From the NCBI GenBank assembly GCA_947172415.1, contig OX359195.1, positions 868,001 to 932,000 of the forward strand: a stretch of 64,000 nt of DNA, read 5' to 3'. The first letter of the stretch is position 1; every line of letters starts with the position of its first letter. A program made the position numbers and the translations under genes. This document shows positions 1 to 64,000 of the stretch, one piece after another. This stretch comes from Chondrosia reniformis (lineage: Eukaryota > Porifera > Demospongiae > Chondrillida > Chondrillidae). A model generated the notes under the pieces. That model was not told the origin of the DNA. It saw only the letters and a list, made by a program, of their open reading frames with translations, and made no database searches.

Positions 1-60
1 GGAATCTCTCAGAGGTCTTGTCACAGCAGTAGCCACACTAGTCCCCTGCCCCTTTCCACC
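1..60 (-). CDS. p190 exon 18 (partial): likely first residues of the RhoGAP domain
   Basis: After acceptor tgttag at 61-62 the phase-0 frame reads [20 protein letters not shown] to the window edge. This resembles the entry to the RhoGAP domain of p190 (FGVPL...VVTPEKP). The frame is set only by the upstream exon phase, and the fragment is short. Confidence 0.5.
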
Positions 61-3000
61 CTAACACATATGGAGACAATGAAATAGTAGAAAATATTAA
101 TAAATAAATTACACAGTATATAATAATGATTCTTCTCCTAATTTTTAATAAGTGAAATATGTAGGTATGTAGGTACATATATTCCCTTACCATAGCATCT
201 CCAACAGTATCATACAAATTGTCTTCCCGTTCCTTAACTCTTGGCTTCATTACATCGGCTATCCTCTGATACTGATCAAGAGTGTTGTATAGTGTGGTAA
301 GATCCTTAGAGTTACCTTCTGTAAGAACCAATGTATCACAAATCTCTTTAACATATTCCGCTGCACTGAAATCTTCATTGTCATCTTCTTCGTCGCTACC
401 AAAGTCACTGTAGCTGTAATTTCTGGGAGGAAGCTCAGGGACATCATCATCTTCATCGTCCAACGAGAAGGTCCGCTGTGGTACTTGAGGTGGGGGCATG
501 TCATTGTCTCTGTCCTCAACAAATGCATCGTCTTCAGAGTCACTGGACTGATGTACTAATGCATCCTTTCGTACAATGGCATACAGGTTGTCATCGGGTG
601 CAGGGACATTCTGTTTCTTCTTGTTCTTAACTGGTAGTGCATATATGCATTCAGTTGTATCTGTAGAGGGAGGGGGTGGGGGCTCTGTGGGCGGGAGAGT
701 ATTATGTTTACCTTTCGGACTTTTGGAGGAAGGTTGTGGCGGTTCCTTTTTAGAGCTACTTTTTCGTAACCTTCCCAAGAAACTGGGTGATCCAGCCTGT
801 TTATGTGGCTGTATAGATGGGCTCGAGGGGCAAGAGTTAGGGAGTTTAGCTGGCTGGGGATCATCAGACAACGAATCTGATCGAGGGGGAGGGTTAGGTT
901 TGGTAGACCTTGAAGTGGTTTTGGAAGTGTTCTTAGGTTTGGGTCTAGTGGGTGGTGGTTGCTTAGCAACCTCTGCACTCAGGTTACCTGTATCAGAGGT
1001 GTTACCAGGCTTTATCGGTTCAGCATAAATGGGCAGACTATTGTTGTCAGTAAATTGCGTAACTATTGGAGCCTTGAGATTCTCGACACTACCAGAAGCA
1101 CCATTTGAGAGCTTTGCGTCTGTGTGCTTACGGAGTGAGTTTATAGGCTCTGCATAATCACTGTCAATCAGTAGCTTTGAGGAAACTTCTCTTGAGGTAG
1201 GCTTTTGAGGTGCTATTTGCGACCATTTTGGCTTGATTGGAGACACTGGTGGCCGTTTCTTTCCTTGGTCCCCTTCTAAAGGCTGTGAATACATGACATC
1301 ATCATCCTGATAGTTCTACGTACATGCAAGTGAGTACTAAAGTTACATAAGATCTTCAGCAGTCACTACTATAGAGAGGTTGACTGTATAAAGACTACCT
1401 AGTCTCACTCCCATAGGTCACCACTATAGAGAGGTTGACTGTATAAAGACTACCTAGTCTCGCTCCCATAGGTCACCACTAGAGAGAAGTTGACTGTATA
1501 AAGATTACCTAGTCTCACTCCCATAGGTCACCACTATAGAGAGGTTGACTGTATAAAGACTACCTAGTCTCACTCCCATAGGTTACCACTATAGAGAGGT
1601 TGACTGTATAAAGACTACCTAGTCTCACTCCCATAGGTCACCACTATAGAGAGGTTGACTGTATAAAGACTACCTAGTCTCGCTCCCATAGGTCACCACT
1701 AGAGAGAAGTTGACTGTATAAAGACTACCTAGTCTCACTCCCATAGGTCACCACTATAGAGAGGTTGACTGTATAAAGACTACCTAGTCTCACTCCCATA
1801 GGTTACCACTATAGAGAGGTTGATTGTATAAAGACTACCTAGTCTCACTCCCATAGGTCACCACTATAGAGAGGTTGACTGTATAAAGACTACCTAGTCT
1901 CACTCCCATAGGTTACCACTATAGAGAGGTTGACTGTATAAAGACTACTTAGTCTCACTCCCATAGGTCACCACTATAGAGAGGTTGACTGTATAAAGAC
2001 TACCTAGTCTCACTACCATAGGTCACCACTATAGAGAGGTTGACTGTATAAAGACTACCTAGTCTCACTACCATAGGTCACCACTATAGAGAGGTTGACT
2101 GTATAAAGACTACCTAGTCTCACTACCATAGGTCACCACTATAGAGAGGTTGACTGTATAAAGACTACCTAGTCTCACTCCCATAGGTCACCACTATAGA
2201 GAGGTTGACTGTATAAGACTACCTAGTCTCACTACCATAGGTCACCACTATAGAGAGGTTGACTGTATAAAGACTACCTAGTCTCACTCCCATAGGTCAC
2301 CACTATAGAGAGGTTGACTGTATAAAGACTACCTAGTCTCACTACCATAGGTCACCACTATAGAGAGGTTGACTGTATAAAGACTACCTAGTCTCACTCC
2401 CATAGGTCACCACTATAGAGAGGTTGACTGTATAAAGACTACCTAGTCTCACTCCCATAGGTCACCAATATAGAGAGGTTGACTGTATAAAGACTACCTA
2501 GTCTCACTCCAATAGGTCACCAATATAGAGAGTTTGACTGTATAAAGACTACCTAGTCTCACTCCCATAGGTCACCACTATAGAGAGGTTGACTGTATAA
2601 AGACTACCTAGTCTCACTCCCATAGGTCACCACTATAGAGAGGTTGACTGTATAAAGACTACCTAGACTCACTACCATAGGTCACCACTATAGAGAGGTT
2701 GACTGTATAAAGACTACCTAGTCTCACTACCATAGGTCACCACTATAGAGAGTTTGACTGTATAAAGACTACCTAGTCTCACTCCCATAGGTCACCACTA
2801 TAGAGAGTTTGACTGTATAAAGACTACCTAGTCTCACTCCCATAGGTCACCACTATAGAGAGGTTGACTGTATAAAGACTACCTAGTCTCACTCCCATAG
2901 GTCACCACTATAGAGAGGTTGACTGTATAAAGACTACCTAGACTCACTACCATAGGTCACCACTATAGAGAGGTTGACTGTATAAAGACTACCTAGTCTC

Positions 3001-6000
3001 ACTACCATAGGTCACCACTATAGAGAGTTTGACTGTATAAAGACTACCTAGTCTCACTCCCATAGGTCACCACTATAGAGAGTTTGACTGTATAAAGACT
3101 ACCTAGTCTCACTCCCATAGGTCACCACTATAGAGAGTTTGACTGTATAAAGACTACCTAGTCTCACTACCATAGGTCACCACTATAGAGAGGTTGACTG
3201 TATAAAGACTACCTAGTCTCACTCCCATAGGTCACCACTATAGAGAGGTTGACTGTATAAAGACTACCTAGTCTCACTCCCATAGGTCACCACTATAGAG
3301 AGGTTGACTGTATAAAGACTACCTAGTCTCACTCCCATAGGTCACCAGTATAGAGAGGTTGACTGTATAAAGACTACCTAGTCTCACTCCCATAGGTCAC
3401 CACTATAGAGAGGTTGACTGTATAAAGACTACCTAGTCTCACTACCATAGGTCACCACTATAGAGAGGTTGACTGTATAAAGACTACCTAGTCTCACTCC
3501 CATAGGTTACCACTATAGAGAGGTTGACTGTATAAAGACTACCTAGTCTCACTACCATAGGTCACCACTATAGAGAGGTTGACTGTATAAAGACTACCTA
3601 GTCTCACTCCCATAGGTTACCACTATAGAGAGGTTGACTGTATAAAGACTACCTAGTCTCACTCCCATACGTAGGTCACCACTCCTTTATATACCTTCAT
3701 GTCCTGTTCCCGTCTCCTACTGGGTAAAGGGACCGTGGCTGTCCTACCGTTAGCAAGGTCTATGCTAACCATTCCAGCCTTCTCGTCAATCCTATCCTCC
3801 ACCTGTCCAGACCCTTCTCCCTCGGAATCACTGCCTAGTCTAGTGGGCAGCTCGACATCTCCTTCCTTGGGAGGTAGTATGATGCGGGGAAGAGGGAGGT
3901 CACCAAAAGTTACCGAATGCCTTTGTTTTTTGAAATTTGGGTTACTTTGAACACCCTCTGGCAGTGTTGCTTCCTCAGGGGAGAGACATCTTAACCGGCT
4001 GGAAGGGATGGCCGGTAGATCTCTTTTGGAGATGGATTGTCGAGTCAGCTGTTTCTTTTGCAAGTTTGAGGATGAAAGCCTTCTGTCCCAGCAAAGTAGA
4101 AAGAAAGGATTTAAAACTCCCACTAAAGAATAATAAGATAAAAACAAGACTCAGATAGTGTAATACAACAAGTGATTATCCACCCACACAAGTCATTTTG
4201 TGAATAGACCCTTAATGTATTATAGCTTATGATTGATCTTAGTAATAACATACATACCATGAAAAGTTAATATAAAACTGTAACCTCAACTATAGGCATC
4301 ACATGTATTACATATGTAAGTCTAGGAAGCACTCTACTCTACTACGAAGTGTGTTTCTTTAATCATATCTACAGGAATTGAGATACTTGAGTGCTCACAC
4401 ATATATACGTATATACGTATACCTTCCCAATCTGCTGACTCAGCATTATAAAATTTAATTGTTTCTCTTGTGTTAGCAAACATTCTCCCTTCGTGAATGA
4501 GTTTGGGGTTTCCCCTTTCTCTGGTGGAAGGAGGTACGGCAACCAATGCTGTAGGTATTTCTGGAAGAATGTTCTGGATTACATATCTGAAATTTGAAAG
4601 GAGAATGGGAATGGAAATGAGGAATAAGCATAAACCTATGCAGAGTAACAAATAATTACTAGTGGGACTGCCGCCCCCACATTCAAATTAATTGGCTACT
4701 TTTGCTGGACTTATATGTCGTAGTTGTGATCGTAGCAATTCTGAACACTAATTATTCTCATAATGTAATAATACAAAAGCTAATTTAACTTAAGCTTCCC
4801 ATTTACATTTACGTATAAATATAATGCTATAATAATTGTAAATGAACTCCTATTATATGTATGTATGTATGTACGTATATCACTAAATATACGTATATAC
4901 AGGGCAGCATAGAGGGGGGCAAACCTAGGATTGATTTTGCCCCCTGCCCTCCCCCTAGACTTTTGGGAACTCCCTAAACTGCTTCGACACCCTCATACCA
5001 TTGTCCCCCCCTTAAATTTTGAAAATTTTCATTTTGCCCCCTCTGGCCCCAAGTTCTGCATATAGCCCTGTGTATATGTATATATGTAGATGAGATGAGT
5101 ATAATAATGTTCTGCATATAGCCCTGTGTATATGTATATATGTAGATGAGATGAGTATAATAATGTTCTGCATATAGCCCTGTGTATATGTATATATGTA
5201 GATAAGATGAGTATAATAATGTTCTGCATATAGCCCTGTGTATATGTATATATGTAGATGAGATGAGTATAATAATTGGAAATAGAGTGAAAACAACATA
5301 TAAAGGGGCTGCCTGAGGCAGAAACACAAGAAGACAAAGAATGCAGTTACATAATCATGAAATACAGGAATGCAGAGAGAGAGAGAGAGTACATTTAACA
5401 AGAGATTAAACTAACTTTGCAGAGTTGAACGAGGCCCTTCGAGTGGACAAATAGAAGATAATGTATCCGTGTTGTGGCTGACCCAGGTTCTGGTCCTTTG
5501 GCCTCAAAACACTTGAATCTTTAGGCAGAGAGCAGATACGTGGACATACATATATTATTCAAATTAACAACTACGTAGTTCTGGAGTCTATGCAAGTAAA
5601 ATAATTATGATACGATAAAGACCTAGTGGCTAGGAAGACTCATATTAGATTCTTTTCTAAAATATTATGTAACTATCGGCATTACTCAGCAATTATACAA
5701 TTAAAGGGTGTGTCTGATCTCTGGACATTAAAGGGTGTGTCTGATCTGTGGACATTAAAGGGTGTGTCTGATCTCTGGACATTAAAGGGTGTGTCTGATC
5801 TCTGGACATTAAAGGGTGTGTCTGATCTCTGGACATTAAAGGGTGTGTCTGATCTCTGGACATTAAAGGGTGTGTCTGATCTGTGGACATTAAAGGGTGT
5901 GTCTGATCTCTGGACATTAAAGGGTGTGTCTGATCTCTGGACATTAAAGGGTGTTTCTGATCTCTGGACTCACTCAAGATTGAACAGGTTTGTAAGCTGA

Positions 6001-9000
6001 CGTGAATGAAGGAGTGTCGCTCATTGAGGTAGATTTGCAGCAGTTGTCTCTTACTGTCATGATACCAAGACACTGGCTGGTCGGTCAAGGGTCTGAGTGC
6101 CACATCAAAGGGATATGTGTCGCCAGGCAACGCACATGCAGTAACACTAAGCAAGCAAAGTGCAGTAACATGAAACCACACAAAATGCTTTAAAGGACAT
6201 TTATCAACAATTGAGGTACATATAAAGTACGTACGTATGTACGTATATACTGTATGTAGTTTAGAAAATGAAGACAATTGAGAAAATCAAAAAATGAAAA
6301 ATTTCGAGAAATCTTAATTATTGGTGCAATGTGATATTTTAAGACACAATATCAATAGTATACTTCAGAAATAGCATACCCAATATATACATAGATACGT
6401 ATGAAACACATGAATAATCATTTTCCTACATGCTATGCCTACTCTGTAATAATTTAAAAGCCTATAGGGAACTAAACCTGAAGAGCCTGGGATGAAGATA
6501 CAGGAGTCTTTTCTGTCTTTTTTTGCTCCACTGGGCCAGACAGCTGTTTCTGGGAATTGCACACTTCATCGGTGACCCTTGGAATCTTTGTCTTTTTCTT
6601 GATCTATTGTGAATCCTTGGCTCTCTATGTTAAATCTAGGGGTCTCGTGACATGTATTTTAATCCAACGAGTGTCATTAGTAAATTCTCATATAAACATA
6701 TGTATATACGTATAACCATGTTACAGTTCAGTTCAATGCTCCTATTAACAAGATGCAGCCAATCGTATTGCAGTATAAAAGCCAGTAACTTTGCAGGAGT
6801 GTTACTCACGACATCTCTGTAAATCCCGGTGCAAACGCTTGCTGTAAGAAGCTAGTTCTCTTGTCAACACAAGTCGCAAATAAGTCTACCAGTTTCTTTG
6901 CAGCTGGAGGGAACAGTAACCTGGCTGGCACAGGTGACTTTACCTCTCTAAGCAGACCACACTGCAACCTGTCAAAATGGAAGCAGTTACTGTGAATGTA
7001 CACTCAACAAACTAACTGTATTCAAACTGGATATAGTGTGGATCCAACAATGTTCTTGTCATCAAATATACAAACATGTACATTTATATGTACGTACATG
7101 ATAGATATGATAGAAATATAATCACTGGGAGATACGTATTATGCCTGACCAACCAAGTGACATTGTTACAGGTTTATGTTAGATAATAGGAATTTCTTCT
7201 AACTGCACCAAACTTATCATTGAGCTGGTTCATCTTTTATTTAGTCTTTTGAGTGTCTAGAGATGCAGAAATGTCTGAATCCTAAAGAACCAACTGCATC
7301 TCTAGACGCTCAAATGACTAAAAGATGAAACATCTCAGAGAACAGCTCACTTGTCTGAGAGTTTTATTAGTCTTTTTGCTTCAACACTTTTGTCATCTGT
7401 AAAGGTGTCTCCGACAGAGAGTATTACTAATGGCATTCCCACGTATCGCTGGACTTTCCTTCTTGCAACATCAGGAAGGAAGTAACTGGTCGATATGGCC
7501 TCAAACCAGTCTAGAGTTCTAACAGAGTCAATGTACACTATAGCACCTGCAGTATGATAGAGAAAAGGAACAGATAGATGGGTGGGTGGATGGATGGATG
7601 GATGGATGGGTGGGTGGATGGATGGATGGATGGATGGATGGATGGGTGGATGGGTGGATGGATGGATGGATGGGTGGATGGATGGATGGGTGGATGGATG
7701 GGTGGATGGGTGGATGGATGGATGGATGGGTGGATGGATGGATGGGTGGATGGATGGATGGATGGGTGGATGGATGGATGGGTGGGTGGATGGGTTGATG
7801 GATGGGTGGGTGGATGGGTTGATGGATGGGTGGGTGGATGGATGGGTGGGTGGATGGGTGGGTTGGTGGTTGGGTGCGTGGGTGGACGGGTGCGTGGGTG
7901 GATGGGTGGGTGGGTGGATGGGTCAGACAACTGTACCTTGTAACTGTATTTCATGTTCCTCAGCTGAAGAGAACACTTCCTGACTGTACAGTTCAATGTG
8001 TAGATAGAGCTGCCTGTGACCAATTCGAATCCCATCTTTGGACGGACATTGATTCTAGAGAAATTACAAAAACATTTACTCCAAATAGTATAATATTGTA
8101 CAAGATATATTTGACATTGACAATTTGCTTTGCTAGTGAGGTATACAGAAAACTGTATGCAATCGTAACTGCTATATTAGATAGATAGGTTAGTTAGGTG
8201 CTATGCAATCACAACTGCTATATCAGATAGGTTAGGTGCTATGCAATCACAACTGCTATATTAGATAGGTTAGGTGCTATGCAATCACAACTGCTATATC
8301 AGATAGGTTAGGTGTTATGCAATCATAACTGCTATATCAGATAGGTTAGGTGTTATGCAATCACAACTGCTATATTAGATAGGTTAGGTGTTATGCAATC
8401 ACAACTGCTATATTAGATAGGTTAGGTGTTATGCAATCACAACTGCTATATCATATAGGTTAGGTGTTGAAATGTCTGAGCAGTGACTGACTTGGTAATA
8501 GTCATTGCTAGTCTACCAAGCTAATTTGCCGCCATTTTATTGTTAGGCATGATTACCATGACAACAGCCTATATGCTATGCCATTGTCAACATTAGAAGC
8601 ATGCCTGAGGCTAGTTCACTTACAAATGTAGGGAAGCCTCAACTGAGACCACAAATTGTGAAGTAGTTCCTATACAGTACGTATACAAATGAGGTACTGA
8701 ATGTCTCAGCCTATGCACAATCGTGGTGGTATTACTTCCAGGTTGCAAGAGGTAGATTTGTAGGGCATGCTCCATTCTAACATTTCTCTGATGTTTGGTT
8801 AAAAATAGAGTGTCATTTGCTATCCAGCGGGTGAATATACTCAAATTTAGTTCTTTCATAATTAGATAATGTCACATGACATCACAAGACATCATATGAC
8901 ATCACATGACATCACATGACATAGTTAGTACCCACTCACTTGTAAATCTTGGTTCAATCTCTTAATACCATCAGATTCCCCTACGAGTGCTAGAGAAAAG

Positions 9001-12000
9001 TAGCTGTCATTAGTATCCAGGATCCATGTGAGATCCGAGGAGTCCTCGTTCTCCAGTTCATCCTCACTCTCTCCTGTATTAGGACATATGTCTTGTAACC
9101 TGAAGTGGGAGAAACCGGAAGTAATTATTACATAATTGTTGCAGTATGTCAGAGAGATCAGCTTATTTAGTGTTTTATGTCCCGGTAATGTGGAATTTGA
9201 TTTATGTATGTCTCTATAGTAGTAGTTCCATTTGAAAAGGGGATAAATAGGTATGTATATCATGTAAATACAGAATCAACTATAGGTATCCCAATGCACA
9301 GTTATAGGTACCCCAATGCACAGATATAGGTACCCCAATGCACAGCTATAGGTACCCCAATGCACAGCTATAGGTACCCCAATGCAGAGATATAGGTAAC
9401 CCAATGCACAGCTATAGGTACCCCAATGCACAGATATAGGTACCCCAATGCACAGCTATAGGTACCCCAATGCACAGCTATAGGTACCCCAATGCACAGC
9501 TATAGGTACCCCAATGCACAGCTATAGGTACCCCAATGCACAGCTATAGGTACCCCAATGCACAGATATACGTACCTGAATGCTTTCTGGGAAAGAGGCT
9601 CCTGAAGTGGGTCTTCCATCAGAGTACCCTTGTTGGTGACAAACATGGCATTGTGTTTCATCATGATATTCTGTCTGAACTGCACTCTTCCATCCAACAC
9701 CTTAAATTTCTCCTGGTTCTACATAAGACACAAGAGATACAGAGAGAGGCTTACAGGAACTATTGAATAACAGAATATAACTACGAATACAAATATACAG
9801 AGAGTGTACAGATAGTATACAGAAGAGTGCACAAACAGTATACTGAGAACGCAGTTAGTATACTTAAAAGTGTACAGATAGTACGTATACTGAAAGTGCA
9901 CTATAGTATACTGAATAGTGTACAGATACTTTTAAAGAATTACTTTTAAAGAGGCTTCAATAGACTTCATTTTTTCTTGTGATGACAAAATGGCATCCTT
10001 TTCATCAATGGCAGTGGAATTCATAAATAGTTCTGGCATTTCCAGAAACAATTCCTGCAAATCCTTTCCATACCTGATCTCTACCTTCCTCATGAAAGCA
10101 TTGTGCAACTTGGAGAGGCTAGTTCTATCATTAATTGATGCAGAATCTTCAACACAACCACATACTGTCAACAGCTCGTCAAGCGAGGTACCTACACAAC
10201 AAAGATAACTAAAGTAGCTACTGTAGAAAGTCAAAGGTTCAGAAGCCACTAAATAGAAGAGAAAAGAAAGCTGAAACATTCTCAGAACATTATATATAGC
10301 AAATGACTTTATAGATTTTATATGATATTTACAACTGCTATAGTAATACTGGTGATTAATATTAATTATGTAGTTATTTAGATATTTTAAGTTATTATCT
10401 AACTAGTTCTGAATAAAGTACGCGAGTTATCTAATATAATATACCATTTTCCTATATACTACATACGTACATCTATGTATTCTACATTTAAAAAGGCCAA
10501 TAGGGAACTAAACCTAGTGAGAGCTTTAGATGAGGATATAAAAGTCTTCTCTTTTACTTCTGCTCTTATTCATATCCAGTTTTAATCAAGGAAATGTGTG
10601 TATTTGTAAGATTTCCGCCTGATCAGTTGCTACAAGTGAATGAACCAACCTGGCAGGACCTTATTCTCGTTTACATTAAACGCCTGCTGGATCCTATTTA
10701 AGACGACCTCATCCTCGGCTCTCTTCCTGGCTGCCTTCACATAATCACTCAAAAGGATCACATTCTCCTTGATAGTGAGGAAGGCCATCGGTATTTTGGT
10801 GGTCTCTCCTTTCAGTACTGCACTGGTGTTCCACGTCCCTGTTCTACTGAGAGACAGTAAGCTGGAACCAGACACACCCATTTCCTTTTCAAGTGCTCCA
10901 CCCCCTACTTCCTGTGCCTCTGTATTTCCTGCATCCTCATCAAAGAAGAAGTTGGAAAACTTCTCGTGAGAAATCAACTTTTGCATCAGTTGAGCTACAG
11001 CTTCTTCATCTGTTGCAAAGTGATCTTTTATAATGGGAATACAGTGCAGCAAGGCTTCCTTGAGCTGCTTCTGTAGTTCCTTCAGCCTCTTCTCCTCCAG
11101 TGCATTCCTCAGACTCACCAAATGCCTCCGAATGGTACTCCGTGCAGATTTACTACCAAAATATCTGATGTAATCCTTACCCTCTGGTGTCATGACAACC
11201 AGGGCAAGAATATCCTTAATCTGCGGAGATGAATATAGAATCCTTGTAATGTACATAGACAATATTCCATCCCTTAGCTTTAAGGACAAGGGACTTCCTA
11301 TTGCCTTCCTTATTGAAAATGTTGTGTTACAAAGTTTTAGAAACACATTAACACTCTTCTCACCAATTATAATAGAATATTATGAAAATACACATTAAAG
11401 TTATTTTCCTGAAGTTTTAAAGTATGAGCTATGTACGTACATACGTATGTACATATGTACATATGCATATATAAGCTACATATACAAGATTATGCATACG
11501 TAATAGAGTAAGGATTCCCTCTAACTGCGTCGAACTTATCTTTTGAAAGGATCATCTTGTGACTTTTAGAGCGTCTAAAGAGAGTCACTGAAGAAGACCC
11601 TCAAGGTCGAAACCACTGACAGGCAAGAAGAAACAAGAAATAATTGCATCTTTAGACGCTCTAAAAGTCAAAAGATAATCCTTTCAAAAGATAAGAATAT
11701 ACATATACAATGTACGTACATGAGCAGTGGATTCTTCTCAATTGAATAGGCTTGGAACTGAGGGAAATTATGCAATTAACAGGAATATGCTATTAGAGGG
11801 AGTTCCATATTAATCGCATACGTATTTTGATAGCAGATTATGCAATTAAGTGGAGTCCACTGTATAAGGTAAAATGAATGTTGCTAGTCAAAATGGCTTC
11901 ACTATCTAACTGACTAATCTAAGTGACTTCTGCCCTGCCTGTGCATGCATGGTTGTTGCTAACATTTTGATCAAAGTCTTTGACAATATTCTTCAATAAG

Positions 12001-14470
12001 GTCTTCATTTTATCCTCCAGTAGTGCCAACTTTTCATCTCTTATCTTCTTCTCTTCAGCATAGGAGGACACCTGCGTATAAGAAGACAAAGCTCATTGAC
12101 AGAGATATGGGTGTGTGATGGAGATATGGGCGTGTGATGGAGATACGTATGGGTGTGTGATGGAGATATGGGTGTGTGATGGAGATACGTATGGGTGTGT
12201 GATGGAGATATGGGCGTGTGATGGAGATATGGGCGTGTGATGGAGATATGGGCGTGTGATGGAGATATGGGTGTGTGATGGAGATATGGGTGTGTGATGG
12301 AGATAAGGGTGTGTGATGGAGATATGGGTGTGTGATGGAGATATGGGTGTGTGATGGAGATATGGGTGTGTGATGGAGATATGGGTGTGTGATGGAGATA
12401 TGGGTGTGTGATGGAGATATGGGTGTGTGATGGAGATATGGGTGTGTGATGGAGATATGGGCGTGTGATGGAGATATGGGTGTGTGATGGAGATATGGGT
12501 GCGAGACAGTCATATGACAGAGGACATGCACAGTATGTAATTTATTATGCTAATGTCTTCATGAAGGGTCTGGCTGCATGAGATTGTAGTAACTAGGAAT
12601 AAGAATACAGGGCCAGTCAGACCTTTGGTTTAGGGATGCCATGTTTCAGGTTGGACAAGTGGGCAGCCAATGAGAACACTATCTGGATATTGAGGTTATT
12701 CACAGCAGACACTTCCACAACTTGAGGTTGATATTTTTTCTGCTTAGAGGCAAACTCTGAAATGGCTTGCTTCGTTTCCAAAGTGGCTATATCAAACTTG
12801 GTGCATGCCAGGATGTACCTACACAAATACAAACGTGTAAATACTGGCTGGGGTTACTGGATTATCATTTGTGGCATACCAAAGTGATTGCGCAATGAAT
12901 GGGGCTGATTTCATCAGACTAACTTGTGGTCAGAATGTGTTGGTCTAACTTACACATAAGAATGCATAAAAATTATATAATTAGTGGTTAATATATAGTG
13001 GAGGGAAAGCAGCTACATATATACGTACATGAGCCAAGGATTCACAAAAGATCAAGATCAAGAAAAAGACAAAGATTCCCAGGGTCACTGATGAAGGATA
13101 GAATTCCCAGAAACAGCTGTCTGGCCCAGTGGAGCAGAAAAAGAAAGAAAAGGATAAAAACTTGAAATTTCACATTCTTTAGGCACACACATTCAATTCC
13201 CAAAACAAGGTAATTTGTGTAGCATTATAGAAAAATAGTGAAACTTACGGTTTTCTGGTCTTTTGTAGATCTGGTAGCAGTTTGCTCAGAAACTTGTAAT
13301 GGTTACTGTCCTCCTTAAAGTCTACACTTGCGTCCACACAGACAATAAATGAGTCTACTTGGTACTTCTCTGGGAACCTCTCAACGTCAGGATACTCATC
13401 TGGTAGAGATAGCTGCTGATAATTCATGAAGGCCACTTTGTTTTTTGAGACCAATTTTAGGTTGCACACCCTCTTAAGGTAATTCTATAGGATATGGATG
13501 GATGGATGATTGGATGGACAGATAGATGGATGGATGGATGGACAGATGGACAGATAGATGGATGGACAGATGGACAGATAGATGGATGGACAGATGGACA
13601 GATAGATGGATGGATGGATGGACTGACAGATGGATGGACAGATGGACAGACAGATGGATGGACAGATGGACAGACAGATGGATGGACAGATGGACAGACA
13701 GATGGATGGACAGATAGATGGATGGATGGATGGACTGACAGATGGATGGATGGATGGACAGACAGATGGATGGACTGACAGATGAATGGATGGATGGATG
13801 GACTGACAGACAGTTGGTTGGACAGACAGATGGATGGATGGACTGACAGATGGATGGATGGACTGACAGATGGATGGATGGACTGACAGACAGTTGGATG
13901 GTGAATTGGTAAATTACCTGTGCACAGTGGAAAGGTCTTGCTGTTCCTTCATCAATAAATTCTGTATGTTCAACTAGATGAAGGACACAGTGATTCCCAC
14001 CTCCACTAGCCACGCCTTCTTCCTCAGAGCCACTTGAATTCAATTCTTTGGATCCCCAGTAAAGAAAGTTTGTAGAATTTACAACTGAATTGCTATAATC
14101 CTGAAAATGAACAGCATTAATTGTCAAAAATAAAACAAAAACAGACTATTTAAAATGAATCAATTTTCAGCAGATATGACGTTACTACGTACATTCATAA
14201 GACCATATTAGCACTAGTATACAAATATATTAGCACTAGTATACAAATATATTAGCACTAGTATACAAATATATGTACAATATACCAATACACCGTATTT
14301 ACCTGTTGGCTGATAAGAGCTGGATGGTCTGTGATATAGTCATCTTCATCAGGATGGAGGAACCTGTCACAGAGGTTGGACTTGCCAGACCCGACTCCAT
14401 CATTCTGAGATGACGGAATACCTACTACAGCAATGTTGATAGCAATCTCCTTTTGAGCTCCTTTGGACAT
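1..14470 (-). CDS. p190-type Rho GTPase-activating protein (ARHGAP35/ARHGAP5 homologue), 3' truncated by window
   Basis: GTPase-activating proteins of this family switch off Rho at the membrane and actin cytoskeleton. Coding exons, 5' to 3' on the minus strand: 14470-14303, 14100-13918, 13472-13249, 12818-12623, 12071-11964, 11220-10650, 10191-9944, 9718-9576, 9099-8940, 8054-7937, 7546-7351, 6968-6810, 6146-5974, 5518-5416, 4586-4423, 4122-3695, 1306-191, 60 to the edge. Every junction is GT-AG and phase-compatible, giving about 1506 residues. The domain order matches p190: N-terminal GTPase, FF region, two pseudoGTPase domains, a Tyr/Pro-rich linker, then the start of RhoGAP. Identity rests on P-loop [18 protein letters not shown] and DYAEP in the expected order. 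The ATG at 14470 directly follows a good acceptor (ttgcag), so the 5'UTR is spliced. The catalytic RhoGAP domain lies outside the window. Individual boundaries, especially the donors at 12623 and 11964, are by eye. Confidence 0.88.
191..1306 (-). CDS. p190 exon 17: Tyr/Pro-rich regulatory linker
   Basis: A 372-codon exon, disordered by composition. It holds five candidate phosphotyrosine sites: [37 protein letters not shown] and LYDTVGDAM. The first matches the DYAEP site that in vertebrate p190A is phosphorylated by Src-family kinases and binds p120RasGAP. Several polyproline runs ([24 protein letters not shown]) could bind SH3 domains, and acidic clusters follow. The acceptor is taken as ctatcag at 1307; a second in-frame acceptor (ttcacag) 24 bp inside is equally possible. 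The donor ATG|gtaagg at 190 is strong. Confidence 0.82.
1345..3675. repeat. 55-bp minisatellite, ~42 copies, p190 intron 16
   Basis: Tandem 55-bp unit beginning gtcaccactatagagagg and ending tcccatag, with few variants (tcccatag/taccatag; gaggttg/gagtttg). The array fills most of the intron and stops about 20 bp from the donor of exon 16. No open frame of interest crosses it. Near-uniform copies indicate recent expansion or homogenisation. Confidence 0.97.
3695..6146 (-). CDS. p190 exons 13-16: second pseudoGTPase domain and start of linker
   Basis: Exons 6146-5974, 5518-5416, 4586-4423 and 4122-3695. Diagnostic stretches are [12 protein letters not shown] (human CGDPFSADDIL region), [15 protein letters not shown] (human HGYIVFYSAKRKAS), [14 protein letters not shown] and [11 protein letters not shown] (human EIFHPFF). 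The 103-bp exon 5518-5416 has no Met and was recognised by homology and phase. An alternative donor for exon 13 exists at gtaaga ~90 bp upstream in the exon; the later donor gtgagt keeps a strand conserved in p190 and is preferred. The last exon turns Ser/Pro-rich ([10 protein letters not shown]), the start of the linker. Confidence 0.8.
5054..5277. repeat. 56-bp tandem repeat, 4 copies, p190 intron 14
   Basis: Four near-identical units starting ttctgcatatagccctg at 5054, 5110, 5166 and 5222. Between 4590 and 5410 nothing else is gene-like; the stretch at 4910-5050 is a GC-richer run resembling a piece at 20480-20520, probably an interspersed repeat. Confidence 0.95.
5704..5970. repeat. 27-bp tandem repeat, ~10 copies, abutting the donor of p190 exon 13
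   Basis: Unit cattaaagggtgtgtctgat plus ctctgga. On the minus strand it reads as 9-residue units (SRDQTHPLM), open and in frame with exon 13, starting a few bases after the gtgagt donor. Confidence 0.95.
6475..6640 (-). mobile_element. Interspersed repeat copy (minus orientation), same family as 13024
   Basis: Carries the gccagacagctgtttctggg segment and ttgtgaatccttggctctct, inverse to the copy at 13024. It lies between p190 exons 12 and 13 and has no coding potential of its own. Confidence 0.7.
6810..9099 (-). CDS. p190 exons 9-12: first pseudoGTPase domain
   Basis: Exons 9099-8940, 8054-7937, 7546-7351 and 6968-6810. The domain opens with [12 protein letters not shown], the position of the p190 pG1 strand that begins LVILGKDG in human, and like it has no GK(S/T) P-loop. 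It continues with [11 protein letters not shown] and [14 protein letters not shown]. Exon 8054-7937 has no internal Met and is read in a frame different from the longest open frame there; phase 0 in and phase 1 out make it fit both neighbours. Loss of nucleotide-binding residues fits a scaffold role as in vertebrates. Confidence 0.78.
7228..7335. repeat. Foldback copy of the 'gtctagagatgcag' repeat family
   Basis: Arms at ~7228-7266 (agtcttttgagtgtctagag) and ~7292-7335 (ctctagacgctcaaatgac) are inverted copies, so the segment can form a hairpin. Related copies occur at 11530, 16290, 17525, 24345, 26448, 36830 and 47510. Confidence 0.8.
7575..7925. repeat. (GGAT)n / GGTG microsatellite, p190 intron 10
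   Basis: About 350 bp of ggatggatgggtgg. It lies in the intron immediately after the donor of the exon 8054-7937. Long open frames across it on both strands are composition artefacts. Confidence 0.97.
8165..8465. repeat. 38-bp tandem repeat, ~8 copies, p190 intron 9
   Basis: Unit gataggttaggtgttatgc plus aatcacaactgctatatca. Single-base variants only. The flanking 8466-8930 intron contains nothing gene-like apart from a short run of atcacatgac repeats at 8877-8925. Confidence 0.95.
9285..9572. repeat. 22-bp tandem repeat, ~13 copies, p190 intron 8
   Basis: Unit ggtaccccaatgcacagcta plus ta, ending directly at the exon 9718-9576 donor (gtacgt). The last copy merges with the donor sequence. 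Confidence 0.95.
9576..12071 (-). CDS. p190 exons 5-8: FF-domain region
   Basis: Exons 12071-11964, 11220-10650, 10191-9944 and 9718-9576 encode a helical, charged stretch. The junction of exons 5 and 6 (IVKDFDQN joined to IKDILALVV) aligns without gaps to the first FF domain of human p190A, including TPEGKDY against SPEYQDY. The donor used, AAT|gttagc, is weak but that alignment supports it. FF domains bind transcription factor TFII-I and other partners in vertebrates; binding here is inference. Exon 6, at 571 bp, is the second largest coding exon after the linker exon. Confidence 0.8.
11530..11697. mobile_element. Foldback element with ribozyme-like core (family copy)
   Basis: Inverted arms (cttttagagcgtctaaag at left, ctttagacgctctaaaag at right) flank ctgaagaagaccctcaaggt and cgaaacc. 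The core has the order CUGANGA, a short GACC/GGTC stem, GAAAC seen in hammerhead ribozymes, but with one extra A. Probably a non-autonomous relic of the retroelement family described at 48820. It sits in the intron upstream of the 571-bp FF exon. Confidence 0.65.
12105..12505. repeat. 19-bp tandem repeat (gtgtgtgatggagatatgg), p190 intron 4
   Basis: About 21 copies lying just upstream, in gene orientation, of the acceptor of exon 12071-11964. Its minus-strand reading, ([19 protein letters not shown])-like, is a composition artefact. Confidence 0.95.
12623..14470 (-). CDS. p190 exons 1-4: N-terminal GTPase domain
   Basis: Exon 1 (14470-14303) carries the P-loop as GVGSGKSN followed by LCDRF. 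Exon 2 (14100-13918) has FLYWG and the acidic segment before HTEFID, as in vertebrate p190. Exon 3 (13472-13249) gives SFIVCVDAS, a beta-strand preceding the base-recognition region. Exon 4 (12818-12623) holds the G4 motif TKFD and a G5-like EVSAVNN. The nucleotide-binding motifs look intact, so this domain should bind GTP. The exon 4 donor is weak (AAG|gtctga) but is the only one that fits phase and the downstream FF alignment. Confidence 0.85.
13024..13150 (+). mobile_element. Interspersed repeat copy related to the 3' part of the retroelement at 48820
   Basis: Contains gagccaaggattcacaaaag, then ctgatgaaggatagaattcc and cagaaacagctgtctggccc. Related copies occur at 6475-6640 (minus), 24070-24240 (plus) and 48800-48960 (minus), and a remnant at 10490-10580. 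Confidence 0.7.
13488..13900. repeat. (GGAT)(GACA) microsatellite, p190 intron 2
   Basis: About 410 bp of atggatggacagatggacag and variants, filling nearly the whole 445-bp intron between exons 14100-13918 and 13472-13249. Open frames through it are artefacts. Confidence 0.97.
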
Positions 14471-14504
14471 CTGCAAGACATAACAAAAGTACGTATGTGA
14501 TTAA

Positions 14505-15475
14505 AGAGAGGAGGGGACTACAGAGGGGAGGGGCTAGAGGGGAGGGGACTACAGAGGGAGGGGCTAGAGGGGAGGGGGCTAGAGAGGGGAGGGGACTACA
14601 GAGAGGAGAGGCTGGAGAGAGGAGAGGCTGGAGAGGGGAGGGGACTACAGAGGGGAGGGGCTGGAGAGGGGAGGGGACTACAGAGGGGAGGGGTCTACAG
14701 AGGGGAGGGGACTACAGAGGGGAGGGGACTACAAAGGGGAGGGGACTACAGAGGGGAGGGGACTACAGAGGGGAGGGGACTACAGAGGGGAGGGGACTAC
14801 AGAGGGGAGGGGACTACAGAGGGGAGGGGACTACAGAGGGGAGGGGACTACAGAGGGGAGGGGACTACAGAGGGGAGGGGACTACAGAGAGGAGGGGACT
14901 ACAGAGGGGAGGGGACTACAGAGGGGAGGGGACTACAGAGGGGAGGGGCTGGAGAGGGGAGGGGACTACAGAGGGGAGGGGACTACAGAGGGGAGGGGAC
15001 TATAGAGGGGAGGGGACTATAGAGGGGAGGGGACTATAGAGGGGAGGGGACTACAGAGAGGAGGGGACTACAGAGGGGAGGGGACTATAGAGGGGAGGGG
15101 ACTACAAAGGGGAGGGGACTACAGAGGGGAGGGGACTATAGAGGGGAGGGGACTACAGAGGGGAGGGGCTGGAGAGGGGAGGGGCTGGAGAGGGGAGGGG
15201 ACTACAGAGAGGAGGGGACTATAGAGGGGAGGGGACTATAGAGGGGAGGGGACTACAGAGGGGAGGGGACTATAGAGGGGAGGGGACTATAGAGGGGAGG
15301 GGCTGGAGAGGGGAGGGGACTACAGAGGGGAGGGGACTACAGAGGGGAGGGGACTACAGAGGGGAGGGGACTACAGAGGGGAGGGGACTACAGAGGGGAG
15401 GGGACTACAGAGGGGAGGGGATTACAGAGGGGAGGGGTCTATAGAGGGGAGGGGCTGGAGAGGGGAGGGGCTATA
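14505..15475. repeat. 17-bp G-rich minisatellite, ~57 copies, p190 first intron
   Basis: Unit aggggactacagagggg with ggagagggg variants, almost a kilobase long. Regularly spaced GGGG runs on the plus strand (C-rich on the transcribed pre-mRNA strand) make it a candidate for G-quadruplex formation. Confidence 0.96.
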
Positions 15476-18400
15476 ACTAAATGGAGATAACAGACGGAGT
15501 TAGAACAAAAGAGATGAACGTAGTACAATGATATTGAGTAATTACATTCAAACAGAAATCAAATAGAGTGGCATCATTATAATTATTATGAAGCAATAGT
15601 AATAGAGTCTATTGAATAAGGAAAGAACTCTATAACATTCACTTTAATCTTCATTGCCAAGGCTACAAATGAGACCATCACCTAATATGGACATTTTGTT
15701 ACCATACATACGTTAATGTAGCATGCTCGATTAATAATGAAAGGTGTGGCATACGTACGTACACTACCTAATGAAACCCTTTTGAATGAAAAGACAATTT
15801 TTGAGAGAATTACTAGAAGAATGGTTGGTCATTGATCTGGGTAATTCTAGAATAACAATACGTACGTATATATACGTGACTATCAGCACATTCCTGTTGG
15901 TAGGGATGCTGTACATGGCCAAGTAAGGCACCTCTGCCACAGAGCTACAACTGCCACAGCAATACCTCCCTCATGTTTCCCCAAATGTGCAGTTACATAT
16001 TGACCACTGTATAAAGGGTAACTTAAAAGTGTTTGCAGTGGCCTTACCAGAGATTGTAACTTCAAACTACCGAAATCAAAAGGTTATTGTAGAACTAAGT
16101 AAGTACGTACGTATAACCAACCAGAACAGCGAGAAGACTTACCCAAACTAGATTTACGTAGTTCCCTATAGGCCTTTTACTCTAGAATAGATATAGTACG
16201 TACGTACATATGTAGGAAAATGGTGCTTTGGATTATTCATATACGTATACGTACAAACATATATGGTATAGACAGTATATTATCTTAAGGATTTCTTCTA
16301 ACCACATCAAACTTATCTTTTGAAAGGTTCATCTTCAAACCTTATTAGCATGTACGTACATACATAGAGATGCAGATGGTAATAATATTTTTGAGTGTCA
16401 GATGTTTCGACCCCGAGGGTCTTCTTCACTGAACTGAAAGATGAACCTTTCCAAAGATACTGTAAGTGTTTCATTCTAATCAGTTGGTCAGCTTCACTGT
16501 TAGTGTACAAAAGTCATTATAAAGTATGTACCTACATACCGTATTATCTCTAATATAAGCCCACCTTTACAAGTTATTGAAATAATAGAAGCCGCTTCCA
16601 GTCCCCAATATAAGCCCACTGACAAACTACTAAAGTACTTATGGTATTCATACTTACTTATCAGACATGCTGCTCTGCTCTCTATACATACGTACGTAGT
16701 TTACATGGAAATTGTCTCAACAAAGTTGATTTACCAATATGAATTGAAGGGTTGAAAATAAAAGCCCAGTCTCCTGGATTCAGAGGGGTTTGAAAGAATA
16801 GCCCTGGGCTTATATTAGACAAAATACGGTAATAGAAGAGTTCTATTATCGGATAATGTTTATTTCCCTCAGGTGTCGGGTTTCTGGTTGAAACACCTGA
16901 CCACAGGTGAGCAGGATTGTGAAGTCATTAACTGTGAAGCCAGCTGTGGTGTGTAATTAGCAATGCAATAAGAATACATCTAATGGTGTTTGCAGATTAA
17001 TCCAAATAATACTAACAGAAACCACTCCAAACATCACATAGACGGATTCAATGGATATTATCACTTCAACTTTGAGTGGTTGAATACGTACCATGGTTAT
17101 ATGTTCATGGTTATCAAGGAAAAGTCAAATTAGAAATTTTCATAGAAAATAATCTCATTACAAAAACACAGCAAAATCTCATTGAACTACGTACGCACGT
17201 ACATATCTACAATATACAGTATACGTAGTACAATTTTGAGGAAGTTCCTTTTGAGATACGTAGGCGGGAGATGTTTGTCTCCCCCAATTAGAAATATTTT
17301 GTCCTCCTCAGAGAATAAACAACTTGCCAATTATTAATAGCAAATGAGCATATTGAACTACATACGTATGTACGTACATAAATGTCCACCTTAAAATGAT
17401 ACTACGTATAACATACAACATGTCCTTCTGATATTTTCAAAATGCCCCACCCCCAAGAGAACCTTACAGAAAACTCTCCTAGTATACATAATGTAAATGT
17501 GTAAATGTAGTAATATTAATAGAATAAGGATTTCTTCTAACTTTATCAGATGTATCTTTTGAAATCTTTTGAAATGTATCTTTCAAACTACGTATTTGAG
17601 TGTCTAGAATCGCATTGGTTTTTATCTTGCGATTGTCAGACATTTCAACCCCGAGACATATTAAAGGGAGTACAATTAACCAACTAACTGAGATGAACAG
17701 CACAGAAGAGTTTCAGCCTATGGGACATGCATACGTAGTTGTGCAACATTACATACACATCAGTGTATACGTACGTACGTAGGTTACTATAGTAACATGT
17801 GGTCAGACTGTCTACAAAATGAACACCAAATACACATGCACTTTAATGTATTCCCCACTAATTATATTACTCAACTTGAAGTGCATTTTGAGTAGATTAA
17901 CGCCAGTTTTATAATACAAGCACTTCATAATAGCACTTGAAAGATGATCTTTTCCTTTCAAATAATGCACATATATAAAAACAGCTCTGCTAATTGTAAT
18001 GGCTACTACGTTTTCACTTCACACAGAAAACAAAAAGTACGTAACAAATATGCAGAAAATTTATTATAAAAACAAAATATGACATTTTTAGCGTTTTCTG
18101 TGGGAATTTGAGGATTTATGGAAAAAAACCTATTCTAGAGTGCATACGTACATGTACGTATATGGATATTCTCTTAAAGAATTCTGGAGAAAAGCTTTCA
18201 ATTTCTTAATAAAATGAGATACGTAGTTATGCAGAGTACAATACTGATATTTCCTTGTCTCCTACTGGGGTGGCTTAGAGGAAAGGTTAACTTGAGTTGT
18301 TTTAGATTCATTTATATGGCCACTTAGAAGCCATACACATAAACATGAAAAGAATTATCTTCAAGGAGATATTGTGTAGGTACGTATATACATATTATAC

Positions 18401-18600
18401 ATAATAGATATTGTATATACGTATACGTACATAAGTTTATTGGAGCTATTAGCAACGAAAATTGGGCTAGATTGAACGTTTTGACCCATACGTATGTAGG
18501 TCTTCATCAGCAATAATACACTCATCAATATACATAGAGTACGTACACATACGAATATATTCCAATCTACAATTAATAAAAACTATCTTGGTGAGAATCA
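15476..18600. other. Intron 1 of the p190 gene, no coding signal seen
   Basis: AT-rich intron with many TACGTA palindromes. It holds foldback-family copies at ~16290-16460 and ~17525-17660 and a relic of the 13024 family at ~16130-16210. I see no exon with splice sites and open frame on either strand. Confidence 0.6.
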
Positions 18601-18629
18601 AATGTCATGTTACTATATACAGGTGGTCA

Positions 18630-18930
18630 CATTAGAGAGGTACGTAGCTACTATATACAGGTGGTCACATTAGAGAGGTAGCTACTATATACAGGTGGTC
18701 ACATTAGAGAGGAAGCTACTATATACAGGTGGTCACATTAGAGAGGTAGCTACTATATACAGGTGGTCACATTATAGAGGTAGCTACTATATACAGGTTG
18801 TCACATTAGAGAGGTAGCAACTATATACAGGTGGTCACATTAGAGAGGTAGCTACTATATACAGGTGGTCACATTAGAGAGGTAGCTACTACATATACAG
18901 GTGGTCATATTAGAGAGGTACGTAGCTACT
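18630..18930. repeat. 34-bp tandem repeat, ~9 copies
   Basis: Unit agctactatatacaggtggt plus cacattagagaggt, in the long first intron of the p190 gene. Nothing gene-like is seen up to the next array. Confidence 0.95.
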
Positions 18931-19189
18931 AATAAAGTTCTTGTTGTGGAAAATGTGGACGATTATTGAAGAGGAGTAAGAATTATTTAAACATATACGT
19001 ACAAATTCTGTCATACAATAGATTGCATTATTTAGGATGACAATTGAAACTAATTTCACAATGTCACTCAAATACCATATTCTCCTTACAGAATATTGAA
19101 AAGACATTTTAAATACATAGTATTCAAATTGCTTGGAAATAAGTGACATTACAAAGAGATGTATAACTCATAATAACAGATGCTTTACT

Positions 19190-19755
19190 AGATAAATACA
19201 GCTACTCAGGGAATTAGTCTTATATACAGCTACTCAGGGAATTAGTCTTATATATAGCTACTCAGGGAATTAGTCTTATATACAGCTACTCAGGAATTAG
19301 TCTTATATACAGCTACTCAGGGAATTAGTCTTATATACAGCTACTCAGGGAATTAGTCTTATATACAGCTACTCGGGGAATTAGTCTTATATACAGCTAC
19401 TCAGGAATTAGTCTTATATACAGCTACTCAGGGAATTAGTCTTATATACAGCTACTCAGGAATTAGTCTTATATACAGCTACTCAGGAATTAGTCTTATA
19501 TATAGCTACTCAGGGAATTAGTCTTATATACAGCTACTCAGGGAACTAGTCTTATATACAGCTACTCAGGGAATTAGTCTTATATACAGCTACTCAGGGA
19601 ATTAGTCTTATATACAGCTACTCAGGAATTAGTCTTATATACAGCTACTCAGGGAACTAGTCTTATATACAGCTACTCAGGAATTAGTCTTACGTATATA
19701 CAGCTACTCAGGGAATTAGCCCTCAATACAGCTACTCAGGGAATTAGTCTTAAAT
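19190..19755. repeat. 28-bp tandem repeat, ~20 copies
   Basis: Unit acagctactcagggaattag plus tcttatat, with a 26-bp variant that lacks two g. The following 19756-20635 is unannotated AT-rich intron. Confidence 0.95.
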
Positions 19756-20639
19756 AACTGCTCCATTTCATACGTATGACATAGAAGGCCCTTAGATATT
19801 ATATATATACGTACTCTTTCAAACCATACTAATGTGGTTTAACTGGTTCAAAATACATGCTGCACAACGTATGTATGTATGTACGTACATGTTGATTTAC
19901 TATTTAATACATATGTACGGATGTACAAGAGGCCTTGTATATCCTTATCAGATTGCCTTATATATTGACTTGTGGTATGAGAGCTTTCACTTAAATTAAC
20001 TTGTTTTCAACCAAACACTAGATTGTTATTATACAGTAGGAAACAGTGAAGTCCTTTAAAATGTTCACTTTATCCTCACAAAACTATGTTTACATTCAAA
20101 CTACTTGTAAGGTGACAAATTAAAGGAGAAAAATATCTTTACAACTAGAAAGATATTTTAGCTATTTTTGTCTAACTCTAATCAGTGGGATAACCCTGTC
20201 ATTAAGCAATCACAAGGTTATCTTAAGCCAATGGATAAGCTTGATACTTGATACATAAACTTATAGCCTTCTTACATGATGGGAAATTGTGAGTAGTCAA
20301 TTGTAAGGAATTGCATGGGAAAACTGCATGTTTTAAATACACTATTTTCATCTTACGTACAAAACAGCCAACATAGGGAAAGATTACTTACAAATTATAC
20401 TTCCCATTAGCACAAGAGAAATGTATGCATACACAACATGAAGACATTATAAGACATATAAATATATAGCAACACATCAGGGCTGCATACAGAACTTGGG
20501 GCCAGAGGGGGCAAAGGGAAAATTAATTGCACACTGAATTGACTTGTATATTTTCTATTCGGTTGACCATTAGCATATTTTAAAACAATTTTATGCAACT
20601 TGCACTTAAAAATACATGTACAGTTCACACAAACTGATC

Positions 20640-20938
20640 AATTTACCTCTCTCTAATCCACCACCTCTCCAATCCACCACCTCTCCAATCCACCACCTCT
20701 CCAATCCATCACCTCTCCAAGCCACCACCTCTCCAATCCATCACCTCTCTAATCCACCACCTCTCCAATCCACCACCTCTCCAATCCATCACCTCTCTAA
20801 TCCACCATCTCTCCAATCCACCACCTCTCCAATCCATTACCTCTCTAATCCACCACCTCTCCAATCCACCACCTCTCCAATCCATCACCTCTCCAATCCA
20901 TCACCTCTCCAATCCATCACCTCTCTAATCCATCTCAG
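20640..20938. repeat. 15-bp tandem repeat (ctctccaatccacca), ~20 copies
   Basis: Homogeneous pyrimidine-rich array with ccatca/ccacca variants. The open plus-strand frame of SNPPPLQSTTSP type is a repeat artefact. Confidence 0.95.
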
Positions 20939-21577
20939 TAATTAGATTCTACCAAGCAGTGATACTCGCTCGCTTTACTGAGTTGCGATTTGTCCAAATA
21001 CGGCAACTTACACAGAATAAGTATATATTCATCCTCTTTCAATGAACAACAAATTCATTCCACACAATTCTGGAATTTTTGTATTTCGTATACGTAGTTA
21101 TCAAAGAAAGACAATCTAGTAGAAAGGAATACTCTAGTGCGTAGCGTCCACGTGGAGTCGAGCGAGAAGTACAAATGCCGTTTGTGGTTAATGCAGTGGA
21201 CAACTATATGGCAATTAGTCCTTTCAAATTCATACGAACCAGTGAGGCGTTAAGCGACTGTTATTCCGAACGCTCTAAAGACTGTCCTGCGAAACTTTCG
21301 CAAATACGGGAAACTGCAATACGAAACCTTTCAATTAAACCTAATTCTCCTTTCTCCTCTTATATAGCACCCGCAACCGATTGAGATGATTAATTCTGGA
21401 ATTTTTTCTAATTGTGTACGATCGCCTTCCCCCGATCTCGCATGACAGTATATTGAAACACTAGTGACTTTGAAATTAAAGTCTTATCACGTTTCAAACA
21501 AAATTAAACAAATTAAAATCTCACTTATAGAGGAATCAAGCTAACTGCATTAATGGAACACTCAGTTTAAAACTTAC

Positions 21578-21650
21578 CCTCTGCTTAGCTGTCTCCTTTC
21601 AGTTTGATCAAAGCTCCTTTCTCTCTAACTAACCACCTGGAGGTATAAGC
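21578..21650 (-). other. Probable 5'UTR exon of the p190 gene
   Basis: On the minus strand, gctaagcagagg is followed by a consensus donor gtaagttt at 21577. The only downstream coding exon with an unexplained 5' acceptor (ttgcag before the ATG at 14470) is p190, so the exon probably belongs there. Its 5' end is not defined. It contains no obvious ATG-led frame. Confidence 0.5.
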
Positions 21651-21925
21651 ATGGGCGTGGCCGAAAATCACGTGATAATATATCACGTGATGTTCTATAA
21701 ATGGCCTTTATGTCTTTGCATACTTTGTGCTATGGTATTATATCTCGGTCTATAATAAATTAGGTGTAGGAATAATACATATAAGTGAGCCACTTAATAC
21801 ATTTAAACAAGTTATTAAGGCACTGTTAAGCGTATAAATTGGTGGTTGTTAGTGTTGGATAAACTACATTCCTCAAGGTGAATCGGAAAGTTAAAGTAGC
21901 TCCGTCCGTAGCAAAGAGGGAAAAT
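21651..21925. promoter_or_regulatory. Putative bidirectional promoter with paired TCACGTGA boxes
   Basis: Between the minus-strand 5'UTR exon and the plus-strand SAM gene. Two perfect palindromes TCACGTGA lie at 21668-21675 and 21683-21690, 15 bp apart centre to centre, followed by ctataaatgg at ~21695, a TATA-like element in plus orientation. Such CACGTG boxes are bound by bHLH-zip factors (USF, MiT/TFE, Myc families). Confidence 0.55.
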
Positions 21926-24900
21926 ATGGCAGAAGAAGCGGTAACGCAACAACCAAAGAGCAAACGAGCTCAAATAATCAAGCTTGTCTCCGACATGGAC
22001 CCCAGTCTGGTGCTGGGTAAGTACGCGCCTACGTCTAGTTTATATTCATAACTTTTCACTCACTAGATGGATAATCAATTTTCATGTATTTTACCACTCT
22101 TTGCTCCGATGAAGCGCATACATCTCCAATCATGCATTATTCATTGTCGACCAGTCGGCAATTTTGAACTGTTGTTCCGTTTAAAAGGCATAGAGTGTAA
22201 AGTTCTTCGTCATGTAATAACAGCATGGTGCATTCTCCATGTTTGCTCCTCTTCAGGAAGATAAATTATGTTTGTTACCGACTGTCGCGCTATTTTGGTG
22301 ATTGATGTGTAAGAAATGCCCAATTTTGGTAGGAAACTGCTGCAAATGAAGACTCGAAATTGTAATTCTACTAGAATTTAAATATTGACCTGTTTATAAC
22401 ATGTTGGAATATAAGGAGATATATAGAAGCTTTACGTTTAATCTATACATTAATTGTTCATGTAATCTTGTACGTATGTGAAATAGAATTGAGACTTCTT
22501 GAATGCTTTAAACTTTAAGTTTACGTATTCATAATTCAATTGTTTAATCAATAAGTTGTTATTGATCGCAGTAATTATGTAATGAAAGTGTATTTCCTTT
22601 GTATTGTTTCAAATCCGTGTTAACTGCAGTAACTCAATTCCATTTAACATAGCCATGCATGCAGCGTCTTGTTCATGACACCATTTGGACACTATTCCTT
22701 GCACTTTAAGTATTTCAATGTATGGTCATGTTTGCTGACATCACAGAGTATAAAGAACAGAGGAGGAGAAGAGAGAGAGAGAGGGAGGGGAGGGGAAGTG
22801 AGAGGGAGGGGAGGGGAAGTGAGAGGGAGGAGGGGAGGGGAAGAGAGAGGGAGGGGAGGGGAAGTGAGAGGGAGGGGAGGGGAAGTGAGAGGGAGGGGAG
22901 GGGAAGAGAGAGGGAGGAGGGGAGGGGAAGTGAGAGGGAGGAGGGGAGGGGAAGAGAGAGGGAGGGGAGGGGAAGTGAGAGGGGGGGAGGGGAGGGGAAG
23001 CGAGAGGGAGGGGAGGGGAAGTGAGAGGGAGGAGGGGAGGGGAAGAGAGAGGGAGGGGAGGGGAAGTGAGAGGGAGGAGGGGAGGGGAAGTGAGAGGGAG
23101 GGGAGGAGAAGAGAGAGGGAGGGGAGGGGAAGTGAGAGGGAGGAGGGGAGGGGAGGGGAAGTGAGAGGGGGGGAGGGAAGAGAGGGAGGAGGGAGAGAGA
23201 GAGAACCATGGATAATTGTGATATCCTCCTTTAAAGATGTTTTAGATGACATTATAAATTATGTACATATATAGAGCAGCAATATTAGATTGGGAAACCT
23301 GATACAAAATCATTACATTTGCACTACTAAATTATAAGAGACTTGATTACAGTGAAGTAGTTTAAGTCAGTGTTTTGATACTTCTTTATTGGGATAAGAA
23401 ATAGGTGGATATTAAAGCTATTTGAAATTGAATTCTCATTAAATATAATACGTAGTACAGAAAGAGCAGAATTGGTTGTACCATTTAATTGAATTTATTG
23501 CCTTGTCCATCTTTCCTTCAAAATTGCACACATTGGCTGACTGACATTTTATGGCTTAGGCTGAGAAATTTTAGAATCATACATCTGACAGTTGCCTAGC
23601 AACAAACATTCCCAATGTATATGTCAAAGTGAATTTGATTTTTTCGTATTCTCTCTAGTCACTCCCAATTTGTAGTTAGCACCAGTATTATAATCCTGGG
23701 CCTTTATTAGTGAATAAAGGACTACAAGAACCTAGTCACTTAGAAGTCTTGAAACTTTCCAAATATTTTTTGTTTCATTTACACATTATATTACAGGTTC
23801 CCAATGTTTCAACCCAATCCAGGGATGCCTGGATGAAACAAAAAGTGATTGCAAAGTTCCGAAACTGCTATGTGAATAGGTTCTTGTAAGCCTTTATTCA
23901 CTAATAAAGGCCCAGGATTGGGTTGAAACATTTGAAACCAGTTTCTCAATTCAGTTACCTTTAAGTGAATACTACGAAAACCTAATAGTGAATAAGGTCC
24001 ACCCATTATACTAGTACATTTGTTTGTCAACTTCTGAATGTTCACAATTTTAGTAGATTACTGTTTATTATACATGAACCAGGGACTCACAAAAGAAGAA
24101 GATAAAAATCAAGAGTCACTGATGAAGAGTGGAATTGCCAGAAACCGCTCTCTGGCCCAGTGGAGGAGGGGATAGCTCCTGTATCCTCATTCAAATCTCC
24201 CACTAGGTTTAGTCCCTATGGACCATTTATTCTAGAAAAATGTTGAAATATGGTGTATTGATTACTCATAGACTTGTTTTGCATTTTTTTGTTTTTCCCC
24301 ATTTTTGCAATTGTGCCAAATTGTGCCAAATTGACAAACAATAATAGAATAAGGATTTCTTCTAACTGCATTGAATTTCTCTTTGGAAAGGGTCATCTTT
24401 TGACTTTAGGAGCGTCTAGAGACGCAGTTTTTCTGATTCTCCTTTCTGCCAGACGTTTCGACCCTGGGGGTCTTCTTCAGTGACTGATATACAAGTTTGT
24501 TTATAAAAAGTAGCTAAGCAAATAAACACCACACGGTAATACTTCATCTGCTTTGGGAAATGTCTGTTCGGATATTTACTAGTCTTGGGACCTTTGTTGG
24601 GAACAAACAGTCCCATATCTTGTCCTAAGTATATTGTATCTTTAGGATGGTACATCCTTCGACTTTTGAGTATTTAAAAACACAATTTGGTTTCATTTTT
24701 TGGTCAAACGTTTCTTCTTCAGCGACCCTTCAGTCCCTTCCCTTATGGATGCATAAAAACATGTATAAATTAAATATGCTAATATTTTGTATATGGGATC
24801 ACTGTAAAGTAACCATAAGTGGCTCCCCATTCTAAATAAGGCCTATGGAATTGAATTGAGTAAGTAAATGAAGGTTTCCTTATAAACATTTGGCCTTGCA

Positions 24901-26891
24901 GTATGCCACTGCTCTATTGTGTGGAAATAATAAAATTTTGTTATAACTTCTTTATCAGAATTCAAAAGTTCCACACGTACGTATATAGATGATATAATTT
25001 AATGGTGTGTTTACGTATACGTATATGTATATAACTTATCCCAATCAATAATTGGAAGATATTTATGCAATAGCTATTCATATATCTATGTACGTATGTA
25101 CGTACGTATATAGTTATACACAATCAATGTTATGATGTCATTTCCTGTGATGTCATTTCCTGTTTTAGACTGGAACGAGGAGCAAGTGGTTGAGCAGTTC
25201 CTGAAACCCTGTCAGATGGAACACTTGGCAAAGGCCTTCATTGACTCTCACATCACAGGAAATGTACTCATTGCACTGGAGGAGGTCCATCTGAAGGAGC
25301 TGGGCTGTGACAAGGTTGGAGACAGGATTATGCTACTGGACTATCTCAAGGTGAGGCTGCACTGCAAGGACGCTGGTACAGCCAGAGGAAATTTGTTATT
25401 CTTTAAGTCACAGAGTACTTTAAAGTGTTTTGCTCCATAGAATAATTTATCTCTATTAGCAGTGAAACCAATTTATTGTATGGTTGGAAATATTGGTGGT
25501 CCAAATATTTGGTGATTTCACCTCCAAACAGGCAAGATAAATGTTAGTGTAATTTAAATTTGGTGATGACGGTTATGCAACATGTTTATATTATAAAGCC
25601 TCAAAATTTGGCTATTTTAAATTTGTGCTAGACCGCCAACTCACCCAAATTTTATTCCTTGCCAACTGTATGGTATACGTATATTTAAACGATTTACAGT
25701 TTAGCGTGTACCAAATTTATTTCTTATACTACTACTCTCAAACTACTCAACCTTGCAGATCCTCCTCTCTTTTCTAGCTATAGTTTGCTCTGATAATTAC
25801 GCAAACATCACAACTACATTGGAGTGTGATATAGTATATCTTTGATCAGTTAATGTAAACATATTTTGTGAAATTTGATAGTATTTCTAAATTATGAACA
25901 CGTTTAAAACCTAATGGCTTAGGATTTTTCATAGTGAATGACAAATATCAATAAACAGATGAGTACGTACCTTCTCTCTGATCATTAGGTTCTCAAGAAA
26001 CACAAGAAGGACCTCGACAGGAGCCAAGCTCTCTGGTCCCAGACCACTCCAGTGGCCAGTTGTGCCTACCATGAGAGCTGTGGAGACTACATCAAGTACA
26101 TCTGCTGCCACTGCTGTGTCACCACTAAGGACTGGAGGGTAACTGGACAGGGCATTAGGTGGAGGAAGAACAGGGCTAGGGTCAACTGCTGCGGAGAGAG
26201 TAAGTATGGAGTAGTAACTGGTACCTTTAGAGTGTGTACGTAGGTATGTATACGTACCATAATTACTCAATCTTTCTATCAAGGTGTTTACAGTAAAGGT
26301 ATCAACCTTTTATTCACTTGTGTATTTTTGAATAAATTTTATTAAAGGAATTATATAATTTTCCAAATCCACAGTTATATAACTGCACCTACTTCCATCT
26401 GGACTGAGTAAATCCCTGTAATTATAGTCTACACTAATTCTATACCATCTTTTGAAAGGATCATCTTTCGACTTTTATAGCGTCTAAAGACGCAATTTTG
26501 ATGTCTCTTCTTGGTTGTCAGACGTTTCGACCCTGATGGTCTTCTTCAGTAATTCTATACCACTATATATACCTCACTTTGTGTTTAGCCAAATGCTTGA
26601 TATGATTAGTGTTATTTGTTTGTAGATGAAACACAATTTATTGACTACCGATTCTTGAAAGACATTGAGCTTCGTGAGATTCCTCGCTGTCTTTGCTGCT
26701 GTGTTGGAAAGGAGCTCTTGATCTATGCCGATGACAAGGACTCTGTAACAGTACACCAGACGCAGAGGGCCTCGGGTGCCCACCAGCCTCTCCTGACCCA
26801 GGAGCCCGTTGTCATCCGACATCCACAAGCTCGGCAGGCGGAGGCTATCATCCGTAATGCCTGGGCAGAATCTCAGCTGGTTGCTGATTGA
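21926..26891 (+). CDS. SAM-domain protein with Cys-rich, PH-like C-terminal half
   Basis: Four phase-compatible exons: 21926-22016, 25169-25350, 25989-26199, 26626-26891, coding for 249 residues. Exon 2 is a SAM domain (DWNEEQVVEQFL ... LKELGCDKVGDRIMLLDYLK), normally a protein-protein or homo-oligomer module. Exons 3-4 encode an unfamiliar domain with repeated Cys pairs (ICCHCC, VNCCGE, CLCCC) and a pattern WRVTGQGIRWRK ... FIDYRFLKDIELREIP that resembles a PH-like beta-sandwich seen in membrane-associated proteins; this is inference from pattern only. A C-terminal helix (ARQAEAIIRNAWAESQ) closes the protein. The start ATG is in aaaatATGG context with an upstream purine-rich leader. It is divergent from the p190 gene. 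No signal peptide or membrane segment. Confidence 0.83.
22745..23205. repeat. Purine (AGGG/AGAG) minisatellite in intron 1 of the SAM gene
   Basis: Units of gagagggaggggaggggaag on the plus strand, about 460 bp, strictly purine. Long open frames on both strands (REREGRG-type and SLPLPSLS-type) are artefacts. Confidence 0.95.
24070..24240 (+). mobile_element. Interspersed retroelement-derived repeat in intron 1 of the SAM gene
   Basis: Same family as 13024: caaaagaagaagataaaaat, then ctgatgaagagtggaattgc and cagaaaccgctctctggccc. It is followed by the gtccctatggaccatttatt tail that also occurs at 16160 and 38630. Confidence 0.7.
24345..24490 (-). mobile_element. Foldback-family copy in intron 1 of the SAM gene
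   Basis: Contains gactttaggagcgtctagag, then the pyrimidine form of the core, gccagacgtttcgaccctgg and gtcttcttcagtg. A shorter relic follows at ~24655-24730. Confidence 0.7.
26448..26550 (-). mobile_element. Foldback-family copy in intron 3 of the SAM gene
   Basis: Contains cgacttttatagcgtctaaa and the core gtcagacgtttcgaccctga followed by tggtcttcttcagt. It lies between coding exons 3 and 4. Confidence 0.7.
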
Positions 26892-27492
26892 TGTGCCATT
26901 TATTTTCAAAGAAAGTTTAGTTTCAGTTTGAAAGTAGTTGAGTAGTAGATATATATAGCATGAAATTTAACCTTTTCCACTAATGAAAGTTTTTTTCAAG
27001 GGTGTAGTAAATAGAGTTATTAACAAAATACATATGACTGGAGTTTTGAGAAATTTCAATTCTAACGATTGCATGATCAAAAGAATGTTTGTTCAATCAA
27101 AAATGGCAGATAAATTCAACATTCGAGGGAATCTCTAAGAGATCAAATCAATGAAAAATCGATGTAGCTAGATGACAGAAAACTGCCAGCACTATTCCAA
27201 TCTCTCCGGACGACGATCCTCCCAATTCAAATTTGCCAAGTGTGTGCTAACTCTGCAAACGATGACGATAAACAGAGGCAATTTCTAATTCTCCCTGTCA
27301 ACATAGCCATTGGATCTATTACATTTGACTGTATATATAGGAGTTAAAAGGTACCATGGTAATATATATAATGAATTATAATGCATAGCTATAATGGTAT
27401 ACATACATATATAAAATATAAGGGAAATTAAAAAAGTACTTGATACAAAGCTTAAATTTAAAGTATAAGTATATACAGCGATATATTGAATG
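26892..27492. other. Intergenic space between convergent SAM and 7TM-receptor genes
   Basis: About 600 bp holding the 3' ends of both genes. AT-rich, with no repeat array and no further coding signal seen. Confidence 0.6.
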
Positions 27493-29151
27493 TTAAGCTT
27501 GAGAAATAATGTCTACATGGATTTCAGTATGACTGGAAGAGCCTTGGCTAGTGTCCACCACACAAGTGCTAACCGACCTACTGGGCGATACAGTAGTGGG
27601 ATCATGGGAATCCAACTGCAGATTCTGTTTAGCTGTAACCGAGAGCTCATTTATTTGAGGGATTTCAGAGTGAAGGTTTGGTATTATACTGGGAATTTCA
27701 TTCTCCCTTGGACTTCGAGGGCTTGTCGCTGTAATCGGACTTTCTGGCGCGTGACTTGGAATTGTAGGACCTTTAGAGAAGTACCGTCTGGACAGACCTC
27801 TGCGAATCGAACGAGCAGTCCTGCGAAAAAAGGCCGAGTAGAGATGAAAGACATCCTTTTTAGCCAGAAAAGCGATGCAAACATAGAGGGCCTGCGGTGT
27901 TGCAAAAATCTCAAATAGATAATACAGCCAGTTTGCATCAATGGATAGATAGGCAAATAATCCGATGATCCACGTGACACCCATTAGACAAAATATCCCA
28001 AAAGCAACTCGACAATCTAACAATATTCTCTTTATTTCCATTTTATTTAAAAACTTTTTACGTTGTATCCGTAATAGAAAAGTCACAGAAATGATTCCCA
28101 TAATAACATTTATCAGAATGCTTATCGAAATGGGGACTACATAAGCCAGGATCACTGCCAAATGGTCTCGCATCCAGCACTTTCCAGAGGGTACCCTGCC
28201 ATATTGGACATGGCCGTCAGTCTTGTAATTAGTTATAATTGTTGCAAACAAGACTATGAGAGGAACGCCATAGGCAAATCCCATCGTTATAAAAAGTCGC
28301 GTTTTCGGTCTGTCCTTTTTCGCCGGTAGCAACTTCCAGGCTTTGTAGAATGTCTTTGTAATCTCTGTCACTAATATTGTCATCCAAGCAAACCTGATAA
28401 GAAAGAAATAGTGCACAATGATTGCAGTTACTTGACAGCCAATCTCATTTTGCGAGTTTTCTTCTGGGATAGCGCTACTGATGAGGTACGAGACGTCTCC
28501 AAGGATCAGAGAGATGATTAAGTTAAAGACAAGTAATCCGAAATACGTCCTTGCTCCTTCAAAAAAAGCAAACGTAACTATATACACGACGCAGCATATA
28601 ATATCCAATATTGCAGTAATTATCTCGATGACGAAGAGGCCCAAATTCGCTTTAAATAAGTTGACGGATTTTTTTGCGCATACAGTGATGGAAGTAGAGT
28701 TGAATACTATTCCTCTTGTTTTTTCAAAGTAGCTAATTTCGTCATGGCAAAGAACTGGAAACTGCCTTCCTTCACTTTTCACGTATGCTGATGATTTCGT
28801 GGACAAATTTGCGACAATCTCTAAAACGCTAAATCTTAGCGCGTGAGCGCATTCTTCGGTAGTAATTATCTGTCCGTCTTGGCACGTTTTAATTCCCCTA
28901 GCATATTCATAATACTGCAGCAGAGGATGGTTATCCGAAAGTTCATTTTTCGCCTCATCTTCGTAACTCTCCAAATGTCCACTGCTTTCACCGGAGCTTT
29001 CACCGGAGCTTTCACCGGAACCTTCTTCATCTCTACGCCTACGGAATAGCTCCATCGATATCGGTACTCCAGCTACAGCAGACCAATATTGTATGGTAGC
29101 GAGGGTTATAACAAGAAATAATACGAGGTAGAACTTCATTGTTTTTAGCAA
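27493..29151 (-). CDS. Adhesion/secretin-like 7TM G-protein-coupled receptor without GAIN/GPS region
   Basis: Single-exon gene, 552 residues. A hydrophobic N-terminus (FYLVLFLVITLATI) is a likely signal peptide, followed by a ~140-residue ectodomain with a short SGES repeat and several Cys. Seven hydrophobic helices run from about residue 172 to 418. Family B signs are the TM3 Cys (IGCQVTAI), the ECL2 Cys-Trp pair (GKCWMRDH), TM6 GVTWIIGLFAYL and TM7 ATPQALYVCIAF. There is no room for a GAIN domain or GPS cleavage site, unlike typical adhesion GPCRs. The ~120-residue tail is Ser/Pro-rich with phosphorylatable clusters and ends HVDIISQA. The ligand cannot be told. Lack of introns beside intron-rich neighbours hints at retrocopy origin. 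Confidence 0.87.
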   Translation of the reverse strand: MLKTMKFYLVLFLVITLATIQYWSAVAGVPISMELFRRRRDEEGSGESSGESSGESSGHLESYEDEAKNELSDNHPLLQYYEYARGIKTCQDGQIITTEECAHALRFSVLEIVANLSTKSSAYVKSEGRQFPVLCHDEISYFEKTRGIVFNSTSITVCAKKSVNLFKANLGLFVIEIITAILDIICCVVYIVTFAFFEGARTYFGLLVFNLIISLILGDVSYLISSAIPEENSQNEIGCQVTAIIVHYFFLIRFAWMTILVTEITKTFYKAWKLLPAKKDRPKTRLFITMGFAYGVPLIVLFATIITNYKTDGHVQYGRVPSGKCWMRDHLAVILAYVVPISISILINVIMGIISVTFLLRIQRKKFLNKMEIKRILLDCRVAFGIFCLMGVTWIIGLFAYLSIDANWLYYLFEIFATPQALYVCIAFLAKKDVFHLYSAFFRRTARSIRRGLSRRYFSKGPTIPSHAPESPITATSPRSPRENEIPSIIPNLHSEIPQINELSVTAKQNLQLDSHDPTTVSPSRSVSTCVVDTSQGSSSHTEIHVDIISQA

Positions 29152-29238
29152 CTATGTAAAATTTGCGGCCTTAAATAGAGTATTTGTTTTATAAACTATG
29201 CGAGGTTTGTGTATAAATAAGCAGTACATTTACAAAAA
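29152..29238. promoter_or_regulatory. 87-bp head-to-head promoter between the 7TM receptor and FNBP4-like genes
   Basis: Two divergent start codons lie only 87 bp apart. The interval holds ttataaactatg and taaatagag stretches that could be TATA-like in either direction. 5'UTRs must be very short or overlap. No transcript evidence was available. Confidence 0.5.
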
Positions 29239-32200
29239 ATGGCCGGCCGTAGGAGAAAAGTTCTACAATTGGAGAAGGGTATTACAAGAAGCGAAAACGG
29301 TACAAGCCTATTATATATTTATCAAACTTTTTTCCTATAGCATATTGCTACCAAAGAGATTTAATAATCATTTATACTATTCCATAACAGGCCATAATAA
29401 GGTAGATAGACGTGTCTTGCGTGTATACTTATATACTGTATTAATCTTTAAGGGTTGAAGGTATTGATGATAAATGTGGAAATGAGCTGGGTCTTCAGTA
29501 TCAAGCTCCTTCTGATAAGAGAATCACTACTAATTAGTGAATGAAGATTACAACTATTTTGTAGTTAGTATAAGAGGGGAAACATGAAGGAAGCATTACT
29601 ATGACAATTGTAGCTTACCTTGTCCATGTAAGTGAAAAGTATATCCACTTTATTCTTCAAAGAGCCAGTTACTGAGCAACTGTTGACATGGAAGCTTCTG
29701 AAAGTGTGTCATTAAAATCATTATTATTCTTATCGCCTAAGACTGTTAAGTATGTGTGTACTGGAGGGGAATGACTCTGTATAGAGCAGAATTATCTATT
29801 CAAGCACCAATGCTCGCTGCTACTTCTCTGAAGTGGAGCAGTAGTTGCTATTTTTACTTGTTTTTAAACCAATTTTTCTCTTGTACGTATCTCAACTATA
29901 GAATCGGCTGTAGGAGGAAAATGGCAAAAACTTGAAAGCCATCCTGCCAACCCACTTCTAGGAATGATGAGTGGTTACCATAGCGACGAGGAAGGGGAAG
30001 CTGTTCAAGATGAGGTCAGTAATAGAGTGGGCGTGTCCAACAGTGATCCCTCAAATGATACGAAACAAAAGTTGGTTGGAAAATCATTAACCTCTATGGA
30101 CACACAAATGGAAGACTTTTTGAAGGTACTGCATTATACTCTAGTGTTGTTTGTACTCGTAGCAATATATACAGTGGAATCTCATTATAGTGAAGCTAAA
30201 CGGGGAACAAATTAAGTTCCTTATATTGAATATTCACTATTATTGAATGAATTGAGATTCTACTGTATGCAAACAATGATTTTGCATTATTATATTTGCA
30301 AATAGTTACAAGTATGTTACTAAATATAACACCATATAGCCGGAAATTTTGGCAAAAGAATATTTGGCAATTTTGGACAAATTTAAATATTGGTGGTTTT
30401 AAATTTGGTGGTTACCAACGTTACAATGGATAACGTCACTATGATGCAAAAATATTGGTGGATCACAATTTGGAAATTCATGTGAAAATCATCAAATCGT
30501 TAAAATATATTATGCCTATATTTCTGGCTATATGGTATACGTACGTATACATACAATATATAGGATATGTTTGCAATATATCATGTACCATATTCTATAG
30601 TCTGGGACATTTATATTAATAAAGTTATTGTATATTTTACGTATTCGTCCAGATTCTGACACTTTTAAAGATTTCACTTTCTCTAGTTGCTTTATTGAAT
30701 TAACTCTAAAATGATAAATGCTAAAATTCTGTTAACCAAGCTATCGTAATCACTTTGTAAATTTGTTGTTGACGGATTTGATTCATGTGACTACCTATTT
30801 ACTATATTACAAGTGTCAAATGTGCAAAGATACGAATATAGTATTATAATATACAAGCTTATAAAGAATACCAATTATTTAGACATGTAGTAAGCAATTA
30901 AGAGCTATATAATCCATTACTATAATGTTATTGTTTAATCTGTTTCATAAGGTGAATAATTAATTGGTATATACGTACATGATTTATTGATAAGGAGAGA
31001 TTACAAATCTAATTTAAATGAGTACATTACTCGCAGCAAATACTCCCTACCCTTTATATATAATTTTAATAAACATTATTTGTACAGTACATAAGTATTG
31101 TAGATCCATTTGTATCAATCTTTTCCCTTGAGGAAATGTGTGGTTCATTTCCTAACTGTACAAAGATACATATCTTTATACAGTCATGAGCTGATGTGAA
31201 TCGGAAGGGTACATCAATTATAGTTTAGCAGCATTTACAAAGATGGGTTTTTTCTTTGAATTTGTCTTCCCTCCTTGAAAATGCCAAAAAAAGAAAATCA
31301 ATAGCCAATTTTTAATAATTATAATAGTAATAGTATTGAACTACGTATTTTGTCCTCTTATAATATCTTCTGACTCTCTTTGTGATATTCAGAAGAGAAA
31401 GCTTGTGAGGTTTATATCAAATGAGCTTCCTCAAATTGCAAGATTATTTCAGCACTGTATTAATGTAATATGTATACCATGATATACTTCTCACTTGCTT
31501 TCTTTACACCCCCAAAGAGCTGTTTCCAGGAATTACTTCACCAATGACCAGTAAGAACTGCAGTTTTCTGAATAATATTAGCTCATCTAATACATTGTTG
31601 ATTGAAATCACTAATGTTTAGAAAACAAAAATTGCTGTAGCATGAATTACAAATTAACAAAAGGAATTTTAATAAATATATCTTTTAGAACTGTTGTTCT
31701 TATTGAAAACATGAATAATTACTAGTTATTACACCTACCAGCCAAGTGACCAAAGTCCTATCTTGGTTGGTGGACTGAAGTGCCATTAAAAGGCAGCCAG
31801 TGATCATGAATCTCCAAGTCATCCAATATAGAAATAGTCTTAAAAACCACAGACATCTGTTTCTCCTTCATTGGATTCTTATTGTTGTGATAAAATTGGA
31901 TTGTGTGTTCCTCTCTGAACCTCCCTTTACAGAATTTTAAGTAGTGTTATGTGTTGTGTGACAGCCAATGGTCATATGTGGATGTAACTGGCAGATGATA
32001 TAATGAGTAGTAAATATTTGTGTAAATTGTACTGCACTTGTACTCTATTTGAATGACTACAGTGCTTACATAAGAGGAGGTGCAGGTGGTATTTCTATAT
32101 CACATGATAAAGTTGTTGTTAATTGTGTATCCATCTGGTCAGATTGTGTAATGGAACTGGTTCTCAGGAAGTTGTGTAGGGTGCAGTAGCTGTACAGTTC

Positions 32201-35200
32201 TGTTTACAACTGAGAGAGAAGCTATTAACAAAGATGAGTTAAGAATGATTATAGAGAGGTGATGGATTCATCCTACTCTACTTGATTGGAGATAAATGGT
32301 GGATTTTTAGAGTTAAATTGATAAGGATTTGATAGCTATGTTGGTGGATTAAAGGTTAAAACTAAATACGTCTCCATTCATCCTACTTTTGTCTTGAGGT
32401 GTACCTCAAACTTTCCTCCAAAGCTCTCTTTTCCTCCAGGAGAGAGGTTTGGTCAAGAAATGTAAGACTAACTGTGTTAGCATGCAGACATTTAGTGACA
32501 AGGAAAAACAGAGCTAATTGGTCTGAGAAATGAATTAGCTCTTATTAATGAAGTTAGTATAAGGTGTAATGATGGTTGTAAAATGAAATAAAGATCAAGT
32601 AATCTGGAAAGAAAACTTGAGAACAATCCCATTGTATAGGATTAACCTGTGCCTCTGGTCCATTAGGATACATATAGACATGTAGCACTTCCTGTGACCT
32701 CTTACAGTTTCTGGTCCATTACCTGTAGCCTATGATTAAGTGTCAAGTGCATCTGCAGTGATGAAGTGTGATTGTAATGATTATACTCCTGCTGTTACTA
32801 TATACTACTATACTACTATACTACTATACTGCTATACTACTATACTACTATACTACTATACTACTATACTACTATACTACTATACTACTACTACTACTAT
32901 ATACTACTATACTACTATACTACTATACTACTATACTACTATACTGCTATACTACTATACTACTATACTACTATACTACTATACTACTATACTACTATAC
33001 TACTACTACTACTATATACTACTATACTACTATACTACTATACTACTATACTACTATACTACTATACTACTATACTACTATACTATTATACTACTATACT
33101 ATACTTGCAGTGGAATGTGAATCTGTTTGATACATTTCTGATACATTTCTGTTAATCAAGTGCTAGATTTTATGAATAATGGATTTTTATGTCTTCCTGT
33201 GTATATAATTTATTAAATGTACAATTGCTTTTTAAATTTATTCTTTGTCTTGTTGTCTGTGGTCTTGTGTGAGATTTGGCCAGGCCATCTGTGACTGGCC
33301 AGGAGACAGTTATTACAGCTTCTGTCTCATTGGACCCCAGTTATGGCTTAATCCGGAAATGATTCGGAATTCCTCTCTAGATACAAATGTAAACTTTCAG
33401 CCGTTTAATCTCTCCATCTCTCCATGGAGACCACCAGTTTGGTCACGAATGAACTTTTCCTGTACATGATTGTATCCGTGGTTACCTAGCAACAGCCACC
33501 TCTACAAGTGGCCTCAAAGACCAGTAGTGTCCTTTGAAACATTTGAAATATTTCCTCATGAAGATGCAGTGGATGAAAGAGTGGCCATGTCTTGTGAGCG
33601 TACATAAATTTAGGTAGTACTAGAGGGTCACAAAGAGATGGAGAATCCATAAATGTGTTTCTCTCACTCTACCAGACTCTGATTTTCAACATGAGAACAC
33701 TTGTGGTCAAAGTATCTGGTTAATGTCTGGCAGCTATCCCATAATCTAATTGGATTGCAACCCTGCCCCCATTACTGTACAGCTATCATCATTCAATCAC
33801 ATCCAGTATTATATAATTTAAAAAACTCATCATCCAGGAGGGAAAAACTGAGTTTCCAAGTAATATTGAAGGAAGTACGTATATGGAAGCTAATGTTTTA
33901 TTGTATTGGAGGTGGAGTATCTAGATTGGCTATCCTTACCTCTAGGTTGTACAATTTAAGAATGGTATTTAGCTTAGGGAAAATGTCTCCCAAACTGCAC
34001 TCCTTGATATCATTGTTAAGTCAGTGAGTGAGTTGTCATATGTGTCATGTGACTGTCAGGTGACTGTCAGCTGACTCTCCATGGCTACATTGTTCAAAAA
34101 TGACTAGTTTAGTAACTTGTGGTGTCACCATTTTTATTTTAGTACATCATTATGATTGTTGTGGTTCCAATCACTTGGACCATCTTGTTTAGAATTTCCA
34201 GTAATCTTGTTTACTTTTGCCTACTTTATGACCACCTGATTGAGCAATTGTTCATTTAATGTGAATTAAATATAGAAATGATTCTTTTCATGTTTCTTCT
34301 CCTCAGGCTATCAGCACACTGGAGTCTGACAATGCTCCGCCCTCCTCCCCAGTCAGGGAGACCTCTGACGACAAGAGGGAGGAGAGGGAGGAGAGGGACC
34401 ACATGAGAACTGAAGGAGAATCTACTGAAAACATTCCTGTTAATTCCAACCAAATGGAGGAATCCTCAAGGTACATATATGTACGTATATTATCAAAAAT
34501 ATTGTAATTTTGCAGGACTTGCTCAAAAATCCATGTCTGTGGAAACAGCTATCCTTTTTAAAATAATTGTAATATGTCTCTGTCTGTCCGTCTGTCCGTC
34601 CGTCTGTCCGTCCGTCTGTCTGTCTGTCTGTCCGTCCGTCCCTCCGTCTGTCTCTTAGTTTTTACATCTCATATTGAAACTGCCGGTTTTCTTGTAACTT
34701 CATTTTGTAGTCATGATGACTTTATTAAACCATCTGACGATTAATCACAAAATACAGAAATTGTTTGCTTATCTTTTAGAAAAAAAGTTGTGGTTGTCTT
34801 ATATTAACTCTGTACACATACAGTGTAGTTGCTATCAGTTAGTATTTCATGCAAGAATCACAAAATATGCTGATACAGCAAATTTCTATACTAAACTGTA
34901 TACTAAGTTATCGGCAGGATATCTTATGGTATAACTATAATAAGAGGCCAAAGTGTCTCTTATTATAGTGTTATACAATGGTTATGGAATACGTATACAT
35001 TGCCTTGGTTGGCCCAGCAACAGAGTGCATTTATTATATATATATGATACAGTGGACCCTAGCTGTGAATATACTCTTTTTTAAGACCTTTTTCAGTAAC
35101 TCTATAAAACTCACTTTACAATTGTATACTAAACAAATGAATATTAATATAGTTGTGGTTGGCATATCTTTATTACCTGCAGTCAAGATGAATATTAATA

Positions 35201-38200
35201 TAGTTGTGGTTGGCATATCTTTATTACCTGTAGTCAAGATGAATATTAATATAGTTGTGGTTGGCATATCTTTATTACCTGTAGTCAAGATGAATATTAA
35301 TATAGTTGTGGTTGGCATATCTTTATTACCTGTAGTCAAGATGAATATTAATATAGTTGTGGTTGGCATATCTTTATTACCTGTAGTCAAGATGAATATT
35401 AATATAGTTGTGGTTGGCATATCTTTATTACCTGTAGTCAAGATGAATATTAATATAGTTGTGGTGGGCATATCTTTATTACCTGTAGTCAAGATGAATA
35501 TTAATATAGTTGTGGTTGGCATATCTTTATTACCTGTAGTCAAGATGAATATTAATATAGTTGTGGTTGGCATATCTTTATTACCTGTAGTCAAGATGAA
35601 TATTAATATAGTTGTGGTTGGCATATCTTTATTACCTGTAGTCAAGATGAATATTAATATAGTTGTGGTTGGCATATCTTTATTACCTGTAGTCAAGATG
35701 AATATTAATATAGTTGTTGTTGGCATATCTTTATTACCTGTAGTCAAGATGAATATTAATATAGTTGTGGTTGGCATATCTTTATTACCTGTAGTCAAGA
35801 TGAATATTAATATAGTTGTGGTGGGCATATCTTTATTACCTGTAGTCAAGATGAATATTAATATAGTTGTTGTTGGCATATCTTTATTACCTGTAGTCAA
35901 GATGAATATTAATATAGTTGTTGTTGGCATATCTTTTATTACCTGCAGTCAAGATGAATGGCAGATGTGCACTGATCAAAACTCTGGCTATACCTATTAC
36001 TGGAATACTCTCACTAACAATGTATCCTGGACACTCCCACAAGGGGTCACGCCCACCAACCTACAGGACAAGGACACTTCTAACACTGATATGAGTGTGA
36101 GTGAAGAGAACACTGGTGAAGTTGTGTATGGCCCAACCATCCTGGAGGAGGCGGAGTTAGATGTCCCCTCCCCCTCCCCATGCACGGCAGAGATACAGGA
36201 GGAGGCTGATCTCCAGGAGAATGTAGATCCTGAGGAAGTTGACAAGACTGGTACCACTCTGAAATTGGATATGCAAAATGGAAATGGGAATGAGGATTCA
36301 GAAGCCAATCAAGATGGAGTCAGTTTAGTGGGATATGTTCCTTCAGAATCAGACGAGTCGGACATTGATAACATGCTTGACAGTGCACTGGAGGCTATCC
36401 TGGAGGAGGGACCACATAACGGAGACACACTGCCAACCAGTCAGAAACCAATCACAGAAGCTGGTCCAGATAGTCCTTTAGCTAAAAAGACAAGAATAGC
36501 AGACAATTTAGAAGATGAAGAAAGTGTTACTAGAGATGATAGCAGTAAAGATGATGTTGATGGTATGGAAGTGGGTGTGACTGGTGATAAAGAGGGAGTG
36601 GCTAACTTGAAGCCCAACAATGGAAGTAATCGTCCTCAACTGCAAGATTGTTCTGAGGAGGACAACTTGTGTAATCCCAATCTTACTAAGGTATGCATTG
36701 ATTGAGGTATGCATAGATAGTACAAATTAAGTAATGGGCTCATAAGATTGCATAATTCTATATACATACGTATATATACGTATGTACATTGCATAATTCT
36801 ATATACATACGTATATATCACTGCATGTCTTTGAGATGGTTCATCTTTTAGTCTTTTGAACGTCTAGAGGCGCAGTCAGTTCTTTTAGATTCAAACGTTT
36901 CGACCCTGGTGATCTTCTTCAGTCACTTTCTGTTGAAATGTTCAAAAGACATAAGATCCCTAGCAATTGGTTATAAGATTCAATTGCTTCTTTGTGTTTT
37001 TCTTCTCTACTCTATTAGGAGACTACAGAGTTCACTTGTAAAATGATTTTAAAGAGGCTAGCCCTATTAGGAGCTGTTACCATGGGAACACATCCACTTA
37101 TTATAGAATTAATCAAGGTTGAGGTTTGTACATATAATATATTGCACTGCTCTTCTCCACTATTGTCAGGTAGCATCTCATTTTACAGGTCAGAGTCAAT
37201 GATTGGAGAGAGGGGGTGTTACCAACACAATATCTCTTGCAGAAATTAGAGGAAACTACTCTTGCCCTGAAAGAATATGAGACTCAAGTAGCTCCAACTG
37301 GATGGACTTTTGTTTGGGATAGGTGGGTGCTTTATGCATTTGGTATACCCACTTCAGATCACATGATAGTCACGTGACATTTAAACTGACAAACTGTACT
37401 GTAATGCATCTTTGAAAGTAAGCCTCTGAAAGTGTGGCTTGCGCTAGTCTCCCTAGAGACGTATCTCGTTCAGTACACCAGAGGAAAGTTTGATTATAGG
37501 GATTTCCTCACGGCAGAACAAGTTTGATGTAGTCAGCTAGGAGGTGTGAGTTGCCATGGTAATGAGTAATTCGAATTGTTATCATGTAACATATGTACAT
37601 TTTACTGATTAAAGAATTATCTATTTTCTTATCAAATTGTGTCTAACATTTAAATATTTATATGTATTTATAAATATATGTATTTTTTACTATGTAGTCG
37701 CAATCATTGAACATTTCTATATGCTTTTCAGTGCTTTTGTACTAAACTCTATTCAGTTCCTCTAGTGACACAATATCACTTCTTCCATTGTAATGTAGTG
37801 ATTTTGAAAGGTATTACTACTATAATGCTGTCACTGATAAGGCTTCATGGGACTTTCCCTCTGATGACGTCATAGAGGGCGGGGCCATAGGACAGGGAAG
37901 AGAAGCTAGTGAGGAACAGACTCCAATCAAAAGCCAGAAGAATGTACACTCCTCCCACTCAAGAGAGACCACACCTCCACCAGGTATATAATGTACACTC
38001 CTCCCACTCAAGAGAGACCACACCTCCGTCAGGTATATAATGTACACTCCTCCCACTCAAGAGAGACCACACCTCCACCAGGTATATAATGTACACTCCT
38101 CCCACTCAAGAGAGACCACACCTCCACCAGGTATATAATGTACACTCCTCCCACTCAAGAGAGACCACACCTCCACCAGGTATATAAGTTATATCAAGTA

Positions 38201-39762
38201 AAGACGAACACAATTAGGGACTCTCAGATCAAAAGCTGATCTTAGGCTCCGATGTCTCATCTCTGGAGTTCTGGAAGTTCACTAATGGGAACCAGAGTCT
38301 TCCTGGTTTCCATTAAGGGAGCTACATCTAGCTCCTCAGGAGACATGAGTGGGTGGGGTAATTCTAGAGTCTATATACTGATGAGACAAAGTAGAAATAT
38401 GTTTCAAGAACTATAATTACAAATGTGGAGTTTTCCTCTACACTACTTAACCTTATAATAATATTATTACATGTTCAATGCATCACACTATATGAGTTCT
38501 GTAAGTAATGAACAAGTGAGTGGGTCCAGCTGAACTTGGCCTTATTAGAGAGGTGGGTGCATTATAGAAAACCTCATATATGGCCCATTATTGTATGTAT
38601 AGAGAAGTTCTCATTAAGTTTATATAGTTCCCTATAGACCTTTCAGATGTAGCATTATTCATATACATGTACGTGTATCATTTTTGCCGGAACTTTAAGA
38701 GGCGACCATAATAAGGAGGTGACTGGTCTATTCAGGTGACCTCTTTCACAGGATTTACAATAATTCCACCTTACCTATATAGCTACCTGCCATGTAATGA
38801 ACTTCTTATATACATACTGTAGGTGTTGAAGAATTAATTGCTCTGCCTACAGTTGAGGGGGTGTGGCAAGGTCCCCCTCCTCCCCCTCCCCCTCCCTTAG
38901 AAGAAGGGGAAATCCCTCCCTCTCCTCCAACTCCCCCGTCTCCTCCTCCAGATAAAGAAGCAGAGAAAGATGAAAGTGAGAGCGATCCTGAAGAATTTAT
39001 AGTTAAAGCTGAGCCTCAAATTTATTATGGTCCAGTGGGTCCTCCCGGAAGATTGAATGATGTAAGTCTACCCGTGTGAACTGTACAGTATATATCACAT
39101 AAACTGGTACCATAAAGAGGGATATTTTTGAGGATAGAAATTTTTGTGAATCTTTGAAAAGGTCCTCAGAATATATGTGATTCTTATTTGACTATTGCTG
39201 AGAGTGAGAGCTAATCATGTGAAACTCAAGAAAAATGGTGGAGGAAATTTTTATGATTTTGGGGTTAGCTTGCAAATTAGAATAGTATAAAGCTAAACTA
39301 AAGATGTCATGTAGAGCCAATGAACTCCTCCCATGTAAGGTGGCTAGAATCTAAGGATGCTGGGAAAACAAATAGTGTCAACGTCCCAATGTATGTGTCT
39401 GAAACATGAACACTCAAATGATCCATGTTCCTCACAATACGAGGGTACATTTCAAATTATGGTCCAGGGTGATCACTTTAGAGGGATCTCTCTATACTGA
39501 AATGGACATGTAACACCTGTAGGTGACCACTGAAGGTGCTGTGGGGTCAAGAGAAGGCAGTCCCAGTCAGGACAGTGATTCAGAACCAAAGAAGAAGAAA
39601 TCAAAGAAGGTCTGCTACCCAGTAGTAGTCAATAGTGTTATTTGTAAATGAATGATGCCCTATGTACTTCCTCTGCAGGTTAAAGTTAGTGTACAGGGAA
39701 GGAAAGGAAAGACCATCACATCACTCTTACAGAAGTGGTCAGGACTACATCAGAACAATTAA
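29239..39762 (+). CDS. FNBP4: Formin-binding protein 4-like protein, two WW domains (copy 1, intact)
   Basis: Ten phase-compatible exons: 29239-29299, 29902-30125, 34307-34470, 35949-36690, 37019-37123, 37189-37322, 37811-37983, 38823-39061, 39523-39609, 39679-39762, coding for about 670 residues (human FNBP4 is near 1000). Start: aaaaaATGG context, MAGRRRKVLQLEKG. Exon 2 gives the NPLLGMMSGYHSDEE motif. WW1 is in exon 4 (DEWQMCTDQNSGYTYYWN), WW2 spans exons 6-7 (PTGWTFVWDR joined to YYYYNAVTDKASW). The segment VRVNDWREGVLPTQYL ... LKEYETQVAPTGW is the strongest match to FNBP4. Exon 8 has polyproline, exons 9-10 a basic tail (GRKGKTITSLLQKW). In vertebrates FNBP4 WW domains bind proline-rich formin segments. 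The 4.2-kb intron 2 crosses the left edge of a duplication, so exons 1-2 could in principle splice to either copy. Confidence 0.83.
32800..33105. repeat. (CTACTATA)n microsatellite, FNBP4 intron 2
   Basis: About 300 bp of ctactatactactata with ctactacta interruptions. The remainder of intron 2 (30130-34300) shows no exon; 33245-33469 is open on the plus strand, but I could not recognise it. Confidence 0.95.
34575..34655. repeat. (GTCT/GTCC)n microsatellite
   Basis: Short tetranucleotide tract, gtctgtctgtccgtccgtct and similar. The equivalent tract in copy 2 is at 45510-45602 and has diverged in sequence. Confidence 0.9.
35136..35948 (+). repeat. 51-bp array repeating the 3' splice site of FNBP4 exon 4, ~16 copies
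   Basis: Each unit runs atgaatattaatatagttgt, ggttggcatatctttattac, ctgtagtcaag. It therefore contains a branch-point-like tattaat, a pyrimidine tract and ctgtag|TCAAGATGAA, the same string as the true acceptor ctgcag|TCAAGATGAATGG at 35948. Splicing to any upstream copy would read SQDEY and then stop. The unit length is 17 codons, so both strands are open; the resulting 298-575-residue frames are artefacts. Confidence 0.93.
35949..36690 (+). CDS. FNBP4: FNBP4 exon 4: WW domain 1 and acidic linker
   Basis: The exon opens at the WW core: Trp of DEWQM, the YYWN aromatic block, and the second signature Trp in VSWTLP. About 200 acidic, Ser-rich residues follow (DEESVTRDDSSKDDVDG), low in structure. 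It is the largest exon of the gene and enters in phase 2, leaves in phase 0 (AAG|gtatgc). Confidence 0.85.
36830..36960 (-). mobile_element. Foldback-family copy in FNBP4 intron 4
   Basis: Contains gtcttttgaacgtctagagg and the core caaacgtttcgaccctggtg with atcttcttcagtcac. The orthologous copy at ~47510-47635 shows the insertion predates the duplication. Confidence 0.7.
37984..38179 (+). repeat. 49-bp array repeating the 3' end of FNBP4 exon 7 plus its donor
   Basis: Four extra copies of gtatataatgtacactcctc, ccactcaagagagaccacac, ctccaccag follow exon 7. Each ends in CCACCAG|gtatat, the same donor as the exon. Copy 2 at 48601-48660 has only one. As 49 is not a multiple of 3, use of successive donors would shift frame. 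Confidence 0.92.
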
Positions 39763-40135
39763 CTTATTACATACTTGTGTATCTTGAATTAAACATTGAA
39801 AATATTTTCGATCAAGAGTCTATTGACGTATATATATATATGATGATGATGAGTTTTATCTATAATTCTTTTCAAATGAGATATGGCACCTCTATACTGG
39901 TTTTAATAGTATAATAATTAATAAATTCTGTATATATGATTCACATTACCATGGCATTGAGAGATGCATTTAAAGTGTTTTCTGTTCTCTGCCTCCATGT
40001 TACGTATCTCTTCAGATGACATTATGTACATGTAACACTACAACATTTAATATATATAGGAGGTACTCATGATGAGAGGACAGCAAGTTACTGAGCAAGG
40101 TGGGCCATAAAAGGTATAATTAGACCACTACCACT

Positions 40136-40345
40136 ACATGTGACTGGTTGCTAGGAGACTGAGGGAATTAGAAGGTAGATTCCACCTATATTTGACTGGT
40201 TGCTAGGAGACTGAAGGGGAATTAGAAGATAGACTCCACCCACATGGGACTGGTTGCTAGGAGACTGAAGGGGAATTAGAAGATAGACTCCACCCATATG
40301 TGACTGGTTGCTAGGAGACTGAGGGGAAATTAGAAGGTAGACATC
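40136..40345. repeat. ~56-60-bp tandem repeat, 4 copies
   Basis: Units built on tgactggttgctaggagact with aattagaagatagactccac. It lies between FNBP4 copy 1 and the orphan ORF; 39763-40135 otherwise shows only the FNBP4 3' region. Confidence 0.88.
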
Positions 40346-40348
40346 GAG

Positions 40349-40534
40349 TTACAGCTTGGTAGATAAACATCGCCCACGGTATCTTCTTGTCCCAAGTTTC
40401 ATGATTACTTCGCTTCCTTCCTTGGTATTCCTTAGTTCGCTCTCGATATGCTTGACATTATTTACACCATTAATTAATCCTTTGTCTTTCGACTCGAGCC
40501 ATTCCACGGCGATTTCGTTTCGTTTGCAAGACAT
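40349..40534 (-). CDS. Orphan conserved ORF, paralogue of 60191-60439
   Basis: Reads MSCKRNEIAVEWLESKD ... RRYRGR and stops after about 60 residues. The paralogue at 60439 begins MPRKLNEIAVKWLELKD and shares VKHI, VVKL-like and TRRYRG. Two diverged copies with a shared start and frame suggest a real N-terminal exon or a relic carried by a mobile element. Function unknown. No clear donor is seen; the frame here ends in TAA soon after RRYRGR. Confidence 0.35.
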   Translation of the reverse strand: MSCKRNEIAVEWLESKDKGLINGVNNVKHIESELRNTKEGSEVIMKLGTRRYRGRCLSTKL

Positions 40535-40709
40535 TTCTTTGCTCAAAACGACTAGAATTGCTTCGATTCGATTTCACACTATACGAATTAGTCGAGCGTG
40601 TCACTTTAATTCGTGTTAATTAAAGCGAGTACTCGCATGTAGTGCGCATGTTACACTCAAAAAAGTGGTAATGTATTTCTAATCACTACTGTATCATCAT
40701 CACACTCAC

Positions 40710-41260
40710 AGGTAATGTAGTACTGCACTTCAGTTCAAACTGCAACTCTTCTATTTCACTGCTTCTAAGACAGTCAAACACTTTACAACATTGTGGCACT
40801 CCTTTCATCTCCCTGAGGCAAAGTGTCTTTAGTGAGCTCTTCTTCATACAACTCACAACACATGCTAGTAACTCTACACAATCAGCATCTACAAAAGTTA
40901 CAAAACATACTACATACATAACAACGAGAAAGGATACAGTTTGTGGTATCATTTCAAATTAGCAACCTCACAACTCAAGACTTGTGCAGTGAATGACAAC
41001 ACAAGTGAATGACTCACTATCGAAATGTATCGCAAGGTGTTCAAGTCTCTTGAATGAAATGAAACAATGTCAGACATAACTGAAATGTAATCTCCCATCT
41101 GTACAGAAGTAAAATGTAACATGTATAATAAACACTACTATATACAAAAACTACAAAACAACACAATTAAAGAAGCCATAAAACTACACTTTTGGGTTGG
41201 ACTGCAAACTTACCCCTTCTTCTCCAAAGGTCAGCTTTGCAACTTTAGAAAGTCTTTAAT
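40710..41260 (-). pseudogene. Truncated NLR leucine-rich-repeat remnant
   Basis: 40888-40710 is a 179-bp LRR exon with intact splice sites and frame, near-identical to NLR exon 55608-55430 (MKKSSLKTLCL). Upstream sequence jumps from the flank of that exon to the flank of 56608, so the two intervening LRR exons (counterparts of 56608-56364 and 55931-55793) are missing. Sequence matching exon 56932-56842 (~41030-41085) and exon 57146-57076 (~41200-41255) follows, the latter with an in-frame TGA. No NACHT or death-fold part remains. Confidence 0.75.
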
Positions 41261-41500
41261 ATTCGCGTGTATTAAGTATTGCGATTTCGACCTAAATCGC
41301 AAAATTCGCAATTAATAGTACCGTTATTTAACCTACCCCTAAGGTGCCTATAGCTAATAACCGATGGAATGAACGAATCCTATTGGTCCAACCATATATG
41401 GTCTAACACACGATTCGGGCAAGTCACACCTAGTTATTTCGGGTAGTTGTCCTCGGCCTCACATCTTTCTTGGACAGTTAGTCTTCGGAGCTATCTTACC

Positions 41501-43224
41501 ATGGCCGTAGCCGAAGACTTTAGACTAGGACTAGAACGGAACTTGGACATTGAGTACATGAACTACCGAGAAAGGTTAGTTTCTGTTATTAGTGAGGAGA
41601 CTGAGGTGTTAGCGTTAGACAGAAAAGTGGGTTTACAGGTCAGAAATAGCGATAAGGCAAATGGGGTAATGTCTCAGACATTGTTACTTTTATAGTGACT
41701 TATCTTCTCTACAGGGATCACGCCGCGTGGTCCAAGTCTGCGAGCACATCAACAGCATCAAAGTTGAATTTACCTGACTACATTCGCGAAGACTTTACAC
41801 TTCACGACCGTGACTTTGAGGCTGCATTGAACGGACGAGACAAGCAATATTACAATCTCTGTACCCTTTGTGAAAGTGCTGGGGTCCCTTTGACAGGTGA
41901 AGATGGGGAAGATGCGTCTCGTTTCATTAAACACTGCACTGGTTCACGTGAATACAATTGTCATTCTGACAAAATTGTTAAGCAGTGGGAGGCTTTGCCA
42001 GATTTATTTTGTACTACAAAACAAAGACCTGATATATGGATCTTAGAGGGGGAAGACAGAGGAAATGTTGTCATACTCGTTGCCGAAGTACACTCAGGGA
42101 AAGGACCCAAAGGATATAGAGAAACATTAAATAAAGAGGTCATTGGACTTATGACACAGCTGCGTATGCTGCGATACCAGTACAATATTAATCAAGTTGT
42201 TGGGTTTGTACTTCCTAACAGTAGTGAGCCCTTTTTTGTCACAAAGGTGACCGTACGGTTTGAGGCACTCTCCTTTTACTATGCATTTGAAAGGGTATCA
42301 TCTTGGAAAGAAGTGAAAGCAAGTGTTAAGGCAGGGTACCAAGCCAACGAGGATGCTATTGGTCGACTTGGACCCTCTCTCAATCATATTCGTGCATATC
42401 CCATCAAACTAACAGAAGCAGAGCTTGGTGAACTTGGGAGAAACTTTAAACTTAAGGAAGGAGTCACAATGGCACAACTACAGTCCTGGAACTCCTTCAT
42501 CTTACATGCTGATATTGGAAAAATCTACAAATTCTGCCTTAATAAGGAAAATTATACAAACACTGCTTTGTTTACCTTTACCATCAAAGAATTGCAACAC
42601 GAGGAACGAAGAATAGATCGTCTGCTTTTGCATGAACAGAAACTTCCTGTTTTCAATCTTGATATTCCATTCCTTCAATTTCCTGCAGCAATTCCGCCAC
42701 TCAGCGCTAGTGAGGCCCAAAAGTGTCTTGTAGCCTTGTTGAGGAGTACCAAAGAGGCAATTGATCAGCTTCATAGCTTTAATTATGCACACTTGGATAT
42801 TCGTTTGCCAAACATTTGTTTCAGGAATGATGGAGAAAAAGTATATGCAGTGTTGATTGATTTTGAACGTGTTAAAAGAAATGTAGGGTCGGATACAATT
42901 CCAAAATATAATAGCTGTTTGTACCGTTTTTTGGAGGGTCGCTTGACTCGTGGACAGTGCGACTTTATGCAGCTAGGCTGGATGGCAGTGTGGATACTCC
43001 ATTTCAATGATGCGCTTGCTGGCTATGATCCACACAGTCTGGATACTGCATGGGAGAAAGGTCGTATTCCATCAAACACCAAAGAAGACCCATTTATAAA
43101 AGAGCTAGTGCAATATGGAAATTTTCTTGACCAGCATCTTGACAACAGCGAAGTATTCAGAGACAGCCAACAATCCCTTAAAGAAGTACTGAAGATACGT
43201 ACAATAAGCAGGCAGTCAGTTTGA
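41501..43224 (+). CDS. Kinase-like protein with possible nuclease-like N-terminal half
   Basis: Two exons, 41501-41574 and 41715-43224 (AG|gttagt to ctctacag|G), coding for 503 residues. The C-terminal part has a protein-kinase-like core: LHSFNYAHLDIRLPNICF, an HxDxxxxN catalytic loop, followed by VLIDFERV where DFG would lie. A Gly-rich loop is not evident. The N-terminal part contains RPDIWIL ... VVILVAEVHSGKGPKGYRETLNKEV, a D-x(n)-E-x-x pattern that could be a PD-(D/E)XK-type fold; this is inference. Such nuclease/kinase-like pairs occur in Crinkler-type proteins. Promoter region 41340-41500 has an inverted CCAAT (attggtcc). A polyadenylation signal aataaa is at 43336. It lies between the two FNBP4 copies and is not itself duplicated. 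Confidence 0.78.
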
Positions 43225-43425
43225 ACTTACTTTACAAAAAGATAACTGTTGACTTTATTAAGCTCACATGAACTCTCTCAAAATTGAAACAAACACAACA
43301 TCTCTATATACATTGTAAATTTGAGTCTCTCTAAGAATAAAATGTTTACAAATGATTCAAAATTGCATCACTAACATTTATAAATCATATAAATTTGAGT
43401 TTTTTTAACTATACAACTACACTGT

Positions 43426-44059
43426 TTAGTTTCCATGACAACAACAGATTTCAGTTGAGATATATTCTTCTGTAACCTGTAGATCATACTCCATCTAGTT
43501 ATAGACAATGAATCAGTGACACCAGTACATGTACTAGTTTCAATTTCACACACACCTACCTCAGCAAGGTCTTCTGCATGATATTTGATTAGGACCCTTC
43601 TATTCTTTAATCTTTTCAAGCAAAGTCCTAGAGAATGGAAGCATCTTCAACAAACATACCAACTCATACCAAGTCCTATAAACACATACAATGATATATA
43701 CAATACATAATCTCATTAGGTGAAAATTATAAGCACATAGAAGCACTCACTTTCCATCATAGGTCCATGTGATATCCCATAGGGAGTGTAGGAGACAGTT
43801 GTGCCATTAATGGACACTTTGGAAGCTGTAAACGGACATTAATATCATACATACATATGTACGTATGTATATTACTATATACACTGCATTCTTTAAGGTT
43901 GTCGTGAATTGTGACAAGTAAGGTTATAGAAGATCAGTCTCACCTTAGTTAGATCTATGTATCTGACAGCCATGCCATTTTAAGGCAGATTGGGGGCATT
44001 AACAACCAAACTGTTGTATATATTCAACAAATCACATGCTTACCAGCATGGCCATCCAT
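43426..44059 (-). CDS. Unknown 69-residue protein, four exons
   Basis: Exons 44059-44044, 43825-43751, 43627-43560, 43476-43426 have consensus GT-AG borders (gtaagc, gtgagt, gtaggt donors; gtttacag, ctctag, ctacag acceptors) and consistent phases 1, 1, 0. The protein begins MDGHAASKVSINGTTVSY, has a basic helix-like centre (LKRLKNRRVLIKYHAEDL) and ends ISTEICCCHGN. The C-terminal Cys triplet could be lipidated or bind metal; this is inference. I do not recognise the family. It is convergent with the kinase-like gene (stops about 200 bp apart) and divergent from the putative 5' end of FNBP4 copy 2. Confidence 0.55.
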
Positions 44060-44385
44060 ACAAAATAATCTCATAAGATCTCATTTTGAAAAGTAAAACA
44101 TTTAAGAAATTTATTCCCTGAGTCTCCTTCTCTCCCATCACATTTTAGCGTAGGTAACCAATTATCGACCGTCGTCAATTATCGACCACCTATACGGCCC
44201 GCGATGACGAAATAGTGTACGGCTAAATTACTATAGAATACGGACGTTATATTCGTTTGGCGTTCCCCGCCGGCCAAGGCTTGGAGGAAACCTTGTAAGT
44301 GTCTTCTATATTTATATTACAAACTAAACTAATGATATATGCTGTTATTTGCGTACAACAGGTGCATGCCGTTGTCGTAACGTGA

Positions 44386-44547
44386 ATGCCTCGTAAAGCT
44401 ACATACATGATTGACGTATATGATTGTATCCGTGCATGGTTACCTAGCAACGGTCACTACAAGTGGCCTCAAAGACCAGTAGTGTCCTTTGAAACATTTG
44501 AAATATTTTCTCATGAAGATGCTTGGATGAAAGAGTGGCCATGTCTT
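44386..44547 (+). CDS. Possible new first exon of FNBP4 copy 2
   Basis: An ATG-led frame, MPRKATYMIDVYDCIRAW ..., runs 54 codons to a donor CTT|gtgagc and leaves in phase 0, matching the phase-0 entry of exon 45246-45409. The part from ~44417 is duplicated sequence; the homologous stretch at 33466-33590 has small indels and no such start. Just upstream, 44270-44360 holds a donor gtaagt and an acceptor acaacag, hinting at a 5'UTR intron. Whether it is transcribed is unknown. Confidence 0.3.
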
Positions 44548-45849
44548 GTGAGCGTACAAAAATTTACAAAAATTTAGTACTAGAGGGTCAGAATCCATAA
44601 ATGTGTTTCTCTCACTCTACCAGACTCTAATTTTCAACATGAGAACACTTGTGGTTAAAGTATCTAGTTAATGTCTGGCAGCTTTTCCATATTCTAATTG
44701 GATTGCAACCCTGCCCCCATTACTGTACAGCTATCATCATTCAAACACATCTAGTATTATATATTTTAAAAAAGTCATCAAGGAGGAAAAAACTGAGTTT
44801 CCACATAATATTGAAGGAAAAGTATGGAAGCTAATGTTTTATTGTATTGGAGGTAGAGTATCTAGATTGGCTATCCTTATATACCTCTAGGTTGTACAAT
44901 TTAAGAATGGTATTTAGCTTAGGGCAAATGTCTCCCAAACTGCACCCCTTGATATCATTGTTAAGTCAGTGAGTGGATTGTCCTATTGTGTCATGTGACT
45001 GTCAGGTGACTCTCCATGGCTACATTGCTAAAAATGACTAGTTTAAGTAACTTGTGGTGTGGTGCCACCATTTTTATTTCAATACATCATTATGATTGTT
45101 GTGGTTCCAATCACTTGGACCATCTTGTTTGGAATTTCCAGCAATCTTGTTTACTTTTGCCTACTTTATGACCACCTGATTGAGCAATTGTTCATTAATG
45201 TGAATGAAATATTGCAATGATTCTTTTCATGTTTGTTCTCCTCAGGCTATCAGCACACTGGAGTCTGACAATGCTCCGCCCTCCTCCCCAGTCAGGGAGA
45301 CCTCTGACGACAAGAGGGAGGAGAGGGAGGAGAGGGACCACATGAGAACTGAAGGAGAACCTACTGAAAACATTCCTGTTAATTCCAACCAAATGGAGGA
45401 ATCCTCAAGGTACATAGATATATATATTATAGAATTTTTTTTAATTTTGTAGGACCTGCTCAAAAGTCCATGTCTGTGGAAACAGCTATCCTTTTTAAAA
45501 TAGTTATATGTCTGTCTGGCCGTCTGTCTTTCTCTCTGTCTGTCTGTCTATCTATTTATCTTTCTCTCTGTCTGTCTGTCTGTCCATCCATCTGTCTATC
45601 TCTTAGTTCTTACAACACATAATGGGTTTTCATATTTGTAGTATAGTGATGACTTTAAACTATCTGATGTACGAAGTACAGAAATTGTGTTCGCTTATCT
45701 TTTAGAAAAATAGTTGTGGTTGTCTTATTTTAACATTTATGTATGTATAGTTGCTGTCAGGTAGTAATTCATGTAAGAATCATGAAATAGGCTGATTTAG
45801 CATATTTGTTTAGTATACTAAATAAAGAAAGTAACTCCAATCTTTATCA

Positions 45850-46661
45850 AGATGAAAATTAATATAGTTGTGGTTGGCATATCTTTATTACCTGCAGTCA
45901 AGATGAATATTAATATAGTTGTGGTTGGCATATTTTTATTACCACAGTCAAGATTACTATTAATATAGTTGTGGTTGGTATATCTTTATTACCTGTAGTC
46001 AAGATGAATATTAATATAGTTGTGGTTGGCATATCTTTATTACCTGCAGTCAAGATGAATATTGATATAGTTGTGGTTGGCATATCTTTATTACCTGTAG
46101 TCAAGATGAATATTAATATAGTTGTGGTTGGCATATATTTATTACCTGTAGTCAAGATGAATATTGATATAGTTGTGGTTGGCATATCTTTATTACCTGT
46201 AGTCAAGATGAATATTAATATAGTTGTGGTTGGCATATCTTTATTACCTGCAGTCAAGATGAATATTAATATAGTTGTGGTTGGCATATCTTTATTACCT
46301 GCAGTCAAGATGAATATTGATATAGTTGTGGTTGGCATATCTTTATTACCTGTAGTCAAGATGAATATTAATATAGTTGTGGTTGGCATATATTTATTAC
46401 CTGCAGTCAAGATGAATATTGATATAGTTGTGGTTGGCATATCTTTATTACCTGTAGTCAAGATGAATATTAATATAGTTGTGGTTGGCATATCTTTATT
46501 ACCTGCAGTCAAGATGAATATTGATATAGTTGTGGTTGGCATATCTTTATTACCTGTAGTCAAGATGAATATTAATATAGTTGTGGTTGGCATATATTTA
46601 TTACCTGTAGTCAAGATGAATATTGATATAGTTGTGGTTGGCATATCTTTATTACCTGTAG
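45850..46661 (+). repeat. 51-bp 3'-splice-site array in FNBP4 copy 2, ~16 copies
   Basis: Same unit as at 35136, but alternating variants (aatattaatatag / aatattgatatag; atatctttatt / atatatttatt; ctgtag / ctgcag) give a partial two-unit higher-order pattern absent from copy 1. It ends at the real acceptor ctgtag|TCAAGATGAATGG. Confidence 0.92.
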
Positions 46662-47509
46662 TCAAGATGAATGGCAGATGTGCACTGATCAAAACTCTGG
46701 CTATACCTATTACTGGAATACTGTCACTAACAATGTATCCTGGACACTCCCACAAGGGGTCACGCCCACCAACCTACAGGACAAGGACACTTCTAACATT
46801 GATATGAGTGTGAGTGAAGAGAACACTGGTGAAGCTGTGTATGGCCCAACCATCCTGGAGGAGGCGGAGTCAGGTGTCCCCTCCCCCTCCCCATGCACGG
46901 CAGAGATACAGGAGGAGGCTGATCTCCAGGAGAATGTAGATCCTGAGGAAGATGACAAGACTGGTACCACTCTGAAATTGGATATGCAAAATGGAAATGG
47001 GAATGAGGATTCAGAAGCCAATCAAGATGGAGTCAGTTTAGTGGGTTATGTTCCTTCAGAATCAGATGAGTCGGACATTGATAACATGCTTGACAGTGCA
47101 CTGGAGGCTATTCTGGAGGAGGGACCACGCAACGGAGACACACTACCAACCAGTCAGAAACCAATCACAGAAGCTGGTCCAGACCAGATAGTCCTTTAGC
47201 TAAAAAGACAAGAATAGCAGACAATTTAGAAGATGAAGAAAGTGTTACTAGAGATGATAGCAATAAAGATGATGTTGATGGTATGGAAGTGGGTGTGACT
47301 GGTGATAAAGAGGGAGTGGCTAACTTGAAGCCCAACAATGGAAGTAATCGTCCTCAACTGCAAGATTGTTCAGAGGAGGAGAACTTGTGTAATCCCAATC
47401 TTACTAAGGTATGCATTGATTGAGGTATGCATAGATAGTACACATTATGTAATGGATTCATAAGATTGTGTAATTCAATATATTATATATACATATGTAC
47501 ACTGTCTTT

Positions 47510-47635
47510 GAGATGGTTCATCTTTTAGTCTTTTGAATGTCTAGAGATGCAGTCAGTTCTTTTAGAATCAAACGTTTTTACCCTGGCGATCTTCTTCAGT
47601 CACTTTCTCTTGAAATGTTCAAAAGACTAAAGATG
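47510..47635 (-). mobile_element. Foldback-family copy in FNBP4 copy 2, intron 4'
   Basis: Counterpart of 36830-36960, with gtcttttgaatgtctagaga and a mutated core (caaacgtttttaccctggcg). Shared position in both duplicates. Confidence 0.65.
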
Positions 47636-48819
47636 GTCATATAGCAATTGCTTCTTCGTGTTTTTCCTCTCTACTGTATTAGGAGACTACAGAGCTCACT
47701 TGTAAAATGATTTTAAAGAGGCTAGCCCTATTAGGAGCTGTTACCATGGGAACACATCCACTTATTATAGAATTAATCAAGGTTGAGGTTTGTACATATA
47801 ATATATTGCACTGTTCTTCTCCACTATTGTCAGGTAGCATCTCATTTTACAGGTCAGAGTCAATGATTGGAGAGAGGGGGTGTTACCAACACAATATCTC
47901 TTGCAGAAATTAGAGGAAACTACCCTTGCCCTGAAAGAATATGAGACTCAAGTAGCTCCAACTGGATGGACTTTTGTTTGGGATAGGTGGGTGCTTTATG
48001 CATTTGGTATACCCACTTCAGATCACATGATAGTCACATGACATTTAAACTGACACACTGTGCTGTAATAAATCTTTGAAAGTAAGCCTCTGAAAGTGAG
48101 GCTTGCACTAGTCTCCCTAGAGACATAGTAACTCGTTCAGTACACCAGAGGGAAGTTTGATTATAGGGATTTCCTCATGGCAGAACAAGTTTGATGTAGT
48201 CAGTTAGGAGGTGTGAGTTGCCATGGTAATGAATAATTCGAATTGTTATCATCTAACATATGTACATTTTACTGATCAAAGAATTACCTATTTTTTATTA
48301 AACTGTGTGTCTACTATTTCTATATTTACTATATGTATTTACATATATATATATGTAGTTGCGATCATTGAACATTTCTATATGCTTTTCAGTGCTTTTG
48401 TACTAAACTCTATTCAGCTCCTCTAGTGACACAATATCACTTCTTCCATTGTAATGTAGTGATTTTGAAAGGTATTACTATTATAATGCTGTCACTGATT
48501 AGGCTTCATGGGACTTTCCCTCTGATGACGTCATAGAGGGCGGGGCCATAGGACAGGGAAGAGAAGCTAGTGAGGAACAGACTCCAATCAAAGGCAGAAG
48601 AATGTACACTCCTCCCACTCAAGAGAGACCACACCTCCACCAGGTATATAAGTTATATCAAGTAAAGATGAACAAAATTAGGGACTTTCAGATCAAAAGC
48701 TGATCTTAGGCTCCGATGTCTCATCAGCAGAGTCTGGAGTTCTGAAATTTCACTTAACGGGAACTAGAGTCTTCCTAGTCTCCACATAAAGGGATCAGTT
48801 CCACCCATTAGCTCATCTA

Positions 48820-49901
48820 CTTTCATCTTCTTCTCCACTGGGTCAGACAGCTGTTTCTGGGAATTCCACCCTTCATCAGTGATCCTGGGAGTCTTTGTCT
48901 TTTTCTTTATCTTGATCTTCTGTGAATCCTTGGCTCACTATGCTAAATCTAGGGGCCTTATATACACTATTTTGGCGCCAAAAGTTAAATAAGGTGTTAA
49001 CTAAGACACATGATGAAATTTAATTTTATGAAAGGAATGTAGGTCCAATTAACTTTTATGAATTAATTATAAATCTAATAGTAATCCTGCTTGTACAGAT
49101 AAAACAGACTCAGCATAACTATAGACAAAAGTAGGACATATTACGTAAGTCTACCCTTAGGTCTTCTAGTAGTAACATTTCTTTGGAGGTGGGATAACAC
49201 AATATGGGGTAACACAAGACAGTCCTTAAGCATACTAGCTACTTTTTGCTTATACTTGATTCTAACTAGAGGCTGCCGGGATAGGAAGGTTTTAAAGGTT
49301 GATTATAGCTTAAAGTATTTGTAACCCTGCTTAATAAGCCTATTGCATAACTGCAAACTTTTAGCCTGAAAACTGGAGAAGTCACTACATATTCTGGAAT
49401 ACCTAATTAGTTGTGAAATAAAGACACCATAGGCTGGGGTATTAGGAATATTACTATCTAAATGGGGGAAATTTACTATAACAAAGTTAAAGTCCTCTCG
49501 CTTATCATATACTTTAGTGATAAATTGATTGTTAGTAATGGTTATATCTAAGTCTAAAAAGGGGGATTTTTTAGGGCTGGTATTTGTCTTTTTAAGAATA
49601 AGTTCTTTGGGGTAAATATCACTAATTGACAGTTCAAAATCCTTGTTGTTAATACATAAAAGGTCATCAATATACCTATAAGTATTGGAAAATTTAATAG
49701 CTAGGGTGATGTTATATGTACATTTTACTGATCAAAGAATTATCTATTTTCTTATTAAATTTAGTGTCTAACATTTAAATATTTACATATATTCTATTTA
49801 GTTGCAATTATTGAACATTTCTATATAATATATGATTTTCAGTGCTTTTGTACTAAACTCTATTCAGTTCCTCTAGTGACACAATATCATTAGCTCATCT
49901 A
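48820..49901 (-). mobile_element. Retroelement insertion flanked by 14-bp direct repeats
   Basis: Absent from copy 1. cattagctcatcta occurs at 48806-48819 and 49888-49901 and looks like a target-site duplication. Reading on the minus strand: a 180-bp piece of FNBP4 intron 6 (49712-49887), a reverse-transcriptase fragment, a non-coding segment, then a tail (48830-48960) belonging to the interspersed family of 13024. The tail includes ctgatgaagggtggaattcc and cagaaacagctgtctg. This ties those scattered repeats to one element family, probably Penelope-like. Confidence 0.7.
49303..49712 (-). pseudogene. Reverse-transcriptase fragment (YIDD type)
   Basis: Open for ~136 codons without a Met. Contains the catalytic box YRYIDDLL, then SPFLDLDITI and VYDKREDFNFVIVNFPHLD ... 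AYGVFISQLIRYSRIC, a pattern typical of Penelope-like or related metazoan elements. The upstream fingers part and any endonuclease domain are missing, so this is a dead 5'-truncated copy. Confidence 0.75.
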
Positions 49902-52284
49902 GCTCCTCAGGAGACATGAGTGGGTGGGGTAATTCCAGAGTCTATATACTGATGAGACAAAGTAGAAATATGTTTCAAGAACTATAACTACAAATGAGGA
50001 GTTTTCCTCTACAGTGCTTCACCTTATATATACATGTTCAATGCATCACACTATATGAGTTCTGTAAGTATATAATGAACAAGTGAGTGGGTCCAGCTGA
50101 ACTTGGCCTTATTAGAGAGGTGGGTGCATTATAGAAAACCTTATATACGGCCCATTATATTATGTATGGAGAAGTTCTCATTAAGTTTATATAGTTCCCT
50201 ATAGACCTTTCAGATGTAGCATTATTCATATACATGTACGTGTATCATTTAACTAGAACTTTAAGAGGCGACCATAATAAGGAGGTGACTGGTCTATTCA
50301 GGTGACCTCTTTCACAGGATTTATATATACATATTGTAGGTGTTGAAGAATTAATTGCTCTGCCTACAGTTGAGGGGGTGTGGCAAGGTCCCCCTCCCTT
50401 AGAAGAAGGGGAAATCCCTCCCTCTCCTCCAACTCCCCCGTCTCCTCCTCCAGATGAAGAAGCAGAGAAAGATGAAAGTGAGAGTGATCCTGAAGAATTT
50501 ATAGTTAAAGCTGAGCCTCAAATTTATTATGGTCCAGTGGGTCCTCCCGGAAGATTGAGTGATGTAAGTCTGCTCATGTGAACTGTACAGTACATATCAC
50601 ATAAACTGGTACCATAAAGTGGGATATTTTTGAGGATAGAAATTTTTGTGAATCTTTGAAAAGGACCTCAGAATAAATGTGATTCTTATTTCACTGTTGC
50701 TGAGAGTGCGAGCTAAAACATGTGAAACTCAAGAAAAATGGTGGAGGAAATTTTCATGATTCATGATTTTGGAGTTAACTTGGAAAAAAGGTGAAATATA
50801 GTCCGAGTTGCGAAAATTTCCGCTATACGGTTGTACCACCGAAATGAAATTTCTATATTTATTCAACATCATGTGAAACACATACGTACGTACATTGTCG
50901 TTGCTCGGAGTATATACCCCTGTGTACTGACTAAACAATTATATGGCCAAGGGTTTTATTTTAGAAGGATCTTTCTATAATAAAAAAACCTTGATTTTCT
51001 GCATGCTTATAATAGAAATATATATAATGTTAATCACGACACAATTAAAATTGTTGTAATACCATGATTATAAATGTGAAGTTCATTTCTTTTCATAAAA
51101 ATATTGTATAAATAGTGATTAAAAGTGCTTAACCATTCTCAAATCTCAACCAATCTCAGTTTTACACTAGTGTATGAATAGTATATACACTGAGGAGGAG
51201 TAAAATATTGACCACAACTTATTAACACTATACACTATAGCACTTTAATAATAAAATATTTTAAAATTGAAAGGTATCCAAGGCTATTACAAACATTAAA
51301 AGTGTAAAAGACAGCTGCAGTGTAAAAGCTAAACTAAAGATGTCACATAGTCCAATGAACTCCTCCCATATAAGGTGGCTAGAATCTAAGGATGCTGGGA
51401 AAACAAATAGTGTCAACGTCCCAATGTATGTGTCTGAAACATGAACACTGAATGATCCATGTTCCTCACAATACAAGGGTACATTTCAAACTATGGTCCA
51501 GGGTGATCGCTTTAGAGGGATCTCTCTATACTGAAATGGACATGTAACACCTGTAGGTGACCAGCGAAGGTGCTGTAGGGTCAAGAGAAGGCAGTCCGAG
51601 TCTGGACAGTGATTCAGAACCAAAGAAGAAATCAAAGAAGGTCTGCTACCGAGTAGTAGTCAATAGTGTTACTTGTAAATGAATGATGCCCTACGTACTT
51701 CCTCTGCAGGTTAAAGTTAGTGTACAGGGAAGGAAAGGAAAGACCATCACATCACTCTTACAGAAGTGGTCAGGACTACGTCAGAACAATTAACTTGTTA
51801 TAATACTCGTGTATCGTGAATTGAACATTGAAATATTTTTAATACAATTAACTTGTTATGTACTTGTGTATAATATTTCAATACATTCCGATCACGAGTC
51901 TATCTACGTAGATCTGTTGATATTATATGAATATGATGAGGAGTGTCTTAGCTATAATTCTTATCAAATGAGATATGGCACCATCTCTGGTAAATATATA
52001 TTCATTATTCATATATAATTAATAGTTAAACAAAATATTTGTTTCAAACAAACGATTAATTGGTCACGAGTTCAAACAATAACAGTTTTGAAGAATAACG
52101 ATCTGTTTCACAAGTAATTAAAATGGCCTGGAACAAAAAGAGAAATTACATATTCACAAATCACATAATATAATGTATTCCTATAAATAACACAGTCCAC
52201 ATGTGACACTATTTGGATTGAAATTAGTAAATCTACTGTTAACCAAACTACCTATTACATGTACAAACAGATGATGAAAGACAT

Positions 52285-55200
52285 TCACTTACCAAACCTA
52301 ACAATGAGTCTCAATTTCTGGTTGAATTTTCTTACATTATCAAACACTTCCTGTTTAGGAGCATATTCTTTGTAGTCCTTATCCATCAACAGTTCCAACT
52401 CTCTGAGATTCTGATTGGCTGCTGCTCCCTTTAGAATGCTCTCTGCAACATTCCTCCAGTTCATTGTACTCCGTTCACTATTCACTTCCAACCTCTCCAG
52501 TGTAGTGTTCTCCTTGAGAGCTTGTTCAACTGATGTCAAGACATCTTCTTCAGTGACATCCTGGGATATTCAGTACAAGTGTATCCAGTACAATTAAATA
52601 CATGTACTACAATATGAAGTGATTACCTAATCTAAAACACTCAGAGGCCATAGACTGGAACAAGCTAGTCAAAGAAACCTAAACTTTGCAATAAGCAGAC
52701 TGGATATACCTTTAATAAGTAAGGGAAGTAATATTTACTAGTATTAGGCAGTCAAGTGTACCTCAGACTTGTCTGTTATAGTACTGATGGTGAGTTCTTT
52801 CAATGAAGTGTTGTCACGTAGACATCCAATAGCATTAGCAATGTCCCTCGGTGTGATGTTGTAACAGTCTGCTATATAGGGTTGACCTATTGTAACACTC
52901 TTCAATCCACTTCGTAGCAGTTGCACAAGTAATGCTCCATTCCCTGACATTTGAAGGAACCAATCAGATTACAGTACATTAACACACTGCAAATTTATAT
53001 TTATTGCTTATGAAATAGTTTGAAATGTTGCAGAGAGAGGCTATACATTGGCTACTAATCACTTGAAAGGGACACTTTACTGAACACAACCATTCTATTG
53101 AGATGACTGTATAGAGTACATGATCCTCATAGTTGATGAAACGTATTAAGTCCATAGGCAATACATTCTGAACATAAAGTTATAAAACCTACCTTCAAAG
53201 TCACATTCTCTCAGTTCAACTTGCTCCAATGAAGGATTCTGGATCATTCCCTTCAATATACTGGAGGTCAGTGTTTGATGTCTACCAGCTCCCATGGTGA
53301 CCTTCCTGAGTGTCCTGCACTGTCCAACTCCACATTCAACAAGATCAGTGAGACCTTCCTGTATACACCACACATAACAGAGATGTGATATACACATGGG
53401 AATACACTATACAAAAGTGTCAACTGAAATATCCCATCACAATTGAGTGGATATAACAATAAAATGTCTTCTGCTCAAAACAAGGTTAGATGACATGATA
53501 TAAACATTGTGTGGATGGAATAACTACATGGAAATGAGACAGCACTTCCAGTCTCTACATACCAGTTGATCTGAGAGAACAGTGAATGAGCAGAGTACTC
53601 TCTAATATTCAAATGGATTGGATTGGTCATAAGGATTCACCATTTGAACTAATTTACACCACACAAGATACCTCTCTCTTCTCGAATACTTTTACTGAAT
53701 CAGATAAACAACATACAATTATCAAATAACTTTTCTATAAGAATATTATTTAACCAACTATGGGATAGCCATAAGACTGCTACACATTATCAATTAAACA
53801 GGAGTAACAAAGTGAACCCTCTAAAGATAAGTTAGTTATGCCCATATACTTGAGAAGCAATACTAGTTAGTAGCTTCTGCACAGCCTTTCACAGATCCTG
53901 TTTACATACACTTGGAACTCATTTCAGATACACATACAAGGGCTATATAGCTATGAGGAGATATAGTGTTAGGTGTGTATGGGCCACAGTGGTGAATGGG
54001 GAGAGTGAAGTGGAGAAGATAATATTCTATAGACGACTTGCGAAATTACATCACAAAACGTCACCAAACATGGCGGTTTCCGGAATTGTTGGCAAAAGCT
54101 GTTGGCTATACTACTACTATCATAATGATTACCGTAAACAATGGACGTAGCTCAATCCATTTTGAAGTTAGAACGATCCGCAAGTGAATTCAAGTTGTTG
54201 AACGTCCTTCGCAAGTTAACAGTACCTGCGCTGAAGATCTTATGTAAAGATATTCAAGTCAAATCTTTGGGAAAGAAAGCCAAAATTATCTGTCGCTTGA
54301 TAACCTGCTGGAAAAGAGTATGCGATGTGCAGCTAGCAGATTCGGAAGATTTAGAACATTCAACGAGCGCAAATTTGACATTTTTGGATAGAATTACTTC
54401 GTGGACTAAAGATATTTCATTTCTGAAGGACTTTACGTTTGTACAATTGTATGAATATTTCATTAATAGCAAGGATAAAACATTTGATAAGGAAAGTATG
54501 AAAGGTTTAAATCCTTAAAGGCCTACAGATACTTTGCAGATGGATTAGTAACAAATGTTAAGGCTTACCATACTGAAGAAGACCAAATTGTGATCAAAGG
54601 ATATTGCTACTCTTCTCTGAAGGCAAAGACAACTTACACACTTACATGATACTAAAATCTAATGGTGATGTTATTTCAAGGACTTGTAGATGCATAGCTG
54701 CTAAAGGTGGGGCCTGCAGTCATGTAGCAGCCTTATTATTTTTCATCTTCCTGAAGACTGCACTGTTACAGGCCAACTCCAGCAATGGCATGTACCACCA
54801 AGAACAGATTTTACTCCAAAGGAAATTTCAAATATCAGTTTTCAGAAGGCCATGTATGGTAAAGACATTAGCACCAGAGACTCAACAATGCAAAGCAGTA
54901 GCAGTACTAGTGTGCCAGCAATGACTCCCACTTCTTCGGCGTCATTCATTGCACTACTGGTACCTTGGGACATAGCGTTTAACTGTAGTCTTTTTACCGA
55001 CCTTTCTTCCCTCTCAGCGCCGTGCTTGATTGATTTCAATCTTCTCTTGCCATCCTTAAACACAGTTGGTACGCAGTCGATGTGGCTCGGATCCTTAGAG
55101 GGTTTACCCTCAACAAAATGTTCGCCGCATATGCATGCGGTAATACAATTTAGGCTCCCAATTCTCTCTCAAAATGGGAGCTATCCAAGCTTTTTTTGGC

Positions 55201-57146
55201 TTTATTCACGGGAAAGATATAAAAACCGATGCCCGAAGCTTTATTAAAACAATTAGTACAATTCGCAGCACAACAACTAACTGGCATGACTTCAAATATC
55301 AATTTCAATAACTGTATAATTTTATATATAATAAACAGATATTCTTTTGCCAACAGTAAGTGACCGCGAAGCTCCCGGGGAGCTATTGCACAATTTTGCC
55401 AGTCGTCTATATATTGTCATCACACTCACAGGTAATGAAGTATTGTACTTCAGATCAAACGGAAACTCTTCTAATTCACTGCTTCTAAGACAGTCAAACA
55501 CTTCACAACATTGTGGCACTTTTTCCATCAACCCGAGACAAAGTGTCTTTAGTGAGCTCTTCTTCATACAACTCACAACACATGCTAGTAACTCTACACA
55601 ATCAGTATCTACAAAAAGTTACAAAATATACTATATACCATGTACAATCACACACCACCAGGTTATCAGGACTAGACCTCATATTGACAAGTTAACAAGT
55701 TATAACAACTTTACTACAATATTCACCCAAAATGTATAAAAACATTCATAAGAGATCAATAGACTTGAATATTTTGATAACAATAAACTTACATGAGCAT
55801 TCAGAAAAGTCAACATTTACTTTCTTCATGTTTAGCTTGTCTTTGATACCAAACAAGAACACTTTCATCAAATTCACACTACACTCCCAATCTAATGTCA
55901 CATCTTCCAGATTGGGGTGCCTCCTAACGCACTACAGTATAAAGACATTGATGGATCACTCAAGAATAACAATATATGCTAGTACTTATCTAAATAGAGA
56001 ATTACTACACATGAAGACATATCTCAACATTTACACTTAACACTGCACAGAAGTGTCATACAGTGAGATCTCATGTGACCAGCAACCAATCACATGTAGT
56101 GACTACAGCTGATTATAGAGTTGCCCCATAGCTGCATTCACTGGTTTGTGTCACATACATGATACACTATATAGCTGGATAGAATATGAACACATTTCAG
56201 TGGAATGGAACAAATATAAAGTGACCACTGACCAAATACAATATTCACTATTAATAGACTAAATACCTGTCCTTATAAAGATTAACATTTCTCAACTAAA
56301 ATATTAGCTGTTCTGTATAGAGGTTTTACTGTTCTTTACACTTGTATGTATTCCACAACTCACATTGACACTGGCATCAATATCATCACCTTTATAATCA
56401 TCAGTATCACCAAATATCCAATTCCATTGTCTCATTTTATCATATTCACATTCCTTCATCTCCATGGTAACCAATTGTGGTAGGTTGTCAAGTAAGTCCT
56501 TTAAGTCTTCATGTGTAAATTTGACCCTCACCAGACTAAGAGATTTCAACTGATAACAAGTAACTACTGAGCTCATTAGCACACTTGCCTTCACCGTCTC
56601 ATCATAAACTACATAGCAACGAGAAAGGATATAGTTTGTGGTATCATTTAAAGTTAGCAACTTCACAACTCAAGACTTGTGCAGTGAATGACAACACAAG
56701 TGACTTAGACTTGTGCAGTATGTACACACACTAGTGACTGTCACATGTGACTATATTTAGATGATCACTTTCAATGATATTAACACAATACTAACAAGAA
56801 GATATTACATTCCATTGACATACACAGTTGACATGACTCACTTCTGAAATGTATCGCAAGGTGTTCAAGTCTCTTTGAATGAAATGAAACAATTTCAGAT
56901 ATCGCTGAAGAGTAATCTCCTCCCCCTTCCAACTGTAGAGATGTAAAATGTACCATGTATATTAAACAGTACTATATACTTACATAAATGTATTGTATAA
57001 AAGTTTGGTAAACATTTACAAAACACAATTAAAGAAGCCATAAAACTATACTTCTGGGTTGGACTGCAAACATACCCCTTCAAAGGCCAGTTTATGTAGT
57101 GAACTTTGCAACTTTAGAAAGTCATGAAGTAGAACAGACTCTCTCT
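52285..57146 (-). CDS. NLR exons 6-13: leucine-rich-repeat region
   Basis: Eight small exons encode irregular LRRs, e.g. LQSSLHKLAFEG, QLKSLSLVRV, NPSLEQVELRECDF, NTSLKELTIST, NQNLRELELL. Exon lengths vary (71 to 276 bp). The 2-kb intron between 55430 and 53358 holds an inverted-repeat transposon. The region is expected to sense ligand or autoinhibit, by family analogy. Confidence 0.82.
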
Positions 57147-60100
57147 CTACAGAAGGTAATACAAGTGATGAGTGTCATCAGTCAAGTTGAATATTCACAC
57201 TTCATAGATAGTCACAAGCTTAAGGTATTAGGAGCAATCAATACACACTGTACTGGATCTATTAATTTGTAACTTCTTCTATATATGGCATGTCAATAGT
57301 CTACAAAAGTGTTTTAGTCACACATCTCAACTAACAATATCAACTCACTTGAAATTGTGACTTCTTCCAAATATGTCACCTTCTCAGATATTTGCTGAAA
57401 AAATGATTGTATTGATGATGTATATCTATCAAATTGAACTGAAAGTCTTTTGATGTGTCTGCTGATGGTCATCAGGTAAGCTAAACTGTTGAGCTGATGG
57501 GGACTGAGATCAATAATGTCAGCATCACTACAATACTCCATGACCCTTTGACATAGCTCTTCATTTCTGCTCTCTGCTACTGCTGTAGCAATCTCAGTGA
57601 AAGGGGTCCATCTAGCAAACCTGCGATCTTTGGTAAATGCAAGAGGCTCAAACAAGAGGTCTTTCACAGCATCATTCTCTAGTCCTCCAATGCCGCAGAA
57701 GAAAAGGAATGGCATCTCGTAGTTGGAGTCTGATAAGACAAACTCTCCTCTCTTGTTGTACCCAAGAACAAGTCTCTCTTTCCAGAACTTTCTCTGTTCT
57801 TCGGCAGGTAATTGCTTGACTGCACAAGCTGCAAGAAATTCTTGAACTGTTCTGTGAAGAAAGTGGTACGATCTAGTGACTCCACCAAAGGCACTTCGAT
57901 AAGAGATGCAGTTCATTAGACCAAAATGATCATCTTCTGACAGCTTCAGATTATGGAAAATGATGACATCTTTCTGCACACCATCCAAGGCAAGTTGACT
58001 CAGTTTGATCAAACGGGGGCAGAGTCGCAGGACATCCTCAAAACTGTCAATTTCCATTTCCACTCCATTCTTCTCAAAGTGTCGCTTCACAGTGAGGCAG
58101 ATGATGCTTTTAAATAGATCACTGATTGTATCGGGAGGGGCATCAAGGACATCATTGACATAACATGTCATCAGCAGGATCAGAGGGATGAAGCAAATGG
58201 CTTTGATTCGAGGCATGGTAGAGTTCAGCCTTGCTAGTAAAGCATCAGCTACAGAACTAGATGACTCTCCATAGTACTCTCTTATAAACTGCTCAATCTC
58301 TTCCTCTCCAAATCCACTCACCTCGATGCGTCTGTCTATCTTGTTATGTAGAGGGGCTGATGCTCGTGGTCGGGATGTGATGATAAAGGATGACTGGGGG
58401 AGCGTCTTGCCGTTTATAATGTCTGCAACCAGAGATTTCTTCTGTAGCTTTTCAGGGAACTCATCGTAGCCATCCATGATGAACAGTGTGTCCTTTCCCT
58501 TGTTGGCTGTGATGTACCAACTCAAAGTGGACACATCTTCTTCATCAAGACTTGCCCCAACATCACTGGTACAGCTACGAACTAGGTCCTCTACACTCAG
58601 TGTGGTATCGGAAGGAAGACCTCGGAGTACTATGCGAATGACTAGCTTGTATTCACTGGCAAATGTACCCTCAGCAAACTTGTAGCACAGCTGTTTGGTC
58701 AGAGTGGACTTGCCTATACCAGGCTCTCCTTCTAGCAGGATGCGTTTCCTTGGAGGTCGCACAGGCTTGTACTCCAAGATCTCCTGCAGGCCAATTGGTC
58801 CACCCTTGAAAGGTTCCCTTCTGTGTGGTGTAGAACAGGCGAGTTTCACAGCTGCAGCATCTTCTGCTCTTCTTGGTTTGAGATCAGAGGGATTGACCAA
58901 GTGAAGTCTAACAAACCCCATCTCAGCTAGTTTCAGTAGCCAGTGGTCAGCTATGACAGGACCTCTGTAGAGTGATTTGAGGCTCTCAATGGCTTTCTCC
59001 TATAAAGTATTACAGATATAAAATGTATATAATATAACAAGAAATTCTTCTGTATATGGTGACATATAATAATTATAAGTTACATACCATGTGTAACAAA
59101 CTAATTAACAGGTACATGTAAACGTACAAGGTTGGTGTCTGTAGTCGTTGGATCTTTTGACTGACTGGTGGATGGACCTACAAACCACATGAAAGTGATT
59201 GAGACATGTAAAACACTAACAAAATATATATTGTGAGATGAGGATGAATGGAGAATACTTCTGGTTTATGATATTTTTGGCATGGATAATAGTAATAATA
59301 AATCTTTCTGAAGATTGTAATTCGTACGTACATTAATTGTATACATCATCGATATACAGTAGCGATTAAAAATTTCTTGCCGTGTAACACGGAGTTAGCA
59401 CGCATTAACCGAACGATGCTCGTACGATACTCGCACGGACATAAAGAAAATCGTCACCATAATATGTAATTATCAGTAATAGTTACATTTTACACATTAT
59501 CTAACACCTCGCCGCTATCATAGAAGCAAAGTTTAAAGCACTATCGAGTCGGCAATGCAGTGCTGAAAATAACGGTCGGTCATCAGTCAATTTCCGCGCA
59601 AAAATCGTTGATTCGGAAATTCAAAGCTTTGGTCGGCCATCTTGACCGAGCACAAAAGGCCGACCGTTAATCTGTAATGTAGGAACAACGTGTAAATGGT
59701 TTTTTCACACGTTTTACCCATTGTTCCTTTGAATCGAGTATCAGTGGTAAGATGAAGAGGGGATTTTCCAAAGCATCTGAGGGCGAACCTGCGCAGAAGC
59801 GAGCTGTCAGTTACAAAACGTTCAAAAAGTGGCGCACGGACTTGGATCGTGAGTATCAAACCGTTTCATGGCTCGACTGCGACACGACGCAATTTCAGCG
59901 AACGATGGATTGTCGGTGCCGATTCAGTTCACACGAGCAACGTCAAAGACCACGCTCAGTCTGATCAGCACGCGCACGCAATGATGCTGCTAAGAAAAGA
60001 GCAAGGAAGAGCCGCTATAGTCGTTACTATAAAAAAAAAGTGCTCACGATTTTATTGAAATATAACGTCCGACCAAATTATCTGAGTGTCCGACCATAAT

Positions 60101-61911
60101 TAAGTTTGTTTGGACATATGTCCTAGCATAACCAAAGAGTTATTTTCAGCACTGCAATGTCTACGTTATCCTCCTATTTCAGAGAGCGAATCATTCTTTT
60201 GTGGATCGATGGAGAAAATGTATCATCTTTCGCAGCAATGGCTTCATAGGGGGAACGAAATCGAGAAGATCGACAACCTTTCCACGATATCGTCGTGTAT
60301 TGAGTTTTACGACGATCTCAGCTTCTTCTTGAATATCCTCACGCTTTCCTACAATATGCTTAACATTTACTCGATGTGTTTTCCCAGCATCCTTCAATTC
60401 CAACCATTTCACGGCAATTTCGTTCAGTTTTCGAGGCATTTCAGAGATAACTTCTCACAGTATAGTAGACTATGATTCTTAGGTGCGATGTTAGGCATAT
60501 AGAATGTGTAAAATTAGGTGTAAATTAGTGATGTCTGCACGGTGCTCGTACGATGTCCGCAAGAGTGCTGCGCATCGTCTGCAGTCTAAACGCGATATAG
60601 TGGCTAGAAATCTTTAATCAGTACAGTATACGTAACACTAAAATACTTGTAGTTAATAAATGTGGTTCAGGACAAAGATTGCAATTTGATATATAAATGA
60701 CCACACCCACACCTATATCCTCACCTTGTAGAAACTGGTCAATCAGTTGAGCTAGTTCTTGATGTCCGTCATGTGTAGTGTCATCCTTCAGTGCTGCAGA
60801 GAGAGCTCCAAGTTTCCTTGTAGAAGGGTCTCCATCCAAGAGACTGTACAGGAACCTGTTAGCATCCTCCAACTGGGGACAAGCTTGAAGTCTCTGGAAC
60901 TCTCCAACTGAAATGACATTATATGCTCTCAGAGAAGCACCAACTCTTTTGAAATCACATCTCCCAAGGAATGAATGGACAGTCTCACTGAGGAACTCTC
61001 TAACAACACCTACATACATATATTGGTAAATAAAATAAGTATTCGTGGACCAGAACTTGAACATATTAATAAGTTTTGACTGACTTGTGATGGTTGCTGC
61101 AGTTTGACTGACTTGTAGTTCTGTCTGGTCTGCAGTTTGACTGACTTGTAGTTCTGTTTGGGATAACTCTGATGACTCACATTCTCCTAATGAAGTAAAG
61201 AACATTCTATTCATTTCACTTGCAATTCTCCTTCGTACATTCTCAAATAAATATGGTGGTTAGATGATCTGGCCTATGGAGAACCAACTTAGTATATAAG
61301 ATCTATATGGTGGAACTAGCTCTATACTGACACTACTCAATATAGACCAGTGATCATGGTGTAGATTAAACGGATTCACATTGAGTTACGTGGACATAGA
61401 ACCAACTGCTAACACTATTACATGTGACACACATTCTGGAGCAATTTGAGTTATAATTAGACTATAAGAAAGACTATTTGGTCTAACAGATTGTCAATCC
61501 TTAAATCTTTCACTCACTGGAGAGATTGTCAATTTTTATTTATACAATGCACTGAATAAAACAGTTGTGGTTTAACATATCATTCAAGAAGGTTTACTGA
61601 CCTGGTAGGAACTGTTTCACTACTTCAGCCAGTCTCCTGTGACCTCTGTGAGTAGTGTCCTTCTGTAGTGCATCACAGAGAGCCTCCAGTTTGTCACAAC
61701 AAGGATCTCCTTCAAGGAGAATGTACAGGAACCTGTTAGCATCCTCCCTCTTCTGATAGTCCCTCAGAGTCTCACACTCGTCAGCTGAGATAACATTAGC
61801 TGCTCTCAGGTGATCTGCCACTCTTCTCACGTCACACCACTCGAGGGCTGGATGGAGAGACTTCTGAAGGAACTCCCTCACTTCTATGGGAGGTATCTCT
61901 GTGGAAGCCAT
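52285..61911 (-). CDS. NLR-type receptor: two death-fold (CARD-like) domains, NACHT, leucine-rich repeats
   Basis: Thirteen phase-compatible exons, 5' to 3': 61911-61602, 61186-61085, 61009-60725, 59177-59128, 58999-57349, 57146-57076, 56932-56842, 56608-56364, 55931-55793, 55608-55430, 53358-53193, 52943-52762, 52560-52285; about 1248 residues. Likely a cytosolic sensor that oligomerises through NACHT and signals through its N-terminal death-fold domains. The Met at 61911 follows ttactgtag|gt, so a 5'UTR intron is likely. The last codon before TGA overlaps a donor-like gtaagtga, so a further exon cannot be excluded. Two transposon relics sit in its introns (54028-55409 and 59558-60154). A partial paralogous LRR remnant is at 40710. 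Confidence 0.88.
54141..54930 (+). pseudogene. SAP-like / SWIM zinc-finger protein, frameshifted
   Basis: Starts MDVAQSILKLERSASEFK with a SAP-like helix pair (LTVPALKILCKDIQVKSL). The first frame stops at ~54518; homologous sequence resumes in another frame as SLKAYRYFADGLVTNVKAY, stops again, and a third frame gives CRCIAAKGGACSHVAALL, a SWIM finger CxCx7CxH. At least two frameshifts are needed, so it is not functional as read. Similar SAP-SWIM proteins are common in invertebrate genomes, often transposon-linked. Confidence 0.7.
54842..55287 (-). pseudogene. THAP zinc-finger domain, frameshifted
   Basis: Begins MPVSCCAANCTNCFNK ... GFYIFPVNKAKK, the first half of a C2CH THAP finger. A 7-A homopolymer then shifts frame; the conserved AWIAPILRENWEP is in the second frame and ICGEHFVEGKPSKDPSH ... 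VPTVF in a third. The latter frame continues into a basic tail (FKDGKRRLKS). THAP domains serve as the DNA-binding part of P-element-type transposases. Confidence 0.72.
57349..58999 (-). CDS. NLR exon 5: NACHT domain
   Basis: 1651-bp exon. It opens with EKAIESLKSLYRG and contains Walker A GEPGIGKSTLTKQL, Walker B with extended acidic tail LFIMDGYDEFPE, sensor-like FIITSRPRASA and a GFGEEEIEQFI helix as in NLR winged-helix regions. HFLHRTVQEFLAA, the typical NACHT-associated C-terminal motif, lies ~370 residues in. All nucleotide-binding residues are intact, so ATP binding is expected. Confidence 0.92.
59558..60154 (+). mobile_element. hAT-like non-autonomous element with transposase remnant
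   Basis: Perfect 16-bp inverted ends CAGTGCTGAAAATAAC (59558-59573) and its complement (60139-60154), bounded by the direct repeat caatg (59553-59557, 60155-60159). Inside, 59752 starts MKRGFSKASEGEP ... YKTFKKWRTDLDREYQ, and a second frame gives NFSERWIVGADS ... HVKDH-like KDHAQSDQHAHAMMLL; these resemble the N-terminus of ZNF862/hAT-type transposase-derived proteins, joined with an internal deletion and frameshift. Confidence 0.62.
60191..60439 (-). CDS. Orphan conserved ORF, paralogue of 40349-40534
   Basis: MPRKLNEIAVKWLELKDAG ..., with VNVKHIVGKRED, VVKLNTRRYRGKVVDLLDF, then PPMKPLLRKMIHFL and a stop, 82 residues. It lies in the intron between NLR exons 3 and 4, just beside the hAT-like element, on the same strand as the NLR gene. 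Function unknown; possibly the first exon of an unidentified protein, captured or relic. Confidence 0.4.
   Translation of the reverse strand: MPRKLNEIAVKWLELKDAGKTHRVNVKHIVGKREDIQEEAEIVVKLNTRRYRGKVVDLLDFVPPMKPLLRKMIHFLHRSTKE
60725..61911 (-). CDS. NLR exons 1-3: twin CARD-like domains with a short repeat linker
   Basis: Exon 1 (61911-61602) and exon 3 (61009-60725) encode clearly related ~90-residue helical domains, sharing VREFL, NVIS, EDANRFLY, LLxGDP and ALxxDTTHxGHxxLA. They are death-fold, most like CARD by helix pattern. Exon 2 (61186-61085) is a linker with a 10-residue unit, QTELQVSQTA, twice; it enters and leaves in phase 1, so skipping it keeps frame. Confidence 0.82.
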
Positions 61912-62875
61912 ACCTACAGTAAAGTCATAGTATTAAGAGGTTGTCTGGTCAGATCAAGCAGTAGTCCAACAACAGTCAGTTGATGGAAATAGACAATAAG
62001 CAATTTAAATTACAAATAATGTTGAATGGATCTTAGACCTGATTCAACTAACCTTCAACTCAACCAAGAAGAGGTCTCGTCCTTTCGACCAGAGACACGT
62101 CAACGCTTAGTTAACGTTCAGGATAAAAGACGATGTCTTAGAGCGAAACAAGTACAAGCGGAAGAGCGTAGATTTACTTATGAGGGGCGTACTCACGGGG
62201 ATTCCCCTCGGCTGACCTCAATTGGGACAGTGCGGCGATAAGAACAGACGTATACAGGACGTAACTGGAGTAAAGCTTAAGCCCGCTCTCATGATCAGTG
62301 TACGTATATAGAAGATCCGAATTCGAATTATTTCAAACACTAGAGCACCAACTTCTTCTGCGAATGTAATAAACTCTATGCTGGAGAAGAGATATAGTTG
62401 GCTACTCATGATCAATTTATTTATGTCACGTGACTTGGAGCAGTGGTGACTATGAACCATGCATGTTACTGTATGCACGAATTCTCTTCTTAATTATTGT
62501 GTATATATTTCCTTTGCTTACGTAAACTGTATGTTCAACTGTAATACTTGTGGTTTGATTATCACTTCATGTATGAAGAATTTGAGCTAGTAAATATATT
62601 ATGTGGATATCTGCATGTGAGTGTTGATACCAATTGTAATTATTAAGTCTTACCAATCTCTAACCATTAATTTTGGGCGCTACAATTTGATGTACATTTG
62701 GTACTGATATTCTAGCAAATGGAGAGCTATGAAGGTAATTTATACACTCTATGGCTATGTAGATATTATATATTATATTCTGCGATAGCAATCACTATAC
62801 AAAAGATGAAGAGAGTGTTTTAGCAAAATGTTCAGTCAGGCAAAGGCAGGTTAATATAGTTATGCATGTAGTAAG
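61912..62875. other. Spacer between NLR gene and right-edge gene
   Basis: Holds a 71-codon plus-strand frame at 62026-62241 (MDLRPDSTNLQLNQEE ... GTVRR), more GC-rich than its surroundings; I do not recognise it and cannot call it a gene. It may be 5' sequence divergent from the NLR or a mobile-element relic. The rest (62242-62875) is AT-rich with nothing clear. Confidence 0.45.
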
Positions 62876-64000
62876 TCAGTCAAAATCAGTATCACTGAAT
62901 GCCTACAAAATGTAAGAGAATACATGTTAACAAACTTAATTTATACATATGTACATATGTGTTTCTATTAATGGCATACTATTAAAAAGGGAAAACAATA
63001 CCTTATTAAACAACTACTGAATCATAGAGACACTCAATATATTATATCTATACATACAGTATAAATACACTTATATTATATCTACAGGAGTATTTATACA
63101 CTTAATACATGTATATGTATATATCAGATATGAACAGATACGTACTTCCATTAAATTCTTAGGTGCCACTGATAGAGACTTTTTCAATTCATTAGAACTT
63201 TCACTTGGTGTCTTGTTCAAGCTAATCTCTCTCAAACTGATGGGAGATGACGTGTCTCTAAAGTGCTCCGATCTGAATCTATAAAATCATTAAAACCAAC
63301 AAAGAACATACATAAAGAAATATGTAAACTGATAGAAATTATCACTTGGAGATATTACACCTGACCAACCAAGTGACTAAAGTCACATCTTGGTTGGGAG
63401 ACCGATGTCCTATTAAATGCATACAAACGTATAGTGTAAAATACATGTATTTGTCATTAGCTACACTGTGCCTACATACATAGTAGAGAATATGCACATG
63501 GTAAAAGATTCATTCTAAATATGCTAGAAAAGAAGATTTCACTTCTATTAATAAAGCCCAACACTTTAAAGTTCAAGTGTATACAATATTACATCTATTT
63601 AAATAAACAGAGGGACTGTCACAATGGAGTATCTATCACCATGGTAACTAATTAATACTCACTGTGCATGAAATGAAGGCATGTGACTTGGAGTATCATC
63701 CATGATGTCACTGTCGCTGTCTGCCAACTCTCCAAAGTTCAGAGGAATAGGAGGGCCGCATTATGAGCTTTAAATTTGTAGAGTGTTGAGGAAGACAGTG
63801 TATATATGCAGTATTCCAAGTTGTATGACAAGTGTATATAGTAAGCAACATTACCTGTGTCCTCTAATTCTTTATCTTCCAACTACAAGGAAGGCACAAG
63901 TTAATCATTAAATGAATACACTTGATTTATTCACTGAGTGTGTACGTATGAGTAAACTTACCATTTTGATAAAGGGACACTGTAGAATGTCATCCGTAGT
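62876..64000 (-). CDS. Unidentified gene, 3' end (truncated at right edge)
   Basis: Exons 64000-63962, 63882-63855, 63756-63663, 63278-63146 and 62902-62876 join in phase. The frame reads TTDDILQCPFIKM, LEDKELEDT, GPPIPLNFGELADSDSD, MDDTPSHMPSFHAQ, FRSEHFRDTSSPISL ..., ending SDTDFD stop. It is acidic and Ser-rich, probably a disordered tail. The acceptor before 63756 is not AG (atgcg|GC), either a sequence change or a wrong boundary. The final exon has an excellent acceptor (ttacattttgtag). I do not recognise the family. Confidence 0.5.

What the first reader, a model, noticed from the sequence alone, without database searches (positions are those of the whole stretch)
35136..35990. A 3' splice site amplified ~16-fold as an intronic minisatellite
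Each 51-bp unit before FNBP4 exon 4 carries a branch-point-like tattaat, pyrimidine tract and ctgtag followed by TCAAGATGAA, the same bases that start the real exon. The array is therefore a ladder of decoy acceptors. Using any upstream one gives SQDEY then stop, so the cell must select the last AG or lose the transcript. This could tune expression through nonsense-mediated decay, or test how the spliceosome chooses among near-identical acceptors.
Basis: partly seen in the sequence, partly recalled or inferred. Interest (0 to 1): 0.82.

Follow-up and report, generated by a model that had tools for sequence, protein, structure and literature searches.

The report
Splice-site ladder in sponge FNBP4 family
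In a sponge, a DNA repeat has copied the start signal of one gene segment up to 16 times in a row, so the cell must pick the right copy; related gene copies carry from 1 to 16 signals, which makes a natural experiment on how splicing chooses, although no use of the extra signals has been shown.

Summary
Window 35137-35948 holds sixteen 51-bp units, each with TATTAAT, a pyrimidine stretch and YAG|TCAAGATGAA, before the WW1 exon (35949-36690) of an FNBP4-like gene. The genome fits the sponge Chondrosia reniformis.

The wider picture was missed. At least 31 paralogous loci lie on one chromosome, two in this window (second array 45847-46661), with 0 to 15 decoy acceptors. Of 138 decoys read, 136 meet a stop within seven codons, mostly because the next unit's TATTAAT reads TAT TAA. 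A second minisatellite in the same gene (37941-38187, 49 bp x 5) duplicates a donor site.

Six of 31 copies are uninterrupted over the eight exons tested; they carry 1, 1, 3, 4, 11 and 15 decoys. Decoy number does not track intactness, and the last acceptor is not clearly stronger. Best reading: slippage or unequal exchange across splice junctions in a repeat-rich, partly decaying family, tolerated because splicing usually finds the exon-adjacent site. Splice use, NMD and tuning are untested. Known relatives: human minisatellites at exon-intron boundaries of paralogues, and the IFI6 donor minisatellite. New variant of a known kind.

The parts
29964..30125 (+). E1: candidate first coding exon, MMSGYHSDEEGEAV...MEDFLK, donor AAG|GTACTG, phase 0
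   Evidence: open-frame scan and only weak, non-significant similarity to human FNBP4 recalled from memory (E 15 piece by piece); 22 matches in the genome, partial ones included, all on C7
34307..34470 (+). E2: coding exon before the array (AISTLESDN...MEESS), donor AAG|GTACAT
   Evidence: 26 matches in the genome, all on C7
35137..35948 (+). acceptor ladder: sixteen 51-bp units, consensus TCAAGATGAATATTAATATAGTTGTGGTTGGCATATCTTTATTACCTGTAG; 15 decoy acceptors plus the real one at 35948/35949
35949..36690 (+).
   Evidence: PF00397 WW, 31.4 bits against cut-off 26.9; gene model
37019..37117 (+). E4: coding exon (ETTEFTCKMILKRL...)
37189..37322 (+). E5: coding exon (VRVNDWREGVLPTQYL...)
   Evidence: tblastn with recalled human FNBP4, E 6e-10
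37799..37983 (+). E6: WW2 exon, ends CACCTCCACCAG|GTATAT inside the donor minisatellite
   Evidence: two WW stretches in the joined protein
37941..38187 (+). donor ladder: five 49-bp units, each the end of E6 plus its 5' splice site (...CAG|GTATAT)
   Evidence: TRF; 1 to 9 units by core motif in paralogues
38823..39061 (+). E7: proline-rich coding exon
39523..39609 (+). E8: coding exon
39679..39762 (+). E9: last coding exon with stop (...TSLLQKWSGLHQNN*)
45847..46661 (+). second acceptor ladder, 16 units of the same 51-bp unit, in the second gene copy of this window (W2)
46662..47408 (+). WW1 exon of copy W2, interrupted by a frameshift; its WW2 exon is also interrupted

Best explanation
A splice-junction minisatellite in a multi-copy FNBP4-like gene family. 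Founding step (inferred): slippage or unequal exchange between ATGAAT in the intron, about 45 bases before the acceptor, and ATGAAT at +6 of the exon duplicated 51 bp that hold a branch-point-like motif, pyrimidine stretch, AG and the first 11 exon bases. Later exchange made arrays of up to 16 units and also joined different 3' parts of the upstream intron to the same array and exon in different paralogues. The productive mRNA must use the last acceptor; a decoy gives an immediate stop, mostly because the next unit's TATTAAT reads TAT TAA in that frame. A separate 49-bp duplication did the same to the donor of exon E6. How it works (inferred): splicing mostly joins the exon-adjacent site, because only that site borders real exon sequence with a downstream donor; some transcripts are probably lost to decoys. 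I read the arrays as tolerated by-products in a repeat-rich, partly decaying family, not as a maintained regulator. Shown: anatomy, frames, copy series. Not shown: any splicing, NMD or expression effect.
For: Array, exon junction and frames. Family of at least 31 loci with 0-15 decoys. Copies with one acceptor and no decoy (L034, L035) show what the state before expansion would look like (a contraction cannot be excluded), and ATGAAT lies at both ends of the unit. Array length differs greatly between copies that are close downstream: L022 (12 units) and L026 (three full units plus a partial one) differ by 1.05% in 2 kb, W1 (16) and L015 (2) by 1.41%; in both pairs fewer than 400 of the last 700 intron bases align (312 and 385), although sequence farther upstream is homologous. 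Upstream and downstream distances do not correlate (Spearman -0.05, P 0.32, 380 of 465 pairs; 85 dropped for too few aligned bases). Tolerance: 6 of 31 copies are uninterrupted over E2-E9 with 15, 11, 4, 3, 1 and 1 decoys against 0-15 in the other 25 (P 0.46); each of the six has an E1 match without stops upstream. Pooled dN/dS 0.42 (bootstrap 0.27-0.69) in those six and 0.55 (0.42-0.73) in 24 broken copies. Tandem-repeat background: 24 arrays, 9575 of 64000 bp in the window. No sign that RNA structure hides the decoys: the array folds less stably than all 20 shuffles, z +4.75.
Against: Both expanded minisatellites of this gene (unit 20 bp or more) sit on splice junctions. If their founding 51- and 49-bp duplications fell at random in the gene, both spanning a splice site has P 0.007, which hints at more than accident; this is a post-hoc sample of two, and placing whole arrays at random gives no excess (mean 2.3 sites covered, 2 observed, same call). 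An extra T in the pyrimidine stretch is commoner in the last unit (4 of 30 against 1 of 140, P 0.0036), which could mean selection on the last site; the copies are not independent and the test is post hoc. dN/dS below 1 in both groups means that some copies were, or are, under constraint. Unit-number difference rises weakly with downstream distance (Spearman 0.10, P 0.027, 465 non-independent pairs), so lengths are not wholly free of descent.
Confidence: 0.7

Rival explanations
1. Unproductive-splicing rheostat: decoy acceptors compete with the real one, and the number of units sets how much of each paralogue's transcript is lost to nonsense-mediated decay.
For: 136 of 138 decoys give an early stop; decoys are complete copies of the site; 0 to 15 decoys per copy; the donor ladder acts in the same direction, since reading past the first donor gives GI-stop.
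Against: No link between decoy number and intactness; long arrays also occur in broken copies, W2 (16 units), L012 (15), L011 (11); unit number differs widely between copies that are close downstream, unlike a tuned setting. No expression data.
Confidence: 0.15
2. Enhancer-like crowding: the repeated branch-point and pyrimidine motifs raise U2/U2AF binding near the exon and help recognition of the last acceptor, so longer arrays splice better.
For: Units are near-identical and unstructured as RNA; W1, with 16 units, is uninterrupted.
Against: No direct evidence; competition is the simpler expectation when each unit is a complete acceptor; copies with a single decoy (L015, L028) are also uninterrupted.
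Confidence: 0.06
3. The array is coding: the frame (MNINIVVVGISLLPVVK)n is open through the whole array and, in this copy, runs into the exon, so a transcript may translate it.
For: 578-codon open stretch 34969-36705; predicted protein P0002 from another record joins one unit to the exon.
Against: A 51-bp unit is a multiple of 3, so one open frame is unremarkable; in W1 the join depends on one extra T in the last unit, seen in 4 of 30 last units, and L022 has another such T inside the array; W2 joins out of frame; in W1 the spliced gene gives a continuous FNBP4-like protein without the array.
Confidence: 0.04
4. Assembly or collapsed-haplotype artefact.
For: Repeats of this kind are hard to assemble; the paper reports that 4 haplotypic duplications were removed in curation (PMC12181767, passages).
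Against: 28 of 31 copies carry decoys, with several kinds of flank; HiFi reads, QV 69.8. Exact unit counts could still be off.
Confidence: 0.03

Closest known systems
Variable internal tandem repeats at exon-intron boundaries of human genes in segmental duplications (De Grassi and Ciccarelli 2009, PMC2812944; passages read)
   Same: Minisatellites whose unit number differs between recent paralogues and that lie on exon-intron boundaries; paralogues in large groups
   Different: There on average 30-bp units repeated 4 times, with transcript support and reported new introns; here 51 bp repeated up to 16 times, each unit a whole acceptor of an existing intron, acceptor and donor both affected in one gene, no transcript data
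[quoted passage not shown] seen as a reference and one sentence in PMC4526556, and as a reference in PMC2572611; the paper itself is not held)
   Same: A minisatellite whose units act as splice sites
   Different: Donor sites; beyond the title and that sentence nothing of it was read. Here mainly acceptors, with a separate donor array
Human introns derived from tandem arrays (Zhuo et al. 2007 PNAS; seen only in the reference list of PMC2812944)
   Same: By its title, tandem arrays as a source of alternatively spliced introns
   Different: Concerns origin of introns; here the intron is also present in the decoy-free copies L034 and L035
Engineered tandem duplications of splice sites in beta-globin (Reed and Maniatis 1986; recalled, not looked up)
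   Same: Competing identical sites, chosen by proximity and exon context (recalled)
   Different: Artificial constructs; here a natural series of 1 to 16 acceptors

Membership tests
FNBP4 (formin-binding protein 4) homologues | two WW domains | tested here: met
   PF00397, 2 stretches, 49.8 bits in the joined 631-aa protein
FNBP4 (formin-binding protein 4) homologues | significant similarity to human FNBP4 also outside the WW domains | tested here: met
   tblastn with human FNBP4 recalled from memory: region of E5 E 6e-10; WW1 60% over 30 aa, E 8.6e-9; WW2 40% over 20 aa, E 0.1, not significant; E1 E 15, not significant. Database search with the joined protein (only the 7997 candidates sharing most words were scored) gave one WW-domain protein at E 3.5e-6 and none named FNBP4
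Minisatellite | head-to-tail units of about 10-100 bp, number variable | tested here: met
   51 bp, 98% matches; 0 to 16 units found across 31 paralogues
Variable tandem repeat at an exon-intron boundary of segmentally duplicated genes | unit spans the boundary and its number differs between paralogues | tested here: met
Variable tandem repeat at an exon-intron boundary of segmentally duplicated genes | transcripts show altered splicing | not testable with these tools
   no transcript data reachable; no processed copy spanning the junction among the 40 matches listed (40 of 56 candidates scored)
IFI6-type minisatellite supplying multiple splice sites | more than one repeated site is used in mRNA | not testable with these tools
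   needs RNA-seq
Regulated unproductive splicing coupled to NMD | alternative site brings in a premature stop | tested here: met
   136 of 138 decoys
Regulated unproductive splicing coupled to NMD | element kept by selection in functional copies | tested here: inconclusive
   decoy number unrelated to intactness, P 0.46; last site not richer in CAG, P 0.40; extra T in last unit P 0.0036
Regulated unproductive splicing coupled to NMD | decoy isoform made and degraded | not testable with these tools
   needs RNA-seq with NMD blocked

The most novel reading that the evidence does not exclude
The number of decoy acceptors (and donors) works as a length-coded splicing brake: each FNBP4-like paralogue's output falls with its unit count, minisatellites are founded preferentially at splice junctions, and array expansion gives the family a fast, heritable way to set the dose of each copy.
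Probability: 0.08. Interest if true: 0.85.

Novelty: new variant of a known kind. Interest (0 to 1): 0.52.

Why it matters
Splice-site choice among near-identical acceptors has mostly been studied with engineered duplications (recalled). Here one genome holds 31 paralogous loci, 30 of them with the exon start, carrying 0 to 15 decoys, among them close pairs (W1 with 15 decoys and L015 with 1, 1.41% apart downstream, both uninterrupted in the tested exons). Public RNA-seq from the same specimen could show which acceptor wins and whether decoys cost expression. It also documents minisatellites spanning splice junctions, acceptor and donor, in one gene.

Tried and rejected
Coding array: rejected as the main reading (see rivals). 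RNA structure hiding decoys: no support, z +4.75. Rfam families in the window: none at gathering thresholds. Processed copies as fossils of the mature junction: none of the 40 matches listed spans the E2/E3 junction (40 of 56 candidates scored), so no fossil evidence of splice choice. Outgroup copy at C7:3253529 for polarity: in the 6 kb fetched only the last bases of the WW1 exon align and no array was found, so not useful. Stronger last acceptor: CAG not enriched. Genome base rate of tandem repeats from six 4-kb samples: 5 arrays, 4159 of 24000 bp, but from two samples only, too small to use. Literature: searches (15 of 16 rows listed; 5 of 5) on sponge minisatellites and FNBP4 in sponges, nothing on point in the titles and abstract starts shown; others (24 of 24; 9 of 10; 2 of 2; 15 of 41; 12 of 17; 10 of 16) gave PMC2812944 and the IFI6 lead and nothing closer among the rows listed; passages of PMC12350158 were off the point.
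Full report
WHERE IT IS. The window is G000:C7:868001-932000 of a genome of 117,379,552 bases in 15 contigs. This fits Chondrosia reniformis odChoReni1.1 (117.37 Mb, 14 chromosomes plus mitochondrion, scaffold N50 8.46 Mb; C7 is 8,459,200 bases) in PMC12181767, of which I read passages. The species is inferred from size and contig numbers, not from a named record.

THE ARRAY. TRF finds 35137-35959, period 51, 16.1 copies, 98% matches. Sixteen units run up to the acceptor at 35948. The consensus unit is TCAAGATGAATATTAATATAGTTGTGGTTGGCATATCTTTATTACCTGTAG: the first eleven bases equal the start of the exon, TATTAAT has its last A about 35 bases before the end of the unit, and YAG closes the unit. 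The branch-point role of TATTAAT is by resemblance only. In the frame set by the upstream exon a decoy reads S-Q-D-E-Y-stop, the stop being the TAA within TATTAAT of the next unit. Over 30 copies (L037 left out, its exon being truncated) 138 decoys were read: 136 reach a stop within seven codons, 116 as SQDEY* (in some units TAA is TGA); two read on to codon 20.

THE GENE. Copy W1 gives an open frame through nine exons (29964-30125, 34307-34470, 35949-36690, 37019-37117, 37189-37322, 37799-37983, 38823-39061, 39523-39609, 39679-39762), introns GT-AG, 631 aa plus stop. Pfam finds two WW stretches. tblastn with human FNBP4 recalled from memory matches WW1 (60% of 30 aa, E 8.6e-9) and the region of the exon at 37189 (E 6e-10); WW2 is weak (E 0.1). 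The first exon is a candidate without significant similarity (E 15). The continuous frame needs the last of the 16 acceptors and the first of the donors, at 37983.

A SECOND LADDER. The donor of the WW2 exon lies in another minisatellite, 37941-38187, 49 bp x 5, each unit ending CAG|GTATAT. Of the 30 copies where that exon was found, 10 have more than one unit by core-motif count, up to 9 in L011. Reading past the first donor gives ...GI-stop. Across the copies TRF finds four distinct tandem loci with unit 20 bp or more in the stretch from E2 to E9; the two that grew beyond 2.2 copies are these two splice-junction arrays. Random placement of two founding duplications puts both on splice sites with P 0.007, whereas random placement of whole arrays shows no excess. 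Both tests are post hoc.

THE FAMILY. A 163-base probe gave 31 loci on C7, 903-1351 kb (+) and 2374-2634 kb (-), and no match elsewhere among the scored candidates; the tool calls such counts lower bounds. Two lie in this window, the other 29 were fetched. Further places on C7 match the next exons but not the start of this one. Decoys per copy: 0 in L034, L035, L036; 15 in W1 and W2; 28 of 31 have at least one. Against W1 exons E2-E9 (called e3-e10 in the scripts), six of 31 copies are uninterrupted: W1 (15 decoys), L022 (11), L013 (4), L026 (3), L015 (1), L028 (1). The other 25 have frameshifts, stops, lost splice dinucleotides or missing exons; for some, such as L009, missing exons may lie beyond the fetched stretch. 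Each of the six has an E1 match without stops on the same strand upstream, those of the five others than W1 outside the fetched stretches. Copy W2 in this window is broken in E3 and E6.

TESTS OF FUNCTION FROM SEQUENCE. Decoys in the six against the other 25: P 0.46. Last unit (30 copies, L037 left out) against internal units, partial ones included: CAG 12 of 30 and 44 of 140, P 0.40; within-copy test 10 of 27, expected 7.5, P 0.14; extra T in the pyrimidine stretch 4 of 30 and 1 of 140, P 0.0036, copies not independent. The AG itself is kept in 137 of 140 internal units, but units are too alike to tell constraint from homogenisation. Pooled dN/dS 0.42 (0.27-0.69) in the six and 0.55 (0.42-0.73) in 24 broken copies (L037 left out); single pairs vary, W1 against L015 being 2.09 from only 2 synonymous differences. 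The W1 array is less structured than all 20 shuffles.

HOW IT AROSE. L034 and L035 have one acceptor and no decoy, as expected before expansion or after a contraction. ATGAAT occurs both in the intron at the left end of the unit and at +6 of the exon, as slippage would need. The last few hundred bases of the upstream intron come in several types joined to the same array and exon; farther upstream, E2 and its surroundings are homologous in most copies (26 E2 matches) but were not found upstream of the array in L019, L021, L033, L035 and L036. Trees of the 700 bases upstream and the 2 kb downstream disagree, and distances do not correlate (Spearman -0.05, 380 of 465 pairs; unalike introns force poor alignments, so this is a rough measure). 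L022 and L026 differ by 1.05% downstream but have 12 and three full units; W1 and L015 by 1.41% with 16 and 2; L011 and L012 by 1.56% with 11 and 15. Over all 465 pairs unit difference rises only weakly with downstream distance (Spearman 0.10, P 0.027). Array length thus differs widely between close copies, whether by change in place or by exchange, and the array region looks like a place where upstream and downstream parts were recombined (inferred).

WHAT IT IS LIKE. Variable minisatellites at exon-intron boundaries of human segmental-duplication genes are described in PMC2812944 (passages), and a minisatellite giving several donor sites in IFI6 is cited in PMC4526556 (passages). This case differs in being an acceptor ladder of up to 16, in having a donor ladder too, and in offering a graded series of paralogues. 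In the searches made (not all rows were listed) I saw no paper on this locus; the library lacks most subscription journals.

VERDICT. The mechanism that I favour is a tolerated splice-junction minisatellite with exon-adjacent choice; loss of some transcripts to decoys is likely but unproven. The regulatory reading is possible and cheaply testable with the RNA-seq run that already exists.

Noticed in passing
window 37941-38187: 49-bp minisatellite duplicating a 5' splice site in the same gene; used in the argument.
   Followed up: yes
window 40136-40342: A third minisatellite (54 bp x 3.9) just after the gene; L031 has several overlapping matches to it, so probably more units.
   Followed up: no
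window 1362-3669: 55-bp unit x 42, the longest array of the window.
   Followed up: no
window 57317-58999 (-): NACHT-domain open frame, 97 bits.
   Followed up: no
window 41656-43221 (+): 522-aa open frame with a weak Kdo/WaaP kinase match, between the two FNBP4-like copies.
   Followed up: no
window 27496-29151 (-): Secretin-type 7TM receptor open frame without introns in the matched part, 96 bits.
   Followed up: no
window 49303-49731 (-): Open frame that looks like a reverse-transcriptase fragment (by eye, not searched), in a part of copy W2 that has no match in W1.
   Followed up: no
L009, L010, L018, L026, L032 and L019, L033, L036: Two kinds of last intron stretch, unlike that of W1, joined to the same array and exon; the array region may be an exchange point between paralogues.
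   Followed up: partly
window 35137-35948, frame MNINIVVVGISLLPVVK: The unit has one open 17-codon frame that in W1 runs into the exon through an extra T in the last unit.
   Followed up: partly
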